Assembly (NCBI RefSeq): GCF_001550065.1
Contig: NZ_LRUB01000029.1
Span: 84,039 to 148,038, forward strand
DNA length: 64,000 nucleotides
Direction: 5' to 3'
Origin: Kordiimonas lipolytica
GTDB taxonomy: Bacteria > Pseudomonadota > Alphaproteobacteria > Sphingomonadales > Kordiimonadaceae
Of the stretch, positions 1 to 64,000 are shown in pieces (position 1 is the stretch's first letter; every line of letters starts with the position of its first letter). A program made the position numbers and the translations under genes. The notes under the pieces are model-generated. The model was given only the letters and a program-made list of their open reading frames with translations, was not told the DNA's origin and did no database searches.

Positions 1-357
1 GTCGTTAGCGCCACCGTCGATTTGGTCGTTGCCGTCACCACCAGAGAGGTCGTCGTTGCCGTCGCCGCCAGTGAGTACGTCGTTGCCAATACCGCCACGA
101 GCTACGTCGTCGCCGTCTTCGCCGTTAAGGCTGTCGTCACCATCGTTACCGATCAGCAAGTCGTCGCCGTTACCGCCATCAAGGATGTCGTTTGCTGTGT
201 TACCGACACCGGTACCAACACCGACACCGCCATTCAGCGTATCGTCACCATCACCGCCAGAAACGGTATCCTGACCACCACCAGCATTGATGAAATCATC
301 CTGCTCCGTGCCCGGGATCGTCTCCGCCGCAGATGTACCAAAAATCTTGTCTGCCAT
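1..357 (-). CDS. RTX calcium-binding protein, N-terminal part (cut by window edge)
   Basis: The 119 codons visible from the ATG at 357 read straight off the left edge. After about 30 non-repeat residues (start MADKIFGTSAAE) comes a run of glycine-aspartate nonapeptides of the GGxGxDxLx type, the calcium-binding RTX beta-roll. A strong AGGAGG Shine-Dalgarno lies 7 nt before the ATG. No signal peptide is visible, as expected for type I secretion, whose signal is C-terminal and here lies outside the window. It is the fifth RTX gene of the window and is separated from the other four by the whole capsule locus. Family assignment is firm. Function beyond calcium binding and likely secretion cannot be judged. 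Confidence 0.85.
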   Translation of the reverse strand, partial: MADKIFGTSAAETIPGTEQDDFINAGGGQDTVSGGDGDDTLNGGVGVGTGVGNTANDILDGGNGDDLLIGNDGDDSLNGEDGDDVARGGIGNDVLTGGDGNDDLSGGDGNDQIDGGAND

Positions 358-607
358 AGCTTTCCTCCTGAAAAAGCAAACACATTGTCTAATTGTGAGG
401 CACGAACGTAGGTCTTATAGCCCCCTGAGACACTCTCTAGCGAGAGAATGCCAATAATGTCAACCGCATAATTGAGCTACGCGCTTATATAGTCAAGATA
501 AATAACTAAGTTTTGTCCGTACCTTTAACACAGCCGACAGAACACCATCATGGCGCCTACAATTCAACCGTGCTTTTTGTGTCTCCGCAATAAAAGCAAA
601 GATGGGG

Positions 608-1825
608 CTAAATCTGTGACCCGTTTGCAACACTTTCTATCAGCTGCCAATACTGCGGCAAAAGATCTTTTACCGAATATTTGGCAACAATGTGGTCGCG
701 GGCCGCTTTTTTGAGCTCCGCATAGTCCTGGCGGTTGTCCAGAATCCGGTTCAGCTGCTCTGCAATTACCTCTGGCTCCTTGAAGGGCACCAGCACGCCA
801 TTTTGCCCGTCGGTGATCAGTTCGCGGACCGGATCCGTGTCTGACCCCACAATCAAGGCCCCTGCCCCCATGGCCTCCAACATAGACCAGGAAAGAACGA
901 AGGGCACTGTAAGGTATACGTGGGCTGACGTGATCTGCATCAATGAACGAAACACCTTGAGCGGCTGCAGCCCAAGGAAATGAAGCCGGTCCATGTCCGG
1001 CTGGAATTCTTCAAGCGCCCATTCTTTATAGGACTTGCCGTCTGCGCGTTCTGATCCATAAGCGACCCTGTCGTTGCCCAGCACAACAGCATGGACATTC
1101 GGGCGCATCTTCTGCAACCGCGAGACAGTCTCTATGAACTGTGGGAAACCGCGATAGGGCTCCATACCACGCGCGACATAGGTGATAACCTCATCCTCCG
1201 CCGTGAACGTATGTTTTCCGACCGAAACCTTGGCGCTTGGGTTCGGCTGGAAGAAATCAGTATCCACGCCGTCGTGCAAGACACTGATCCTGTCTTTAAA
1301 GATGTCAGGAAACTTGCTGTGCTGGAAACGGGTTGGGCACTGGCCCCAGTCCATCGCCGCCAGGTCCTGCAGGATCGGCGTATTCTTCATGCGGATGCGA
1401 AGCTGGCCATTAGCATCATAAGGCTCACCACGCAGGAAATCGCCATCAGAGAAGCGGCTGTGGTAATACCACTCATAATAAGTCAGCAATTTCGAATCCG
1501 GGAACAGGTCCTTGAGGAACATGTTCGAGCCCCAGCCCGAATGCGACAGGATGATATCAGGGCGATATCCTTTTTTCTGAAGTGGCATCAATGCTTTGTA
1601 AGCAGCCTGCCCCATCAGCACAGCCTTCTCCGTGGAATGAATCGCCGGATGGATCTTGTTCGACGGTTCCCGGTGCGGCTTGAAGTTCACTCTCTTTGGC
1701 CGGAACTGCTGCTGATTACTCGCCAGTGTCGCTGCGACCATCTGCAGGCCAGGCTTGTCTTTAATATGGTCGACAATGCGCCGGTACTGCCCGGGAAAGT
1801 TATTGTGCATGAAAAGGATACGCAT
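608..1825 (-). CDS. Glycosyltransferase, GT4-like (GT-B fold)
   Basis: A 405-residue protein starting MRILFMHNNFPGQYR. It has the two-domain layout of GT4 enzymes: an N-terminal acceptor domain, then a nucleotide-sugar domain with the motif SWSMLEAMGAGALIVGSDT and a following PVRELI. The glutamate of this E-x7-E-like region is the one that normally contacts the donor ribose. The open frame extends upstream to 2203, but that part overlaps galE on the other strand. I chose ATG 1825, with a GGGGA about 13 nt upstream. The gene is divergent from galE and lies at the edge of the capsule locus, so a role in assembling the capsule repeat is inferred. The sugar cannot be predicted. Confidence 0.85.
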   Translation of the reverse strand: MRILFMHNNFPGQYRRIVDHIKDKPGLQMVAATLASNQQQFRPKRVNFKPHREPSNKIHPAIHSTEKAVLMGQAAYKALMPLQKKGYRPDIILSHSGWGSNMFLKDLFPDSKLLTYYEWYYHSRFSDGDFLRGEPYDANGQLRIRMKNTPILQDLAAMDWGQCPTRFQHSKFPDIFKDRISVLHDGVDTDFFQPNPSAKVSVGKHTFTAEDEVITYVARGMEPYRGFPQFIETVSRLQKMRPNVHAVVLGNDRVAYGSERADGKSYKEWALEEFQPDMDRLHFLGLQPLKVFRSLMQITSAHVYLTVPFVLSWSMLEAMGAGALIVGSDTDPVRELITDGQNGVLVPFKEPEVIAEQLNRILDNRQDYAELKKAARDHIVAKYSVKDLLPQYWQLIESVANGSQI

Positions 1826-2045
1826 ATGTATGACAAGTCCCCAAAAATACGATTTCACTGCTGTTAGCCAAAAAAAGAGGCAGATGCAAGAAAGCGTTCC
1901 CCGAACAAAAGAGCTTAGGCAGCAAGACACCCTATCGCTTGACACAAGCTGAGAAGACTTTAACAGAAAACGGTAAGAGCCGAGCACCGCACAGGCAGGG
2001 TCGGCACCATCAACAATGCCGGAGCATAGGCAATCGGGGGCAACC
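1826..2045. promoter_or_regulatory. Divergent promoter region (glycosyltransferase / galE)
   Basis: These 220 nt separate two genes that run apart, so both promoters must lie here unless galE is read from inside its neighbour. I see no conserved operator or strong hairpin. The downstream side carries the galE ribosome binding site (GGGGG, 5 nt before the ATG at 2046). Confidence 0.4.
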
Positions 2046-3044
2046 ATGGCGAAAACAATCCTGGTACCAGGCGGCGCGGGTTTTATCGGCAGCCACACCC
2101 TGTTGGCTTTAAAAGCCGCAGGATACCAGCCGCTGGTGCTGGACAACCTGTCTAACGGGCACCGGGATGCGGTGCTGGAGGCCAGCTTCATCCAGGGCGA
2201 CATCCGCGATGAGGCCCTTCTGGACCAACTGTTCCAGGACTATCCCATAGATGCCGTCGTGCATTTCGCCGCCTTTATCGAGGCTGGCGAAAGCGTGCGT
2301 GACCCGATGAAATTCTACGACAACAATGTCGCCGGCAGCTTGAACCTTATCAGGGCGATGGTCCGGCACGGTGTCCGCAAGATGGTATTTTCGTCCACTG
2401 CAGCGGTTTATGGCGATTCGACCGATGCGGCACTTACGGAAGACCTGCCCAAGGTCCCCATCAATCCCTATGGCCAGACCAAATGGGCTGTGGAATGCAT
2501 GCTAAGGGACACGGCGGCGGCGGAAGGCCTTCAGGCCATCGCGCTCAGGTATTTCAACGCGGCAGGCGCTGACGCGGAAGGCCGCCTGGGCGAACGCCAC
2601 GACCCAGAGACACACTTGATCCCACTGGTACTGCAGGCGGCAAGCGGCCAGCGCGATGCCATCAGCATCTTCGGGACCGACTACGGTACGCGTGACGGCA
2701 CTTGCATTCGTGATTATATCCACGTCGCCGACCTTGCGACCGCCCATGTGAAAGCGCTGCAGCATCTTTTTGACATGGACGATTCGGACACGCCTTCCGA
2801 AGCCGGCTTTTACGATGCCTTCAACCTGGGGAACGGACAGGGATTTTCCGTCCGTGAAGTGGTTGAAGCCGCGAAACAGGTGACGGGTGTCGATTTTGCT
2901 GTAAAAGAAGAGGAAAGGCGCCCCGGTGACCCGGCTGTACTGGTTGCCGATGCAAGCAAGGCGCGCGATAGATTGGACTGGAAACCGGAAACGCCAGCCC
3001 TCATAGATATGGTGGCGCATGCCTGGCGCTTCATGAACAGGTAA
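2046..3044 (+). CDS. galE: UDP-glucose 4-epimerase
   Basis: A 332-residue extended short-chain dehydrogenase that interconverts UDP-glucose and UDP-galactose (or the N-acetyl forms) in the cytoplasm. The NAD-binding GGAGFIGS follows the start directly (residues about 8-15). The catalytic serine region is FSSTAAVYG, and the Tyr-x3-Lys pair is in NPYGQTK. Other family landmarks are RYFNAAGAD and GTRDGTCIRDYIHVADLA. The reading frame opens at 2016, but the ATG at 2046 has the ribosome binding site and the family-typical N-terminus. It is first in a five-gene plus-strand run (2046-7534) of capsule-type genes, so it probably supplies a galactose-type precursor for the polysaccharide. Confidence 0.93.
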   Translation: MAKTILVPGGAGFIGSHTLLALKAAGYQPLVLDNLSNGHRDAVLEASFIQGDIRDEALLDQLFQDYPIDAVVHFAAFIEAGESVRDPMKFYDNNVAGSLNLIRAMVRHGVRKMVFSSTAAVYGDSTDAALTEDLPKVPINPYGQTKWAVECMLRDTAAAEGLQAIALRYFNAAGADAEGRLGERHDPETHLIPLVLQAASGQRDAISIFGTDYGTRDGTCIRDYIHVADLATAHVKALQHLFDMDDSDTPSEAGFYDAFNLGNGQGFSVREVVEAAKQVTGVDFAVKEEERRPGDPAVLVADASKARDRLDWKPETPALIDMVAHAWRFMNR

Positions 3045-3119
3045 AGCGAGATACAGCCACCTGGTGGCTAGCAGTAAAACTGCACTAGCAGTAAAACGCA
3101 GAAGAACAGAGACAGACTT

Positions 3120-3941
3120 ATGAGCTTTCGGTGTAAAAAGATTTTTGTCGGTGGCTACACGAAAAGTGGCACTACATTTGTCGGCCGCGCTTTCGACATC
3201 ATCAATGGTGTCTACGCCAAAGGTGAAGAGGACTATTTCCGGCTGATGTTTCACGGCGTGCATGACCTGGCACGCAGGTTCAACGCCAACATCGAAGTTG
3301 TGAACAAGGAAGTATATGACGGCTTCGGCAGTATTCCGCCGATAGACCGGAACTCGCTTCGGATTCTCCAGCAGAATATCTTCTATCACATCTTTTTTGG
3401 CAGCAAGCCGATGCCGGAAGACTGTGTGGTCACGGTGGAAAAATCACCTCACAATATCTTCCGCCTTAGGGAAATCAACTATACCTTCCCGGACGCAATC
3501 AATGTCTGTGTTTATCGTCCCGCGATTCCTGTCTTCTCATCGCTGATCCGCCATATGCGGGACCACCGCGACATCGGTTACGATGACCCAAAGAACCAGA
3601 ACCGTATCAGTATACTGGAGAACTTCTGCAAACGCTGGCAGGAGTATGTGGAAATCATCGAACAAAATCGCGCGAAGCTGAAGATGGTGCAATATCAGTC
3701 GGTAGCAGACGACACCGCAGGTTTCCTGGACTTCGCCCAGTCGGACATTATTGGCCAAAAGCTTGGCCTTTCCGCGCCGGTCGAAACCCTGACCAAGGAA
3801 CATTATCTATCCACCCTGCCGCCCGAAGCGCGGGAAAAAAGCCTGGTTCAAACCAGTGCCAACAAGGTCAAGCTGACGGACGCCGAGAAGAAAATGATTA
3901 CTGATCATTGTCGCGATCCTGACATCACCTTTGATTTCTAG
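3120..3941 (+). CDS. Sulfotransferase family protein (PAPS-dependent)
   Basis: A 273-residue protein whose N-terminus carries the 5'-phosphosulfate loop of sulfotransferases, GYTKSGTTFVGR (about residues 11-22). A second family element is CVYRPAIPVFSSLIRH, matching the 3'-phosphate-binding Arg/Ser pattern. Such enzymes move sulfate from PAPS to a hydroxyl or amine of a carbohydrate. There is no membrane segment, so it is probably cytoplasmic. It sits 75 nt after galE and 19 nt before a glycosyltransferase, and the window also carries cysD-cysNC for PAPS supply. Action on the capsule or its precursors is inferred from this context. The acceptor is unknown. Confidence 0.8.
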   Translation: MSFRCKKIFVGGYTKSGTTFVGRAFDIINGVYAKGEEDYFRLMFHGVHDLARRFNANIEVVNKEVYDGFGSIPPIDRNSLRILQQNIFYHIFFGSKPMPEDCVVTVEKSPHNIFRLREINYTFPDAINVCVYRPAIPVFSSLIRHMRDHRDIGYDDPKNQNRISILENFCKRWQEYVEIIEQNRAKLKMVQYQSVADDTAGFLDFAQSDIIGQKLGLSAPVETLTKEHYLSTLPPEAREKSLVQTSANKVKLTDAEKKMITDHCRDPDITFDF

Positions 3942-3960
3942 AAGGAAGCCATAGGCAGTC

Positions 3961-5103
3961 ATGCATGCGCTTGTCACAGCCCCGATCCCCAGTCACCCGC
4001 AAAACCACGGCAACCGCGCCCGGGTTTACAGTGTGTGCCGGGAAATCCAGGCGCGGGGCTATCAGCTGCATTATGTCTATACCGGCCTGGAAGGCCTGAG
4101 CGAGGAACAGGAACAAGCCATGCGCGAGGCATGGGAGCATGTCTACATCCTGCCGCGTGAGAAGGTGATCAAGAAACGGTCCAGGCGCCGCCACCATCTG
4201 ATTGATGACTGGCATTCGCCTGATGTGACCAAACTGACCAGCCGTATTCTCGACATCTGGGATATCAGGCTGTGCCTTGCCAACTATGTCTGGCAAAGCG
4301 CATGGCTTGAGGCTGTACCAAAGGATATCCCGCGTTATATCGATACCCACGACGTGTTCGGCAACAGGCACAAGACACTGAAGCGGGACGGCATTGAACC
4401 ATCCTGGTTTTACACCACCCCTAAAGAGGAAGCGAAAGCCCTTGCCCGCGCAAGCCGCGTCATCGCCATCCAGGACGAAGAAGCCAAAACCTTCCGCGGC
4501 CTTACCGACACGCCTGTAAGCACCCTTGGCTTCTTTGATCCGCCACAGTTCCTGAAGGGGAGGAAGATGCCCGGCCAAGCCAAGCTGAAGGTGGGCTATA
4601 TCGCCAGCGATAACCCGATCAATGTGAATGCCTTGAAGGGCCTCAGCATTGCCCTGAAGGAACGCCCGGCCCTTCATGACCAGTGCGAGTTGTTCCTGGC
4701 CGGGCCGATCTGTAACACAGCACCCGCGGATGAGCCCTTTTATGAGCGCCTGGGCTTTGTCCCCAGTGTGGAAGGCTTTTATTCAGACATGGATATCGTG
4801 CTGAACCCCAATGTGGGCGGCACAGGGCTTAAGATCAAATCGGTTGAGGCGCTCAGGTTTGGGCGCCCTCTTTTGGCAACCCGCGATGCGATGATCGGCA
4901 TACCTACCGAACACCCGCTTCATGCCTGCGCCACCATCGGCGCATTGTGCGACGGCCTTGCCACACTGGCGGCAGACCGGAAAGAGTTGGATGTGCTGCA
5001 GCAGTCGGGCCAGGAAATATATGGTGCCTACCTCAAGGCACAATATGAAACACTGGATCTCCTCTTTCCGCGCCTGACGAAGGCGGAGGACAGCGCGGCA
5101 TGA
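3961..5103 (+). CDS. Glycosyltransferase, GT4/GT1-like
   Basis: A 380-residue protein starting MHALVTAPIPSHPQNHGNRA, the glycine- and asparagine-rich first loop of GT-B glycosyltransferases. The C-terminal half contains VLNPNVGGTGLKIKSVEALRFGRPLLATRDAM, the usual donor-binding segment with its Lys and Glu. There is no transmembrane helix. It follows the sulfotransferase by 19 nt, and its stop overlaps the next start as ATGA, so the genes are very likely co-transcribed and translationally coupled. Role in capsule repeat-unit synthesis is inferred. Donor and linkage are unknown. Confidence 0.82.
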   Translation: MHALVTAPIPSHPQNHGNRARVYSVCREIQARGYQLHYVYTGLEGLSEEQEQAMREAWEHVYILPREKVIKKRSRRRHHLIDDWHSPDVTKLTSRILDIWDIRLCLANYVWQSAWLEAVPKDIPRYIDTHDVFGNRHKTLKRDGIEPSWFYTTPKEEAKALARASRVIAIQDEEAKTFRGLTDTPVSTLGFFDPPQFLKGRKMPGQAKLKVGYIASDNPINVNALKGLSIALKERPALHDQCELFLAGPICNTAPADEPFYERLGFVPSVEGFYSDMDIVLNPNVGGTGLKIKSVEALRFGRPLLATRDAMIGIPTEHPLHACATIGALCDGLATLAADRKELDVLQQSGQEIYGAYLKAQYETLDLLFPRLTKAEDSAA

Positions 5104-6947
5104 CAAAAGAAAACGCCACCCTGATCATTGGCTCCTTGCCCCCGTTCCGGAGTGCGGCAGCAGCCCTTGGCCTGAGCACGGCGGAGACGCTGGCCGTCAG
5201 CCAGGATGTGACTTTCGTGATTGATGACATGGCGCCTGAACCACCTGAGGGGCTGCCGTTTGTCGTCATCCGCCTCAGGGACTTGCAGGCAAACTGGGGC
5301 ACCTACCAAGGGCACCAAAGGCTTTATATTCCCGGGTCGGAAGGCGACAGCCTGTTCCCGCTGGAATTGCTGCACATGGCGCCGGGCGTGGTGATGCCTG
5401 CTACGCTGTCATTGTTTCCGCTGGCCGAATCGACCTGCCGCGCGGGCGGCACCTGGCCCGATGCCTATTGGCGATGGCTGAAGGACAGGACTGGCCAACA
5501 TGCGAGCACGCTTTATACCGCGCGGGTGCATCACCGGCGGGAATCAAAGACACAGGCCGCCATCACCCCGGCGCTCGACCTACTGCTGTCACCCGCAACC
5601 GGGCTGATAGCTGCCAGCCCCGCCATGGCCCGCATGCTGACGGCATCCGGAATGACCCCAAACCTGGTACTGGACCAACCGCCCGTGATCGCTGAACCGC
5701 ACACCAGCGACCACAAGCCACCGGCAGTTCTATATGTCGCGCAGGAAGGTGTCGCGGCGCAGGCCTGCCGCAAGAGCCTGTCCGTCTTCGATGCATTTAA
5801 GGACGTGTCGCACCTGAGCATCCACCCGGCAGCACGACATCTTTCAGCTGCCATTGCAGAGGCTGACATCGTTGCCTTCCTGGATGGCCATGACCAAGCC
5901 TGCAGCCCAGGCCTTGCATCTGCCATTCAGGCCCAAAAGCGGATCCTTACGGCGGGCCAACCCTGGACCCGACACTTGTCGGAGGGCAGTCACATCGCCC
6001 TGCCCCACGGCAAGGCCCATGCCACGCTGGCCACCAGTGTCGCAGCCGTCCTTTCTGACAAAATACTGGCAGCGCACCTGGCAAAGCATCAAACAACCAA
6101 AGGCGCGGACTCTGCCCATGCGCTGTCAACCTTGTTGCAGGCAACGGATATTGCGCAGGCAGACTTGTCCCAGCCCGCAGAGGAACCCGCAAGTGCGCCA
6201 ACCGAAGCCGGCCCCAAGGTAGCAGCGAACATAAAGACCGCCGCACTGATCGGCGCGGTGCCACCGCCAGCGGTCCTCAGGGAGCTGTTACCAAGCCTTG
6301 ACATTGAGCGGTCCCCGCATTTCTGCACCCCCGCCCTGGCAGCCCGGCTTGCGACACTGACCGGCGAAAAAGCTGCAAGCCTGCTGGCCAAAATCGGGTA
6401 TGAGGCGCCCCTTATCCTTGATTCCGGGCACACACCCGGCAATCACCGGCAGCCAGTGACTTTCGAGAGCGTCAGGAAAGGCCTGAAAGCTCAGAAAGCC
6501 ATCAGCTTCGGATGCAGCGTTGAAGGCGCGGCAGATGGCGACAGACTTCTTGAGGGCGCGGGCATCGCACCGAAACTAACCCTGCGAATCGATTTTGTTG
6601 AGACAGACAGAAACGCACCCACTGAGGGCTTCCTTCCAGACTGCGGGCTCTTTTGGCGCCACGACACGGTCCGGCATGCTTTGCAGTGCGTGCTGGTTGT
6701 CGGCCACAGGCGTGGCTCGTTCCTCCTGAAGGCCGGGGCGCCAGACGCCCGCTATATGATTGCAGGCACGGGCGTCAGCTGCGCCATCAGCGGCGGTACG
6801 GCTGCGACGCTTTCATCCGATTCTCTCGGGCTTCTGGAATTTCGCCTGATGGCCCTTGATAATACGGTCGGCACACCGCTTGGGTCCATTGACCTTCGAA
6901 AACAGCTTGCGCAAGCGGGCCTGATACTGGAATGGTCAGCACTATGA
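5100..6947 (+). CDS. Unknown large cytoplasmic protein of capsule operon
   Basis: A 615-residue protein with no signal peptide and no membrane segments that I can see. Residues 1-350 alternate hydrophobic strands and helices in a Rossmann-like way (VTFVIDDMAPE, LIAASPAMARMLTASGM, AVLYVAQEGVAA), resembling a degenerate GT-B glycosyltransferase, but no donor-binding motif is preserved. About residues 350-380 are an Ala/Pro-rich linker. The remainder is a separate domain ending in beta-rich sequence (FLLKAGAPDARYMIAGTG...). It is coupled by ATGA overlaps at both ends, to the glycosyltransferase before and the 196-residue protein after. That makes a joint role in polysaccharide assembly likely. 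I do not recognise the family. Confidence 0.75.
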   Translation: MTKENATLIIGSLPPFRSAAAALGLSTAETLAVSQDVTFVIDDMAPEPPEGLPFVVIRLRDLQANWGTYQGHQRLYIPGSEGDSLFPLELLHMAPGVVMPATLSLFPLAESTCRAGGTWPDAYWRWLKDRTGQHASTLYTARVHHRRESKTQAAITPALDLLLSPATGLIAASPAMARMLTASGMTPNLVLDQPPVIAEPHTSDHKPPAVLYVAQEGVAAQACRKSLSVFDAFKDVSHLSIHPAARHLSAAIAEADIVAFLDGHDQACSPGLASAIQAQKRILTAGQPWTRHLSEGSHIALPHGKAHATLATSVAAVLSDKILAAHLAKHQTTKGADSAHALSTLLQATDIAQADLSQPAEEPASAPTEAGPKVAANIKTAALIGAVPPPAVLRELLPSLDIERSPHFCTPALAARLATLTGEKAASLLAKIGYEAPLILDSGHTPGNHRQPVTFESVRKGLKAQKAISFGCSVEGAADGDRLLEGAGIAPKLTLRIDFVETDRNAPTEGFLPDCGLFWRHDTVRHALQCVLVVGHRRGSFLLKAGAPDARYMIAGTGVSCAISGGTAATLSSDSLGLLEFRLMALDNTVGTPLGSIDLRKQLAQAGLILEWSAL

Positions 6948-7534
6948 CAAAGAAATCCACATCCAACACCCAATCCGACCTGCCGCTGAAGGGGCCGGAA
7001 AGCCGTTTTCCGAAAGCCGCTGTCGACTATATCGACGCGCTTTTGGACGTGGAGCGGATGCGGTTTGAAAAAGAACTGGCTGCACAGGGCTCCACAGGAG
7101 AGCAACCTTCCTGGCCCGCGCGGTCGCGCCAGTTGCAGCTTCTTGCTGAAGGCGATGAATTCGTGGGCTCTGGCTGGGGTAAGCTTGACCACACCAAAAA
7201 AGGCATCGGTCGTCGCTGGATGGCCCGCATCGGCACGCTCTTGCTGCCCGTAGACGCATCGGCTGGCGGAACACTCAAGCTCACAGGCACGGGATATTTG
7301 CGGCGACGCTTTGTGGACGAACTGACAGTTTGGCTGGACCATCTACCGGTTGAAGGCGTGGCTGTCAGGAAAGGCCTGAACGGCTGGACATTCGAAGGAC
7401 GAGTGCCCGCACTGGCGGGGCGCCCGTTTCATATCCTGCGTTTGCAGTCAGGCGGCATTCGCCCTTTCGACAAAGGCCCGGACACGCATGCGAGCGTCGC
7501 TCTCAGTGACGTGAATTTCGTAGCGGCGGAATAA
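6944..7534 (+). CDS. Unknown protein, possible beta-sandwich domain
   Basis: A 196-residue protein, last in the galE operon. Its ATG (6944) overlaps the preceding stop as ATGA, the same coupling as at 5100, so I prefer it to the upstream ATG at 6932. Residues about 25-55 are helical. Residues 70-190 are beta-rich with conserved-looking aromatic and glycine positions (GSGWGKLD, GRRWMARIGTLLLPV, GTLKLTGTGYL, GWTFEGRVPAL). This resembles accessory jelly-roll-like domains seen near polysaccharide glycosyltransferases, but the match is by eye only. It ends 3 nt from the stop of a convergent sulfotransferase-like gene, with no room for a terminator. Confidence 0.72.
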   Translation: MTKKSTSNTQSDLPLKGPESRFPKAAVDYIDALLDVERMRFEKELAAQGSTGEQPSWPARSRQLQLLAEGDEFVGSGWGKLDHTKKGIGRRWMARIGTLLLPVDASAGGTLKLTGTGYLRRRFVDELTVWLDHLPVEGVAVRKGLNGWTFEGRVPALAGRPFHILRLQSGGIRPFDKGPDTHASVALSDVNFVAAE

Positions 7535-7537
7535 GGC

Positions 7538-8692
7538 CTATATCGCCTTCTTGCCATTTCCTTTGATCAGCGCGTCTGTATAAGTCACCAGCGATCCGGC
7601 TGCGTTCACATGCAGACCAAGGCGGTCAATAAGCTCGTGGCGGAATTTGACAGCATCAGACCAAAGTCTAGGCAGTGCTTGATAGGGCTCGCGGTAGTCA
7701 GGCACAGCAAAGGCGCTTGGGGTCTTTTCTTCCAGAAAGATCGTCAGCGCCTTAAGAACCTCAACCGGCCGCTCCACCAGTTCTTCAAGCGTTACAGACC
7801 GGAAATCTTCCACCTGATTCTGCAAGAAATCCTCTAGCGCAGCTTCCTGTGTCAGCGCGTTCTGAAGCCATGCGTTGCTTTCGGCAAATCCCAGGGTTGG
7901 CGGACTGAAGTTGCTACGCTGGGCTGGTGTCATGTCCCATACGGACCGAAATCGGGAATCGTCCAACGCACCAGCGAAACCGGCCTGGGCCATCTTGTCC
8001 CGTCGCGTGAAATAGATAACCCTGGCATCATGGCGCCGTATCCAGTCCAGGAGCGTTTTCCATCCCACCCTGCTGTTCTCAAACAAAGCCTGCATCACAT
8101 CGGTGTGCAGGATCATGTCGAACACGCCGTCCTTGCGATAAAGCTTGTCGAGCAAATCCATATATCTGGCAGCCTGGAAATCTTTCTGAAGCATCAGCCA
8201 GCTCCCCAGCGTCCGGTCAAAATATTCCCTCGGGTTGCCGAAACCGTTCTGTCGGATAATTTCGGCCAGATATTCAGTATCGGAATATGGCGCACCCAGA
8301 ATCACAATAGGCCGCTTCTTTTCAGCTGCATCAATTTCCAGCTTTTGCAGCAGTTTCGGGCGTTCGAACAGGCTTTTGGGCGCCAACTCGTAGGTCAGCG
8401 AAATGACCCGTTTGCGCGGAAAGGTTTTCTGCAACCGGCGGACCAGTGCCAGTTCCCCTTCGCGGCACAGAACAAAGATCCGCTTAACCGTCTTGTCGAT
8501 TGCATTATCAACCGTTTTCGGAGTTGCTGTTGCGCACAGGAAGCCATCGATCTGCTTCTCGAACTCGCGCAACAGATCGCTATCCATCACGATCAGGGAG
8601 TTTTCCCGCAGCCCACGGAAAAAAGCTGGCCACGACCAATTTTTCGCCTGGCGCACGAAACGCTCGATCCGCACTTTCGACTGCGACTTCAT
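7538..8692 (-). CDS. Stf0-like sulfotransferase with altered P-loop
   Basis: A 384-residue protein. Its middle matches the Stf0 sulfotransferase layout: a phosphate-loop region IVILGAPYSDTEYLAEII at about residues 130-147, then GFGNPREYFDR, and the hallmark VIYFTRRDKMAQAGFAGAL, whose RRDK-x-QA motif is the strongest support. The loop reads APYSDTEYL where active members have a Gly-Ser/Thr-Thr type sequence, so PAPS binding may be altered. About 125 N-terminal residues are extra. It is last in the kpsF-to-7538 operon: its start lies 2 nt after the GT2 stop, with a GAGAGGA ribosome site inside that gene. A role in capsule sulfation is inferred. Confidence 0.68.
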   Translation of the reverse strand: MKSQSKVRIERFVRQAKNWSWPAFFRGLRENSLIVMDSDLLREFEKQIDGFLCATATPKTVDNAIDKTVKRIFVLCREGELALVRRLQKTFPRKRVISLTYELAPKSLFERPKLLQKLEIDAAEKKRPIVILGAPYSDTEYLAEIIRQNGFGNPREYFDRTLGSWLMLQKDFQAARYMDLLDKLYRKDGVFDMILHTDVMQALFENSRVGWKTLLDWIRRHDARVIYFTRRDKMAQAGFAGALDDSRFRSVWDMTPAQRSNFSPPTLGFAESNAWLQNALTQEAALEDFLQNQVEDFRSVTLEELVERPVEVLKALTIFLEEKTPSAFAVPDYREPYQALPRLWSDAVKFRHELIDRLGLHVNAAGSLVTYTDALIKGNGKKAI

Positions 8693-8694
8693 GG

Positions 8695-9708
8695 CTATCC
8701 TCTCGCTGTCTGTGGCAGGCTGGCATCCAGCTCCACCACCTGGGTCAGGTCATCGTCGTTGCAGCCCTTCAACATCTCTGCGGGCACATCGAAAGGCCTT
8801 TTGATCGCAGGAAAGGAAACCGAGAGCTTGGTACGGTCGCCACCACAGGCGCTGTGCCAACTGGTGAAGGCATCATAATAGGCCGCGCGATTGCCGCCCA
8901 CGGCCCGCTGGTGGCTGTTGCCCTTGCGCTGCCAGTCGAACCCGGAGCCTACATCGGTGGTCAGCGACCCATCGCGCAAAAGCCCAGTATATAGGCACTG
9001 GCGAAGGTGGCGCACCCCTTTCCAGCCGAAGATTTCCTTCAACCGGCGAATATATTCCGTGTCTGCGGCAATCCGCACGGTATCGAAGAAACCAGCCTGT
9101 TCCAGAACCGGCGCGCGGCGGATCATCAGGCTGATGGCAGCCATGCGTTCTTCCGCGCCGTCAATCAGTTGCAGGGCGCCGTCTTCATCCACCCGCCGCC
9201 AGCGGCATGTGCAGGCCATCAGTCCGGAATCGTCCAGAAGCGACCCCATCTGCACCACCAGCCGGTCAGGGTCGGAATAGTCGTCGCTGTCATGGAAGGC
9301 GACGAATTCCCCGGTGGCTTTGGTCAGGCACCAGTTTTTGGACCAATAGGTGCCGTGATTGGCCGGTGAAGAAAATACCCGAAGGCGTCCATCCTCTGCG
9401 GCCATGCGCGCTAGGATGGCCGCTGTGTCGTCACTGCTGGCATCATCGATCACCATCAGCTCGAGGTTCCTGTGGCTTTGCGCCAGCACGGACCGGACAG
9501 CACGCTCGATCAGATGGCCTGTATTAAAGGCCGTCATGATCACCGTGATCTTGCGGTCGGCAGCGGCTTGCCCAAGCTTCCGGAACCGATCAGTTTCTTT
9601 CGCGTAAAGCCGCTTCCCCAAGGCCCTCAAGGGGCCATGGGCACTATCCAGCAGATACCCGACCGGGTCCCTGCCTAGCTTGCGCATTCTGCGAATGAAA
9701 AGAGTCAT
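8695..9708 (-). CDS. Glycosyltransferase family 2
   Basis: A 337-residue GT-A fold enzyme. After about 50 basic residues comes the classic nucleotide-binding start ITVIMTAFNTGHLIERAVRS, then VIDDASSDDTAAIL. The metal-binding DxD region is VAFHDSDDY. Family members transfer a sugar from UDP- or other NDP-sugars to a growing chain. There is no membrane helix, though the arginine-rich N-terminus could sit on the membrane. AGGAG lies 6 nt before the ATG. It lies 18 nt after kpsD and 2 nt before the Stf0-like gene in the export operon, which supports a capsule role. Confidence 0.87.
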   Translation of the reverse strand: MTLFIRRMRKLGRDPVGYLLDSAHGPLRALGKRLYAKETDRFRKLGQAAADRKITVIMTAFNTGHLIERAVRSVLAQSHRNLELMVIDDASSDDTAAILARMAAEDGRLRVFSSPANHGTYWSKNWCLTKATGEFVAFHDSDDYSDPDRLVVQMGSLLDDSGLMACTCRWRRVDEDGALQLIDGAEERMAAISLMIRRAPVLEQAGFFDTVRIAADTEYIRRLKEIFGWKGVRHLRQCLYTGLLRDGSLTTDVGSGFDWQRKGNSHQRAVGGNRAAYYDAFTSWHSACGGDRTKLSVSFPAIKRPFDVPAEMLKGCNDDDLTQVVELDASLPQTARG

Positions 9709-9726
9709 CGGTGTCTCCTGCCAGCT

Positions 9727-11388
9727 CTAAAGCCGCAGTACCACGCCAGCAGACAGTGCAAGCTGATAGAAGATACTGATGATATCGGATGCGATCTGGA
9801 TATGCTTGGTTGCCACACGTGGCAGCACGAAAATCTCATCACCTGGGCGCATCTGCACCCGCCTGCTGTCCAGATCGCCGCTCTTCACCTTTTGGAAGCT
9901 GCCGTCACGATGCAACAACAGCACGTTGGTGTTGCGGCGCGACTGGGTAAAGCCGCCAGCCTGCTCGATATATTCCTCAACCGTGCGACCGTCCTGGAAG
10001 GCCATCGCACTTGGGAAAAGTACATCGCCATGCACCATCACAAGCTTGCTGGTGCGTGGAATACGGATCACATCACCAGGCTCCAAGAGGATATCGTTCA
10101 CGGACGAAGCGCCCGCAAGCGCTACCTGGCCGTTCGGCTCCACATTGCGAGCGCGCTCAACCCATTTCAGGATCAGCTCTGCCTCGCTTTTTCTGAGTTC
10201 CGCTTCCTTGGCGGTGTTCGACCGGGCGGTCAGCACGCTACTTTCCAGCGCCCGGAGCTGGGCATCCAGCATTTCTTTCTGCCTGAGCTTCACGCTCTTG
10301 CGCATCAGCTGGATGGCATCACGCTGGGCGTTCTGGCCGAAGTCGATCTGGGCAATCAGGTCCCCCAGCTTGGCGCCATACGGCAGGATAAACTCACGCG
10401 CGGAATCTGTTTCGCCTTCAACGCGCACCGAAATGGTGCCGTTTGTTTTGTCTGACATCACATGCAGCACGTCACCTGGAAATACCGGCACTTCAGCAGC
10501 TTCAGAAAGTGGGATATATTCAACTTCGGACTTGGCCTGGCTGTTGCGGCTGATGCGCACATGGGTTGCCTGTGGCTGCGGCCGGGCGAGCCCCAGCAGT
10601 TTCCCGGCTTCGACGGTATTGGTTGCAAACTCGAACAGGTTCCTGTTCTGCACGTCACCCAGAACACCAGCCTGAGCCTTAACCGGAGCAACCACAATGG
10701 TGTCCCCGTCCGACAACTGGAACACAGGCATGACGCCAGTCAGGATAAAGTCATACAGATTGACAGTGCGATAGACCTGGCCGCCACGCAGCACCTTGAT
10801 TTCAAGGAACGAGCCACGGCGCTGGTCAACACCACCGGCCTGATCCAGGAAAAAGAGTACGCTGTCGGATGCATGACCGGCATAAAGGCCAGGCTGGTCA
10901 ACAAAACCGGTGACGAAAATCTTGACTGGCTCTGCGCCGTCAAGGCTTGCGTAAACGCCCACATTCTTCTTGAATACGCGCTTAACCGCCTCGGTCACCA
11001 CCTCATTGAGATCTTCATTCCTGACGCCCTGCACTTCAACGGGACCAACTTCCGGCAAGAAGACATTGCCTTGCGCATCAACGATCAGGTCACCCGTGAA
11101 CTCGAACCCACCCCACATCTTGAGGCTGATCTTGTCGCCTACCGCGATCTCATAGGATGGGTTGAACCCAACGAATGACTGGTTGGCAAACTGACCACCA
11201 AAAATCCAGTTTCCGAACGCTTCCTGCCGATCGATAACCTCATTGGCGCTTTCATTCACAGGCTGTGCATTTTGTGCAAGCGGCGGAGCGGCCTGTGCGA
11301 AAACCCCACTTGAGACGCCCATGAGCGCAAGGGCCGCGAGCCCAGCTTTCAGCGCTTCGACTGGCTTGTTCATCAAAGCATTAAACAT
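9727..11388 (-). CDS. kpsD: Capsule polysaccharide export protein, KpsD/OPX family
   Basis: A 553-residue exported protein, close to the length of E. coli KpsD. An N-terminal signal peptide (hydrophobic stretch to about residue 31, ending GVFAQA) sends it to the periplasm. A polysaccharide-export (PES) domain follows at YEIAVGDKISLKMWGGFEF. Further SLBB-type blocks carry GDTIVVAP, GDVLHVMS and GDVIRIPR. KpsD with KpsE links the inner-membrane ABC transporter to the outer membrane. Its start overlaps the end of kpsE by 8 nt. The C-terminus ends in a short hydrophobic segment (IFYQLALSAGVVLRL), compatible with a membrane contact. Confidence 0.88.
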   Translation of the reverse strand: MFNALMNKPVEALKAGLAALALMGVSSGVFAQAAPPLAQNAQPVNESANEVIDRQEAFGNWIFGGQFANQSFVGFNPSYEIAVGDKISLKMWGGFEFTGDLIVDAQGNVFLPEVGPVEVQGVRNEDLNEVVTEAVKRVFKKNVGVYASLDGAEPVKIFVTGFVDQPGLYAGHASDSVLFFLDQAGGVDQRRGSFLEIKVLRGGQVYRTVNLYDFILTGVMPVFQLSDGDTIVVAPVKAQAGVLGDVQNRNLFEFATNTVEAGKLLGLARPQPQATHVRISRNSQAKSEVEYIPLSEAAEVPVFPGDVLHVMSDKTNGTISVRVEGETDSAREFILPYGAKLGDLIAQIDFGQNAQRDAIQLMRKSVKLRQKEMLDAQLRALESSVLTARSNTAKEAELRKSEAELILKWVERARNVEPNGQVALAGASSVNDILLEPGDVIRIPRTSKLVMVHGDVLFPSAMAFQDGRTVEEYIEQAGGFTQSRRNTNVLLLHRDGSFQKVKSGDLDSRRVQMRPGDEIFVLPRVATKHIQIASDIISIFYQLALSAGVVLRL

Positions 11389-12577
11389 CGCGGTGCTCCC
11401 GAATGGTTGCGAGTGTCATGGTGACAATCCCGTAGGCCAGGCTCAACAAGACGAAGAGCGTGATCAGATTATATAGTTTTCGTGGCGCAAGCGCCTCATC
11501 AGGCAGCTTCGGCGCCTGCAACACCACCAGATGCTTCAGCTTGTGATAGCTGTCCACCCGCGCCTGTTCCAAGCCCTGAAGAGCAACCTGATAAAGCTTG
11601 GTGGCGAATTCGAATTCCAGCTTCATCTGCTCAAAGCGGGCATTCACATCATTGATTGCGTCTGTGTCCTGGTTGGCAATCTTCTTGCGTTCTTCATCCA
11701 GCTGCGCCTGCACGCTGTCAATCCGGCTCTGGACCGACACCAACTGGGGAGCGCTGCTATTCAGGTAGCTTGAAAGCACTTTCTTCTCGGTCTCCAGCTC
11801 CACCAGGCGGCGTTCCAGCTCGTTCACAACAGACTGCAGGGCCGCGCCAGAGGCGGCTGGGTCCAGAAGCTGGTTCTCATTCTGGAACGTCAGCATCCTG
11901 TCCCGGGCCTCATTCACCCGGTCGCGGGCATTTTCCAGTTCACTGCTCACGAACTTGATTTCTTCCGTGGCTATCTTCTGGCTGACGCTGTTGATGAAGC
12001 GTTCTGATTCAGTGAGGATCGCACCCACCATTCGTTGGGAATATTCCGGCGAGAATGCCTCGCCTGAAACAGTCAAAATCCCGGACTCCGGGTCGATGGA
12101 AACATGGACCTTGCCGCGGTAATAGCTCAGGAACTCCTCTTCCGTCGGTTCGCTGCCGAGCCGGGCGATCATGTCCCACTGGCTATCGATGAAATGGTCT
12201 TTCAGGGCAATTTCACTGTTGAGGTACCGCATCATATCCGATGAATGGATATAGGACTTGAGCAGCAAAGCATCGCGCGCCTCGCTGCCGCCGCCTGCCA
12301 GAAGCGACAGTTGCGTCAGCGCGCCGGCACCATTTTTGGTGGATTTCACATAGAGCTGGGCTTCGGTGATATAGCGGTCAGACGCAAACAGGCCATAATA
12401 TACCGCTGCCAGAAACGTGATCACCAGCACCCACCGGTAGCTGCCGAAATTGACCGTCGCCGAGCGGACATCCGTGTACGCAACCGACAGCTTGCCTTGC
12501 TGCTGTGTGACCAGGTCTTTACGCTGGTCCAGGCGCCTGGATACTGCGCCCCTTAGTTTTTCCAAAATCTGTTTCAT
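11381..12577 (-). CDS. kpsE: Capsule export inner-membrane protein, KpsE family
   Basis: A 398-residue polysaccharide co-polymerase-like protein. One membrane helix is near the N-terminus (WVLVITFLAAVYYGLFA, about residues 49-65) and one is at the C-terminus (LYNLITLFVLLSLAYGIVTM). Between them lies a large periplasmic part with long coiled coils (about residues 185-330: ELENARDRVNEARDRM, ELERRLVELETEKKVL). This is the layout of KpsE/BexC/RkpR proteins, which connect KpsMT to KpsD. The ATG is preceded by GGGGAAGC. It lies 23 nt after kpsT, and its last codons overlap kpsD, so the order kpsM-T-E-D is strictly coupled. Confidence 0.88.
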   Translation of the reverse strand: MKQILEKLRGAVSRRLDQRKDLVTQQQGKLSVAYTDVRSATVNFGSYRWVLVITFLAAVYYGLFASDRYITEAQLYVKSTKNGAGALTQLSLLAGGGSEARDALLLKSYIHSSDMMRYLNSEIALKDHFIDSQWDMIARLGSEPTEEEFLSYYRGKVHVSIDPESGILTVSGEAFSPEYSQRMVGAILTESERFINSVSQKIATEEIKFVSSELENARDRVNEARDRMLTFQNENQLLDPAASGAALQSVVNELERRLVELETEKKVLSSYLNSSAPQLVSVQSRIDSVQAQLDEERKKIANQDTDAINDVNARFEQMKLEFEFATKLYQVALQGLEQARVDSYHKLKHLVVLQAPKLPDEALAPRKLYNLITLFVLLSLAYGIVTMTLATIREHRDV

Positions 12578-12600
12578 GCTTCCCCGAGCAACCGCTAACC

Positions 12601-13251
12601 CTATAGGCTTTGGTATCTAAAAATGGCGCGGTCCACACTTTCGTAAAATTCCGCCCGACCATATGCAAGCAAAATTGCGGCATTACAATGCTTTCTGATC
12701 GTGCTCATATTGTGTGAAACCAGAATGATATTTGCGTTTTCGCGTTTTTCTGAAATGGCCTTTTCGCACTTTTTCCGGAACCCTTCATCCCCCACCGACA
12801 TGATCTCGTCGATCAGATAGGTATCGAAGTCGAAGCCCATGGAAACTGCGAAGGAGTATTTGGACCGCATCCCGCTTGAATAGCTGTTGACCGGCAACTC
12901 ATACATGTCGCCAAGTTCACTGAATTCCTTGACGAAGTCCTCGATTTCACCGGTGCCGCGCACACCATGTATCCGGCAGATAAAGCGCACATTCTCGCGC
13001 CCAGTCATATTGCCCTGAAATCCGCTGGAGAGCGCCAGCGGCCAGGAAATAAACCGATCAGACCGGATGCGCCCGGATGACGGAAAATCGATCCCGCCGA
13101 TTAGCCGCAGCAGTGTGGATTTGCCCGCCCCGTTCACGCCCAGCATGGCCACGTCGCGGTCATCCGGAATATCGATATTCAGGTTCTTCAGCGCGTATTT
13201 CGGGCCAAAACGCGTAGGATAATATTTTGATACATTCTCAAGCCGGATCAT
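12601..13251 (-). CDS. kpsT: Capsule polysaccharide ABC transporter ATPase KpsT
   Basis: A 216-residue ATPase. The Walker A is GVNGAGKST, the signature motif reads NSYSSGMRSKYSFAVSM (a relaxed form normal for polysaccharide exporters), the Walker B is FDTYLIDEIMSVGD and the switch histidine is in LVSHN. KpsT powers export of the finished, Kdo-linked polysaccharide through KpsM. The frame is open to 13320, but the ATG at 13251 overlaps the kpsM stop as ATGA and gives the usual family N-terminus MIRLENVSKYY. Short KpsT proteins of this size lack the C-terminal carbohydrate-binding domain of Wzt, consistent with a group 2 capsule rather than an O antigen. Confidence 0.92.
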   Translation of the reverse strand: MIRLENVSKYYPTRFGPKYALKNLNIDIPDDRDVAMLGVNGAGKSTLLRLIGGIDFPSSGRIRSDRFISWPLALSSGFQGNMTGRENVRFICRIHGVRGTGEIEDFVKEFSELGDMYELPVNSYSSGMRSKYSFAVSMGFDFDTYLIDEIMSVGDEGFRKKCEKAISEKRENANIILVSHNMSTIRKHCNAAILLAYGRAEFYESVDRAIFRYQSL

Positions 13252-14030
13252 TGCGCCAGTATCCTCTGCCAGGACAGCCGGTAGCTTGAGATAGCCAGGG
13301 CCATGGCGCCAATCGCCCAAAGGAACAGGTAGAAACCGTCTGCGACTGGGCTCTCATAAACCGGGAACCAGGCTTCGCGGATCAGCTCCATCGCATGCAC
13401 GAGCGGATTCCAGGCCAATATGCTGCGATAGGGTTCCGGGATGATGGTCATCGGAAAGAACACCGCTGATGTGAACAGCAGCGGCATCTGGATCATGTTG
13501 ATGACTTTCTCGATCTCGCGCGCGAACTGGGACACCACACAAGCCAGGATGCCAACTGAAGCCGCAAAGAGCCACAAGATGGCACACCAGCCCAGGAGCA
13601 ACAGCGGGTCACGTGGCGTTGCATCAAAGCCAAACCAGTAGAGTCCCAGGCCCATCAGCACGCCCACAACAAGGAACAGGCAACCTTCAAGGAAGCTATG
13701 GGCCAGAAAGATATCAAACAGCCTGACCTGCCGGAAGCCCATCAGCCCGCGAGCGCCGGCAAGCGCCGACATATTCCGCCGCATGGTCAGTTGCCATAGA
13801 ATCTTGAACGGCAGAAAGCCCGCAAAAACGAAAATGGGTGGCGCAACATAGCCGAATTCGCCCCGGCCACGCAGGCCAAAAAGGATGATGAACATGACCA
13901 TCATCAAGAGGGGCTCGAGCACCAGCCAGATGTTACCAAACGTGTAGGAGCTGAACCTGGCGTTCATCTCCCTCACGAGAATGGCAAAGATAACATCCTT
14001 CTGGATGGAAAATGCGGAACGGGCCCTCAT
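13248..14030 (-). CDS. kpsM: Capsule polysaccharide ABC transporter permease KpsM
   Basis: A 260-residue ABC-2 type permease with six predicted membrane helices. Examples are WLVLEPLLMMVMFIILFGL, the stretch FLVVGVLMGLGLYW, LLLLGWCAILWLFAASVGILA and the last helix LFLWAIGAMALAISSYRL. The family hallmark near the C-terminus is present (MPLLFTSAVFFPMTIIP, then NPLVHAMELIREAWFP). It forms the inner-membrane channel with KpsT. It is transcribed 43 nt after kpsF. AGGAG lies a little far (about 13 nt) from the ATG. Confidence 0.9.
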   Translation of the reverse strand: MRARSAFSIQKDVIFAILVREMNARFSSYTFGNIWLVLEPLLMMVMFIILFGLRGRGEFGYVAPPIFVFAGFLPFKILWQLTMRRNMSALAGARGLMGFRQVRLFDIFLAHSFLEGCLFLVVGVLMGLGLYWFGFDATPRDPLLLLGWCAILWLFAASVGILACVVSQFAREIEKVINMIQMPLLFTSAVFFPMTIIPEPYRSILAWNPLVHAMELIREAWFPVYESPVADGFYLFLWAIGAMALAISSYRLSWQRILAQ

Positions 14031-14073
14031 GCGCCGGCTCTATCTCCTGTCGAGCGCCTGTGGCATCTGCCGC

Positions 14074-15093
14074 CTAGGCGTCCTCGTGTTTGTAGATCCC
14101 CGCGTAACGCCCTTCGCTGTCCACCGCAACCAGGAATTTTACCTCGTCACCGCGCATCATGCTTTCCGCCTCATCAACAATGACATCCTTGCGGATAACG
14201 GAAAATTCCTTGCTCATGCACTGGTGGGCCGAAACCTCACGGACACGGCGCGTCACCCGCAGGGCCACACCAAGCTGCCCTTTGGTGACAACACCGATCG
14301 GCTTCTTGTCTTCATCAACCACCACAGCAACACCTGCTGCACCGCCAGCCATTTCGGCTGCCAGTTCAAGGAGCACCATGTTGGGCGTTACCACCGGAAC
14401 GCTGGAGGTCAGCATCACGTCGGACACTTTCATCAGCAGCCGACGGCCAAGCGAACCGCCAGGATGATAGCGCGCGAAATCGCGGGCATGGAAATTACGG
14501 AGCGTCATCAGCGAAATGGCAAGCGCATCGCCCATCGCAACGGTCACGACGATCGAGGTGGTCGGCACCAGATTGTTGGGGCAAACCTCTTCCGCGATCG
14601 GGATTTCCAGGACCACATCGGACGCGCGTCCAAGGGTCGAGGACTTCGCGCCTGTGATGGCGATGATCTTGTTACCGAAAGACTTCAGGGACGGCAAAAG
14701 CTGTACAATCTCCTGCGTCTCGCCGGAATAGGAAATAAGCAACAGCGTATCGCCCGGTGTCACCATACCAAGGTCACCGTGCGATGCCTCTGCCGGATGC
14801 AGGAAGAAAGACGGTGTGCCGGTGGATGCCAGCGTTGCCGAAATCTTGCGTGCCACGTGGCCCGATTTGCCCATACCTATGACAATCAGGTGCCCGCGGG
14901 TCTGAAGCGCAATTCGAATAGCTTCAGCATAGGCATCATGGTCATAGGTTTGGGAAAGTCGTTCCAGCGCCTGCCCCTGCTTGAGGAAGCTGCTGCCAAT
15001 ATTCTCTAAAGTCTCACTTAGGTCGGCCTTCACACTGTTGGGAAGGTCAAGGATATTTTCGCGAGCTGCCTGCTCGTCCGCCGTGCTTTTCAT
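14074..15093 (-). CDS. kpsF: D-arabinose 5-phosphate isomerase (KpsF/KdsD)
   Basis: A 339-residue cytoplasmic enzyme that converts ribulose 5-phosphate to arabinose 5-phosphate, the first committed step to Kdo. The SIS domain (about residues 45-190) shows GHLIVIGMGKSGHVARKISATLASTGT, then HPAEASHGDLGM and ISYSGET. Two CBS domains fill residues about 215-339. GGGGA precedes the ATG. It is first in the kpsFMTED export operon, and with kdsA, kdsC and kdsB at 27033-29144 it completes a Kdo pathway inside the capsule locus. Confidence 0.92.
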   Translation of the reverse strand: MKSTADEQAARENILDLPNSVKADLSETLENIGSSFLKQGQALERLSQTYDHDAYAEAIRIALQTRGHLIVIGMGKSGHVARKISATLASTGTPSFFLHPAEASHGDLGMVTPGDTLLLISYSGETQEIVQLLPSLKSFGNKIIAITGAKSSTLGRASDVVLEIPIAEEVCPNNLVPTTSIVVTVAMGDALAISLMTLRNFHARDFARYHPGGSLGRRLLMKVSDVMLTSSVPVVTPNMVLLELAAEMAGGAAGVAVVVDEDKKPIGVVTKGQLGVALRVTRRVREVSAHQCMSKEFSVIRKDVIVDEAESMMRGDEVKFLVAVDSEGRYAGIYKHEDA

Positions 15094-15694
15094 ATAGTAT
15101 CCCCAAAGCTACGTCGTTGTTATTATGTGAACCACCTGTACCAAGCCCCTGAACTAAAGACCGAATTATGGCATTTTTGGTGCAAACAAGTTCGCAGTCA
15201 TAAAATCGCGGCAAGCTAGCACAAGCGCCAGCGCTTCTCAATAAACCCGTAACATTTGAAGCATGCCCCCGTTTCAGTGCATGCCGCACTTCTGTCCGCT
15301 AAAAATCCAAAGGCCTGCGAGCCCAAGTTTTCAGCATCATACATGAATTTACGTCAACAACCGGATTATCCTTCGTCAAAGTATCTTCATGATTAGTCTG
15401 CCTTTTTCCGTTCGTCAAATTTGTAAACAAATTATTAGCTCATTTTCTGGGCCATCAGAACGCAAAAACACTGGCATCGGATAAAGGCTTGAAGATGAAC
15501 CCTTGGTTAATAGACGCCGCCAAACGAGAATACCCGCACCTCAAAAGCGAATTATTTCACCTAAAAAGCATTTGAATGCGCGGGGGGCATTTGCTACTTC
15601 AAAATTCTGTTTCCCTTCGAAAGGATTGGAAGGGAATGCCGGATTAGCCGAAAAACAAGCGCAGTGGCTGAACGCACAAGCAGGCGAAATCACC
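15094..15694. promoter_or_regulatory. Divergent intergenic region between kpsF and kpsS
   Basis: These 601 nt contain no convincing gene. The frame of kpsS stays open back to a TTG at 15503, but the added 64 residues are basic and low-complexity and have no family match. The stretch is AT-richer than its flanks (for example 15345-15470) and should hold the promoters of the two main capsule operons. I looked for the JUMPstart/ops sequence (GGCGGTAG) found upstream of enterobacterial kps operons and did not see it on either strand. Confidence 0.5.
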
Positions 15695-16990
15695 ATGGAA
15701 AATGGCTCATCGGCCTTTGATACAAAGCATTCAGTCGCGGCAACAGAGAGGCCGCTTTCCGGCCGAAATATCCTTTTTCTTCAAGGCCTTGCCACGCCGT
15801 TCTTCGCCACACTCGCTGCGAAACTGGCGCAAGAGGGTGCGACTGTTCACCGGGTGCATTTCTGTGGCGGTGACTGGACATTCAGGGGCAAGCCCACCCC
15901 CCGCGTCACGCACCACGCATATCGTGACACGGTTGATCGCCTGGCCGATTATTACGACCGACTGGTCAAGGAAAATGAGATCGATACGATCATCCTTTTT
16001 GGTGATTGCAGGCCCATTCACGAGACGGCACGCAAGATTGCATCAGATAATGGCGTCAAACTTTTTGCCATGGATGAGGGATATATTCGCCCCGGCTTTG
16101 TGACCATGGAAATTGACGGCACCAACGGTTATTCCCGCATGCTTCGCGTAAAGGAGGCCATCGGGGCGCTGTGCCAGGCCGCACCCGACCTTGCCCCCTA
16201 CACCCCGATCAAGACCAACATGGGCCGCCGGGCGCGGATGGACCTGCTGGCCCACGGCGCCAACATCATGTACCGATGGAAATTCCCCCATTATCGCGGC
16301 CATCGCCCGGCATCCATCTGGCAGGAAGCCGGGGGCTGGATTAAGCGTGGCTTCAGAACGCTTATGCATGGCGGCAAAAACAAAGCCACCATTGCCCGCA
16401 TTGAAAGGGCGGAGGCACCCTATTTCCTGGTACCCCTGCAGCTGAACAGCGATTACCAGATCCGCATCCATTCTGATTTCAGCGGCATGCCCGCCTTCAT
16501 TGATGAAGTGATGCAGTCTTTCGCCAAACACGCGCCAGCGGGCACTGAGCTCTTTTTCAAGAACCATCCGCTGGATAACGGCATGATCGATTATCGCGGC
16601 ATCATCGAAGGAAAAGCCGCTGAGCTTGGCATCACGGACCGGGTGTCTTTCGCATCAGGCGGTGACCTGGACCATATCATCAAGCGCGCTGAAGGCGTGG
16701 TGCTGGTGAACAGCACGGTGGGCTTTGCCACGCTTCGGCTGGGTCGCCCCCTGAAGGCGCTTGGCACGGCGGTCTATGACATCCCCGGGCTGACAGACCA
16801 ACAACCGCTCGATGCCTTCTGGCAAAATCCCGAAGCGCCGCAACAAAGGCTTGCAGAGGAATTCCTCACCGTTGTAGAGACATATACGCAAGTCAGGGGG
16901 GATCTGTTCTCGGAGGCTGGCATTGAACGCGCAAGCCAGGAGGCCGCCCGCGTCATCAGTGGCGCCCTGCCCCGCCTGCCCGCAGCCTGA
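15695..16990 (+). CDS. kpsS: Capsule polysaccharide Kdo transferase, KpsS family
   Basis: A 431-residue protein of the capsule synthesis family that adds beta-Kdo residues to the lipid anchor of group 2 capsules together with KpsC. Family landmarks are NILFLQGLATPFFATLA near the start, TIILFGDCRPIHETARK, the DEGYIRPGF motif (about residues 128-136), ELFFKNHPLDNG, and a final VVLVNSTVGFATLRLGRPLKALG that forms the donor site. Start chosen at ATG 15695. About 40 residues precede the conserved core, so a slightly different start is possible. It is followed after 67 nt by the LtaS-like gene on the same strand. Confidence 0.88.
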   Translation: MENGSSAFDTKHSVAATERPLSGRNILFLQGLATPFFATLAAKLAQEGATVHRVHFCGGDWTFRGKPTPRVTHHAYRDTVDRLADYYDRLVKENEIDTIILFGDCRPIHETARKIASDNGVKLFAMDEGYIRPGFVTMEIDGTNGYSRMLRVKEAIGALCQAAPDLAPYTPIKTNMGRRARMDLLAHGANIMYRWKFPHYRGHRPASIWQEAGGWIKRGFRTLMHGGKNKATIARIERAEAPYFLVPLQLNSDYQIRIHSDFSGMPAFIDEVMQSFAKHAPAGTELFFKNHPLDNGMIDYRGIIEGKAAELGITDRVSFASGGDLDHIIKRAEGVVLVNSTVGFATLRLGRPLKALGTAVYDIPGLTDQQPLDAFWQNPEAPQQRLAEEFLTVVETYTQVRGDLFSEAGIERASQEAARVISGALPRLPAA

Positions 16991-17057
16991 AACCAGAGCG
17001 GTCGCCGAAGCGGCCTGTCAGGCCAACTCGAACAACGGATGACCGGCGCCCTTGGCT

Positions 17058-18626
17058 ATGTTCCTGATACCTGCAATTATTTTGCTGCTGCCCTTCCTTC
17101 TGGAAGCGATGGTCACCATCGGATTCACGCGGCCTGAGGCGAAGCGCCATGGGCTTTTCTACATACTGACACCCATAGTTTCCGCGCTGGTTTACATCAG
17201 CTGGGCTGTACTTCTGGGCCATCCCTATATCGCCCTTGGCGGCTGGTTTCTTGTTTATGGCGGCTTCACCATTGTATCCAATGTGAAAAACAAGGTGCTT
17301 GGGGAACCCCTTAATGCACCAGACCTTGAGACCGCCCGCCACCTGTTCATCTATCCGGAATTCTATGTTGCCTATGTCGGCGCCGGGCGATTGATGGTCG
17401 TGGTTGTCACTTTCCTGACGGCCCTGGTCGCAGGCCTTGTGCTTGAGACTTCCTTCGCCAGCCAGCAACAGATTTTACCAGTGCCTGCCGCCTGGGCGCT
17501 TGGTCTTATTGTGTGGGTGCTGTTCCTTTGGTTCCTGGCCCATGCCGCCGCAGCGATCTTCACGCAGGACCGCGCGCGCAAGATGGGCATGATGTTCGAC
17601 ACCAACACAGACACGGCCCGTTTCGGCCTCTTTCCCCTGATGCCGCTTTATGCGGTGCTGTTGATGGACAAGGCAGAAAACCCGGCACTGAAGGTCAGGC
17701 GTCCGGCCCTTGAGCCGCCAACCGTGAAACCGGACCTGATCGCCATCCAGGCGGAAAGCTATTTCGATATCGACCGGCTTTACCGAAACCTTGATGGGCA
17801 CCACAACCACATTTGGGAACCGCTCGCAGCCCTGCGCGACAAGGGTGCGGCCGCTGGCACGCTCGAAGTCCCAGCCTGGGGCGCATCCACGATGCAGAGC
17901 GAGTTCGCCTTCCTTTCAGGGACGCGTAACGAAGACCTGGGCATTGATTGCATCAACCCTTATCAGCGCGCAGCACACACCGGCGTTGAAACACTGGCCA
18001 CGCGCCTCAAAGCGGCGGGCTACCGCACCATCTGCATCCATCCGGCCAAAAAGGAATTCTTCCGCCGCAATACGGTGATCCCAAAGCTGGGGTTTGATGA
18101 CTTCATCGGGCTTGAGGCATTCGAGGACGCCGAGCGTTTCGGCCTTTATGTCTCAGACAAGGCGCTTGGGGACGTGATCGAACAGACGATTGCCGACCAT
18201 AAAGCCGCAAGCGACCAGCCCCTGTTCCTGTTCGTGATCTCCATTGAAAGCCACGGCCCCTGGCAGCCAGGGCGGCTTGCAAGCTGGATTGATGAAGAAA
18301 AGGCACAGGCGGAAGACCCAACGAAGGACCGATCCTTCGCGCTATACCGTCAGCATATGGACCATCTGCTGGAGCTGTTTGACCGGCTGGGGCCACAGGC
18401 CAAAGAGACGCTCGACCGCCCGCGGGCAATCAGCTTCTATGGCGATCACCTGCCTGCTTTCCACGAACTGTTCAGCCAGCACGGCATTGAAGGCAAAGCC
18501 GTGGATTATTTGCTGTGGTCAAGCGAAGGCCCGCTTGAAAGCGCAGACGGCAAGCGGGTGGAAAACCTGGGCGACGATATGCTCAAGGCCGCGGGCTTTA
18601 AGGACGGCCCTTCATCAGGCGAATGA
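17058..18626 (+). CDS. LtaS-like sulfatase-family phosphoglycerol transferase
   Basis: A 522-residue membrane protein with an N-terminal block of about five helices (residues 1-180), then an alkaline-phosphatase/sulfatase-fold domain. The metal and nucleophile motifs of LtaS/MdoB-type enzymes are visible: LIAIQAESYFD, GASTMQSEFAFLSG with the candidate threonine nucleophile, FVISIESHGPW, and SFYGDHLPAF near the end. Such enzymes transfer phosphoglycerol or similar groups from phospholipid to extracytoplasmic glycans. ATG 17058 was chosen; a TTG 6 nt upstream is also possible. It follows kpsS, so decoration of the exported capsule is a reasonable guess. Its last 29 nt overlap the convergent hydrolase gene. 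Confidence 0.82.
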   Translation: MFLIPAIILLLPFLLEAMVTIGFTRPEAKRHGLFYILTPIVSALVYISWAVLLGHPYIALGGWFLVYGGFTIVSNVKNKVLGEPLNAPDLETARHLFIYPEFYVAYVGAGRLMVVVVTFLTALVAGLVLETSFASQQQILPVPAAWALGLIVWVLFLWFLAHAAAAIFTQDRARKMGMMFDTNTDTARFGLFPLMPLYAVLLMDKAENPALKVRRPALEPPTVKPDLIAIQAESYFDIDRLYRNLDGHHNHIWEPLAALRDKGAAAGTLEVPAWGASTMQSEFAFLSGTRNEDLGIDCINPYQRAAHTGVETLATRLKAAGYRTICIHPAKKEFFRRNTVIPKLGFDDFIGLEAFEDAERFGLYVSDKALGDVIEQTIADHKAASDQPLFLFVISIESHGPWQPGRLASWIDEEKAQAEDPTKDRSFALYRQHMDHLLELFDRLGPQAKETLDRPRAISFYGDHLPAFHELFSQHGIEGKAVDYLLWSSEGPLESADGKRVENLGDDMLKAAGFKDGPSSGE

Positions 18627-19497
18627 TCGACGCCCGCGCACGGTGGGCTTCCGGCATATTCACAAGTGGCCAGCAGTGGAACATGCCCGGCTCCTGATGA
18701 TAACTCATCATTTGCCCAGCCTCCGCCAGCCGGTCAGCGAAGCGCTTGCAGTCTGGCATCAGGATATCACGCGTTCCAATGAAGATATGGCAGGGCGGCA
18801 GGCCATCCACCGGGCCATGAATGGGGCTGACCCGCGGGTCATCGATCGGCAGGCCGTTCGCATACATGCGCCCCGCTTCCTGCAGGCCACCAATGGAAAG
18901 CCACGGGTCTGCGGGGTCAATGAGCTCTATTTCCGGCCGGTCCAGCGCCACATCAAGCCAGGGCGATATCATAAACAGGTTTTCCGGCAGGCGCGCGCCA
19001 ATTGCCATCAGCTTCTGCGTCAGCGCAAGGCCAAGCCCGCCACCGGCGCTGTCACCCATCAAATGGATGGACTTGTCGCCCACACGGGCTTCGAACGCCT
19101 TCCAGGCGGCTTCCGTATGGTCAAGGGCGGCAAGCACATCATGCTCGGGCGCGAGCGGATAGATGGGCACCATGACGGTGGCATTCGCCTTATGGGCAAA
19201 GTCTGCGATGAAAGACCAGTGCGGCGGGATGATTTCGAACACATATGCGCCGCCGTGCAGGTAGAAAACATGATGATCGGGCGTTTTGCCTTTTGGGCTG
19301 ACCACATAGGTGGGGAAGCCGCCGATATCCATTTCCTCGATATCCAACCGCTTGTGGATTTTCTCACCGGGGCGATAGTCAACGCTGGCGCGCCGCTTCT
19401 TGATGGTCTCGCGGATCGTGGGGCCGTCCTTCAGCCCGCCTTTCCGGTCCAGAAGCTTCAGGATCAGTACAAACAAATGTGACTTCAAACTCGCCAT
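18598..19497 (-). CDS. Alpha/beta hydrolase, HSL-type esterase
   Basis: A 299-residue hydrolase of the hormone-sensitive-lipase family. The oxyanion-hole motif is YLHGGAYVF and the nucleophile elbow is GDSAGGGLG, with the serine in the middle. The acid comes from the IGTRDILMPDC region and the histidine from EPGMFHCWPL. This set is typical of carboxylesterases acting on short acyl or aryl esters. There is no signal peptide, although the N-terminus (LFVLILKLLDR) is hydrophobic. GGGGAGG precedes the ATG. It is convergent with the LtaS-like gene and has no clear link to the capsule; an ester-removing role is only a possibility. Confidence 0.85.
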   Translation of the reverse strand: MASLKSHLFVLILKLLDRKGGLKDGPTIRETIKKRRASVDYRPGEKIHKRLDIEEMDIGGFPTYVVSPKGKTPDHHVFYLHGGAYVFEIIPPHWSFIADFAHKANATVMVPIYPLAPEHDVLAALDHTEAAWKAFEARVGDKSIHLMGDSAGGGLGLALTQKLMAIGARLPENLFMISPWLDVALDRPEIELIDPADPWLSIGGLQEAGRMYANGLPIDDPRVSPIHGPVDGLPPCHIFIGTRDILMPDCKRFADRLAEAGQMMSYHQEPGMFHCWPLVNMPEAHRARASIIRLMKGRP

Positions 19498-19555
19498 ACA
19501 TCCTCCCCAATGGCTGTGCCCGGTACACTATGGCGCGAAAAGGGTGAAAGCAAGG

Positions 19556-20020
19556 TTAAGGGTCCGCCCTATCTGGCGAAGTTGCCAAAGGGGACCGACC
19601 ATGACGGTTTTCAGCCTTCATCCCGCGAAGAAAGGCCGATGGCAGGACAAATGCCAAAACAATTCCCCAAAGCCAAAAGGTTGTATCTATATGCTCACCC
19701 ACGAGAGGAAAGATCTTCAGCACCCACGGCAAAGAAAAAGCTAAGACCCACCAACCGGACAGATCAAAGTCGTGCAAACGCCGCACCTGAAGCGCCAGCA
19801 TCAACGCAATGGCCGCCTTCTGAAAAATTGGTTCCCAATAGGTCACCGCCGGCACTGGATAGACTTTACCCATCGCGGCCTGCCACGCCAGCTCGTCTCG
19901 CCAGCCAATCAGGCGGTCACACACCAACAGAAAACCGCAAAAAATGAGATACTCCGCACGACCAGCCCGTCCATTGAAGTCCAGAACATGCTTGAGTGAA
20001 TAAAAAATAGACGCCCACAT
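19556..20020 (-). CDS. DUF805 family membrane protein
   Basis: A 154-residue protein with the DUF805 pattern: an N-terminal FNGRAGRAEYLIFCGFLL helix, the RRLHDFDLSGWWVLAFSLPW core, and further hydrophobic helices at about residues 66-80 and 108-128. The family consists of small inner-membrane proteins of unknown role. GGGGGAG lies before the ATG. It lies alone between the hydrolase and a terminator hairpin. Confidence 0.8.
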   Translation of the reverse strand: MWASIFYSLKHVLDFNGRAGRAEYLIFCGFLLVCDRLIGWRDELAWQAAMGKVYPVPAVTYWEPIFQKAAIALMLALQVRRLHDFDLSGWWVLAFSLPWVLKIFPLVGEHIDTTFWLWGIVLAFVLPSAFLRGMKAENRHGRSPLATSPDRADP

Positions 20021-20037
20021 TACTTTGCTCCCCCAAC

Positions 20038-20067
20038 AAAAAAGGCCGGGAACATCCCAGCCTTTTT
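20038..20067 (-). terminator. Rho-independent terminator after cysNC
   Basis: The stem AAAAAGGC-GGGA / TCCC-GCCTTTTT is flanked by A and T runs on both sides, so it can work in either direction. On the minus strand it lies about 150 nt after the cysNC stop and just before the DUF805 gene, which makes it the likely end of the cysDNC transcript. Confidence 0.75.
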
Positions 20068-20090
20068 CGGTGTTGATTTCAAGCTTTGAT

Positions 20091-20203
20091 CGTCATGCTG
20101 AACTTGGTTGGCGTACCGCCAGCTTCGCAAACAGCATCCATTAAATTGCTCCACCACCCATTCAGATGGCCCCATGGACCCTGAATCAAGTTCAGGGTGA
20201 CAT
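20091..20203. repeat. REP-like inverted pair with internal hairpin
   Basis: The 16-nt arms at 20091-20106 and 20188-20203 are inverted copies with three differences (core CTGAACTT). The right arm also forms its own 8-bp hairpin (20178-20198, ACCCTGAA / TTCAGGGT). Such CTGAACTT-containing palindromes are scattered through many alphaproteobacterial genomes as intergenic repeats. It sits between the cysNC stop and the terminator. Confidence 0.5.
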
Positions 20204-20213
20204 TTACCAACAA

Positions 20214-22136
20214 TTACCGTTGGCCGCCCCCATTGGCGTTCAGATAGCCGTTTTCCTCAAGATAGGCGATGATCACATCGGCGCAGTCTTCGGCGCTCAT
20301 CTTTTCCGTGTTCACATGGATGTCGGCACGTTCAGGCGCTTCATAGGGGCTGTCATAGCCCGTGAAGTTCTTGATCTCGCCCGCTTTGGCCTTTTTATAC
20401 AGGCCCTTGGGGTCACGCTCTGCGCACACCTCAATCGGCGTGTCCACATAGACTTCGATAAACTCGCCCTCGTCCATCAGGTCATGCACCATGCGGCGCT
20501 CTGCCCGGAACGGGGAGATAAAGCTGGTCATCACCACAAGGCCCGCGTCCACCATCAGTTTGGCAACCTCGCCCACGCGGCGGATGTTTTCCACCCGGTC
20601 GGCGTCGGTGAAGCCCAGGTCCTGGTTAAGGCCATGGCGCACGTTGTCGCCGTCCAGCGTGTAGGTGTGGCGGCCGCGTGCGAACAGGCGTTTTTCAACG
20701 ATGTTGGCGATGGTGGATTTGCCGGAACCGGAAAGCCCAGTGAACCACAGCACCGCCGGGCGCTGGTGTTTCATGTCCGCGCGGGCAATCTTGTCCACGT
20801 CCAATGCCTGCCAGTGGATGTTCGACGCACGGCGAAGCGCGAAGTCGATCATGCCCACACCAACGGTCGAGTTGGTGATGCGGTCGATGATGATGAAGGC
20901 GCCGGTGTCGCGGTTGATGCCATAAGGGTCAAACGCGATACGGCTGTCGAGCGCGATGTTACAGATACCGATCTCGTTCAGCTCAAGCTTCTTCGCGGCA
21001 GTGTGCTCAAGCGTGTTCACATTCACCTTGTGCTTCAGGTCTGTCACCAGGCCGGGAATGGTTTTGTTCGCAGTCTTGAACAGGTATGGGCGGCCCGGCA
21101 GCATCTGTTCTTCGGCCATCCAGATGATTTTGGCTTCGAACTGGTCGGCCACCTCACACGGATGATCCTTGCCCGCGATCACGTCCCCGCGGGAGATATC
21201 AATCTCGTCATTCAGCGTCAGCGTAATGGCTTCGCCCGCAACCGCCTCATCCAGTTCACCATCATAGGTGACGATGGATTTCACCGTGCTTTCAACCGCA
21301 CTTGGCAGCACCTTGATCGGGTCGCCCGGGCGGATGGTGCCGCTTGCGATAGTGCCGGAAAAGCCGCGGAAGTCCAGGTTCGGGCGGTTAACCCACTGAA
21401 CCGGCAGGCGGAAGTCCGCCGCCTGGCGCGCATCACCCACTGGAACAGTTTCCAGGTAATTCATCAGGGTTGGGCCGTCATACCAAGGCGTGTTTTCTGA
21501 TTTCGTCAGGATATTGTCGCCCTTCAGCGCGGAAAGCGGGATGGATACGATCTCTGCGAAACCGAAGTCCTTCGCGAACTCGCGGTACTCGACTTCAATA
21601 TCGTTCAGCACCTTCTGGCTATAGTCCACAAGGTCCATCTTGTTGACGGCCAGCACAATGCGCTTGATACCCAGAAGCGAGCAGATGAAGCTATGGCGGC
21701 GGGTCTGGGTGAGCACACCGCGGCGCGCATCGATCAGCAGGATGGCGACGTCGGCTGTAGAGGCGCCCGTGGCCATATTGCGGGTATATTGCTCGTGCCC
21801 CGGCGTGTCGGCCACGATGAACTTGCGCTTGTCGGTTGAGAAGAAGCGGTAAGCCACATCGATGGTGATGCCCTGCTCGCGCTCGGCCGCGAGGCCATCC
21901 ACCAGAAGCGCAAAGTCAATCTCCTGGCCTTGGGTGCCCATCTTCTTGCTGTCGGCCTCAAGGGCGCTCAGCTGGTCTTCAAAGATCAGCTTGCTGTCAT
22001 AAAGCAGGCGACCGATGAGGGTGGATTTACCGTCATCCACGCTGCCGCACGTGATAAAGCGCAGCATGGATTTTTCTTCCTGGGCCTTCAGGTAGGCCGA
22101 GATATCTTCAGCAATGAGGTCAGACTGGTGCGACAT
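20214..22136 (-). CDS. cysNC: Bifunctional sulfate adenylyltransferase subunit 1 / APS kinase
   Basis: A 640-residue fusion. The N-terminal CysN GTPase part (about 1-440) shows the P-loop [28 protein letters not shown] and NKMDLVD. The C-terminal CysC part (about 450-640) shows a second P-loop, [14 protein letters not shown], then [15 protein letters not shown] and [11 protein letters not shown]. With CysD it activates sulfate to APS, and the kinase domain makes PAPS, the donor for sulfotransferases. Its ATG shares one base with the cysD stop. Because it sits among capsule genes with three sulfotransferase-type proteins, and no PAPS reductase gene is near, its main product here is probably PAPS for glycan sulfation. 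Confidence 0.95.
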
Positions 22137-23041
22137 TAGAAATACCCCTCTTGCTTTTTCTTCTCCATGGATGCCGCGGCGTCATGGTCGATCACCCGGC
22201 CCTGGCGCTCGGAACTGGTGGTCAGCAGCATTTCCTGGATCACTTCTTCAAGCGTGTCAGCCTCAGATTCCACAGCACCGGTCAGCGGGTAGCAGCCCAG
22301 CGTACGGAAACGCACGGACTTCATCATCGGCTCTTCGCCTTCCTTTAGCGGGAAGCGGTCGTCATCCACCATGAACAGCTGGCCGTCGCGTTCCACAACA
22401 GGGCGCTTCTTCGACAGATACAGGCCGGGGATTGGAATATTTTCCAGGTGGATATATTGCCAGATATCCAGCTCGGTCCAGTTCGAAAGCGGGAACACGC
22501 GGATGCTTTCACCCTTGTTCTTGCGGGCGTTATAAAGGTTCCACAGTTCCGGGCGCTGGTTCTTCGGGTCCCAGCGGTGCTGGGCGGAGCGGAAGGAAAA
22601 TACGCGTTCTTTCGCACGGGACTTTTCCTCGTCCCGGCGCGCGCCACCGAAGGCTGCGTCAAAACCGTATTTATCCAGCGCCGCCTTGAGCGCCTGGGTT
22701 TTCATCACATCGGTATGAACCTGGCTACCGTGGGTGAATGGGCCGATGCCCTCATTGACACCTTCCTCATTGATATGAACAATCAGGTCGAGGCCCAGCT
22801 CCTTGGTCAGATTATCCCGAAATTCGATCATCTCGCGGAACTTCCAGGTAGTATCCACATGCATGACTGGGAACGGCGGTTTGGAAGGATAGAATGCCTT
22901 CATCGCCAGGTGCAGCATCACCGCGCTGTCCTTGCCGACAGAATAAAGCATCACCGGGTTTTCAGCTTCCGCCGCAACCTCGCGCATGATGTGGATGCTT
23001 TCGGCTTCCAGTCGTTTCAAATGGGTAAGTGTTTTTGTCAT
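22136..23041 (-). CDS. cysD: Sulfate adenylyltransferase subunit 2
   Basis: A 301-residue PP-loop ATPase, the usual CysD length with start ATG 23041 (the frame is open to 23083, but the extra 14 residues have no family match). Motifs seen are [15 protein letters not shown] for pyrophosphate binding, [26 protein letters not shown] and [18 protein letters not shown]. It catalyses formation of APS from sulfate and ATP with the CysN GTPase. It is translationally coupled to cysNC through a one-base TAATG overlap. Confidence 0.96.
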
Positions 23042-23169
23042 CAAAAATCCGCCAACAGCTTGCTTTGAGCCCTTAAACCTCAAGGCTTTTAAAGATGGTG
23101 CGGGTGTAGCGCAAGCACAAGCAGTAAAGAAAATGATTTTTTCTTTTTTCCAACCCTAGGGGGGCTATT

Positions 23170-23186
23170 TTGGAATATTTTTCCAA
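23170..23186. promoter_or_regulatory. Perfect palindrome upstream of cysD
   Basis: TTGGAA-N5-TTCCAA lies about 130 nt before the cysD start, within a 194-nt gap that must hold the cysDNC promoter if the operon is not read from the gene upstream. Its size and symmetry fit a dimeric repressor or activator site. Which regulator binds cannot be told. Confidence 0.35.
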
Positions 23187-23235
23187 TTACCCACCATCGC
23201 CATCAGCCACACTTACCCGACAGCTAAACCCAACC

Positions 23236-24816
23236 TTAGAGCTTCATCAAGGATGCTCGCCTGCCCGAAACACTGAGATCAGGTTGCTCTTCAATGTCCC
23301 TTTCCGCCAGAAAGTCCTCCAGAACCTTTTGCAGGACGCCCGCATTCCTGAGCTCCCCCGCCGGATTGTGGCCAGCGCCTGTTAACACCATGATCCGCGT
23401 GTCGTCCACCAGGGTTTTCGCATACAGCGCATGTCGCATATCAAGGTCATCCTGATTGCCCACAATGATATGGACAGGATGCCTGATCTGGTCCGCAACC
23501 TCTGTTACCGAAAGGTGGCTGTCGCTTTCAATCTGTGAAATCAGCCGGTGCCAGCGGCGATCGGTCAGAAGGTTTCGGGTGTCTGCATCGATAAACACCT
23601 GCGGCCCGAACAAAAGGGTCGCCTTGGGTTTGATGAAGGCGCTGAACATGAGGGCCGCAAAGCCCCCGGCTGAACTGCCAAGCGTGTAAAGCTCCGTGTC
23701 TGCCAGGTGGCCGATCAGGGATTTGATCCGGTTGCCTTTTTCCTCGAAGGTCGCGCCAAATTCCTTGATATCGGCATGATACCAGGACCGGTGAACATCC
23801 CGGAAAAACACCAGATTGCAGTCAAGGCTGGACAAGGCCTTGCGAAACTCGAACACCGGCATGCCCAACTGGAGCCCCAAACCACCGAAGGCCACGATGG
23901 TCTTTTTGGCGCCATTGTCGTGAATTTCGAAAGGCGGTGCATTTTCAATCTCTTCTTTCGAGGCCTCGGGCGCGCGCTGGCCTTCAGGCTTCATGCCCGC
24001 GTGAACATCCGGCACCATGGTGATATCGAAAGGGTCGTAACCGAACTTGTCATAATCGATCCGATAGATGCGGGCGATCTGCTCGAGAATATCCTTATGA
24101 AGGAAGTTTTCCTTGTTCAGATATTCCGGATGGGCCGCCAGCTCAAAAGACGGCATGTCGGCTGCATCAATGGTTACGGCGGTATCATCATATTTGGTGC
24201 GATTGATCGCCGGCTTTCTGTAGTTGATACCGAAGTGTTCATTCAGCCAGTCAAACGCATAGTCCGCATCTTCAAGGTAAAGCAGCTTCTTGTACTTGAA
24301 GCCGCTACGGCCATAAGCAATCGGCACCTGCGTGTTCCAGTGGCCGTCAAGCTGCGGTTCACCCTGCGTCACATTGTTTACGCGCGCTTCAATCTGGTCC
24401 AGGAACTGGCGAAAGGAAATCCCCGCGAACCCTTCACCGCCGGGCTCGGCAAAGCCCCAGTTGATAAGGCTGCGGCGAATTGCTGCTTCATGCTTTTCCC
24501 AGGCGTCAATCGGCTTGCGCTGGTAGACAACAAATTTGTTTAGAAAGGCGCTCAGGACCCGTGTAGCGGGATGGCGCACAAGCGCAATAGCCGAATAGCC
24601 ATTCTTGTTGACCAGCTTCCGGGCGTCGCGAAAATGGCTGAAATAGCCCTCGCCACGCAACCAGGCGCGGGCGTCGGAATAATCCTTGCGCACCTCTTCC
24701 TGGCGAACGCCCAGATACCCATAGACAAACCATTGAACAAGGCTGGTACATCCGGATTTCGGAGACCAGAAAAGAAGGTTTTTCCCTTCCTGGTCTACAT
24801 AGGCTTGCCTGGTCAT
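23236..24816 (-). CDS. Sulfotransferase fused to alpha/beta-hydrolase-like domain
   Basis: A 526-residue two-domain protein. Residues 1-270 are a sulfotransferase: 5'-phosphosulfate loop FWSPKSGCTSLVQW (about 16-29) and 3'-phosphate motif ALVRHPATRVLSAFLNKF. Residues about 295-505 look like an alpha/beta hydrolase: a strand FGGLGLQLG, the nucleophile elbow LGSSAGGFAALM (serine near 381), an acid in VGNQDDLD (near 455) and a histidine in TGAGHNPAG (near 482). A charged linker rich in Glu/Lys/Pro joins them. ATG 24816 has GGGGG 5 nt upstream. It lies between kpsC and cysD, so capsule modification is likely. A fused esterase or a substrate-recruiting domain are both possible. Confidence 0.78.
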   Translation of the reverse strand: MTRQAYVDQEGKNLLFWSPKSGCTSLVQWFVYGYLGVRQEEVRKDYSDARAWLRGEGYFSHFRDARKLVNKNGYSAIALVRHPATRVLSAFLNKFVVYQRKPIDAWEKHEAAIRRSLINWGFAEPGGEGFAGISFRQFLDQIEARVNNVTQGEPQLDGHWNTQVPIAYGRSGFKYKKLLYLEDADYAFDWLNEHFGINYRKPAINRTKYDDTAVTIDAADMPSFELAAHPEYLNKENFLHKDILEQIARIYRIDYDKFGYDPFDITMVPDVHAGMKPEGQRAPEASKEEIENAPPFEIHDNGAKKTIVAFGGLGLQLGMPVFEFRKALSSLDCNLVFFRDVHRSWYHADIKEFGATFEEKGNRIKSLIGHLADTELYTLGSSAGGFAALMFSAFIKPKATLLFGPQVFIDADTRNLLTDRRWHRLISQIESDSHLSVTEVADQIRHPVHIIVGNQDDLDMRHALYAKTLVDDTRIMVLTGAGHNPAGELRNAGVLQKVLEDFLAERDIEEQPDLSVSGRRASLMKL

Positions 24817-24942
24817 TTTATCCCCCAACAAAATACATTTTAATCGCTGATCCGATTAACGCAGTTTAGCTGCCCGCTCCAGCCTATAATTGGACCAACC
24901 GCCGCTACATTCGGAACCATCCACAGGCAGGGTCACATGCCG

Positions 24943-27036
24943 TTACCGGCGCAGCGCCTCCGCGATATACATGGCTTTGCGCGCCAGCTTGGCAACCGAG
25001 GCAACAGGCCCGCCGGAGATCACGCTGCCGCCGCGTTCCATAACGGCAATGTCCGCCACCAGCGCTTCCGGGCCATAGCTTTTGCCGCCCGGCCACTGAA
25101 CATAGCGCGCATAGACACACAAAAGGCCATAAACAAGCGCGTCCAGCGGTAGGTCGCGCCCGCGACGCTCGCTCAGGCGAGCGCCCAATTGGTCGGTCGT
25201 CAGGCCCCAGCCGGCATAAAACGGCATGCCGTAGGTTGTCACCTTAATGCCCCGCAGAATGGCCTCAAAACCCGTCAGGCTCGTCATGGTATGCACTTGA
25301 TCGACAGCCTCAAGGCAATCGATGATATCTGCGTCTATCACCACTTCGCTTGCGCAGCGCTCGAGCACATCCTGAGGCACCGCCCCTTCCCGGTTGCCCG
25401 ACACCACATCAGGGTGCGGCTTATAGATGATATAGGCTTCCGGATTGGATTGATGCGCGGCCTCCAGAAGGGCGGCGTTGGTCTTGACCTCGGGTGACCC
25501 CAGCTGGATCGAGGCATCGGCTTCCACCTGCCCCGGCACCAGGATCACCGGCTTGCCACCCGCCTTGGCCCTGAAGTCCAGCTTGCCCGCCGACCCCACA
25601 TTATATTTGGAAACACGCGCGCCCAGAACCGCTTCACGCAGGGCCTTGCCACGCGCCAGGTCGTGGCGGTCAAAATCATGCTTCTTCAGGAAGGTCTCCA
25701 GGTCGCTTGGGCCGCGGCCATCATAATAGATGCCCGTCCGGTCCAGCACCAGAGAGGACGGCCTGCGAAGATCGCTCCCCAGCCCCACAGACCGCAGAAA
25801 ACCATCCTCCATGCGCCAGACCGGGATATGATCCGGCACAGCTTCGGCTTCCTTGTCGTGCTTTCGCCCCCACAAAATGACAATATCGCCGTCCCTGTAT
25901 TCATAGCCGTCCAGCATCTGGGGTTTGATGAAGACAGTATTCTTTTCACCCACCCCCACGAACTCGGGGATGAAGCCCCGCTTCCACAAGCTGAAGCCCA
26001 CCGCCAGCGCCCGCTTGCCGCGTGGCCGCACCATCTGGCGTTCCGCGGTCAGGATATCCAGAACGCGTTCCAGCTCACATGCTTCACCCGTGAAGGGGTC
26101 GACATAGCGGCTGTAGACGATGAAAGCGGCCGCGAACAGCTCTTCCAGGCTTCGGTTGGCGATGCGGGCTTCGCAAAGCTGCCGGTCATGCGTCAGGCCC
26201 CAGCCCGCGTAAAACGGCAGACCAAAGCAGGATACCTTCTTGCCTGCAATCAAGCCTTCAAGGCCCATCTGGCTGGTCACCACATAGACATGGTCGACCC
26301 GTTCCATCAGTGCCTGAGGCGCCACATCGTCGGCAATGAACATCACCCGCTCGTGTGTGCGCTCCAGGTCGAAATGCCCGCGCTTGCTGCCTGCCAGCAC
26401 GTCTGGGTGCACCTTCACCAGCACAAGCGACGTGGGATTTTCCTCCAGCGCAGTTTTCAGCATTTCCATGAACATGCTGTCATCCGCCATGCCGTATTTG
26501 ATCGACTGATCGGCGAACGTCTGGTCCACCACCAGAACCTTCGGTCCCTTGAAGGCGTTCAACTTTTCCCTGAGCTCAGGCGAGATATCGAAGGGCGCGT
26601 GGTTATATTTCGACAGCCGCCAGCGCCGGATGCGCGCCATGGCATCGCGCGAGCGGGCCAGAAGCTCATCCGTGATCCAGTCATCCCGGTTCAGCAACCC
26701 TTCAAGGTCGCTTGGGGTATGGGCGTCATAATAGATACCGCTTTTGTCCACCACGAGCGACAGGCGGCGCCCGTCCATGGATGGGTGGCTCAAATACCCT
26801 AGGAAGCCGTCCTCCAGGCGCCAATATTCCAGGTTACGGCGCTTGGCATAGGCCCGTGCCTTTTCCGTATTTTCCTTCTGGCCCCAGCCCACAACCACAT
26901 CGCCATCACGGGCGCCAGACAAGCCCTTGCGGACCTCGCGCCCCAGAAGCGCGGACAAAAGCGGATCGCCTGCGATGCCGCCAGAGGTTGTCAGCGCGCG
27001 GGGGGCTTGGGTCTTCTCTGTGCTTGTTTCGGTCAT
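24943..27036 (-). CDS. kpsC: Capsule polysaccharide Kdo transferase KpsC (dual domain)
   Basis: A 697-residue protein with two tandem related halves, the hallmark of KpsC. Each half holds a GWGLT segment followed by a hydrophobic SLEELFAAAFIVYSRYVDP or PLDALVYGLLCVYARYVQW run. Each also has a KPHPDV/KVHPDV motif, and YVVTSQMGLEGLIAGKKV pairs with TMTSLTGFEAILRGIKV. The two halves add alternating beta-Kdo residues to the phosphatidylglycerol-based anchor, working with KpsS. Its start overlaps the kdsB stop as ATGA, so it is last in the kdsA-kdsC-kdsB-kpsC operon. Confidence 0.93.
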   Translation of the reverse strand: MTETSTEKTQAPRALTTSGGIAGDPLLSALLGREVRKGLSGARDGDVVVGWGQKENTEKARAYAKRRNLEYWRLEDGFLGYLSHPSMDGRRLSLVVDKSGIYYDAHTPSDLEGLLNRDDWITDELLARSRDAMARIRRWRLSKYNHAPFDISPELREKLNAFKGPKVLVVDQTFADQSIKYGMADDSMFMEMLKTALEENPTSLVLVKVHPDVLAGSKRGHFDLERTHERVMFIADDVAPQALMERVDHVYVVTSQMGLEGLIAGKKVSCFGLPFYAGWGLTHDRQLCEARIANRSLEELFAAAFIVYSRYVDPFTGEACELERVLDILTAERQMVRPRGKRALAVGFSLWKRGFIPEFVGVGEKNTVFIKPQMLDGYEYRDGDIVILWGRKHDKEAEAVPDHIPVWRMEDGFLRSVGLGSDLRRPSSLVLDRTGIYYDGRGPSDLETFLKKHDFDRHDLARGKALREAVLGARVSKYNVGSAGKLDFRAKAGGKPVILVPGQVEADASIQLGSPEVKTNAALLEAAHQSNPEAYIIYKPHPDVVSGNREGAVPQDVLERCASEVVIDADIIDCLEAVDQVHTMTSLTGFEAILRGIKVTTYGMPFYAGWGLTTDQLGARLSERRGRDLPLDALVYGLLCVYARYVQWPGGKSYGPEALVADIAVMERGGSVISGGPVASVAKLARKAMYIAEALRR

Positions 27037-27785
27037 TGCGAAAGCCCCATCATGGCGCGCACGGCGGCCAGGTCCTTTTCGGTATCCACGCCAGCGGGTG
27101 GTGCATCCGCCACTTCCGCCACCATGATCTTCATGCCGTGGTAAAGCGCGCGCAGCTGTTCCAGCGCCTCCAACTCTTCAAGCGGCGCAGGCGGCAGCAA
27201 TGTCAGCTGCCGAAGCGTCCCCGCCCGGTAAGCATAAATGCCGATATGGCGCTGGTAGGCGAAGCGCTGCAGGTCAGGCCGCTCGGCGCCGCGCTCGTGC
27301 GGGATGGCGCTGCGGGAGAAATAGCAGGCGCTGCCTGTCTTGTCGGTCACCACCTTAACCACATTGGGGTTCAGAAGGTCATCCATGCTGGCGATAGGGT
27401 GGCTGGCTGTCGCGAGCGCCGCATCTGCGCTTTCGGCCAGAAGGTCCGCCACCGTGCGCACCAGCGCCGGCGGCATCATGGGTTCATCCCCCTGCACATT
27501 GACGATGATCTCATCGTCCGCGCAGCCCAGGATATCCACCACCTCTGCTATCCTGTCCGTGCCGGAGGCATGGTCCGCAGCCGTCATAACCGCCTGGGCC
27601 CCGAATTCCTGTGCGGTGTCAAACACTCGAGCGTCGTCTGTGGCCACAACCACATCCGCTGCACCCGTTTCCTTGCAGCGCTCCCATACATGCTGGATCA
27701 TCGGCTTGCCGCCAATGTCTGCAAGCGGCTTGCCCGGCAGACGGGAAGACGCGTAGCGCGCAGGGATAACGATCCTGAAGGTCAT
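27033..27785 (-). CDS. kdsB: 3-deoxy-manno-octulosonate cytidylyltransferase (KdsB/KpsU)
   Basis: A 250-residue CMP-Kdo synthetase. The nucleotide-binding N-terminus is VIPARYASSRLPGKPLADIGGKPMIQHVWER, with VVVATDDARV and VNVQGDEPMM downstream, all diagnostic. It activates Kdo with CTP, giving the donor for KpsC and KpsS (and for lipid A if this is the only copy). GGAGG precedes the ATG. It is coupled to kdsC (3-nt gap) and kpsC (4-nt overlap). Linkage to kpsC suggests the capsule-dedicated paralogue usually named kpsU. Confidence 0.95.
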   Translation of the reverse strand: MTFRIVIPARYASSRLPGKPLADIGGKPMIQHVWERCKETGAADVVVATDDARVFDTAQEFGAQAVMTAADHASGTDRIAEVVDILGCADDEIIVNVQGDEPMMPPALVRTVADLLAESADAALATASHPIASMDDLLNPNVVKVVTDKTGSACYFSRSAIPHERGAERPDLQRFAYQRHIGIYAYRAGTLRQLTLLPPAPLEELEALEQLRALYHGMKIMVAEVADAPPAGVDTEKDLAAVRAMMGLSQ

Positions 27786-27788
27786 GCC

Positions 27789-28295
27789 CTAGTCCTCCTC
27801 GGGCGTGACATAATAGTCAGCGAAGCGGATGCCCTTGAGGGCTGCCAGATAGTCGCACACCTCCCGCACCGCACCATGCCCACCTGGGCGTTCTGTCACA
27901 TGATGCGCGGCCTTCAGCACATCCGGCACCGCGTTTGGCGGGGCAACGGCAAAGCGCACTGCGCGCATCACCTTGAGGTCAATCAGGTCGTCGCCCATGA
28001 AGGCCACCTGGTCGAACATGCAGCCCACTTCGTCGCAGATATCCTCAAGCGCGGCCACTTTGTCCTTGCATTTGAAGCGGCGGTGAAAGATGCCCAGATC
28101 ATCCAGCCGCCTTTCAAGCGGCGCACTGCCCCGGCCAGAGATCACAGCGACCTCGAAACCGGACTGCATCAGAAGCTTGATGCCCAGGCCGTCCTGCACA
28201 TTGAAGGCTTTCAGCTCCTCGCCCTCAGCGGAATAATAGATGGTGCCGTCGGTCAGCACCCCATCCACATCCAGAACCAGCAGCCGGATATCCAT
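27789..28295 (-). CDS. kdsC: Kdo-8-phosphate phosphatase KdsC
   Basis: A 168-residue HAD-family phosphatase without a cap domain, the normal KdsC size. The motifs are LVLDVDGVLTDGTIYYS (catalytic aspartates), VAVISGRGS, CKDKVAAL and AFMGDDLIDLKVM. It removes phosphate from Kdo 8-phosphate between KdsA and KdsB, matching its place between those genes. The gap to kdsA is 6 nt. Confidence 0.93.
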   Translation of the reverse strand: MDIRLLVLDVDGVLTDGTIYYSAEGEELKAFNVQDGLGIKLLMQSGFEVAVISGRGSAPLERRLDDLGIFHRRFKCKDKVAALEDICDEVGCMFDQVAFMGDDLIDLKVMRAVRFAVAPPNAVPDVLKAAHHVTERPGGHGAVREVCDYLAALKGIRFADYYVTPEED

Positions 28296-28301
28296 AGCCG
28301 T

Positions 28302-29144
28302 CTACTCCGTCACCAGCGCGGGGAAGCTTTTCGCCAGCGCGTCCACGGCTTTCATCTGCGCCAGATACGGCTCAAGCTTATCCAGCGGCAACGCACAGGG
28401 GCCATCGCACAGCGCTTCATCCGGGTTCGGATGCGCTTCAATGAAAAGTCCCGCGATCCCAAGCGCCATGCCAGACCGCGCAAGGGCCGCGGCCTGCGCG
28501 CGCCTGCCGCCTGCACTGTCGCTGCGGCCACCGGGGCGCTGCAGCGCGTGGGTGGCATCAAACACAACAGGCGCATACTCTTTCATCACGTCCATACCCA
28601 GCATGTCGACAATCAGGTTATTGTAGCCGAAGCAGCTGCCGCGTTCGCACAGCATGATTTTGTCGTTACCACTTTCCTTGAATTTCCTGATGATATGGCG
28701 CATTTCCTCAGGCGCCAGGAACTGCGGTTTCTTCACGTTGATCGCGGCTTTGGTTTGCGCCATTGCGGTGACAAGGTCTGTCTGGCGGGCCAGAAAAGCC
28801 GGCAGTTGGATCACATCCGCCACCTCAGCCGCTGGGGCAGCCTGATGAGGTTCATGCACATCGGTGATAATCGGCACGTCAAACTTGGATTTGATATCGG
28901 CCAGAAGCTGCAGGCCTTGATCAAGGCCCGGACCGCGAAAAGAATGCACGCTGGAGCGGTTCGCCTTGTCGAACGATGCCTTGAATACATAGGGGATATC
29001 AAGCCTTTTGGTGACATCCACAAAGGCTTCTGCGACCTCAAAAGCCAGTTCGCTGCTTTCAAGAACATTCATGCCGCCAAACAGAACGAATGGCGCGTCA
29101 TTCGCGACCGTTATATCTCGCCCGAGTGAGATAGATCGAGCCAT
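28302..29144 (-). CDS. kdsA: 3-deoxy-8-phosphooctulonate synthase KdsA
   Basis: A 280-residue aldolase-fold enzyme that condenses phosphoenolpyruvate with arabinose 5-phosphate. Diagnostic stretches are [62 protein letters not shown] sequence, and [16 protein letters not shown]. The start ATG 29144 has GGGGG 8 nt upstream; the frame runs on to 29204 without family support. It is first in the CMP-Kdo/kpsC operon. Confidence 0.95.
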
Positions 29145-29237
29145 AGCTACCCCCGATAGTTGTCCTATAGTGCCATGGCTAGCGCGGGCGGCACGAAAGC
29201 GCAAGGCTGCAGTGGCCCCCGCGACAGAAAAGGCCGG

Positions 29238-30062
29238 TTATTTCAGAAGCGACAGGATTGCCTGCGGCCGCTGGTTGGCGATCGGCAGGGGTTGAACACC
29301 CAGTGCCTGCTTCACCTGCAGCGCCTGCAGATTGGCGGTCTCGCTTTCAAGGCTTGTCTCAACCAGGTTGCCGACGCCGGCTTCAATGGTTGCCGAAAGT
29401 TTACCGATGAACGACTGCTGCGCATCAATGCTTTCGCTGCCGGCTTCAAATACCGCCTGCACCTTGTCCACATTCGCCCGCGACGCCACAACGGCCTCCA
29501 GCGTATCTGCTGCGGCAGTGACACTTTCCAGTCCCTGTTTCGGCTTGAGCGTGACATTGGGGCCGCCCAGCGCAAGGTCCTGCGCTGGCACTTCAACCGC
29601 CCGGCGACCATTGGCGCTTGTGAGAGCCGCAATGGACTGCCCGCCCCGCGCAATCGCATTGATGCCGTCAAAGCTGGCATCACGGATCACGTCGCCGATC
29701 AGGTCCCGTTCAGTTGCAAAAGCTTCATTGAGCACCGCGCGCGATCCCTCATCCAGGTCAGGGTCAAGCCCGCGCTCTGCTTTTTCCTGCAGTTGCGACA
29801 GCAGGTCGGATACCTTGCGCGCTGCGGCAGACGCCACATCCAGCGCAGACGCCGCCCGCCCAAGCGATGCTTTTACTGCTTCCAGCCCGCTGGCGTCACC
29901 TTCCAGCTGACCTTCCAGGGTCACAGCGCTATCCGCATGCCGCTCATCTGTCTTGCCCGCCTGGTCAGCTTTTGCCTGAGCCTCGGCCAGACTCTTGCCT
30001 GTTTGTTTCTTGTTCTGCAGAACAGCAAAAGCGCCTGCATTTGGATCCACGGTGAAAACCAT
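29238..30062 (-). CDS. Diverged flagellin paralogue
   Basis: A 274-residue protein whose C-terminal 90 residues are clearly flagellin (QQSFIGKLSATIEAGVGNLVETSLESETANLQALQVKQALG, ending in NQRPQAILSLLK). Its N-terminus keeps NAGAFAVLQN and the heptads of GLEAVKASLGRAASALDVA. It has lost the RI-TG and A-DN-A elements that the neighbouring flagellin still shows, replaced by the charged AEAQAKADQAGKTDERHAD. ATG 30062 has AGAAGGG 10 nt upstream. It may be a minor filament protein, a modified subunit for a particular filament segment, or a decaying copy. It lies 99 nt after the canonical flagellin. Confidence 0.8.
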   Translation of the reverse strand: MVFTVDPNAGAFAVLQNKKQTGKSLAEAQAKADQAGKTDERHADSAVTLEGQLEGDASGLEAVKASLGRAASALDVASAAARKVSDLLSQLQEKAERGLDPDLDEGSRAVLNEAFATERDLIGDVIRDASFDGINAIARGGQSIAALTSANGRRAVEVPAQDLALGGPNVTLKPKQGLESVTAAADTLEAVVASRANVDKVQAVFEAGSESIDAQQSFIGKLSATIEAGVGNLVETSLESETANLQALQVKQALGVQPLPIANQRPQAILSLLK

Positions 30063-30161
30063 GTAACGCACCCTTCTGGTTAAACTATGCCAGCATCCCC
30101 ATGCCAGCTACCTCAATCTCAAACGCCCAGCCCAACTATATCACGACCAGACCCCGGCCCG

Positions 30162-30989
30162 TCACTGGAAAAGTGTCAGGACGGCACTTGGTGAATTATT
30201 GGCGATCGACAAAGCCTGCAATCCAAGTTGCTGCTTCACCTGCAAGGCCTGCAGGTTCGCCGATTCTTTCGCCAGATCGGCATCTACAAGATTGCCAATA
30301 CCCACTTCAATGGTATCTGACAGTTTGCCGACAAACTCCCGCTGGATTTCAAGCCGCGTAGAGCCCGCGCCCAAAGTCGACAGGGCCGTTGTTACATTGG
30401 CAGCGGACGTGGAGATCGTATCCACGGCAGCGGAGGCCAGCGCAGTCGTTGATATTTCCTGCGTATCAGACAAGGTCACCACCGCGCCCCCCAGGGTCAA
30501 GTCCTGCGACGCGATCGAAATTGTATTGGTGCCGGTGTCATCGGTGATGGCGATGATATCCGTACCGCTGCCATCCACCGCGTTTGCGCCATTGAATTCG
30601 GCATTCTCAACAATGCTGGTGATCTGGTCCCGAAGCTCTACGAACTCGTCATTCAAGGCATCACGGCTGGCACTATCGATGCCGGTATCTTTCGCGGCAA
30701 CAGCCTTTTCCTTCAGTTCTGTCAGAAGGTCAGACACCGCCTCACCGGCTGCGATTGCCACATCAAGCGTTGAGATAGCCCGGTCAAGGGAGCCCTTAAC
30801 TGCGTTCAGCCCGGCTATATCACCGCGCAAATTCTGCGCGATGGCATAGGTCGCAGCATTGTCCTTGGCGCTTTCCACCTTGAGACCAGTGTTGATGCGC
30901 CGCTGCGTCGTTTCCAGTTGGCTGTTTGTTTGATTAAGACTCTGGAGCGCGAGAAAGGCACCCGCGTTCGTATTTACGGAAAAAGCCAT
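30162..30989 (-). CDS. Flagellin
   Basis: A 275-residue flagellin with both conserved ends. The N-terminal D0/D1 part runs VNTNAGAFLALQSLNQTNSQL, then RRINTGLKVESAKDNAATYAIAQNLRGD. The C-terminal part runs REFVGKLSDTIEVGIGNLVDADLAKESANLQALQVKQQL and ends LSIANNSPSAVLTLFQ. The short variable centre (about residues 130-190) is usual for alphaproteobacterial flagellins. GGAGAAGG precedes the ATG. No other flagellar gene is in the window. Confidence 0.95.
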   Translation of the reverse strand: MAFSVNTNAGAFLALQSLNQTNSQLETTQRRINTGLKVESAKDNAATYAIAQNLRGDIAGLNAVKGSLDRAISTLDVAIAAGEAVSDLLTELKEKAVAAKDTGIDSASRDALNDEFVELRDQITSIVENAEFNGANAVDGSGTDIIAITDDTGTNTISIASQDLTLGGAVVTLSDTQEISTTALASAAVDTISTSAANVTTALSTLGAGSTRLEIQREFVGKLSDTIEVGIGNLVDADLAKESANLQALQVKQQLGLQALSIANNSPSAVLTLFQ

Positions 30990-31167
30990 TTTGCCTTCTC
31001 CACCATATTTTCAGACACAGTCGGCGTCCTTTTGACGTCTTATACCGTTCCGGCACGGCACGCCCTTCAAGCGATGCGCCTGTGATTTCTTCTGAAATTT
31101 ATCCGGTCACCCGCCCACTTTATACCACAGGCGTGCGGCTTCGCCAAATAGGACCGAGGTCACGCCT

Positions 31168-31962
31168 TCAGTCCACGCGGTTACGCAGCGGGTCCGGGCG
31201 TCGGTGGATGGGCTGGATATCAAGGTCGAGGTCAATCCGAACAGGTTTTTCGGCGACTGCTGCGATCATCAGGTTATGATCCGGATTGAAATCGAAATAG
31301 ATGAAAGCATCCGTCAGGCCCTTGGGCGTCGGGGTGGCCAGCTTTGGCGGGCGGGCCGTGAGGTCGATCTGCACACCCCTGAGATAAGGCATCAATTTGC
31401 CGTCTTCCATTTTCACGAACGCCTCACGGATGGACCAAAGGGTGAAGAACATCAACCGGCCGATTTCATCTGACATGGCAGACAAAAGCATCCAGTCTTC
31501 TTCGGGGAAGCGGCGCTCCGCGACCCGGCGCCAGTCTACGGCCGGATCGAGCTGCTGGATATCAAGCCCCACCGGGCAGCTGTCTGCCACCATGACAGCG
31601 GCAATGCCCTCTTCCGCGGCCCCCGTGTGCGAAACCGAAAAATAAGGTGGCTCGTCCTCTGAAAAGCCCTCAATGGAAATACGGCCAGCGCCTTCCTGCT
31701 TCAAGGGAACAGCTTTGGGCAGAAGCCCCATATGGTCACCAAGGGCAGTGCGTAACATACGCCGGGCGGTCACAAATGCCGGGCGCGCACCTTCATGCAT
31801 GCCAGCCAAACGCTGATGCTCGCTTACTGACAGGACATCCTGCCCCGAAAGCGCCGGATCAGCTTCCCGCACTAACAGCTTTACTGTCTCAAGCTCATTG
31901 TCACCCTGTCCAGCCATAGGCGGCGGCATCACTTCCAACCATCGGATTGCACCCAGCGCCAT
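31168..31962 (-). CDS. 4'-phosphopantetheinyl transferase, Sfp type
   Basis: A 264-residue member of the Sfp/Gsp superfamily, which moves phosphopantetheine from CoA to a serine of carrier proteins. The three family motifs are present: PPYFSVSHTG, CPVGLDIQ (metal-binding Asp) and FTLWSIREAFVKMEDGKL (W-x-x-KE-A variant with RE in place of KE). The start is uncertain: ATG 31962 gives 264 residues, while ATGs 33 and 45 nt downstream are also possible. There is no NRPS, PKS or carrier-protein gene nearby, so its substrate lies elsewhere. Confidence 0.85.
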   Translation of the reverse strand: MALGAIRWLEVMPPPMAGQGDNELETVKLLVREADPALSGQDVLSVSEHQRLAGMHEGARPAFVTARRMLRTALGDHMGLLPKAVPLKQEGAGRISIEGFSEDEPPYFSVSHTGAAEEGIAAVMVADSCPVGLDIQQLDPAVDWRRVAERRFPEEDWMLLSAMSDEIGRLMFFTLWSIREAFVKMEDGKLMPYLRGVQIDLTARPPKLATPTPKGLTDAFIYFDFNPDHNLMIAAVAEKPVRIDLDLDIQPIHRRPDPLRNRVD

Positions 31963-32008
31963 CTAAGCGCAAAGCATGGGTTACTGCAATTCCAAAACCA
32001 CACAAACA

Positions 32009-32037
32009 AAAGCCCCCCGGCCGGAGCCGAGGGGCTT
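32009..32037 (-). terminator. Rho-independent terminator of the 1496-residue RTX gene
   Basis: The stem AAGCCCC-CGGC / GCCG-GGGGCTT has a CGGA loop. On the minus strand it is followed by TTTTGTTTG. It lies 20-50 nt after the stop codon at 32058. Confidence 0.85.
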
Positions 32038-32057
32038 GAATTTCCAAACTTCCCAGA

Positions 32058-35000
32058 TCAGGCGATATCTGGGTTAAGAATAAAGTGGTCGACCGTCAGG
32101 TCATCGAGGGTCACATTCTGAATAAAGACATTTGTGGTCCCGCCAAGCAGGATCAGCACCCCGTCAATACCGCCTTGCGTCGTTTCAGTCGCCGCATTTT
32201 TGACATCGGCCAGATCGACAAAATCGGTGACAGTATTCACAAGGTTGATCACATCCTCGGTCAGGTCAAAGTCCTTCAGGACATCACTGCTGTTTGACAC
32301 CGCATCAAAGATGAAGAGGTCCGCCCCGTCGCCACCGAAGATGGTGTCATTGCCGGAGCCTGCATTAATGGTGTCGTCACCAGCGCCGCCACGGATGCTG
32401 TCCGCCCCTGCGCCACCGGAAATCGTATCGTCCCCAGCGCCACCATAGAGCGTATCAGCAGAAGCGCCACCCTGAACGGTGTCATTGCCGTCCCCGGCGA
32501 ACATAACATCGCTGCCGTTGCCACCGAAAATCTTGTCTGCGCCAGAGCCGGAGAAGATTACATCGTCTCCGTCGCCGCCATCAAGCGTATCTTCCGCGTC
32601 ACCGACGGCCCCTTTACCGCCATAAATGGTGTCGTTGCCGCCCAGACCTTGGATATCGTCACAGCCAGCACCGCCACCGAGAGCATCATTACCGCCCGCG
32701 CCGTAGATAAAGTCTTCGCCGTCACCGGCCCAGAGATCATTGCGTAGGTCGCTGCTGCTGTTGCCCACTTCGCCAACTTCCACAACACCATCGCCATCAT
32801 CAACCCAGGTGCCGCCGACAAGGGTATCGTCGCCGGTACCGCCAAACAGGATATCGCGGCCGTCACCAGTGGTATCATCAGCACCGAAGACAACAAGAGC
32901 GTCTGCACCGCCACCGATCAACAGGTCGTCGTTTGACCCACCACCAATAATATCGTTGCCAGCGTCGCCGCGCACTGCGTCATCGCCATCACCACCTGCG
33001 AAGACAGAGTCATTGCCCTTACCGCCGGAGATAACATCGTCGCCATCGCCACCGGTAATAAAGTCGTCACCGGAATTAGCGGTAATGACGTCGTCACCGC
33101 CGTGACCCTTGATGTTGTCGAACACATTACTGCCAACCATGACATCATTGCCCGAGCCACCTTCAAGAAGGCCGCCAGTGCTATCGGCTGTGAAGTTAAC
33201 GTCCGCAATAACGCGCAGATTGACTTCCAGCTCGATGGTATCATCGGCATTGGCAGCATTTGCCAGAACAAGCGTTACAGTTTCATCAAGGTTTGATGCC
33301 TCTTTGGTAAGCGAGCTGTCAGCCCTGAAGGAAACCGTGTCTACGACGCTGTCAGCACCCACTGCATCAGTGAAGGTCAGTCGGCCATATTCTGTTTCAA
33401 CAACCGTCCCAGGATTAACCGTCGTGCCATCAACAGAGATGATATCCCAGTCATTGTCGGTGTAATCAGTCAGCGGGTTGGCACTATTTGGATCCCACCG
33501 CATGATGTGATCGGCAAAAGTATCTGCAACCGTCACGCCCGGATCTGCAAAGAGATCCAGATCTGTCAGCAGGTCCTGACAAGCAGTGGTGCTCAGCGTG
33601 ACGTTGTCGAATTTCAGCGTTTCAACATCGGTAACAATGTCAACACCGTCCACGTTGACCACATAGTCACCAGCCCCGGTGGTGATGTCTGCAGCATCAT
33701 CGATTGAACCATCGAAGGTTACAATGTCGCCGGAACCGCCACCGCCATTGATGCTATCGTTGCCAGCGCCGCCAAAGAGCTTGTCGTTGCCTTTGCCACC
33801 TTGCAGCGTATCGTTGCCATCGCCGCCGTCCAGCGTGTCAGCGTTGGTGTCGAATACTGTATCGCCCTTCAGCAGGTCGTCGCCGTTACCGCCGTATAGC
33901 TTGTCTTTGCCGTTCTGGCCCTCAAGCGTGTCATTATCGTCGCCGCCGAACAGCTGATCATCGCCGTCGCCGCCAAGGATGCTGTCGTCGCCGCAATTGC
34001 CGTAAATCTTGTCGCTACCGCCTTTGCCATCGAAAATTTCAGGATCTTCATCACCCGTCAGCGTGTTCGCGCTGTCGTTACCAGTGAAGGTGTCGTCCGC
34101 AACAAGCGTCAGGTCCAGGTTGACCGTGATGTTCTCGTTCGTGGTTGTATTGGTCAGACGCACCGTAACTGTTTGAGTCTGATCACTGGCCTCGTTGGCA
34201 TCGTTCAGGTCTGTACTGCCAGTAAAGGTCAGCGTGTCTGCAACGCCGCTATCGCTATCTGTTACTGAAAGCGTACCGTAGCTGAGATTCAAATTCGATC
34301 CGTCAGTCACCGATGTGCTGTTGATCCGCGTGATACGCCAGTCGCCGTCGGCATAAGCCGCTGTCAGAGGGTCACCCGCACCAATCTGCGATGCATCCCA
34401 CTCCAGGACGAACTGCGCCACGCCGGTATCTGCCGAACTTGCGCCCGATTCCGCGGACAGGGCAAAGTCGAGCCCGATGTTCTTATCGGTCGTGGACGTC
34501 AGCGTCACATTATTGAAGCGGATGGTTTCCACATTGGTTACGTGATCAGCACCGTCAGCCGTTGTGATCAACAAGGTACCCATGGCGTCGTCAATGTCGG
34601 CTTCATCGTCAATGTCGCCGTCGATAACTACGACATCGTTATCGGCACCGCCATCAATGTCGTCGTCGCCGAGACCGCCGTAAAGAAGGTCATCGCCGTC
34701 GCCACCGTCAAGCACGTCATTATCGTTGCCACCAGACAGCGTATCATCACCCGCATCACCGAACAGGTCGTCGTCGCCATTGCCGCCGGTAATTTCATCC
34801 TCATTGTTGCCGCCGCTAAGGTCATCGGTGCCGTCGCCACCGAAGATGACATCATCGTCTTCGCCGCCCGTCACAATATCGTTGCCCGCACCCGCATCAA
34901 TTTCGTCGGCACCGCGACCACCATCGATCGTGTCGTTGCCGCCATTTGCTGTGACGGTATCATCACCATTGCCGCCGATGATGCTGTCTGCATTGTCGCT

Positions 35001-36548
35001 ACCCAGGAAGGTCTCGTCGGCATCACCACCTTGCAGCGTAGCACCGCCTGGGCCTGCTACGAAACCGTCATCCGCCAGCAGCGTCAGGTCCAGCGTGAGG
35101 GTCACGGTGTTATTGGTATCGACATTGGTCATAACCACTGAAATAGCGGCATCATTGATATCAACCGCAGAGTTGGACTCGTCGATATTACCGGTGAACA
35201 CCAGCGTTTCACGAACGCCGTCACCGTTTGTATCAATGGCTGTCAGCGTACCGGATGCGATATCGACGAAATCACCATTGGCGTTAATCGCCGTGCCGTC
35301 GATTTCTGTGATGTTCCAGTCGTTATCGCTATAGGATTTCGCCAGCGGGTCTGAAGCGTTCGGATCCCAGGCGATCACATCGCCTGCCAGGGTCAGCTCA
35401 ACATCCACACCGGACGTGGTTGACGCAGTTACCGTGGTGCCAATATCGCTCGCGTCTTCTGTCAGGGTGGCATTGTCGAAAATGACAGTCTCGACATCGG
35501 TGACGATGTCATTGCCTTCAACCCGGATCAGGTAATCGCCTTTGGTGGTGTTAACAATGTCGGTCACGGAATCAATTGAACCGGAGATGCGCACGATATC
35601 GTTACCAGCGCCACCAACCATGGTGTCATTGCCAAGGCCGCCAGTGATGTCGTCATTACCGGCGCCACCATCGATACGGTCGTCGTCATTGCCGCCTTCG
35701 ATCAGGTCATCGCCAGCTTCACCATAGATCTGGTCATCGTCATTGCCGCCATACAATTTGTCATTATCGGCACCACCGTAAATCTTGTCGATGCCGTCGC
35801 CGCCTTCGACCGTATCAACCCCTACTTCACCATAAAGGATGTCGTTTCCGGCGTCCCCTCGGATGCGGTCATCGCCGTCGCCACCCCAAGCCTGGTCGGC
35901 ATCGTCGCAGCCGTAGATGAAGTCGTTGCCGTCGTCGCCATAGAGCTTGTCAGTGCCAGCGTTACCACGAAGCGTATCGACGCCTGCGCCACCATCAACC
36001 GTGTCGCCTGCGTCACCACCAAGGATGCTGTCGTTATCGTCGCAGCCAAAGAGCTTATCAGCCCCTGCGTCACCATGAATGATGTCGCCACCGGCCGCAC
36101 CCACAATGATGTCAGCGTCGTCACAGCCATAGAGCTTGTCAGCGCCAGCACCACCATCGATCTTGTCGGCGCCGCTGTTACCGCGAACGGTATCTGTGCC
36201 AGCACCCCCGAAGACGGTATCGTTACCGGCGCCACCCAGGATGCTGTCGTTATCGTCGCAGCCAAAGATTTGGTCATGGTCTGTATTGCCGTCAATGACA
36301 TCATCGCCAGCTGCACCGATGATGATGTCATTACCTGCGCCACCGTCGATGTCGTCTGCGCCGGCTTCGCCGTTTATCTTGTCTGCGCCAGCGTCACCTG
36401 AGACAATGTCGTCGCCGTCGCCACCCAGGATGGTATCGTCACCGGCACCCCCTTCAAGCGTATCAATGTCTGCAAGGCCGATGATGGAATCATCATCCGC
36501 ACCACCTACCAAGCTGTCAGCACCAGCAGTTCCGTTAAAAGTCGCCAT
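32058..36548 (-). CDS. Giant RTX protein with three inserted repeat domains
   Basis: A 1496-residue RTX protein. Blocks of GGxGxDxxx nonapeptides fill residues about 10-315, 505-635, 830-935 and 1125-1430. Between them lie three related segments of about 185 residues (about 316-500, 636-825, 938-1120). Each opens with a GSID/GDID-type strand, goes through a VETxxFDNxTL-like motif, a W(D/P)-rich stretch with DPL and DNDW or DGDW, and a TLxFTG-like strand, and ends near L(T/R)(L/V)xAD. One block has an unusual GCDDNDSILGG variant. The C-terminus (DDLTVDHFILNPDIA) resembles a type I secretion signal. ATG 36548 was chosen over 36572 as it starts at the first repeat. Probably a calcium-stabilised surface or secreted protein. 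Confidence 0.85.
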   Translation of the reverse strand: MATFNGTAGADSLVGGADDDSIIGLADIDTLEGGAGDDTILGGDGDDIVSGDAGADKINGEAGADDIDGGAGNDIIIGAAGDDVIDGNTDHDQIFGCDDNDSILGGAGNDTVFGGAGTDTVRGNSGADKIDGGAGADKLYGCDDADIIVGAAGGDIIHGDAGADKLFGCDDNDSILGGDAGDTVDGGAGVDTLRGNAGTDKLYGDDGNDFIYGCDDADQAWGGDGDDRIRGDAGNDILYGEVGVDTVEGGDGIDKIYGGADNDKLYGGNDDDQIYGEAGDDLIEGGNDDDRIDGGAGNDDITGGLGNDTMVGGAGNDIVRISGSIDSVTDIVNTTKGDYLIRVEGNDIVTDVETVIFDNATLTEDASDIGTTVTASTTSGVDVELTLAGDVIAWDPNASDPLAKSYSDNDWNITEIDGTAINANGDFVDIASGTLTAIDTNGDGVRETLVFTGNIDESNSAVDINDAAISVVMTNVDTNNTVTLTLDLTLLADDGFVAGPGGATLQGGDADETFLGSDNADSIIGGNGDDTVTANGGNDTIDGGRGADEIDAGAGNDIVTGGEDDDVIFGGDGTDDLSGGNNEDEITGGNGDDDLFGDAGDDTLSGGNDNDVLDGGDGDDLLYGGLGDDDIDGGADNDVVVIDGDIDDEADIDDAMGTLLITTADGADHVTNVETIRFNNVTLTSTTDKNIGLDFALSAESGASSADTGVAQFVLEWDASQIGAGDPLTAAYADGDWRITRINSTSVTDGSNLNLSYGTLSVTDSDSGVADTLTFTGSTDLNDANEASDQTQTVTVRLTNTTTNENITVNLDLTLVADDTFTGNDSANTLTGDEDPEIFDGKGGSDKIYGNCGDDSILGGDGDDQLFGGDDNDTLEGQNGKDKLYGGNGDDLLKGDTVFDTNADTLDGGDGNDTLQGGKGNDKLFGGAGNDSINGGGGSGDIVTFDGSIDDAADITTGAGDYVVNVDGVDIVTDVETLKFDNVTLSTTACQDLLTDLDLFADPGVTVADTFADHIMRWDPNSANPLTDYTDNDWDIISVDGTTVNPGTVVETEYGRLTFTDAVGADSVVDTVSFRADSSLTKEASNLDETVTLVLANAANADDTIELEVNLRVIADVNFTADSTGGLLEGGSGNDVMVGSNVFDNIKGHGGDDVITANSGDDFITGGDGDDVISGGKGNDSVFAGGDGDDAVRGDAGNDIIGGGSNDDLLIGGGADALVVFGADDTTGDGRDILFGGTGDDTLVGGTWVDDGDGVVEVGEVGNSSSDLRNDLWAGDGEDFIYGAGGNDALGGGAGCDDIQGLGGNDTIYGGKGAVGDAEDTLDGGDGDDVIFSGSGADKIFGGNGSDVMFAGDGNDTVQGGASADTLYGGAGDDTISGGAGADSIRGGAGDDTINAGSGNDTIFGGDGADLFIFDAVSNSSDVLKDFDLTEDVINLVNTVTDFVDLADVKNAATETTQGGIDGVLILLGGTTNVFIQNVTLDDLTVDHFILNPDIA

Positions 36549-36608
36549 CGTGTAGCCCCATAAACTGACCAAATCATATAATTACCCGCACGCTACCAGC
36601 CCGCGAGT

Positions 36609-36630
36609 CTTTCGTCAAACCTAACGAAAG
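36609..36630. promoter_or_regulatory. Inverted repeat upstream of the giant RTX gene
   Basis: CTTTCGT and ACGAAAG separated by 8 nt lie about 60-80 nt before the RTX start at 36548, in a 285-nt gap with no gene. This position suits an operator or a leader hairpin. No regulator can be named. Confidence 0.35.
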
Positions 36631-36833
36631 GTCCATTTTCAATTTTTTTCTACAGAATCGGGGACTTAATACTCCCCTCTTCCATCATTTTTTCATGCCC
36701 ATCGAAGCCTGCGTCGTCATTATTTGAAAGACGTCACCATCCGGCCCAAACCACCATATTCGGCGCAACATTATGTCGCCAACATTAAGGCCACATGAAC
36801 AGCCCCGCCGCACCTACAGCATGGAGGCACGCT

Positions 36834-38798
36834 TTAGAAAATGAAATCCGCGTCGACCAGATCAGACACGGTAAGCCCCGTCAGCAGCACACTGTCGCCG
36901 CCACCCAGATCAATCAGCACACCGTCTGCGGTGTCGGTCGCCGCTGCCAATACACTCTCAGCATCAGTAAATTCGCTTACGGTCCAGGATAAAGCCAACG
37001 CATCTTCACTAACAGAGAAGCCTTCCACGGTGTCATTCCCGCTGCCGGCACTGAACCGCAGAATGTCGGACCCGGCACCTGGCCGCAACACGTCATCTCC
37101 CTCGTTACCGATTAGCGTATCATCGCCCGCGCCGCCATAGAGCGTATCGTTATTTTGGCCACCCCTGACAGAATCATTACCGGTACCGCCATAGAGTTCG
37201 TCGTTGCCAAGGTCACCTCTAACGAGATCATCACCGGAGCCCGCGAAGATAAGATCATCGCCACCATCGCCTGACAGGACATCGGCGCCTTCCTTGCCAG
37301 CAAAGAGTATGTCATTCCCATCGCCTCCCTGCAGCCAGTCATCACCCAAGCCGCCACCCATGGTATCGGCATCGGCGCCGCCAAGAAGTGTATCATCGCC
37401 GGCTCCACCCCAGGCCTGGTTAGGTGACAGGTCATCGTCATCCGGATTGTCGTGGCGGGACGGCCTCCCTGCTGAAATGGCGTCATTGCCTTCGCCACCG
37501 AACAGAATATCGCTGCCTGCCCCACCGCTCAGTGTATCATCCCCTGCACCGCCGCCGATAATGTCATCGCCTGCGCCACCATCCATTTGGTCGCCACTAT
37601 CGTCATCCGCACCAGCCCACAGGCTGTCATTTCCATCACCACCCGACATGCCGTCAACACCCGCACCGCCCCTGATATAGTCGTTGCCATCGCCACCTCG
37701 CAAGGCCTGGCCACCATCACCCCCCAAAAGACGGTCATCGCCTGCGCCACCGTTTACGTTGGCGTGGATTCCGGATGCATTAACCCTGTCGTCGCCATCA
37801 CCGGTATTCACTTCCACGTTTTCGTGCGTGATGGTCACAGTATCATCACCGCCGTAGGTGAAAATGGCTTCGTCATCCGCACGGCTGAAAAGCGTGTCCG
37901 CGGCGTCGCTGGTGCCGTGCATCACCCGACTGTTCAGCTCGCGCACATCACCATAGCCGCTCAGCGAAAGTTCGCCGCCATTGAATACAAGCGTTTCAAC
38001 CTTGCCAGGATGATCGTAATATTGGTCGATGATATTCACGACGCCCAGAAGCACGCCTTCCTCGTCATGTACCCTGATGATCAGGTCTTCTTCCTCGTCA
38101 TCGACAAAAACAAGCTGATCCAGGCTGGAAACGAAGGCCGAAAGGTCCAGCACATCCTGTCCGTCATGGCCTCCCAGGCGGCCATCCCAAATTGTTGTCG
38201 CGAACACTTCACCGGTCAGCAGGTCATCATCCCAGGCAATTTCATAGATGTCGTCACCGTCACCACCATAAAGTCCGATGCCGTCTCCTTGAATAATGAA
38301 CGTGTCATTACCGGCCAGGGCGCTGATATACTGACCGACATTGACACCAATCCGAATGGTGTCATTGCCACTTGTGGCGCCATGATTGAACATGCCGTTC
38401 ATCTCAGCCGCCGACAATCCAGCCGGCAACGCATAGACGCCATCACCAAGCCGGAGATATTCTACTTCCCCGGTGTAAGCGCCATCAGTCGCTTCATCGA
38501 TCTCGGCCTTTCCAACAAAAACGCCATTGTCGTCATAAACCAGGAGCTCCAGTCCCCCGTCCTCCCAGCCAAAGACAATGTTGCTGATGCTGGCGGCATT
38601 GGCGCTGAGGTCGATCGTATCATCCCCGCTGTAGACTTCCCCATCAGAGCTATCTTCTGCAACGGAAACAGGGTCACCATCGATCGTGGTGCCCGCCACA
38701 TCAATCACGTAAACATCCGCGCCGTCACGGCCATAGAGGCTGTCGCCTGCACCACCAACCAGCGTGTCGTCGCCGTCGGTCCCCCGAATTACACTCAT
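36834..38798 (-). CDS. RTX calcium-binding protein
   Basis: A 654-residue protein. Residues 1-40 begin with an RTX-like DGDDTLVGGAGD motif. Residues about 40-320 are a mixed domain with scattered aspartate-rich loops (GDDIYEIAWDD, NLAGNDTF-type). Residues about 320-590 are dense nonapeptide repeats. The last 45 residues (from ESVLAAATDTADGVLIDLGGGDS to LVDADFIF) match the C-terminus of the next gene almost residue for residue and have the DFIF end typical of type I secretion substrates. GGAGAG precedes the ATG. It lies 44 nt before the stop of the following RTX gene, with no terminator between, so the two are probably co-transcribed from 40849. Confidence 0.85.
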   Translation of the reverse strand: MSVIRGTDGDDTLVGGAGDSLYGRDGADVYVIDVAGTTIDGDPVSVAEDSSDGEVYSGDDTIDLSANAASISNIVFGWEDGGLELLVYDDNGVFVGKAEIDEATDGAYTGEVEYLRLGDGVYALPAGLSAAEMNGMFNHGATSGNDTIRIGVNVGQYISALAGNDTFIIQGDGIGLYGGDGDDIYEIAWDDDLLTGEVFATTIWDGRLGGHDGQDVLDLSAFVSSLDQLVFVDDEEEDLIIRVHDEEGVLLGVVNIIDQYYDHPGKVETLVFNGGELSLSGYGDVRELNSRVMHGTSDAADTLFSRADDEAIFTYGGDDTVTITHENVEVNTGDGDDRVNASGIHANVNGGAGDDRLLGGDGGQALRGGDGNDYIRGGAGVDGMSGGDGNDSLWAGADDDSGDQMDGGAGDDIIGGGAGDDTLSGGAGSDILFGGEGNDAISAGRPSRHDNPDDDDLSPNQAWGGAGDDTLLGGADADTMGGGLGDDWLQGGDGNDILFAGKEGADVLSGDGGDDLIFAGSGDDLVRGDLGNDELYGGTGNDSVRGGQNNDTLYGGAGDDTLIGNEGDDVLRPGAGSDILRFSAGSGNDTVEGFSVSEDALALSWTVSEFTDAESVLAAATDTADGVLIDLGGGDSVLLTGLTVSDLVDADFIF

Positions 38799-38842
38799 AA
38801 ACTCTCCATGAGTCGAATCTTAGCCACTGCGTAGCTACTGTC

Positions 38843-40849
38843 TCAGAATATAAAATCCGCGCCTGCAAGGTCGGCCACGGTAAGCCCGGTCAGCAACACA
38901 CTGTCGCCGCCACCAAGGTCAATCAGCAAACCGCCTCCGGTGTCGGTCGCCGCGGCCTCCACGCTGGCCAGGTCGGTGAAATCGGTTGTGGTCGCTGACA
39001 GGTCGAGCGTGTCCTCACCCATGGTGAAGCCATCCACCTGATCAGCGCCACCTCCAGCGCCAAATACCAGAAGATCAAGGCCGCCGCCGGGCCTGATCGT
39101 ATCGTCGCCCTGGCCACCGCTGAGCGTATCATTGCCCGCGCCGCCATAGAGCGTATCCTTACCTGTACCGCCAGCCACATCATCGTCACCGGCACCACCA
39201 TAAAGCTCGTCCGCACCAGCACCGCCACTGACCACATCGTTTTCCGACCCACCAAAGATAATGTCGTTACCGGCCTCGCCAAAAAGCCTGTCAGCGCCAG
39301 TCCTGCCAGCATAGATCCGGTCATTGCCGCCACCGCCGCGGATGATGTCGTCATCATCGCCGCCGCCCAGCGCATCGTTGCCGCCAGCGCCATAAATCAG
39401 GTCATTGCCAGACCCGGACCAAAGCTGGTTCGCCGATGTTTCCGTGCTGTTTTTGGACGCGCCGCCGATAAGCGTATCATCGCCGCTGCCGCCAAAGCCA
39501 ATATCAGAGCCCAGGCTTCCCACGATCACGTCATTCCCTGCGCCGCCGCCGATGGTGTCATCCCCGCTGCCGCCGTTCATCTGGTCGTCGCCTTCGTCAC
39601 CGGCACCGGCCCATAAGGCGTCATCGCCACCGCCGCCCAGAAGTGTATCGTCGCCAGCCCCGCCCGAAAGGGTATCAGCGCCTGTGCCGCCGTCCAGACT
39701 GTCGGGGCCGACACCGCCCCTGAGCAAGTCCTGACCTGCACCACCTTCAGCCTTGCCATAATACCCGGAACCTTCATCACCACGGGAATGAATTCGGATA
39801 ACGTCGTCCCCATCGCCACCGGTTACACGGGCATCTGGACGCCAGACATCGATCGTGTCATTACCTGAGCCACCATCAATAGGCACCCCGGAATAAGTCC
39901 GCGCGTCCACTTCGTGGAGCCGGATCACATCGTTGTCATCGCCCCCACGCAGGTAAGCCCCGAAACCGTTATATGCCGATTCCAATGTGTCATTACCCGC
40001 TTCGCCCTCTTGCCGATAGGGGCCTATAATCAAATCGTTCCCGTCACCGCCCCAACTTTGTAACCCACCGGAAAGCGTGTCATCACCGTCGCCGCCCCAC
40101 ATTCGGACAGTTGTGCCGCTTACATGAAGCAGAAGGTCATTCCCTTCCTCACCCCAAAGTTCCACGTCGCGTGCATCGGCCACCAGCGTGTCATTGCCTT
40201 CACCGCCATAGAGGTCGCCAAAATCCCACTGGGTGGTGACATGGTCATCGCCGCCAAGGGTCTGCAGCTTGCCGTGCTCGCTGGTGATAACGGCAACGTC
40301 GTCCCCCTGCGTCATGTTGAAACCGTAAATACTGGCCAGTTCGAGTTTGTCTGTGGCGACCGTCAGGTCCAGGTCAACCTCACCCAGGCGAAGCGTTTCA
40401 AACAGGGCCTCGCCATCATCGCTATATTGCCACCGAAGGGTTACAGTGCCGATAACCGCATCAACACTATCGACAATATGGATAATAACATTGCCGCCAT
40501 CCTTCCAATCGAAGCGCAGCTGGTCCAGGCTGTCGACCATAAAGGACAGGTCAACGATGTCGGTGCCACCTTCGTCGCCATACCTGTGGTCCCAGACCGT
40601 GACGGACGGCGCCTCTTCCCAGGCCTGCAGCGTCCACTGGATCTGGAACAGGTCGTCCCCGACACCGCCAACCGCATAGACACCATCAACGTTGCCCACC
40701 TGCAGGGTGTCATCGCCGTCGCCTGCAAAAGCATCGATGCCATTGGCCTCAACAATGATCAGGTCGTCGCCGTCCTGCGCCTTGAGGATATCCCCATCAT
40801 TGTTGCCAACCAGCGTGTCATCGCCGAATGTCCCGAGAATTTCCGTCAT
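38843..40849 (-). CDS. RTX calcium-binding protein, paralogue of the neighbour
   Basis: A 668-residue protein with the same plan as the gene at 36834: a short RTX start, a central domain (about residues 60-240: QIQWTLQAWEEAPSVTVWDHRYGDE) and a long run of GGxGxDxLx repeats. Its C-terminus (SVEAAATDTGGGLLIDLGGGDS ... LAGADFIF) is nearly identical to that of its neighbour. Tandem duplication followed by divergence of the central part is the simplest origin. GGGGGAAAT precedes ATG 40849; the frame extends to 40879 but without a ribosome site. Confidence 0.85.
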   Translation of the reverse strand: MTEILGTFGDDTLVGNNDGDILKAQDGDDLIIVEANGIDAFAGDGDDTLQVGNVDGVYAVGGVGDDLFQIQWTLQAWEEAPSVTVWDHRYGDEGGTDIVDLSFMVDSLDQLRFDWKDGGNVIIHIVDSVDAVIGTVTLRWQYSDDGEALFETLRLGEVDLDLTVATDKLELASIYGFNMTQGDDVAVITSEHGKLQTLGGDDHVTTQWDFGDLYGGEGNDTLVADARDVELWGEEGNDLLLHVSGTTVRMWGGDGDDTLSGGLQSWGGDGNDLIIGPYRQEGEAGNDTLESAYNGFGAYLRGGDDNDVIRLHEVDARTYSGVPIDGGSGNDTIDVWRPDARVTGGDGDDVIRIHSRGDEGSGYYGKAEGGAGQDLLRGGVGPDSLDGGTGADTLSGGAGDDTLLGGGGDDALWAGAGDEGDDQMNGGSGDDTIGGGAGNDVIVGSLGSDIGFGGSGDDTLIGGASKNSTETSANQLWSGSGNDLIYGAGGNDALGGGDDDDIIRGGGGNDRIYAGRTGADRLFGEAGNDIIFGGSENDVVSGGAGADELYGGAGDDDVAGGTGKDTLYGGAGNDTLSGGQGDDTIRPGGGLDLLVFGAGGGADQVDGFTMGEDTLDLSATTTDFTDLASVEAAATDTGGGLLIDLGGGDSVLLTGLTVADLAGADFIF

Positions 40850-40965
40850 ATTTCCCCCAATGGCCCGGCACTCGGGCATACGCGTCTAGAAGCCCAAGCC
40901 TTCTACCGCAGCGCCGAACAGCCCGTCAACTTAAACGTTCGTGACACACGATCCCCACCAGGCAC

Positions 40966-40992
40966 AAAAAAAGACGCCGCTGGATGCGGCGC
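40966..40992 (-). terminator. Rho-independent terminator of RTX gene at 41036
   Basis: On the minus strand the stem GGCGCCGC / GCGGCGTC with a 5-nt loop is followed by seven T. It lies 43-70 nt after the stop at 41036 and separates this gene from the RTX pair downstream. Confidence 0.9.
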
Positions 40993-41035
40993 CGAGGTTG
41001 CTCTAGAGGGAATGGAGTAATGCTTCTTGGGAGGC

Positions 41036-42109
41036 CTAAAAAATCACGTCCATAAAGTTGAGGTCATAGCTGGTTACGCCCTCAAGGAAGATGCTGTCTG
41101 TAGCCGTGGTCTCGATCAACAGGCCATATTCGCCGTCCACCCAGGTCTCGAAGCTATAATAGTCAAGATCGCCGAAATTCTGGATGTCCCAGACGCCGGT
41201 CAGAACCAGCGTGTCTTCCCAGATATCGAAGTCGGTGATGGTGTCGTCGCCCTGGCCGTCCTTGAAATAGAAATAGTCTTCGCCGAATCCGCCGGTGAGC
41301 ACATCGTTGCCCGCACCGCCGAAGATGTCATCGTCGCCGTCATCGCCCCAGATGGTGTCCCGGCCGCTGCCACCGTATATTTCGTCATTGCCGCTATTGC
41401 CTGCGATCACATCATCGCCAGACCCGCCGAAGATCACATCACTGCCCGCGCCGCCGAAAATATCGTCATACCCCGAGGAGCCATAAATCCAGTCCACACC
41501 GTCTCCGCCATAGACAAGGTCATCGCCGTCGCTTGCATAGATGTCATCGTCACCAGAACCGCCATCGATAGTGTCATTGCCCCAGCCGCCAAAGATGATA
41601 TCCCTGCCACCCGCGCCGAAGATGTCGTCATCGCCAGAGCCGCCACCAATGATGTCGTTGGCATTGCCGCCCACAGCCACATCGTTGCCGCTGCCGGCCC
41701 AGATAACATTGTCTGGATAGTCATAGGGATAGATGGCGATAAAGGCGTCAGCAGAGACCTCTTCACCATAGTCATACCAGCCGTTGTCATTGACCGCGCC
41801 ATCGTCCCAACCGCCGCCGATAAGGGTATCGTCGCCCGCGCCGCCGATAAGGGTGTCTGCGCCTTCTGCTGTGGGGCCGTCATAATCAACCGGGGCGAAG
41901 AAGGTCTTGTCGCCATACCAGTCGATATGCTGTGTGTAGCCATCGGAAAAGCCGCCGCCTACGATAAAGTCATTGCCGTAGCCGCCGATCAGATAATCGT
42001 CGCCGGAGCCGCCCACCATGAAGTCGTCGCCGTCACCGCCGCGGAAAAAGCTGTCGATGCCGGAGCCGTCAAATACATAGTCGCCGTTAATCTCATTCAC
42101 GAAGGTCAT
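41036..42109 (-). CDS. RTX calcium-binding protein, short form
   Basis: A 357-residue protein made almost wholly of RTX repeats, many with the less common aromatic variants GGxxYDDIFGG and GSGNDV. A tyrosine- and tryptophan-rich interruption (about residues 55-75 and 95-135: YTQHIDWYGDKTFF, DDGAVNDNGWYDYGEE) breaks the array. The C-terminal 40 residues (GEYGLLIETTATDSIFLEGV ... LNFMDVIF) fit a type I secretion signal. GGGGAC precedes the ATG. It stands alone between two terminators. Confidence 0.85.
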   Translation of the reverse strand: MTFVNEINGDYVFDGSGIDSFFRGGDGDDFMVGGSGDDYLIGGYGNDFIVGGGFSDGYTQHIDWYGDKTFFAPVDYDGPTAEGADTLIGGAGDDTLIGGGWDDGAVNDNGWYDYGEEVSADAFIAIYPYDYPDNVIWAGSGNDVAVGGNANDIIGGGSGDDDIFGAGGRDIIFGGWGNDTIDGGSGDDDIYASDGDDLVYGGDGVDWIYGSSGYDDIFGGAGSDVIFGGSGDDVIAGNSGNDEIYGGSGRDTIWGDDGDDDIFGGAGNDVLTGGFGEDYFYFKDGQGDDTITDFDIWEDTLVLTGVWDIQNFGDLDYYSFETWVDGEYGLLIETTATDSIFLEGVTSYDLNFMDVIF

Positions 42110-42226
42110 GCTATGTCCCCACTGGTTGCTGTCGTGGATTTCGCTTTGTTATGACCCCGTTATGCAGGAACGGCCCTGAACCGAAAATGAATGGCGCCTT
42201 CAGGAAAAGGCGAGACCATCAAAATT

Positions 42227-42258
42227 AAAGGCACAGGCGGTTTCCCGCATGTGCCTTT
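42227..42258. terminator. Hairpin terminator between RTX gene and lipoprotein gene
   Basis: AAAGGCACA / TGTGCCTTT arms enclose an inner GCGG / CCGC stem. T-rich sequence follows on the plus strand, and TTTAATTTT follows on the minus strand. It lies about 85 nt after the lipoprotein stop (42341, minus), which is the gene it most likely ends. Confidence 0.7.
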
Positions 42259-42340
42259 TGTTTGCTTAGCTGTCGCGATCCGGTCTTTCCCTTTAAACGC
42301 AGAAGAATGCGGAAAGGTTCACAGGGCCCGCAAAAAAGTG

Positions 42341-42865
42341 TCAGCGGCGCTTTGGCTTCCGCTCATCCGGCGTGCCAATAAAGCGATCGACATCCAGGAT
42401 GCGCTCAAGCTCATTCACCAGGCCTTCAAGCTGCGCGCGCTCCTTGATGCCGCGGCAACCGGTATACCATTCCAGGTTTTTGGACATTGCCGCCGATTTC
42501 AGTTCGATCTTCACTGTCGGGTGGTCCGTCGCCCAGGGCTGGCAGGTATTGCGGGTATAGGCATCGTCAAAATCGGCAAAACCGCGCATTTCAAGCATGC
42601 TCAACACCTCAAGGAAGCGGCCAGCGCTGTATGTTTCGCTGTGCTGGCCCTGCAGCTTGGTAAAGCGACCGCCATGATAGGTAACCCGGCCATCGCCCTG
42701 GAGCGTGATGTCATAAACTGGGCAGGCGCCAAAGCACGCCGTACGGCTGAGCGTGATATAATCGAATGGGCTGATGTCGCGCGCGGGCGCCGTATCACCG
42801 GAACCAGCCTCGGTGCAGGACGCCAGCGCCAATGCCGCGATCACCAGTGTAAAAAGCTTTTTCAT
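42341..42865 (-). CDS. DUF6438-like lipoprotein
   Basis: A 174-residue protein with a lipoprotein signal (MKKLFTLVIAALALASC, lipobox LASC at residues about 14-17). After a short linker it has the segment ITLSRTACFGACPVYDITLQGDGRV, typical of DUF6438 proteins, whose paired cysteines probably form a disulfide in the periplasm. Two more cysteines occur at NTCQPW and YTGCRG. The start at 42865 is set by the signal peptide. It is divergent from the response regulator at 43049. Function of the family is unknown. Confidence 0.8.
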   Translation of the reverse strand: MKKLFTLVIAALALASCTEAGSGDTAPARDISPFDYITLSRTACFGACPVYDITLQGDGRVTYHGGRFTKLQGQHSETYSAGRFLEVLSMLEMRGFADFDDAYTRNTCQPWATDHPTVKIELKSAAMSKNLEWYTGCRGIKERAQLEGLVNELERILDVDRFIGTPDERKPKRR

Positions 42866-43048
42866 AAGCCACCCTTTCCTGCCCTTAACTGCGCTTTCCT
42901 CAGTTGTCATGCTTGTCCTTTTTCAGGATCGGATGCAAGGCATGAATGAAGGCTGAACGGAGTAATGGGCATGTTAACCGTTTCGTGATACCTTGCCGGC
43001 AAAGATTGTTCAGCGCACCAGCGAAAGCCAAAAGCATTCAGGCCGATC

Positions 43049-43906
43049 ATGCAGGACGACACCAAAAAGACATCACCAATAACGGAAAAGACGAGCACGG
43101 CTGAAATTGCTATGCCCGACGTGGGCGGCGCCCGCATCCTTGTTGTGGAAGACAACCCGGTAATGGGCCAGATCATCGAAAAACTTCTGGCTGCTTTTTC
43201 CGTGCAGCACGACCGCGTGTGCGACGGCCTGCAAGCGATTGAGGCTGCGCGCGAGCACGACTATGCCCTGATATTAATGGACATCCTGATGCCCAAGATG
43301 GGCGGCGTGCGGGCGACGAAAGAAATCAGGAAGCTGAGCCCGCACTATAAAAATCTTCCCATCATTGCCGTCACAGCAAAGGTTTCGGAACGCGACATCG
43401 ATCAGTATCTGAGCGAAGGCATGAGCGGGGTGGTGAAGAAGCCGATCAACCGGTTAAACCTCGCCACCGTCATGAAAGAGCATCTGGGCATTTCTGAGCA
43501 GCAGGAAAACGCAGGCACGGATGACAGTGAAGAGACTTTCTATCAAGGCGATGAGCTTGATATCCTGAACTGGGAGACACTCAATGAATATCGGGCGATC
43601 CTGAAAGACAAGTTCAAGCATTTCCTCAAAGACTATCTGGTGGCGGGGCCGGACCTTCTGGCAGCCGTGGGTCAGGCGATCGAGGCGGGAGATGCGGAAG
43701 GCGTGCAGTTCCACGCCCACAAGTTCAAATCCACCAGCCAGGTATTTGGCGCCGAAGCGGTTTCCGACCTGGCCGCAAAGCTGGAGATCATGGGAAAGAA
43801 GGGCGATATCGCTGGAGCGCTGCCCACGTTCCATGAGCTTCATATCGCCTTTGAACGCGCCCAGCACGCGCTCAGGAAAAAGCTGGTGTTGCTGCAGAAT
43901 ATGTAG
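43049..43906 (+). CDS. Response regulator with C-terminal HPt domain
   Basis: A 285-residue two-domain phosphorelay protein. The receiver (about residues 28-148) has the acid pair in VVEDN, the phospho-acceptor Asp78 in ILMDILMPKMGG, the AVTAK region and the conserved lysine in VVKKP. A Glu/Asp-rich linker leads to an HPt domain (about 173-280). Its phospho-histidine is most likely His224 in FHAHKFKSTS, followed by VFGAEAVSDLAAKLE. Such REC-HPt proteins relay phosphate between hybrid kinases and final regulators. No kinase is in the window. A diverged second copy follows at 44064. Confidence 0.9.
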   Translation: MQDDTKKTSPITEKTSTAEIAMPDVGGARILVVEDNPVMGQIIEKLLAAFSVQHDRVCDGLQAIEAAREHDYALILMDILMPKMGGVRATKEIRKLSPHYKNLPIIAVTAKVSERDIDQYLSEGMSGVVKKPINRLNLATVMKEHLGISEQQENAGTDDSEETFYQGDELDILNWETLNEYRAILKDKFKHFLKDYLVAGPDLLAAVGQAIEAGDAEGVQFHAHKFKSTSQVFGAEAVSDLAAKLEIMGKKGDIAGALPTFHELHIAFERAQHALRKKLVLLQNM

Positions 43907-44063
43907 GCTGCGCGAGTCTGTATCGCTAAAATTGTACCGTTAACTTTTTGGTTAGGAATGTTCGGCATAAAAATGCCAGGCAAAGAAAAGGCAGAACCGC
44001 TGCCGCAAATTCAGGCAATGTTTTAAGTAACCAGAGACGTGAATTTGCAGGAGCAATTTCAAA

Positions 44064-44690
44064 ATGCGTGATACCGCGCTGATGCCTGAAAAAAGCCGCC
44101 CTTCCAGCCAGGAAGCCTCAGTAACTCGCCATGCCCTTGTTGTGGATGATATGCCAGTTATGGCAAAGATCCTGGGCCGTGCCCTTGATGAAATGGGCAT
44201 CACCTATGACCATGTCATGAACGGCGAAGAGGCTGTCACGGCCTTTGAAGCTGGCCGGTACGACATGGTTTTCATGGATATCATGATGCCAAAGATGAAC
44301 GGCGTCGAGGCCACGAAACGGCTGCGTGCGCTTGAGTCTGAAGCCAACAGATCTCCGCTGCCGATCATCGCGGTCACCACCAAAATGTCAGGCCCAGAAA
44401 ACAGCGTTTATCTTGGTGCAGGCATGACCGACTGTATCAAGAAACCGGTGGATAGGGTAAGCCTTGAAGTGTTGGTGAAGCGCCACTTGACGGGCGAAGA
44501 AGCGGATGTGGATATCAGTGACCAATATGACGCCATCTATGACGAGATGGAGGTCGTTAACTGGGATACCTTTCCGGGAGTATGGCGAGCTTCTGAAGGG
44601 CTGAACGAGCTGTATTTCGACCTGCACATTGCCTTTGAACACACACGGCAGGCTCTGCAGAAAAAATTGATCATTCTGAAAAACTTCTAA
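44064..44690 (+). CDS. Response regulator with a gutted HPt domain
   Basis: A 208-residue relative of the preceding protein. The receiver is intact (VVDDM, phospho-acceptor Asp72 in VFMDIMMPKMNG, CIKKP). The HPt part has collapsed. After VVNWDTF the frame reads PGVWRASEGLNELY, whereas the +1 frame at 44575-44601 reads REYGELLKG, matching NEYRAILKD of the paralogue. From about 44604 the original frame resumes as FDLHIAFEHTRQALQKKLIILKNF, matching the paralogue's last helix. So a one-base insertion near 44571-44574 and a deletion of about 70 codons together keep the frame open but remove the phospho-histidine. It may act as a single-domain receiver or phosphate sink. Confidence 0.82.
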   Translation: MRDTALMPEKSRPSSQEASVTRHALVVDDMPVMAKILGRALDEMGITYDHVMNGEEAVTAFEAGRYDMVFMDIMMPKMNGVEATKRLRALESEANRSPLPIIAVTTKMSGPENSVYLGAGMTDCIKKPVDRVSLEVLVKRHLTGEEADVDISDQYDAIYDEMEVVNWDTFPGVWRASEGLNELYFDLHIAFEHTRQALQKKLIILKNF

Positions 44691-44960
44691 CCACCGCAGG
44701 GTTAACGAATATTAAGCATTCTCGCTAAGGCTTTGTTCATATCTTTGGTGGTACTTTTACAACCATAATAAAAATATCACCACAGCCTGCCGGGTGGGGA
44801 TTAACCCGTATTTAGAGTGATTGGCGTCCTCTGGTCTTGACGGCCACCCCACCCCGTTCTTTTCCTCGAATCTGTTCATGGTATGTTCACTTTCTTGTTG
44901 TTAATTTCCCTCAAAGATTGATAGCGTAGCAGCGCGTTGGTCGCAGTTAGGGGGAATCAC

Positions 44961-45962
44961 GTGCGAGCGAAATTGATAGGACTGATCCTTGGGGCTTTTT
45001 GCTTTTGCAGCACCGCTGTCGCGGACACGCCGGAAAATCAGCCCCCGGAAGTTTGGGGCGCCTATCAGGCTGGGCCTTCACTTTATAAAATGTTGATCGA
45101 GCACATTCAGGCGATGCCTGACTTCGAATTGATGGAAACATTGATAGAGAACAGTCGCCGTGTGGAAGCAACCAACCCCGCAGGCCCACAAGGCGACAAA
45201 TTGATCATTTCCAAGTCCTGGGAATTGGGCGGCGACCATATCAAGACAATCGACCCACCGATACTCGGCCCTGTGCAACTGCTTCCGCACGAACTCTATG
45301 AGCCGGAAGGGCTGAAGGCCGCCATTGAGAAAATCATGGCGCAAGATGACATGAAAGCACGTCTCGCCGAAGGCAGCGCCGACACGCTGGTAGAAATTTT
45401 CATGAAGGGGCCGGAAGAAGGTCGCAAGGTTGCGGAAAGCCTGCGTGCCGGGCGCATCCCGCATCCGCTTGGCAAAACCTATGCGCTCGAATGGCTGCTG
45501 AAGGTGGCGCTCCGCTCAAGCGACGTTTCGTATGCAGAGACAGCAATCGCCTGGATGCTAGACCCATCCTATCGCGACGCGCGAGCCAAAGAGGGGCCGC
45601 TCAACACCAGTCGCGAGGAAGAATTGCTACGCGCCCAAAAGGCTTTGGTCCTGCTGCAAGGCCAAGAAGGCGTAAAGCGGCGGGACCTTCTTTATTGCCT
45701 TTTGAAACAGAACGACACCCACCCCAACCAGAAAGCGCTTGACGAGCTTCAATATATCACCCTGTACCGTATGGCACAGTGGGGTGAAGCCTACCCGGAA
45801 GCAGACTTTGAAAAGATCAGCGACAAGTTGGGCTTCTGGATGCGGCAGGTGGTGAAGCTCAAATATATGGCTGATGACACACCGGTCCTGGCAGGAGACC
45901 TGCCGCGCCAGGACATCAATCTCTATCGCTGTCCTTTCCTGACAGCCGAGAGCTTCCGGTAG
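44961..45962 (+). CDS. Exported protein of unknown function
   Basis: A 333-residue protein with a signal peptide (MRAKLIGLILGAFCFCSTAVADT, cleavage near ADT). The GTG at 44961 has AGGGGG 6-7 nt upstream, and an earlier TTG at 44937 is less likely. The mature part is largely helical, with PEVWGAYQAGPSLYKMLIEH near the start and GKTYALEWLLKVALRSSDVSYAETAIAWM in the middle. I do not recognise a family. The 270 nt before it hold its promoter. Confidence 0.75.
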   Translation: MRAKLIGLILGAFCFCSTAVADTPENQPPEVWGAYQAGPSLYKMLIEHIQAMPDFELMETLIENSRRVEATNPAGPQGDKLIISKSWELGGDHIKTIDPPILGPVQLLPHELYEPEGLKAAIEKIMAQDDMKARLAEGSADTLVEIFMKGPEEGRKVAESLRAGRIPHPLGKTYALEWLLKVALRSSDVSYAETAIAWMLDPSYRDARAKEGPLNTSREEELLRAQKALVLLQGQEGVKRRDLLYCLLKQNDTHPNQKALDELQYITLYRMAQWGEAYPEADFEKISDKLGFWMRQVVKLKYMADDTPVLAGDLPRQDINLYRCPFLTAESFR

Positions 45963-46004
45963 GAAATTAGCCCATGAGGTACTGCCAATAGGCGGGCGGC
46001 AGTT

Positions 46005-47486
46005 TCAATGCTGCTGCGCCTCTTCCTTCAGATATTCAAAGCGCGCGAAATAATATTCCTTCAAGAGAACCTGCCTCCAAACGTCGGGCAATGTCGCTGC
46101 CTCGGGCGGTGTTTTGCAGCCGTTTGCCCGAAAGCCCAGCAGCAAGGTCCGTGTTTCTTTCACCTCTGCGTCAAAGTCGGCGAAGGCATTATAGAATGCG
46201 ATCCAGAGCCGTAGCTTTTCCTCCTCCAGTCTCGGGATATCGGCAACCCGAAGCTTGGTAACCTCAACGCTCCGCCAGAAAACTTCATTCGTATCTTTGG
46301 CCAGCTTCGCCACATCAAGAATGCGGGCCAGCCGCGCAGTGGTTTTTGCACCAACCTCTTCGGCAGCCTCAGCGACTACCCCCAAACCGTCCCTTGACCC
46401 CAAAAGGTCAAGTGCAGCTTCATTAGCGCCCTTGCCGTTCTTAATATCGCTAAAGAATTTGGCGAGGTCCCCGGCAGGTACGTTTCCGGCGGCCTGGACC
46501 AAATTCCGGGCATCGAGCTGACGGGCCGTCAGGGACAGCCCCGCTTTTTCCCAATAGGCTTCGTTAAACTGCTGCGCTATGGAAATCAGCGCCTCCAAAC
46601 GATTCACATGCCGCGCCATCAAGCTACGCCAACTGCTCTTCAGGTTTTGACACGCTCCTTCCCGGGCGAGAATTTTGGCCTCAATCTGCCGCCCCTCGGC
46701 ACCAAAACATTGAGTCAGGGTCTTGCGTGTCTCGACATCCAGGGTTTCATGAAAGGCTGCTGCCGATAAGGCATTACTACACTGCTTTAACACCCGGTTC
46801 GATGGCCGCCTTTTTAGCCCCACCAATTCCAACTCTTCCTGTATTGCTTCCCTGGACCGGGCCAAGATTGGCCATGTTGCACGTGTGACAAACACCAATG
46901 CAGTCCGGGATGAAGCCTTCCATTCCTGAACAAGGAGATTCTCAATCGTCCGTTTCTGTATGGCTGGCGTCATATTCACCAGACGCCCGGTGTCCGGATC
47001 AAGGAACTGACCCCGGGTGAACGCAAGGCGCACCCGAAAGCTGCCATCAGGTGTCGTATCCACATCCGCAATATCCAGCCCGAATTTGCGCGCGAAATCC
47101 CACCTATTGATACTTCGCAGCAGGTCTGCCGTCTGCTTGTGCGGCAGGGGGTGTTGGCCCTCCTTCCAGGTAAGCACCTTTGCTGCCGTGTTATCCAGAT
47201 AAGCAATATTGCTTGATCGCCATACTTTCAGCGCCTTGAAACGGTCTGGTAGCGCATTATTCAGCGCAACAATGCCCTTGCCATTGGGGAGGAGCAAGCT
47301 TCCCTCCTCCGGAGCATGCTTCGCCAGAAATCGCGCCAGAGCGCGAAAGAACTGATCATTCTGACGCACCCCAATCTTGCCGTTAAAATCTGTGCCACTC
47401 GAAACCGTGAGCGCTGCCTGCACAAGCGTCACATCAGGCACACTATTCTTGCCGCCTCGGCCAACAGAACCGCTAATCCTGATCAT
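46005..47486 (-). CDS. Unknown protein with peptidoglycan-binding-like N-terminus
   Basis: A 493-residue protein with no signal peptide. It starts MIRISGSVGRGGKNSVPDVTLVQAAL. The SVG-GG-N--DV--VQ pattern is like that of peptidoglycan-binding or lysozyme-associated N-termini in phage and secretion modules, followed by a helical remainder (to EYYFARFEYLKEEAQQH) with no catalytic motif I can identify. It lies 5 nt after the holin-like gene, and the two form a minus-strand cassette. A GTG at 47504, overlapping the holin end, is an alternative start. Together they suggest a lysis, release or cell-wall-targeted injection function, with only the holin as firm support. Confidence 0.68.
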   Translation of the reverse strand: MIRISGSVGRGGKNSVPDVTLVQAALTVSSGTDFNGKIGVRQNDQFFRALARFLAKHAPEEGSLLLPNGKGIVALNNALPDRFKALKVWRSSNIAYLDNTAAKVLTWKEGQHPLPHKQTADLLRSINRWDFARKFGLDIADVDTTPDGSFRVRLAFTRGQFLDPDTGRLVNMTPAIQKRTIENLLVQEWKASSRTALVFVTRATWPILARSREAIQEELELVGLKRRPSNRVLKQCSNALSAAAFHETLDVETRKTLTQCFGAEGRQIEAKILAREGACQNLKSSWRSLMARHVNRLEALISIAQQFNEAYWEKAGLSLTARQLDARNLVQAAGNVPAGDLAKFFSDIKNGKGANEAALDLLGSRDGLGVVAEAAEEVGAKTTARLARILDVAKLAKDTNEVFWRSVEVTKLRVADIPRLEEEKLRLWIAFYNAFADFDAEVKETRTLLLGFRANGCKTPPEAATLPDVWRQVLLKEYYFARFEYLKEEAQQH

Positions 47487-47491
47487 CTTCT

Positions 47492-47737
47492 TTACCCACG
47501 CCACTTCTCGCGGCTGACGCCCTTCAGCTTTTCAACCGTGCGCAAGCCGCCAAGCCCCAGCATGGACAGAAGCACCGTCACCAACGTCTCTGACCCCGAA
47601 AGCGTGGGCGGGGCGGGCATGTCGGGAAAGAAGGCAAGGCGAAGCCACGCCAGAATATCCGCGCCCATGAAATGCCACGCCAGCGCAAGCCCACACACCC
47701 AGCCAATGACTATAGCGAAACGCCGAATAGGGTGCAA
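47492..47737 (-). CDS. Holin-like membrane protein (3TM, GTA type)
   Basis: A small protein (81 residues from TTG 47737) with hydrophobic segments FAIVIGWVCGLALAWHFM and TLVTVLLSMLGLGGL, ending with GLGGLRTVEKLKGVSR. That end is the signature of the 3TM holin family linked to gene-transfer-agent and phage release. The frame is open to a TTG at 47788, but that stretch contains a palindromic operator and promoter-like elements (47743-47771). I therefore place the start at TTG 47737, one nt after a conserved ATAG that recurs at 61045-61048. No Shine-Dalgarno is visible, so it may be leaderless. The start is uncertain, the family fairly sure. Confidence 0.66.
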   Translation of the reverse strand: MHPIRRFAIVIGWVCGLALAWHFMGADILAWLRLAFFPDMPAPPTLSGSETLVTVLLSMLGLGGLRTVEKLKGVSREKWRG

Positions 47738-47742
47738 GCTAT

Positions 47743-47771
47743 TTTTTACGATTTTCGTAATTTTTAGCCAA
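47743..47771 (-). promoter_or_regulatory. Promoter and 15-bp operator of the holin cassette
   Basis: On the minus strand, TTGGCT (47771-47766), a 17-nt spacer and TAAAAA (47748-47743) form a weak promoter. The spacer and start of the -10 are covered by the palindrome TTACGA-TTT-TCGTAA at 47746-47760 (plus-strand reading). The same palindrome and the flanking CTAAAAATTACGA recur at 61051-61071. A repressor bound here would block RNA polymerase directly. Confidence 0.6.
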
Positions 47772-47797
47772 GAGCTACCAGAGCCCAAACATCCGCA

Positions 47798-48799
47798 CTA
47801 TTCAGCCTTGATCTCAGCCCCACTCACGTCAAACCGCTTGATGCCGGTGCGCTTGCCCGTGTCGTCATAAATGAACCGCACTTCATGCGCACCACTGCCG
47901 TCCATACCCGGTGTGCCGTCCAGCTTGAAGTAGCGCTGCCCGGCGCGCTGGCCAGATGGCAGGTAGCTGCGTTCAATCACTGGCATGTCACCGAACGGTT
48001 CGCCGGTTTCCGTTTTCACGTCCACCCGGTGCGGGCGGCCGAAACGGTCAAAATTGCTGTAGCGGATATCTGCAAAGCCAGAGGGGAAATTCTTCGGCTT
48101 GCCATCTGCGTCAAACACCTGCTCAGACAGGAAGTTGCCCTGCGCGTCAAAATGGAAGCGCACCTCGGCAAAGCCGTTTTCGCCGTTCATCAGCGTGCCA
48201 TCCGGCGCCTGGTTCTGGCGGTAGGTGGCGAAGTCATTGCCGTCGAAGGCGAAGAAGGCCATGGGAAAACCGTTATGTTCCGCAACCTGCTCGCCAGCCG
48301 CATCGAAGCGGATCTCATGCACCCGACGACCTTTGCGGTCCCGCGTGACCATCAGCTTGGCATAGCCGCCCACGTTCACCGGCTGGCCGTCCGGCCCCAG
48401 CGTGATCTTGGTGGTCCAATAGCCATGGCCCGTGCATACATAGCGCACTTCCCAAACGCCGTTTGAATTCACCACGCGCTCACCCGCTGCGTTTTCGAAC
48501 CATTCGGTAATCAGCGTATCCGTTTTACGCCGCACCAAGGCATGGGCGCCATAGTCGCCATGCGGGCTGGGTTTGCCGCCGTGAAAGAAGGTTACCTTTT
48601 CAAGGTAGCCGTTTTCATAATCAAGGAAATAGCTGTCCATCACCCGCGCTTCCTCATCCGTCAGCGGATAGACGGGGCGGGGGGCGCGCTCGGTGTGGTC
48701 ACGGTTCCAGTGAAGGTAATAACCGTCCTCCGCAGGCGCCTGAGACGCGTGCGCAACTGGCGCCAGTACAAATGCCAGCGCGATCAATAGTCCTCGCAT
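47798..48799 (-). CDS. Exported protein with repeated FD-x-G motifs
   Basis: A 333-residue secreted or periplasmic protein. A signal peptide (MRGLLIALAFVLAPVAHAS) is followed by four to five loosely repeated units of about 40-50 residues. Each has the form NGxxEVRY...DxxGxxxxxxxFDxxGxxV (for example NGFAEVRFHFDAQGN, then VFDADGKP; and SGFADIRYSNFDRFGR). Such WG/YD-like repeats build beta-structures on the cell surface in many bacteria. ATG 48799 was chosen because AGGG lies 6 nt upstream; an ATG 6 nt earlier is possible. No partner or substrate is indicated. Confidence 0.72.
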   Translation of the reverse strand: MRGLLIALAFVLAPVAHASQAPAEDGYYLHWNRDHTERAPRPVYPLTDEEARVMDSYFLDYENGYLEKVTFFHGGKPSPHGDYGAHALVRRKTDTLITEWFENAAGERVVNSNGVWEVRYVCTGHGYWTTKITLGPDGQPVNVGGYAKLMVTRDRKGRRVHEIRFDAAGEQVAEHNGFPMAFFAFDGNDFATYRQNQAPDGTLMNGENGFAEVRFHFDAQGNFLSEQVFDADGKPKNFPSGFADIRYSNFDRFGRPHRVDVKTETGEPFGDMPVIERSYLPSGQRAGQRYFKLDGTPGMDGSGAHEVRFIYDDTGKRTGIKRFDVSGAEIKAE

Positions 48800-48897
48800 A
48801 ATCATCCCTAATCTTTTTGTCGGGTTTTGGCGGACTAAAGCCGAAATGCGGGATGCGCTCAAGTCAAAAACGCGTCAGGGGCGGGCTTCTAAACGAA

Positions 48898-48921
48898 AGG
48901 CAGACGGAAACCCGCCTGCCT
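48898..48921 (-). terminator. Probable terminator after the 939-residue gene
   Basis: AGGCAG / CTGCCT arms with an inner CGG / CCG lie 26-49 nt after the stop at 48947. The T run on the minus strand is interrupted (TTTCGTTT), so efficiency may be moderate. Confidence 0.55.
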
Positions 48922-48946
48922 CCCGATATGCTCTGGCATGTTTCCC

Positions 48947-51766
48947 TTAGAAGAACTGAACCGGGCCGCCTGCCTGCTGGCGGTATTTCAGCACCGACAC
49001 CGGCAGTTCCACGCCGGGGGCGGCGCTTGCAAAACGGATCAGCGCATCAAAGAAAGACACTGTCACGTCGCTCGCGACATAATTGCCGCCGTAGGTTGGG
49101 TTGTTCCAGGGCGTCAGGCCTTTGGTATAAAGCGCGACCTTGGCCGCCAGCTGGTCCTTCGTCAGGCCTTTGGTGGTCACGATCTGGCCCAGGGCGCCGA
49201 AGGCGTTCGCCAGCTTGCCGGGCATCTCCTGCAGGTTCTGGAAGGTCTTGACCACCTGCGCGGCGTTCGCGGGGCTGGCGGAGATATCATTGGCCATATC
49301 CTGAATCTGGAAGAAGCCGGCGTTCAGGAACTTGTTCACCTGCTGCTCTGGCTGCAGCGCGGTTTCCCAATCGGCCCCGAACAACTGGCCCATGTAGGCG
49401 CGCAGATATTTATGGTTCGCCAGCAGCGCCTTGGCCGCGCAGTCCACAGCGACTGCATACTGGGCGTTCATGGCCGTGCAGAAGGCATCCGCGCTGGATT
49501 GATCGAACGACAGCAGCACCTCGAACTCCTCGCCTGGGCCATTCGCCTTGCCGTAATCAATCATGGCTTGCGCGCGATCCTGAGGGACAAGCTTGATGCC
49601 CACAAGACGGGTCAGATAGCTTTGCATCTCTGCCGCCGTGATCTCACCCTTCTCCGCGTCGCCGCCCTCCATGGAGGTCAGAGTGAACTTCATACCGTCA
49701 GTGTTTTCATCTGCCGCGCGGTCCATCGCGTAAGTGGACGCCGCGCTGATATCGAAAGTGCGGGTACCCCACCAACTTTTCTTCACCCGCGTGACATCGG
49801 CTGTGGCCACCATCTGGATACCGGACGGCAGGCGCACCACGGAAACACCCGACTGGGCGGTGAGCGCGCTGTTGAAATCCATATTCAGGAAACCAATGGC
49901 CGCCGTGTCTGTGCGGGTGTGCTGCCACAGGCCTTTGAGCGACCCTTCAAGGAAGGTCACCCCGTCTGGCAGCGTGGCCATGCTTGGGTTCAGCCAGCCA
50001 CGGACCGTGGCGTGCGGCCGGGCCAGAAGCGCATTATATTCCACCGCCGCGCCCGCAAGCGTATTGGTGCCGTCTGCCGCCGTGGGACTGAACTGGAACT
50101 TGCCAAGCCCGGTCACGAGCGACTTGTTCTCTGTCTGCCGCGCGATGGAGATGGCCAGCAGCTCGGAAGAATCGTCAGAGATATAGTCCGTCACCTTCTG
50201 CAGCTGGCCGCGGATATCTTCAATCACGCCCAGAACCTTGTCGGCGAAATTGTTGATGTCCTTCAAATGCAGCAGCTTGGCGATTTCCGCCTGCACCTTG
50301 GTGTCCAGGCTATTGAGGGCGCCAGTCACCTTGGAGATCAGCTCCTGCTGCGCTTCGGTGACCGCAGTGTCCACCTTTGATAGCTGGTCGTTGATTTCCG
50401 TCCCCGCGCGGGAGACCAGCTCTGTCTTGATCTGCTCTGCAAGGGCTGCCAGGTCCTTGTTCTGGCCAAGCGGCGTGCTCTTGAAAAGCCCGAGCACGTC
50501 ATCGGCCTTGTCGCCGATGAAAGTGCCGATGTCGGTGCCGATGTCGCTCACGGTCCAGCCCTCGGGCTTGCCCAGAAGCTTGCCCAGAAGCGTGTTGAAA
50601 TCCGTGTCCGCCGCCAGCTTGGCCAGGATGGTCTTTTCAATATATTGGCCGGGCAGAAGGGTATTGAGCTTGTCTTCAAGGGCGAGCCCCTTGTTGACCA
50701 CAGCCTCAACCTCGTCCAGGCCCTTGCCCACATCGCCAAGACCGTTGCGGATTTCCGTCAACACACCCTGGCCAAGCGCGGCAATACCCACAGACAGGCC
50801 GAAGGTGAAGCCTGCTGTCTTGACGCTGCTTTCTTCCGAATTCAGCTCCACGATCAGCGAGGCACCTTCGCGCGTCACACCCAGGGTAACCTGCTTGGCA
50901 TTCACCAGGCTGGCGCTGATGCCGAACTTCACATTGCCCACTTTAAAGGGAATGGTGGCCGCAATGTTGCCCGCCGCAGACATATCGACACCACGCTCAA
51001 GCGTGATGGTCTCAAGCGACACATAGCCGTCAGAAAGCCCTATGGCGCTGCGCGTGGCCTCAAAGTCGGTCACATCGAAGCCGATCTGGGTCAGCCCCGC
51101 CGTCATGGCCAAAAGCATGGGCACCGCCGCGTCATTGGCGGCATCCACCTTGAAGCCGAAATCAACCGATTCCATGTAGGAAAACTTGGCCGACGCCCCA
51201 AGGCTGAAGACCGAAAAACTGGCCTGCGCTTCCGCGCCCACGCCGATACGGCCCTGTGCTGTCAGGTGGAAGCTGGTGCCGGGGATGCTATCGGGTGCCG
51301 CGGGTGTGTCTGCGGCGTCAACCACAAAGGCCATGCTGGCCGAGGCGCTCATGTCCAGCGCGAAGGTGGCGAGCTTGACAGTAGCCGGCAGCTCTTTTGA
51401 AAAGTTCCCCACATTCCATTCGAACGTGCGTGCTTCAAGGCTGCCTTCCGCCACCACGCGCACGGGCTTGAACTTGTCTGTGATGTTCTGGATATCCGCC
51501 AGCGGTTTTGCGAATTCCTGCTCTGCCTTGTCTGTGAGTTCAGAGCCAATGGTGGCTTCAAGCTTGGCCTTGATGGCCGCCGCGTCGCCAGAGATGGCAG
51601 TAACGCCGGAGGAGACAGCCTTGACCACGTCAAACAGCGGTTCGGCCGCCACGCCCACAGCGGGGGCCAGCTTGCCCGCGATCAGCCAGGGGTTGCCGTA
51701 TGATTTCTGCCAGACCTCAGTTGGTGCGGCGGCGGGGGCGGTTCCTTGTTCATCTGGCGGGGTCAT
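48947..51766 (-). CDS. Large unknown alanine-rich protein
   Basis: A 939-residue protein, one of the largest non-repeat proteins of the window. No signal peptide is seen. Residues 1-30 are an Ala/Pro/Glu linker. Residues about 100-310 are beta-rich with alternating small residues (ALDMSASASMAFVVDAAD, GRIGVGAEAQASFSVFSLGASAKFSYMESVDFGFKVD). Residues about 330-540 are amphipathic helices and coiled coil (EIRNGLGDVGKGLDEVEAVVNKGL, EINDQLSKVDTAVTEAQQEL). The C-terminal 380 residues are mixed and end in LKYRQQAGGPVQFF. AGGAG lies 8 nt before ATG 51766. It is divergent from the permease at 52123. I do not recognise the family. Confidence 0.72.
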   Translation of the reverse strand: MTPPDEQGTAPAAAPTEVWQKSYGNPWLIAGKLAPAVGVAAEPLFDVVKAVSSGVTAISGDAAAIKAKLEATIGSELTDKAEQEFAKPLADIQNITDKFKPVRVVAEGSLEARTFEWNVGNFSKELPATVKLATFALDMSASASMAFVVDAADTPAAPDSIPGTSFHLTAQGRIGVGAEAQASFSVFSLGASAKFSYMESVDFGFKVDAANDAAVPMLLAMTAGLTQIGFDVTDFEATRSAIGLSDGYVSLETITLERGVDMSAAGNIAATIPFKVGNVKFGISASLVNAKQVTLGVTREGASLIVELNSEESSVKTAGFTFGLSVGIAALGQGVLTEIRNGLGDVGKGLDEVEAVVNKGLALEDKLNTLLPGQYIEKTILAKLAADTDFNTLLGKLLGKPEGWTVSDIGTDIGTFIGDKADDVLGLFKSTPLGQNKDLAALAEQIKTELVSRAGTEINDQLSKVDTAVTEAQQELISKVTGALNSLDTKVQAEIAKLLHLKDINNFADKVLGVIEDIRGQLQKVTDYISDDSSELLAISIARQTENKSLVTGLGKFQFSPTAADGTNTLAGAAVEYNALLARPHATVRGWLNPSMATLPDGVTFLEGSLKGLWQHTRTDTAAIGFLNMDFNSALTAQSGVSVVRLPSGIQMVATADVTRVKKSWWGTRTFDISAASTYAMDRAADENTDGMKFTLTSMEGGDAEKGEITAAEMQSYLTRLVGIKLVPQDRAQAMIDYGKANGPGEEFEVLLSFDQSSADAFCTAMNAQYAVAVDCAAKALLANHKYLRAYMGQLFGADWETALQPEQQVNKFLNAGFFQIQDMANDISASPANAAQVVKTFQNLQEMPGKLANAFGALGQIVTTKGLTKDQLAAKVALYTKGLTPWNNPTYGGNYVASDVTVSFFDALIRFASAAPGVELPVSVLKYRQQAGGPVQFF

Positions 51767-52122
51767 GATTTCAGCTCCTGGATGATTGCACGGCGAGGCC
51801 GCCCATAGGCGGGCGGCCATTTGAACGCATTACCTCTATTGAATGGCAGGTGCCGGAACCCGGCAAAACGGAACTGCAAGAGACGGCGGAACGCCAAAAG
51901 CCCCCGCCAAAACCCTATGTGAAACCCGCCCCCAACGGCCTGGCTGGCGCCCAAACAAAGGCGGCGCACCAAGCTGTTCCTGGGTTGTTATATTACCATT
52001 TTTACTAGCACAAAATGCCCAAAAAGTCGAGCGTCATTGGTGTGCCGGCACCGGCCAATGGTTGTATTTTCCTGTTGCCAAAAATGTTACTTTATATCTA
52101 AAGTTCGCGTATCGGGGACGGG
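51767..52122. promoter_or_regulatory. Divergent intergenic region (unknown large protein / permease)
   Basis: These 356 nt contain no gene with a plausible start. The right third (51985-52100) is AT-rich and suits a promoter for the permease. A GC-rich imperfect palindrome around 52040-52061 (TGCCGGCA core) is the only symmetric element I see. Confidence 0.4.
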
Positions 52123-54567
52123 ATGGGGGAGTTACCGTTGAAAAAATCATTCAGCTTTTTCAAGGCAAGCATGCGCCTGTGGCGGCGGCACCTTGTGGGT
52201 GTATTGATTGCTGTGCTGGGGCTGGCGGGCGCTTTCGCGGTCACAATCACCGCCGCGCTCTATATCTATGACGGCATGCGCTCTGACGCCTGGCTCCCGG
52301 GCGCGGAGCGGCTGTACCGGGTGAATGAACAGTGGCTGATGAACGGCAAGGAAGGCGTGTTCTCATTATCCGCCGCCTCAGGGTTGGGCGTTGCCCCCCT
52401 GGTGCAGGAAAACACGCCCGGCATTGAAGCCGCCACACGGCTTTACCCCCTGCAGGCAGAGATCACCACCGGGCGAGGCGACACATTCGAGGCAGACGCC
52501 ATGATGGCGGAACCCAACATGGCGGACCTGTTGGCCTTCCCGGTTCTGGCTGGTGACCTGGCGCAAGCGCTCAGCGACCCATCGGGCCTTGTGCTGTCCG
52601 CCGGGCAGGCGGAAAAACTGTTCGGCGGTGACGCCATGGGCCAGACCGTGACGCTCACATTCAAGGAGCAGTCGTTTGACTATAAGGTGGGTGCGGTGCT
52701 GAAGCGCCTGCCGCCCAACAGCCAGTTCAAGCTTGACCTTCTGATCCCCTGGAACGAGGAACGCATGAAGCAGGGCGGCGGGCTTGGCACCGGGGCGGAG
52801 GCCTATACCTATGTCCGGGCCGCACCGGGCGCGGACGGCGCGGCGATTTCCGACCATATCGCCACCCATATCGCGACCATGCGCCCGCCCCACGGCAACA
52901 TCACCTTCAAGATGAACGCCAGCCCGCTGATCGGGGCGCAATATTTTTCAAAAGCCTACAATGACATGAAGCCCGCCACATCCACGCGCATGAGCCGGAT
53001 TGTGCTGATCATGTCGGCGGTGCTTCTGGTTACCGCCTGCTTCAACTTCGTGCATATGTTCACGTCGCTGAATTTGGGGCGTGGGCGCGAGGTGGCCATC
53101 CGGCGCATTGCGGGCGCCAGCCGCGCGCACCTGATGGGCGTATTCCTTGTGGAAGCAGGCGTGGTGGCGCTGGCCGCATACGGCCTTGGTATCCTGATCG
53201 CGGCTGACCTGGCCACGTCTGCCGACATGCTGCTGAACGGTGGGGTGACAATATTTGGGCCCGGCCGCGCACCGCTGTTGGCCTCAGGCAGCCTGGCCGC
53301 GCTTGTGGTCGCGCTGCTGACCGCCGCCGCCATGATCGCGCAGCTGAGCCGGATGAAACCGCAGACACTGTTGCACAACAGCCAGCGCGCCGTCACCGGC
53401 GGGCGCGGCTGGATCAAGAGCGTGCTTGTGGGGCTTCAGGCGCTGGCGCTTGTGGGCACGCTGATCGCCGCCGGGCAGATTTACCACCAGTTTGACCATT
53501 ATCTGACACTGGACCGCGGCATGCGGGTGACCGGCGTGATGATCGTGCCCGCCCCGTTTGACGAGAGCCAGTCCGCCCGCTTCAAGAACGACTTCCGCAA
53601 GGAGCTTGCCTCACTTCCCGGCGTGAAAACGGTCAATGAAATTCACACCCCGCCGTTCGACGGCAACCTGATGATGTTCAACCTGAAGGCGGAAGGCATG
53701 GACGGGCCTGTGCAGTCTGTGATGAATGATGTGGGGCCAAGCTATTTCGAAAGCTTCGACATCACCCCCATCGCAGTGGTGGACGAGGATTTCACAGGCC
53801 TCAAGAATGTTGTCGCGCTGCCGGAAGCCAGCGTGAAGGCCTATGGGTTCGAAAGCCCGGAGGCCGCGCTGAACCAGACACTGACCAGTATTTACAAGGG
53901 CAGGAATGGCGACCCGGACCAGACAACAGACTACCGCATCATGGCGGTGATCCCCGACCTCAAGGACAGCGGATACCGCCACAAGATGCCGGTGGTTTAC
54001 GGCATGACAGAGCTGTTCGGCAGCTGGTACACCCAGTTCGTGGTTCTGGCAGACCGGGACGACCCGGCGCTGAAGCAGGCAGTGAAGGACCTGTGGCTGA
54101 AGCACTTCCCGGATTTCGAGGAAGAAGCCACCATGCACTGGTTCTCTGACGCCATCGCGAACCGCTACCGCAAAACGGAAAACATGGCCAGCGCCGTGCT
54201 TGCCATGGCCGCTTTCTGCCTGCTGTTGTGCCTTGCGGGGCTTTACGGCATGGCCAGCCACTATACCGCCACCAAGGCGCGGGAGATTGCGCTTCGGCGC
54301 GTTCTGGGCGCCGGCAAGCGAGACGTAAGCCAGCTGTTCCTGAGGAAAATGCTGCTGCCTGTAGCCATCGGCGGGGTGCTGTCGCTTGTGCCCACATGGT
54401 GGCTGATGATGCGCTATCTTGAAAACCATGCGGAACAGGCCGTCCTGCCCATGGGTTATTATCCGCTGGTACTGGCGGGGATCATGCTGGTGTCTGCGCT
54501 GATGCTGATGGGCCATGTGCGACGGGTGCTGAAGCTTCGGCCCGCCAGCGTGCTCTATCACGAATGA
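52123..54567 (+). CDS. ABC transporter permease, MacB/FtsX type
   Basis: An 814-residue membrane protein with two FtsX-type permease units. A first helix (VGVLIAVLGLAGAFAVTITAALYIY) is followed by a large periplasmic MacB-PCD-like domain (about 50-275). Helices near 285, 340 and 385 follow, then a second anchor (VLVGLQALALVGTLIAAGQIY), a second periplasmic domain and three final helices. Motifs REVAIRRIAGASRAHLMGVFLVEA and REIALRRVLGAGKRDVSQLFLRKM are the coupling segments of this family. A TTG at 52138 with GGGGGAG upstream is an alternative start. No ATPase gene adjoins it, so its partner must be encoded elsewhere. Confidence 0.85.
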   Translation: MGELPLKKSFSFFKASMRLWRRHLVGVLIAVLGLAGAFAVTITAALYIYDGMRSDAWLPGAERLYRVNEQWLMNGKEGVFSLSAASGLGVAPLVQENTPGIEAATRLYPLQAEITTGRGDTFEADAMMAEPNMADLLAFPVLAGDLAQALSDPSGLVLSAGQAEKLFGGDAMGQTVTLTFKEQSFDYKVGAVLKRLPPNSQFKLDLLIPWNEERMKQGGGLGTGAEAYTYVRAAPGADGAAISDHIATHIATMRPPHGNITFKMNASPLIGAQYFSKAYNDMKPATSTRMSRIVLIMSAVLLVTACFNFVHMFTSLNLGRGREVAIRRIAGASRAHLMGVFLVEAGVVALAAYGLGILIAADLATSADMLLNGGVTIFGPGRAPLLASGSLAALVVALLTAAAMIAQLSRMKPQTLLHNSQRAVTGGRGWIKSVLVGLQALALVGTLIAAGQIYHQFDHYLTLDRGMRVTGVMIVPAPFDESQSARFKNDFRKELASLPGVKTVNEIHTPPFDGNLMMFNLKAEGMDGPVQSVMNDVGPSYFESFDITPIAVVDEDFTGLKNVVALPEASVKAYGFESPEAALNQTLTSIYKGRNGDPDQTTDYRIMAVIPDLKDSGYRHKMPVVYGMTELFGSWYTQFVVLADRDDPALKQAVKDLWLKHFPDFEEEATMHWFSDAIANRYRKTENMASAVLAMAAFCLLLCLAGLYGMASHYTATKAREIALRRVLGAGKRDVSQLFLRKMLLPVAIGGVLSLVPTWWLMMRYLENHAEQAVLPMGYYPLVLAGIMLVSALMLMGHVRRVLKLRPASVLYHE

Positions 54568-54662
54568 CGGTGCTGAAGCGGCGGCCTCACTCTGTGCCAT
54601 TTCGACGCGCCATGCCGAATGCGGTTGGGCGGCACCGCACGTGGGCGTAGGGTGGCCCTGAG

Positions 54663-55127
54663 ATGGATTACACACTGGTCAAGACCCTGCATATCCTGAG
54701 CGCCACGGTGCTGTTCGGCACCGGACTTGGCATCGCCTTCTTTATGGTGCGCAGCCACTTCACAGATGACATCCAGCAGAAGCTTTATGCCGCCCGAAAC
54801 ACCGTGCTGGCGGACATGGTTTTCACCCTGCCCGCGGTGATCCTGCAGCCCGTCACGGGCGCCTGGCTGGTTGTGAACGGCGGATATGATTGGAACGCGC
54901 CCTGGCTTATGGCCACCTACGGCCTTTATATCCTTGCGGGCGCTTGCTGGCTGCCGGTGGTTTGGATTCAGATCAGGCTGAAGCGCATGCTGCAACTGGC
55001 TGCCCAAACTGGCGCGCCCCCGCCCGAGCGCTATCACACCTTGTTCCGCCTTTGGTTCATCCTGGGCTGGCCAGCCTTCATCGGCCTTGTGCTGGTCTTC
55101 TATCTGATGGTAGCCAAAGCGCTATGA
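54663..55127 (+). CDS. DUF2269 family membrane protein
   Basis: A 154-residue protein with four hydrophobic helices. The DUF2269 pattern is evident: YTLVKTLHILSATVLFGTGLGIAFFM at the N-terminus, then ITG-like TGAWLVVNGGY and WILGWPAF-like FILGWPAFIGLVLVFYLMVAKAL at the end. The family is found in inner membranes and has no settled function. Its stop overlaps the next start as ATGA. Confidence 0.85.
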   Translation: MDYTLVKTLHILSATVLFGTGLGIAFFMVRSHFTDDIQQKLYAARNTVLADMVFTLPAVILQPVTGAWLVVNGGYDWNAPWLMATYGLYILAGACWLPVVWIQIRLKRMLQLAAQTGAPPPERYHTLFRLWFILGWPAFIGLVLVFYLMVAKAL

Positions 55128-55777
55128 CAGAGCTGAAACCCATATCGCCCCACGCACCGACATTTAAGGCCATCTTTGGCGCGGCGTGGCACGCGCTGCC
55201 ACCGCCCTTCAAAAAGCATTATAGGAACCGACCCTATAGCCAGGAGCGCTTCCGGGTGAGCGGCAGCATGAGCGTGACCACCTCCCCCCTACTGCGCCTG
55301 TTCGCGCCACTGTCGCGATTGATGGGCGGCATCCCGCTGGTGAACGCAACAGACATCCCCGTAACCGTGGATTTCGAAAGCGAGGCCACAAGCCGCGCCT
55401 TCCATTTCAACCGGCTGTTTCACCTGCCGGGCGGGAAGCCCTGGCGCTTCCATTCGCGCATGGTGCCAACAGGGGGAAGCCGATTGGTGGAGGAAATGAA
55501 ATTCCGCCTTGGCTGGCGCGTGCGTTTCGCGTTTGAGGGCGGCCGGGTGAAGCTGCACCATGACGGCTATGCCCTGTGTGCGTTCGGGCGCCATATCCCG
55601 CTGCCACTTGGCTGGCTTATCGGCAGCGTGGAGGCCGAGGAATGGATCACGGGCGACGACCGGTTCGATATGTGCGTGCATATCAACCACCCGCTTTTCG
55701 GACAGGTTTACGAGTATCGCGGCAGCTTCGACACCAGCGCCATTCCCCCACTTGAGGACGACACAGACCATGGCTAA
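55124..55777 (+). CDS. DUF4166 family protein
   Basis: A 217-residue protein whose ATG overlaps the DUF2269 stop. The sequence has the DUF4166 plan: FKAIFGAAWHALPPPFKKHY near the start, then beta-rich stretches VTVDFESEATSRAFHFNRLF, WRFHSRMVPTGGSRLVEEMKFRLGWRVRF and PLPLGWLIGSVEAEEWI. DUF4166 occurs either fused or next to saccharopine-dehydrogenase-like proteins, exactly as here (its end overlaps the next gene by 8 nt). The biochemical role is unknown. Confidence 0.82.
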   Translation: MTELKPISPHAPTFKAIFGAAWHALPPPFKKHYRNRPYSQERFRVSGSMSVTTSPLLRLFAPLSRLMGGIPLVNATDIPVTVDFESEATSRAFHFNRLFHLPGGKPWRFHSRMVPTGGSRLVEEMKFRLGWRVRFAFEGGRVKLHHDGYALCAFGRHIPLPLGWLIGSVEAEEWITGDDRFDMCVHINHPLFGQVYEYRGSFDTSAIPPLEDDTDHG

Positions 55778-56891
55778 GCGCGTGCTGATCATTGGCGGCT
55801 ACGGCAATTTTGGCCGCTTCATCGCAAAAAGGCTGGGTGAAAACCCGGCGCTGCACTTGATCATTGCGGGCAGGCATGAAGCCAAGGCGCGCTTCATGGC
55901 GAAAGCGATTGAAGCAAAGGGCAGCGCTGAGGGCGTGCGGCTGGATATCACGGAAGATCTGGACACGGCGCTTGAGGCGCTGAAGCCGGACATTGTCATC
56001 CACACGTCCGGCCCCTTTCAGGGACAGGGATATGACGTGGCGCGCGCCTGCATCCGCGCCGGTTGCCACTATATTGATCTGGCCGACGGACGCGAGTTTG
56101 TAAGCGGTATCGATGCGCTGGACGCGGAGGCGAAGGCTGCGGGCGTAAGTTTGATCAGCGGAGCGAGTTCGGTACCCGCACTTTCATCCGCCGTTATGGA
56201 CGTCTGCATGCCAGAATTTGAGCGCCTTGAGCATATCGATTACGGCATCACCACCGCCCAGGCCACCACGCGCGGGCTTGCCACCACCGCCGCTATATTG
56301 GGCTATACTGGCAAGGCGTTTGGCCGGCTTGAGGGCGGTAAGATGAAACCCGCCTACGGCTGGCAGGGCCTGCATGCCCACAGCTTCCCGGGTGTGGGGA
56401 CGCGCTATCTTTCCAACTGCGACATCCCTGACCTCAGCCTGTTCCCCACGCGCTATCCGGGCCTGAAGACCCAGCGCTTTTACGCCGGGCTTGAGCTGCC
56501 GTTCCTGCATATCGGGCTTTGGGGGCTTTCGTGGCTGGTGCGCGCGCGACTGGTGCGCAGCCTGCGGCCGTGGGCCGGCACGCTTTTGAGGGCATCCTTC
56601 CTGTTTGACATGCTCGGGACTGACACCAGCGCCTTTTACCTGCGGGCGCGGGGCAAGGCCGAGGATGGGCAGGCAAAAGAACTGCGGTTTGACCTGACGG
56701 CTCGGTCGGGCGATGGCCCCTTCATCCCCTGCATGCCCGCCATCATTCTGGCGAACCGGCTCGCGAACCGCTTCACCGCAAGCACGGCCATGCCAACCGG
56801 CGCAACGGCCTGCATGGGGCTGATCACCCTTGATGAGTACCAAAGCGCGCTTTCCGATATGGATATCAACTGGAATTGGACGGGGATTTGA
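55770..56891 (+). CDS. Saccharopine dehydrogenase-like NAD(P)-binding protein
   Basis: A 373-residue Rossmann-fold protein. The nucleotide-binding start is RVLIIGGYGNFGRFIAKRL, and further family motifs are DIVIHTSGPFQGQGYDVARACIRAGCHYIDLADGREFV and SGASSVPALSSAVMD. The C-terminal half includes hydrophobic helices (HIGLWGLSWLVRARLV). Family members include lysine-pathway and trans-acting enoyl-reductase types. The context with DUF4166 and DUF2269 points to an uncharacterised membrane-associated pathway rather than lysine metabolism. Confidence 0.85.
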   Translation: MAKRVLIIGGYGNFGRFIAKRLGENPALHLIIAGRHEAKARFMAKAIEAKGSAEGVRLDITEDLDTALEALKPDIVIHTSGPFQGQGYDVARACIRAGCHYIDLADGREFVSGIDALDAEAKAAGVSLISGASSVPALSSAVMDVCMPEFERLEHIDYGITTAQATTRGLATTAAILGYTGKAFGRLEGGKMKPAYGWQGLHAHSFPGVGTRYLSNCDIPDLSLFPTRYPGLKTQRFYAGLELPFLHIGLWGLSWLVRARLVRSLRPWAGTLLRASFLFDMLGTDTSAFYLRARGKAEDGQAKELRFDLTARSGDGPFIPCMPAIILANRLANRFTASTAMPTGATACMGLITLDEYQSALSDMDINWNWTGI

Positions 56892-56990
56892 GCGCCCTAC
56901 ATCTAGGCGAAATCCTGCATATGAGTGCGGCCCTCAAGCCTGCCTGAGGGCTGAACACACGGCCGATTGCCTTCGCGGTCTGTTATTTCC

Positions 56991-57044
56991 GGGCCAATCC
57001 CGCGCCAATTTCGGGCCAATCCCGGGGACATATCGGGGACATAT
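56991..57044. repeat. Paired short direct repeats
   Basis: GGGCCAATCCCG occurs at 56991-57002 and 57013-57024, and GGGGACATAT at 57024-57033 and 57035-57044. The GGGGACATATTACGTATTT context is similar to intergenic repeats that accompany REP-associated transposases, but no transposase is present. Confidence 0.5.
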
Positions 57045-57172
57045 TACGTATTTGATTACCTGAGTCCCTTGATAGATTCAGCGGGACGTAAGGTGCTGCG
57101 GGTCGCGCGCGTTGTAACCACCCTACTTGGCGGAAATCAGGATCACCCTGAAAACGGCATCAGCTTGAAAAT

Positions 57173-57230
57173 CAGCGTTGGCTTGAAAATCAGCACAAGT
57201 TCAAAAAACAGCGTTGGCTTGAAAATCAGC
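57173..57230. repeat. Two identical 22-bp direct repeats 36 bp apart
   Basis: The 22-nt sequence at 57173-57194 (starts CAGCGTTGG, ends AATCAGC) recurs exactly at 57209-57230. Partial copies lie before and after, so 57161-57236 looks like a decayed tandem array. The unit spacing is 36 nt. An open frame runs through it on the plus strand (56967-57326) but has no ribosome site and low-complexity sequence. Confidence 0.6.
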
Positions 57231-57254
57231 GTTGGTTTGACCGGAAAAAGAAAA

Positions 57255-57289
57255 AGCTGGCCCCAGGTTCAGGATCCTGGAGGCCAGCT
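57255..57289. other. Long near-perfect stem-loop
   Basis: AGCTGGCC-CCAGG pairs with CCTGG-A-GGCCAGCT, 13 bp with one bulged A and an 8-nt loop. No T run follows directly, so it is not a standard terminator. It may be an RNA element or end a transcript from the repeat region. The rest of the 650-nt gap 56892-57541 shows no gene that I can support. Confidence 0.5.
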
Positions 57290-57541
57290 ACATTCGGTCA
57301 CTATGGCTATCCCTACCCTGCAATAGCAAGCGGGGTCGGCGCAAGTGTTTTTTTGTTAAAATTCAAGCTTTTTCTTAAAACATTGACGTACAGAAGGCGG
57401 ACAGAAAGCAATGCATTTCCGACAACCACTTATTCTGCCATTAAAATTTCAGACGGCGACACTTTTGACGACTAATATCAGGGTCTTTTCCTGATCGATT
57501 TTTTTTTGTACTGTGCTGTCAGTTGGGCTTGGGAGAGCATC

Positions 57542-57658
57542 ATGAAACACTCTTGCACAAATGCGCGACCGGCGCATGGCTTTTTGGTACTGGTCGGGGT
57601 GATCACATTTTTCACGCTAATCGGTGGCGCTTTTGTCTGGAGCCTTGGTGCCGCTTAG
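57542..57658 (+). CDS. Small single-pass membrane peptide (38 residues)
   Basis: ATG at 57542 has GGGAGAG 5 nt upstream and a TAG at 57656-57658. The peptide has 13 polar or basic residues (MKHSCTNARPAHG) and then one continuous hydrophobic helix (FLVLVGVITFFTLIGGAFVW). It has the look of a real small membrane protein: good ribosome site, typical composition and a clean helix. No family is recognised. It ends 22 nt before the stop of the convergent PAS gene. Confidence 0.5.
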   Translation: MKHSCTNARPAHGFLVLVGVITFFTLIGGAFVWSLGAA

Positions 57659-57679
57659 CCGGGCATCGCAGCTATAGAG

Positions 57680-58237
57680 CTATGATGGCACGGCCACGTC
57701 AACAGGAACACCAAAGCCGACATCGACAAATTCGCTGTGCAATATCTTGACAGACACGTACCGCCCAGGCTGAAGGTTGGCTGGCATCAGGTCTGTTTTA
57801 CTGGCTGATACCCCCACCATATACCGGCAATCACCGTCTTCAGATACCATCGGTAGCGACAGTGTGGTGATCTCATGTGCTTTGCCGTTCTGGAAGGTTG
57901 CTTCCCGCTTGAACCGATGTCCACAGGGATGATTGACAACCGCCGCAGCGGTGTCCCAAACGAATGACCGCGTCTCCGGGGGACATAAGTCCAGATAATT
58001 GGCACCCGTCATCGGCATGGGGGAAATCGCGTCCAATGCCGTGCCCGACAGTCGAACAAGGAGGTTCTCCGGCCCCTGTTGTTCGATCAGAAAGACATGC
58101 GGCAGGATATCCCGGATCAGCACAGGGTTGAGACTCGAGCGCTTCGGCACACCGCCCGCCTCTTCCTTGAGGCGAAGCCAGTAGGCCAGCATGACTTCAA
58201 ACTGCCCGGCAGCGTTATGAGATGAAGGTATGTCCAT
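57680..58237 (-). CDS. PAS_5-type PAS domain protein
   Basis: A 185-residue protein of the alphaproteobacterial PAS_5 group. Characteristic stretches are LAYWLRLKEEAGGVPKRSSLNPVLIRDILPHVFLIEQQ, VRLSGTALDAISPMPMTGANYLDL and a late HEITTLSLPMVSEDGDCRYMVGV. Members are stand-alone PAS sensors of unknown output. ATG 58237 gives the usual start. The frame is open to a TTG at 58297, which would add 20 residues. Confidence 0.78.
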   Translation of the reverse strand: MDIPSSHNAAGQFEVMLAYWLRLKEEAGGVPKRSSLNPVLIRDILPHVFLIEQQGPENLLVRLSGTALDAISPMPMTGANYLDLCPPETRSFVWDTAAAVVNHPCGHRFKREATFQNGKAHEITTLSLPMVSEDGDCRYMVGVSASKTDLMPANLQPGRYVSVKILHSEFVDVGFGVPVDVAVPS

Positions 58238-58306
58238 GCCTTCACTGTTCGCATGGAGGGTTAAAAACTGGTGAAGAAACGAAGAATTCAGCGCCAAATG
58301 GCGTTT

Positions 58307-59062
58307 TTACCAGTCCACGTAGCCGCAATAATATTTTTCGTCAGACCGTTTGGCCCTGTAGCTAAGTCTCTGCGGCCTGCCTTCACCGCGCGGCCGAAGG
58401 ATCTGATCGACCATAAAAATAAGCCGTTGCCCCACCTGCCCGGTAACCGAATCCAGCTTGACCACATATTCGGTAAGCGGCTTCTGCTTGCTTTTTGGCT
58501 CATAGATGCCGCTCCAGGACTGGCGCTCGGCATCATAGCGCATGGTCGCGCGCTCCACAGTCGTGGTGATATTGCAGCTCATCTCGTTCGCGAGCGCATC
58601 GAGGTAAGCCTTATAGTTGTCAAGCGTAGGATCCGCGCAGAATTTGATGGCTGGCTTCGCCTGCCTGCGGATCATCTGCTCTTCCGTGCTGCTGATCTTC
58701 TTCTGAAACTTCAGCACCCTGACATGGCGCTCGATATCCTTCACTTCCGGTGCGACACAAATGGGGTGGTCCTGCCATTCTTCCTGGGTGCGATCCTTAT
58801 ACATCCTGAGTAGCATGTCGTTGACACGCTTGTCGCTTTTCTGGACGGCTACCCGGCTGATAAAAAAGCTGCAGGACATGGTATATTGTTCGTCAACATA
58901 ATCGCAGTCGGCCGACAAGGTCGCCGGATAGGCGCTGCGCTGCAGCTTCAGATCCTTCAGTTCAGGAACTGAAGACCCACCACCCTCAGCGGCGGGTTGC
59001 TGTGCAATTGCGGCCGCAAAAGAACTAAAAAGAAAGGCCGAGAAAATGAGAATCTTCAGCAT
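58307..59062 (-). CDS. Exported protein of unknown function
   Basis: A 251-residue protein with a signal peptide (MLKILIFSAFLFSSFAAAIAQQ). The mature part has seven or so cysteines (ADCDYVDEQYTMSCSFF, PICVAPE, KFCADP, MSCNI, YYCGYVDW), which would suit disulfides in the periplasm. The start is set by the signal peptide. There is no family match and no obvious partner. Confidence 0.72.
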   Translation of the reverse strand: MLKILIFSAFLFSSFAAAIAQQPAAEGGGSSVPELKDLKLQRSAYPATLSADCDYVDEQYTMSCSFFISRVAVQKSDKRVNDMLLRMYKDRTQEEWQDHPICVAPEVKDIERHVRVLKFQKKISSTEEQMIRRQAKPAIKFCADPTLDNYKAYLDALANEMSCNITTTVERATMRYDAERQSWSGIYEPKSKQKPLTEYVVKLDSVTGQVGQRLIFMVDQILRPRGEGRPQRLSYRAKRSDEKYYCGYVDW

Positions 59063-59177
59063 ATTTTCTACCGGTTTGAAATGAATCCAGTACCCGCAAC
59101 CACATGAAGGCCACACTATACACAGCAAGGCGGGGTGACGCTACGGCCTATTTGGAGACCGAGCACTGGAGCATTCG

Positions 59178-59753
59178 TCAGCGCCGCCTCCCCTGCAATT
59201 CCACGAGCCCCGCGAGCCACAATAGCGCTGCCTCATAGCGACGTTTCAGCGTCCAGCGCGACCATGACACGTCAAGGCTGCGCCGCACCTTGGCCCAGGG
59301 GATGCGCGCACTGCGCTCCCCATCCTGATGCCAGGCCGCCCAAAAAAGAAGCCGCCTGTCTTCGATGTCCGGTAACAAGAGAAGCAGGTCCAGCGTCGGC
59401 TGCATCTGGTCAATCTCGATGGAGGTGATCCGCACGCGCCTGCGGGCCTGAAAACTGGTCAGACTTTCACGGGCATATGTGCCGGGTTCCGCTGCAGCCT
59501 CCGGCCACAAGGCGCCACGCATGCGCAGGAAGCCTGCTTCGCGGTCCGGCAGTCTGCGCAGCGTCCAGCAGGCAGAAACAAAGCGCAACTCAAGCCTTGG
59601 GGAGATATCCTCACGCTTGGGTGCCGCCACGACGCTGGCACTGGCACCAGCACAGGCACAGACCGCTTCTTCATAAACCTCAAGGGCTGCAGCCCGCAGT
59701 GACCGCTGCGCGATGGCCGGTTTCAAATGGTGCGGCCTTGTTTTCATGGTCAT
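59178..59753 (-). CDS. DUF6362-like phage-type protein
   Basis: A 191-residue protein. Its C-terminal half (ITSIEIDQMQPTLDLLLLLPDIEDRRLLFWAAWHQDG, then IPWAKVRRSLDVSWSRWTLKRRYEAALLWLAGLVEL) fits the DUF6362 pattern, a small helical, possibly HTH-like domain common in alphaproteobacterial prophages. Its ATG (59753) overlaps the DUF1376 gene stop as ATGA and has AGGAGGAT upstream, so the two are coupled. The N-terminal half is Ala/Arg-rich. The role is unknown; DNA binding is plausible from the basic helix-turn-helix-like end. Confidence 0.65.
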   Translation of the reverse strand: MTMKTRPHHLKPAIAQRSLRAAALEVYEEAVCACAGASASVVAAPKREDISPRLELRFVSACWTLRRLPDREAGFLRMRGALWPEAAAEPGTYARESLTSFQARRRVRITSIEIDQMQPTLDLLLLLPDIEDRRLLFWAAWHQDGERSARIPWAKVRRSLDVSWSRWTLKRRYEAALLWLAGLVELQGRRR

Positions 59754-60778
59754 ATATCCTCCTGTGGTGACGATGTCTTTTTTCCAGCCTGCGCAGGGGA
59801 TGGAAGCACCCATCCCCACCGCGTGCCATATTCGGAAACGATTTCTTTTGGAATCAATGGGTTGGGCCTGAGGGTCGGATCGCACCCAAGCCCGCTGGGC
59901 AGAAACACCGGATGGTCCGGCCCGATGCGCCAGTGACGCGCAAGATAGTCACCGCGGAACCGGCTGGATGCGTCCCCCAGGAACAGACGCCAGTCTGCGG
60001 GCAATGAGGCATCGAAATGCCTTTTAGGCGGCGTTGGGGGAAAGGCTTCATTATGGGCGTCGCCAGCCTTTCGGGCCTTCAGCCGCTTGTCGCGCGCTTC
60101 CAGAATGGCCGCGCCATAGTAAGCCAGCGACGCCGGCGCACTGCCGGAACGGGCCATTTGCCTTTTATAGAGGCGCTCAATCGTTGGCAGGATATCCTGC
60201 CCAAGGTCAGCCCCCGCCGACAGCCATTTGACCAGTTCGCTCCCATCCAAAGCCAGACTATCAAGCCCGGCGGCGGCAGCGACTTCGGCCACTGGAATAT
60301 CTGCAGGGATATCTGCCGCGATACCTGCACCCTGGGCCTCTTCTGCCTTTTGTTTTGGTGTTTGGATTCTGGTTTTGGTTGGTAGCTTGTTCGCTTTAGC
60401 GACAGGCTGGCGGTCGCTAGCGGCTTTCTCGGGCTTGGCACGGGCTGCCTTCGCGCGTCCCCCCTTTGCACCGTTCGCCCGGTTCCGGGCCACCCGGGTT
60501 TCCACCCCTTTATAAACCTCCGTCAGCTTCTTTTGACGCCAGAGGCCACCCTCAACCGTGAAGAAGTCTTTGAGCACGGGCCTGATCCGCCGCCAGCGCG
60601 GCAGCGTCACGCCAACGGTGCGCGCCAGAAACCGGTCATCATCCTTCAGGGCACAGCCGCGTGTCCGCCATGCGCACATCAGCAAAAGAAGGTAAGCGCC
60701 GTGTTCTTCTGCTGTCAGATGGCGCGTATCGGCCAGATAGGCATCTGTGAAAATGGGAAGGGCAGGAAATTCAGCCAC
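59750..60778 (-). CDS. DUF1376 (YdaU-like) phage replication-type protein
   Basis: A 342-residue protein whose first 100 residues are a DUF1376 domain (PALPIFTDAYLADTRHLTAEEHGAYLLLLMCAWR, then LARTVGVTLPRWRRIRPVLKDFF). This domain is common in phage replication regions and resembles primosomal N-terminal folds. A basic, lysine/alanine-rich linker (about 105-150) leads to a C-terminal helical part with FLGDASSRFRGDYLARHW. The start is GTG 60778 with GGGGAGGG upstream, overlapping the end of the small ORF 60771-61040. It is the main gene of the operon that runs divergently from the repressor. Confidence 0.78.
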   Translation of the reverse strand: MAEFPALPIFTDAYLADTRHLTAEEHGAYLLLLMCAWRTRGCALKDDDRFLARTVGVTLPRWRRIRPVLKDFFTVEGGLWRQKKLTEVYKGVETRVARNRANGAKGGRAKAARAKPEKAASDRQPVAKANKLPTKTRIQTPKQKAEEAQGAGIAADIPADIPVAEVAAAAGLDSLALDGSELVKWLSAGADLGQDILPTIERLYKRQMARSGSAPASLAYYGAAILEARDKRLKARKAGDAHNEAFPPTPPKRHFDASLPADWRLFLGDASSRFRGDYLARHWRIGPDHPVFLPSGLGCDPTLRPNPLIPKEIVSEYGTRWGWVLPSPAQAGKKTSSPQEDI

Positions 60779-61040
60779 TGAGCCCTCCCCAAAGGGACAG
60801 GAAAAATGGGCACACAAGGATGCCCAGGATGGCAGCTGCCTCCTGAACCACCATGAAGCAGGTGACTGGACCCTTCGGCTTTTCCTGCCCGCGCAGGTCG
60901 CCCACCGACACTTCACAGCGACCATTCCGTTGCGGAAGGCCTCTTTCCGTTTGCTGACAGCGTCTGACCGTTTGCTGACGGCGTCTGGCCGGACCCAGCC
61001 GGTGAGACGCGCCTCTTCTTATGTATATCGACTCATTCAT
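60771..61040 (-). CDS. Candidate small leaderless gene before DUF1376 gene
   Basis: An 89-codon frame from ATG 61040 to a stop that overlaps the GTG of the DUF1376 gene by 8 nt. The N-terminal half is very basic and contains a 21-bp in-frame tandem duplication (60947-60988; RRRQQTV then RRCQQTE). The C-terminal third holds a hydrophobic stretch (EAAAILGILVCPFFLSLW). There is no Shine-Dalgarno, but the ATG sits just after the promoter and operator (61046-61075), as expected for a leaderless start. The frame-keeping repeat and the tidy overlap favour a real gene. The unusual composition argues against it. Confidence 0.35.
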   Translation of the reverse strand: MNESIYIRRGASHRLGPARRRQQTVRRCQQTERGLPQRNGRCEVSVGDLRGQEKPKGPVTCFMVVQEAAAILGILVCPFFLSLWGGLSG

Positions 61041-61045
61041 GAGCC

Positions 61046-61075
61046 TATAATTACGATCTTCGTAATTTTTAGCAA
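61046..61075 (-). promoter_or_regulatory. Operator-covered promoter for the DUF1376 operon
   Basis: On the minus strand TTGCTA (61075-61070) is followed by AT-rich sequence ending TAATTATAG (61053-61045). The palindrome TTACGA-TCT-TCGTAA at 61051-61065, extended to AATTACGA...TCGTAATT at 61049-61067, covers the spacer and -10. Sequence and geometry match the holin-cassette promoter at 47743-47771. Confidence 0.6.
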
Positions 61076-61095
61076 GCCAGCATCGCAAAAAACAC

Positions 61096-61123
61096 GTGAC
61101 ATTTTTTACAAAATTCGTAATAT
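61096..61123 (+). promoter_or_regulatory. Operator-covered promoter of the repressor gene
   Basis: GTGACA (61096-61101), a 16-nt spacer and TAATAT (61118-61123) make a fair promoter. A 15-bp near-palindrome, TTACAA-AAT-TCGTAA at 61106-61120, overlaps the -10. Transcription would start about 4-5 nt before the ATG at 61134, giving a nearly leaderless mRNA. The position fits autoregulation. Confidence 0.55.
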
Positions 61124-61133
61124 TGTTCTTGAC

Positions 61134-61847
61134 ATGCCAAAACAAGACTGGATACGAGCCGCCCTCAAAGACCGGGGGTATAAGCTGAAGGATGCTGCGG
61201 AGGCCCTTGGGGTGCCTGCGCCGCGGGTGACCGATATTCTCAAGGGCGCACGCGGGGTGCAGGCGCACGAGATCCTACCGCTCAGCCAGCTGCTGGGCAT
61301 GAATGCACCATCGCTTCTGGAAAGCCTGAAAGCGGGCGAACCTACCGTGGTTGACGACGGCAATGATGGCCGGTTGCCGCTTCTTGGCAGCCTGACAGGA
61401 ACAGGCACCGTCGCCCCCCTGCCCGATGACATGACTTTCTCGAGCGTTCCCCTGCCGCCTGACGCAGGCACACCGGAAGGCCTCTATTGTTATGTGATGG
61501 GCGACACTTCAATGGCGCGTGAAATCCCCGCAGGGAGCCTGGTGATTGCCGCCGATCCCAAACGGCACTATGCGCCGGTGGCGCCGGGTGCGCTGCTGTT
61601 GCTGGACCTGGGCGCAGGGCGCAGGGCGCTCAGGCAGTATACCAAGACCGAGAGCGGCGAAGACTGGCTGGTGCCACTACCGGACACGCCCAATCCCGAT
61701 TTCGCCAGTTGGCGCTTCAGCCTGCTGTCAGACCTGATGCCAGGCGGCGATATGGTAGGCGCCGGCCAGGAGATCGTGCGCATCACAGATGTGCTGGCCG
61801 CTGTCATGTGGGTTCACCAGCGCCGCTCGCCACCGAAGGCCTCCTGA
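61134..61847 (+). CDS. HTH/S24-type phage repressor
   Basis: A 237-residue repressor. Residues 1-65 form an XRE-type helix-turn-helix (DWIRAALKDRGYKLKDAAEALGVPAPRVTDILKG). Residues about 80-225 resemble a LexA/CI S24 domain: LPLLGSLTG, YCYVMGDTSMAREIPAGSLVIAAD with Ser126 in the place of the catalytic serine, then GALLLLDLGAGRRALRQYT. Where active members have a catalytic lysine this protein has L166/R167. The usual Ala-Gly or Cys-Gly cleavage site is TGTG. It may therefore not self-cleave. ATG 61134 follows the promoter by a few nt; the frame is open far upstream (60747) but through the control region. It very likely binds the flanking palindromes. Confidence 0.82.
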   Translation: MPKQDWIRAALKDRGYKLKDAAEALGVPAPRVTDILKGARGVQAHEILPLSQLLGMNAPSLLESLKAGEPTVVDDGNDGRLPLLGSLTGTGTVAPLPDDMTFSSVPLPPDAGTPEGLYCYVMGDTSMAREIPAGSLVIAADPKRHYAPVAPGALLLLDLGAGRRALRQYTKTESGEDWLVPLPDTPNPDFASWRFSLLSDLMPGGDMVGAGQEIVRITDVLAAVMWVHQRRSPPKAS

Positions 61848-61930
61848 CCACCCTTCTCCTTTGGATGTCAGCTTTCCCGTGCGCCCAGCTCCGCCCCGGA
61901 CAGGACGCATTCTGATCATCTGCGCCAGAA

Positions 61931-61982
61931 TTTCGTATTTTGTAATTTTAGCATTGACATATAATTACGATATTCGTAACTT
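61931..61982 (+). promoter_or_regulatory. Third operator site with promoter after repressor gene
   Basis: TTGACA (61954-61959) is followed 17 nt later by TAACTT (61977-61982). The palindrome TTACGA-TAT-TCGTAA at 61965-61979 covers the spacer and -10. A weaker half-match (TTTCGTATTTTGTAA) lies at 61931-61945. Transcription would run rightwards into 62000-62787, where only a low-confidence ORF is visible. Confidence 0.55.
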
Positions 61983-62015
61983 AATTGCACCAACACCGAT
62001 AAATGCGGTGGACGA

Positions 62016-62306
62016 GTGAACCGATATCCATACCAGGGCCACCGTGGGCCAAATGGGCATCGTCACAAATCCCCGGACCTGGCGCGCACCTCCTCCCCCC
62101 CAAATGCGCCACCCGCGGTTGCCATTCGGCCCCAGGGCCTGTGCATCGCCTACTGTGCTTATCGGCAGTTGCCCCCGAACGGGCCGCGCGCTCAAGCCGG
62201 CTATGGGGTTTTACTGCAAGGCATCTCCCCCGCCTGTCCGCGCTGCCCCCGGGCGTGGTGGGCGGAGATGCCGATGCGACCCGCCTCCTGCCCCTCCGGC
62301 AAATAA
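62016..62306 (+). CDS. Candidate small ORF downstream of the third operator
   Basis: A 96-codon frame from GTG 62016, with GGTGGA a few nt upstream and about 27 nt after the expected transcription start. The peptide is rich in Pro, Arg and Cys (LCIAYCAYRQLPP, PACPRCPRAWWAEMP), and about three quarters of its third codon positions are G or C, as in real genes of this region. No family is recognised. Overlapping frames of similar length exist, so this is only a candidate. The RNA itself could be the product. Confidence 0.25.
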   Translation: MNRYPYQGHRGPNGHRHKSPDLARTSSPPNAPPAVAIRPQGLCIAYCAYRQLPPNGPRAQAGYGVLLQGISPACPRCPRAWWAEMPMRPASCPSGK

Positions 62307-62493
62307 AATCAGCTCCCGCATTCCCAAAAATCCGTGCCCGCTCGTTATAGCATCAGACACTTGCCGGTCAGGCAGCGGCTTCCCCCTTAGCCGCACCCGA
62401 AGGCGCTACGATTCAATTTGCTGCATATATCCTCCCACCCCTTGGACGCAGCAAAAGGACCAGCCCTTCGATATTGCCTCGGGTACTGACCGA

Positions 62494-62537
62494 TGGCCGG
62501 AGCGCAGAACACCCATCCAAGCCCTGCGTTCCGGCCA
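62494..62537. other. 14-bp stem-loop
   Basis: TGGCCGGA-G-CGCAG pairs with CTGCG-T-TCCGGCCA (one G-T pair) around a 16-nt loop. There is no T run. This could be part of a structured transcript from the operator-controlled promoter at 61954. Confidence 0.45.
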
Positions 62538-62685
62538 CCTCCTCTTCATTGACTGTAAAATATCAACTTTGGCGCGTGTCACTAATCAGTGATCCCTGCA
62601 CGAAATTCGATACAAACGGGCTGTCGCGAGCTATAAGATAAAGATGTGCCAGCCCGGTTACCCCCATCAACTTGGCTGACACACA

Positions 62686-62722
62686 GGAAGGCTGTGAGGC
62701 CCTAGCGGCCCAGCAGCCTTCC
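62686..62722. terminator. Terminator-like hairpin
   Basis: GGAAGGCTG pairs with CAGCCTTCC, with an inner GGCC / GGCC stem. The plus strand continues GTTTCCTTCC. The T run is weak, so termination is likely but not certain. It would end a rightward transcript from 61954. Confidence 0.45.
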
Positions 62723-62756
62723 GTTTCCTTCCGGAAACAATACCAGCCCTAAATAA

Positions 62757-62783
62757 ATCATGGCGCCAAATTGGCGCCATGAT
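62757..62783. repeat. 27-bp perfect palindrome next to the insertion sequence
   Basis: Arms of 13 nt (ATCATGGCGCCAA and its complement) flank a single central A. It ends 4 nt before the left inverted repeat of the insertion sequence. It may be a hairpin used as target, or an operator or terminator interrupted by the element. Confidence 0.55.
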
Positions 62784-62787
62784 CAGG

Positions 62788-62826
62788 GGTAATACCCCCA
62801 ATAATAGAGGGCTTCAAAAGTAGAAT
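62788..62826 (+). repeat. Insertion-sequence terminal inverted repeat, left
   Basis: It begins GGTAATACCCCCAATAATAG and ends AAAAGTAGAAT. It is the counterpart of 63961-64000 on the other strand. Confidence 0.85.
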
Positions 62827-62829
62827 ACT

Positions 62830-63669
62830 TTAAGCGGCCATGGGCATGCCCATGGCCAGTTTTTGTTTTGGCGTGATGCCACCGAGCGCCATATTGGGCC
62901 GCTCATTGTTATAAGTCCAGAGCCAGTCTGTGGCAGCAGCCTGCACCTCCGCAATTGTCTCGAAGATATATTGGTTCAACCAGTCATGGCGAACTGTCCG
63001 GTTGAAGCGCTCAACGTAGGCATTTTGTTGAGGCTTGCCTGGCTGGATGAACTGTAAGGCGATCCCGCGTTTTGATGCCCACTCTGCCAACTGGTGACCG
63101 ACATACTCAGGACCGTTGTCACAGCGAATGGCCAGGGGTGCTCCGCGCCATTCAATGATGTGGTCCAGGGCCCTGATGACACGCGCCGCAGGCAAGGAGA
63201 AGTCGATCTCAATGCCCAAGGCTTCCCGATTATAGTCGTCAATCACATTGAAGGCCCTGAAGCTGCGACCATCCAACAACTGGTCATGCATGAAATCCAT
63301 ACTCCAGACATCATTGATCGCCTCAGGCACAGAAAGTGGCTCAGGCTTTTCCCGATACAGACGCTTCCTCGGCTTGATCCGTAGGTTCAGCTCCAGTTCC
63401 CGGTAGACCCGGTACACACGCTTATGGTTCCAGCCATAGCCCTTCACGTTGCGTAGATACAAAAAGCACAGTTTGAAACCCCAGTTGCGCTGACGATCGG
63501 TTATGCCGACAAGCCAGTCAGCGATCTCGGCATTCTCGTCTGAGAGCTTCGGTTTATACCGGTAGCATGTCTCGCTGATCGAAAAGGCGCTGCACGCCGC
63601 CCTGATACTCAGCCGCCCCTTGCAGACAGCAGTTCTTGCCATCTCGCGACGTCGGGACGGCTTCACCAC
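62830..63669 (-). CDS. IS3-family transposase OrfB (DDE integrase core)
   Basis: A 279-codon frame with the IS3 OrfB plan: an HTH_21-like start ([28 protein letters not shown]) followed by the rve integrase core. The catalytic acids are in [23 protein letters not shown] and the final glutamate of [16 protein letters not shown], with the [11 protein letters not shown] end typical of the family. It has no ribosome site of its own. It is normally made as an OrfAB fusion by -1 frameshifting at 63669-63675. Confidence 0.93.
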
Positions 63670-63929
63670 TTTTTTGCCATGGCTTCCTTGATGACATCAT
63701 TCTGAAGCTGCACATCGGCATACATCTTCTTGAGCCGGGCATTCTCCGCTTCCAGCTCTTTCATTCGGCTCATCAGCGAGGCATCCATGCCTCCGTATTT
63801 TGCACGCCACCGATAAAAGCAGGCGCTGCTCATTCCATGCTCCCGGCACAGTTCAGGCACCGGCGTGCCAGCCTCCGCCTGCTTCAAGATGCTGATGATC
63901 TGGCTGTCCGAATAACGTGATGTCTTCAT
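63663..63929 (-). CDS. IS3-family transposase OrfA (HTH, leucine zipper)
   Basis: An 88-residue protein: a helix-turn-helix ([41 protein letters not shown]), then a leucine-zipper helix ([32 protein letters not shown]). AGGAG precedes the ATG. The sequence resembles the IS407 subgroup. It binds the element ends and, fused to OrfB, forms the active transposase. Confidence 0.93.
63669..63675 (-). other. Programmed -1 frameshift site A_AAA_AAG
   Basis: The orfA frame reads GCA AAA AAG TGG TGA. Slipping back one base on A_AAA_AAG gives AAA GTG GTG AAG in the orfB frame. The heptamer lies 4 codons or fewer before the orfA stop, the standard arrangement in IS3 elements. Confidence 0.8.
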
Positions 63930-63960
63930 GTAAAATCTCCTGCGTTCTGGTTACGAGAAA

Positions 63961-64000
63961 ATTCTACTTTTGAGTACCGCTATTTATTGGGGGTATTACC
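63961..64000 (-). repeat. Insertion-sequence terminal inverted repeat, right
   Basis: Read on the minus strand it starts GGTAATACCCCCAATAAATA and ends AAAAGTAGAAT, matching the left end. It stops at the last base of the window. Confidence 0.85.

Follow-up and report, generated by a model that had tools for sequence, protein, structure and literature searches.

Why does one palindrome recur around a phage-type repressor gene and then again, far away, beside a holin sequence among other genes? The question is raised by a stretch of 64,000 nt from Kordiimonas lipolytica (contig NZ_LRUB01000029.1, positions 84,039-148,038, forward strand), which as a whole is called the window here. The 15-bp palindrome TTACRANNNTCGTAA is found in the window as four exact copies (starting at 47746, 61051, 61106 and 61965) and nowhere else in it, with a chance expectation of 0.01 matches from shuffles; the coordinates given by the initial annotation for these four copies are exact. 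Relaxing the perfect palindrome by one or two mismatches brings up no additional site within the window. A looser pattern, TTACRANNNTYGTAA, also with up to two mismatches, adds two sites, at 61931-61945 and at 44757, the latter of which is taken as a chance match. The flank CTAAAAATTACGA, which had been claimed to be common to the 47746 and 61051 sites, is indeed shared by them. These sites are very probably operators of the repressor encoded at 61134, which would silence a domesticated element of the Kordiimonadaceae resembling a gene transfer agent (GTA), the particle genes of which have been deleted at the window locus. This wider element is the finding of interest. The putative operators, none of which is assigned to a strand, are as follows (TerS, small terminase).

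47746..47760: putative late operator, leftover of the particle operon; exact palindrome, the TerS promoter of relatives being alike
61051..61065: putative operator within the early promoter, from which the DUF1376 operon is read on the minus strand; exact palindrome
61106..61120: putative operator in the repressor's own promoter (plus strand); exact palindrome
61931..61945: weak, degenerate fifth putative operator, 34 bp before 61965, its pair partner; TTACRANNNTYGTAA match
61965..61979: putative operator in the promoter (plus strand) of a downstream structured RNA; exact palindrome

Three of the sites, 61051, 61106 and 61965, each occupy a -35/-10 spacer as judged by eye, and likewise by eye the site at 47746 stops 8 bp upstream of the -35 box TTGCAC. 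The 47746 copy had been described as covering the promoter-like region of a holin gene; it does stand beside a promoter, but upstream of the -35 box, so that the core promoter itself is not covered.

The gene in the middle of these sites encodes the repressor.

61134..61847, plus strand: repressor of 237 aa with a Cro/C1-type HTH and a degenerate S24-like C-terminal domain

Its N-terminal HTH is present (HTH_3, 23.2 bits against a cut-off of 23), and Peptidase_S24 is sub-threshold in the window protein (13.6 bits against a cut-off of 23.3); several homologues carry a precomputed PF00717 match. The protein also matches phrog_4 (transcriptional repressor). Ser126 is present in 28 of 31 aligned repressor rows, and none of the 31 has a Lys at residues 165-168, the position of the catalytic Lys being judged by eye. 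A search with the repressor matched 68 proteins, itself included, whose named hosts are Kordiimonas, Yunchengibacter, Eilatimonas or a metagenome-assembled alphaproteobacterium. As its dN/dS is 0.18 against G013 and likewise 0.18 against G011 (relatives are numbered G for genomes and L for loci), the window repressor is, by this measure, under constraint.

On the minus strand lies the early operon, which consists of three genes.

59750..60778, minus strand: early gene 1, DUF1376/primosomal-protein family (PF07120, 63.3 bits; phrog_9327)
59178..59753, minus strand: early gene 2, called F0, candidate late regulator or antiterminator (phrog_6836)
58307..59128, minus strand: early gene 3, conserved 273-aa protein (homologues 63-66% identical in G013 and G011)

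The match of the DUF1376 gene to primosomal PHROGs bears out the earlier description of this operon as replication-like. The F0 protein of L005 matches DUF6362 below the cut-off (28.8 against 31 bits), and the predicted fold of F0 weakly resembles sigma region 4 and AlpA; Foldseek found no significant match in the PDB or among viral models, and a profile search of the PDB gave nothing below E 0.15. F0 has a dN/dS of 0.11 against G013, synonymous sites being saturated against G011, and on this ratio it too is under constraint. Between the early and the late parts (47798-51820), genes for 354- and 957-aa proteins have no match in the compared loci, and this spacer therefore holds lineage-specific genes.

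The operators recur in relatives at corresponding positions. Twenty loci were compared, namely 19 fetched genome loci with a repressor and the window. A distal operator, -80 to -86 from the repressor start and with at most two mismatches to the strict motif, is present at 19 of the 20 (L019 being the sole miss), and a proximal one, at -25 to -52 with at most one mismatch, at 18, the two misses, L005 and L013, having sites with three differences. The downstream pair, 32-35 bp apart and each with at most two mismatches, is found at 13 of the 20, including the window. The late operator fits TTWCGWNNNWCGWAA by eye at all ten separated loci whose stretch includes TerS; the window, G011 and G013 fit it as well. 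Among compact loci, L011 has a late operator copy with one mismatch, and none was seen in L005, L013 and L019 (both by eye). Site positions in relatives are accordingly the repressor promoter, the early promoter, the downstream RNA promoter and the particle-operon promoter, and the repressor, upstream operators, downstream pair and late operator co-occur. A comparison of related genomes, which the initial annotation had called for, thus finds repressor and upstream operators kept together and supports both a phage-type repressor with its own operators and an operator common to the repressor region and a distant phage gene.

What that distant gene is becomes clear only from the intact element. 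At the window locus, the following features lie beside the 47746 operator.

47709..47737, minus strand: late promoter, with -35 TTGCAC (47732-47737), a 17-bp spacer and -10 TATAGT (47709-47714), by eye
47492..47707, minus strand: what remains of a 137-codon 3TM holin gene, codons 67-137 and the stop (phrog_3427)
46005..47486 (also given as 46005-47504), minus strand: gene for a variable 499-aa protein behind the holin, at the same place in relatives

The TerS promoter of relatives has the same operator and the same -35 as the late promoter of the window. It is followed there by TerS, the large terminase gene (TerL), portal, prohead protease and, if the stretch extends that far, capsid. Behind the capsid come tail genes, an M15 peptidase (matched in L062; L057 and L102 have similar frames by eye), then the holin and the variable protein. 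This late promoter lies about 2.5-8 kb from the repressor, and closer in four compact loci (L005, L011, L013 and L019). A terminator is predicted in 13 of the 14 late leaders with TerS behind (the miss being L003), and none stands out in the late leaders of the window and G011. At the window locus, everything from the TerS start to holin codon 66 is missing. Holins of intact relatives have 136-137 codons; that of the window is without its N-terminal 66 codons, the last 71 remaining right behind the -10 box, covers positions 80-139 of the 141 in the phrog_3427 profile and has no Pfam match. Compared with the relatives, the "holin cassette" is a deletion scar that joins the TerS promoter to the 3′ end of the holin gene.

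Similar losses are found elsewhere. In G010, TerS is fused to holin codons 64-137, a similar scar. The G010-type and window deletions end three codons apart in the holin (codons 64 and 67; L017 4648-5412 and window 47492-47707), and they are apparently independent events. G011 keeps the operator and late promoter and has no TerL or holin match in its genome. The metagenome-assembled G013 has a matching operator and promoter where one contig ends, and its full-length holin lies on a second contig; its TerL is without an inner stretch and changes frame. Errors in the G013 contigs are possible.

The scar could still be in use: a working dispersed lysis circuit would have the repressor control a short functional holin together with the 499-aa protein, and so release something else. 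The holin fragment is open and conserved, with 94% identity to the G013 holin over 70 codons and a dN/dS of 0.07, so that either the deletion was recent or the fragment is still used. G010 keeps a near-identical fragment after its own deletion, which hints at selection on the C-terminal part, and the late -10 box of the window is nearer to consensus than that of intact relatives. However, a conserved fragment is also expected after a recent deletion, 66 of the 137 holin residues are missing, and by eye there is neither a ribosome-binding site nor a clear start codon between the -10 box and the fragment. In intact relatives, moreover, the holin gene stands late in the operon without an operator of its own, 23-26 kb behind the late operator in G001, G002, G003 and G007. 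The pairing of holin and operator had been set beforehand as a test, and relatives that keep the repressor have no operator near their intact holins, which goes against a lysis cassette purposely placed under control in trans. We regard a working lysis circuit as unlikely. Of the dispersed, domesticated phage circuit first proposed, the control half remains, and its lysis cassette is replaced by a deletion scar. The 499-aa protein is only 19-32% identical to its counterparts in five relatives, at a fixed position behind the holin; its start resembles a peptidoglycan-binding repeat by eye, its structure model is of low confidence (pLDDT 69), and a homologue search gave only the protein itself among the best 7997 candidates. 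It is possibly a fast-evolving lysis or effector protein.

The complete element was surveyed in 29 genomes of the family of Kordiimonas marina (G001). Relatives of the repressor are present in 25 of these, the holin in 24 and an F0 match in 28. TerL is absent from G010, G011 and G065, all of which keep the repressor (G065 is without F0), and the repressor is absent from G044, G048, G089 and G100, all of which have TerL. The neighbours kdsA, kdsB and kpsC are on the stretch in the window, G001, G002, G003, G004, G005, G007, G010 and G065; kds/kps genes are near the element in 8 of the 13 relatives with a holin-side stretch fetched, and those in which they were unseen (G011, G012, G013, G044 and G058) have stretches that end early or, in G058, the holin on another contig. 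Four long proteins with RTX-type repeats (by eye) are encoded in the window at 32058-42109, adjoining flagellin and capsule genes. Particle genes of the element evolve under low dN/dS, 0.03-0.18 in six TerL and four portal comparisons and 0.19 for the capsid in one pair.

Structure matches were obtained with proteins of K. marina or K. aquimaris. In the PDB, the K. marina capsid is closest to RcGTA Rcc01687 (E 1.4e-85) and the portal to Rcc01684 (E 1e-92); the tail tube is closest to RcGTA Rcc01691 (E 7e-21). The tail terminator matches RcGTA Rcc01690 weakly (E 0.006), behind SPP1 gp17. For the tail tip the match is a PDB chain that bears the name Megatron protein, and TerL gave no match in the PDB.

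These data also bear on an ordinary temperate prophage that is decaying in this genome and was never domesticated. Phage-type modules are found throughout, and TerL is 53-56% identical to phage TerLs in the seven best records. In a tree of TerL sequences from the family (16 rows) and from viral loci (42 of the 80 fetched), the family rows group with 17 viral contigs and do not form one clade (at least three changes forced), being partly interleaved with them. Six viral contigs nest among the family TerLs; because four of the six (L114, L115, L116 and L119) carry the operator, late promoter, F0 or repressor, the nested contigs are probably the same element. One IMG/VR contig with the repressor likewise has F0, TerS and TerL. 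Against a prophage, TerL occurs in 26 of 29 species, and 24 of these have a single match (in G013 the one gene is in two pieces, and G105 has one full and two partial copies), its neighbours are similar in several genomes, dN/dS is low, and a search of 50,697 phage records gave no match to the repressor. Furthermore, a search for tyrosine integrases (PF00589) places none closer than 200 kb on the element's contig in any of the nine intact genomes checked, the nearest match being farther off or on a different contig; the G005 element begins 3.7 kb from a contig end. A decaying prophage is therefore quite improbable. A putative domesticated GTA-like element fits better than a mobile prophage, and in the window genome such an element has most likely decayed at this locus.

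Genome-wide, the strict palindrome TTACGWNNNWCGTAA has 26 listed places in the 14 genomes searched (our own count), by a pattern blind to the TTACGT...ACGTAA form of the palindrome. Twenty-three of these places, spread over nine genomes, are at the element, two of them probably being one place on overlapping G013 contigs. The looser pattern was no more frequent in the 14 genomes than a reversed-pattern control, so that the strict palindrome and its place alone carry information. That some other regulator, one of the host, binds the palindrome, its presence at phage genes being secondary, is very improbable, since only 3 of the 26 strict copies are off the element (G003, G009 and G012), whereas the other 23 are at it and copies keep fixed distances to the repressor gene. 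The stray copy in G012 (L060 7861) is near a comM-like gene by eye, and that in G003 (L058 4943) is beside a recombinase-like gene.

For a silenced GTA-like element, the following scheme is proposed. The repressor would bind the operators and, when bound, block the early, repressor and RNA promoters by filling their -35/-10 spacers. Once repression is lifted, the early operon would make the DUF1376 protein and F0, and F0 would let RNA polymerase through the terminator of the late leader, comparable to lambda Q and Caulobacter GafZ. In the window, the switch would be intact, and the late promoter would drive at most the truncated holin and the variable 499-aa protein. Lambda-type late control works with Q and tR′, and the compact loci, in which F0 adjoins the late promoter and a terminator follows, are like lambda Q/tR′ and Pseudomonas AlpA.

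Known GTAs resemble the element in part. RcGTA (Rhodogtaviriformidae; PMC9662315) is alike in that the capsid, portal and tail tube of the element match RcGTA structures best, and differs in that the element is without a GTA_TIM protein and its tail tip matches the Megatron chain. Indeed, the GTA_TIM tail protein PF13547 was found in none of the 29 family genomes, whereas the Caulobacter control was positive. In the Caulobacter crescentus GTA, as described in two reports (PMC9632790, PMC11150451), RogA, a LexA-like repressor reported to be without key catalytic residues, stands above the late regulators, a sigma-like antiterminator (GafY/GafZ system) works on the late promoter, and the particle cluster contains a terminator. 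A LexA-like repressor over a late regulator (a candidate one in the element) and a terminator (predicted in the element) are common to the two, and F0 may be the counterpart of the sigma-like antiterminator. The operators differ, being TTACGWNNNWCGTAA in the element and GGAA-N4-TTCC in Caulobacter; the late operon has an operator only in the element; the terminator is in the leader before TerS, and not behind the first gene as in Caulobacter; and the structured RNA is an extra of the element. RcGTA-like clusters in alphaproteobacteria have undergone repeated loss and pseudogenization in several lineages, according to PMC10883770; particle genes are lost here as well, but with the repressor, F0 and operators kept. 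Kogay et al. 2019 (PMC6821227) listed 132 RcGTA-like clusters in 207 Sphingomonadales genomes, and the accessible text of that paper does not name kordiimonads, which its genome lists may include. The open-access literature searched yielded no report of this element or of any Kordiimonadales gene transfer agent, and no relevant report on a Kordiimonas prophage or DUF6362.

We tentatively suggest, as a possibility somewhat short of even, that this is a new GTA of the Kordiimonadaceae, with an RcGTA-like head and a different tail tip, run by a repressor of its own together with a sigma4-like antiterminator and a structured RNA under that repressor's control. Its particle genes would have been lost in at least three lineages (window, G010 and G011) while repressor, F0 and operators stayed, and the regulatory half may have gained a host role, because these parts outlast the particle genes and are under selection where measurable. 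If so, one more bacterial family has domesticated phage particle systems, and the element offers a compact, readable control circuit with operators that any genome can be scanned for. Lineages that lost the particle genes and kept the switch provide a natural test of GTA-type regulators without particles.

The last part of the circuit is the RNA behind the repressor.

62148..62251, plus strand: conserved structured RNA element (covariation; covariance-model match 55 bits, the window being a training row)

A hairpin loop, CGCGC-N3-AGC, lies around 62185-62200, behind the 61965 promoter and its counterparts. Among 18 sequences, 90.7% of stem cells pair, and double changes number 17 against 4.4 in shuffles, with a marked fall once the partner is shifted; only three pairs show a double change, which is no more than in shuffles. 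The covariance model matches 19 of the 25 repressor loci searched, 18 of the 19 being training rows and L015 the single independent match (E 3.5e-8); it does not match at the four compact loci or in G058 and G065. Rfam has no match up to E 1 in window positions 61900-62700, and the RNA, with its covarying stem, may represent a new family. Some relatives have, downstream of the repressor, frames that can be read as small basic proteins with HHWxxARRLS (like RHHWRLARRLS; L004 10992-11480, L005 11289-11705, L007 5041-5463 and L112 4456-4959), some of them following the RNA and a GGAG-type ribosome site; no clear counterpart was seen in the window. The structured RNA may be a leader of these proteins. 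Directly behind the RNA in the window is an insertion element (62787-64000), IS3-like by eye, with two transposase-like frames at 62830-63929 and similar ends near 62787 and 64000.
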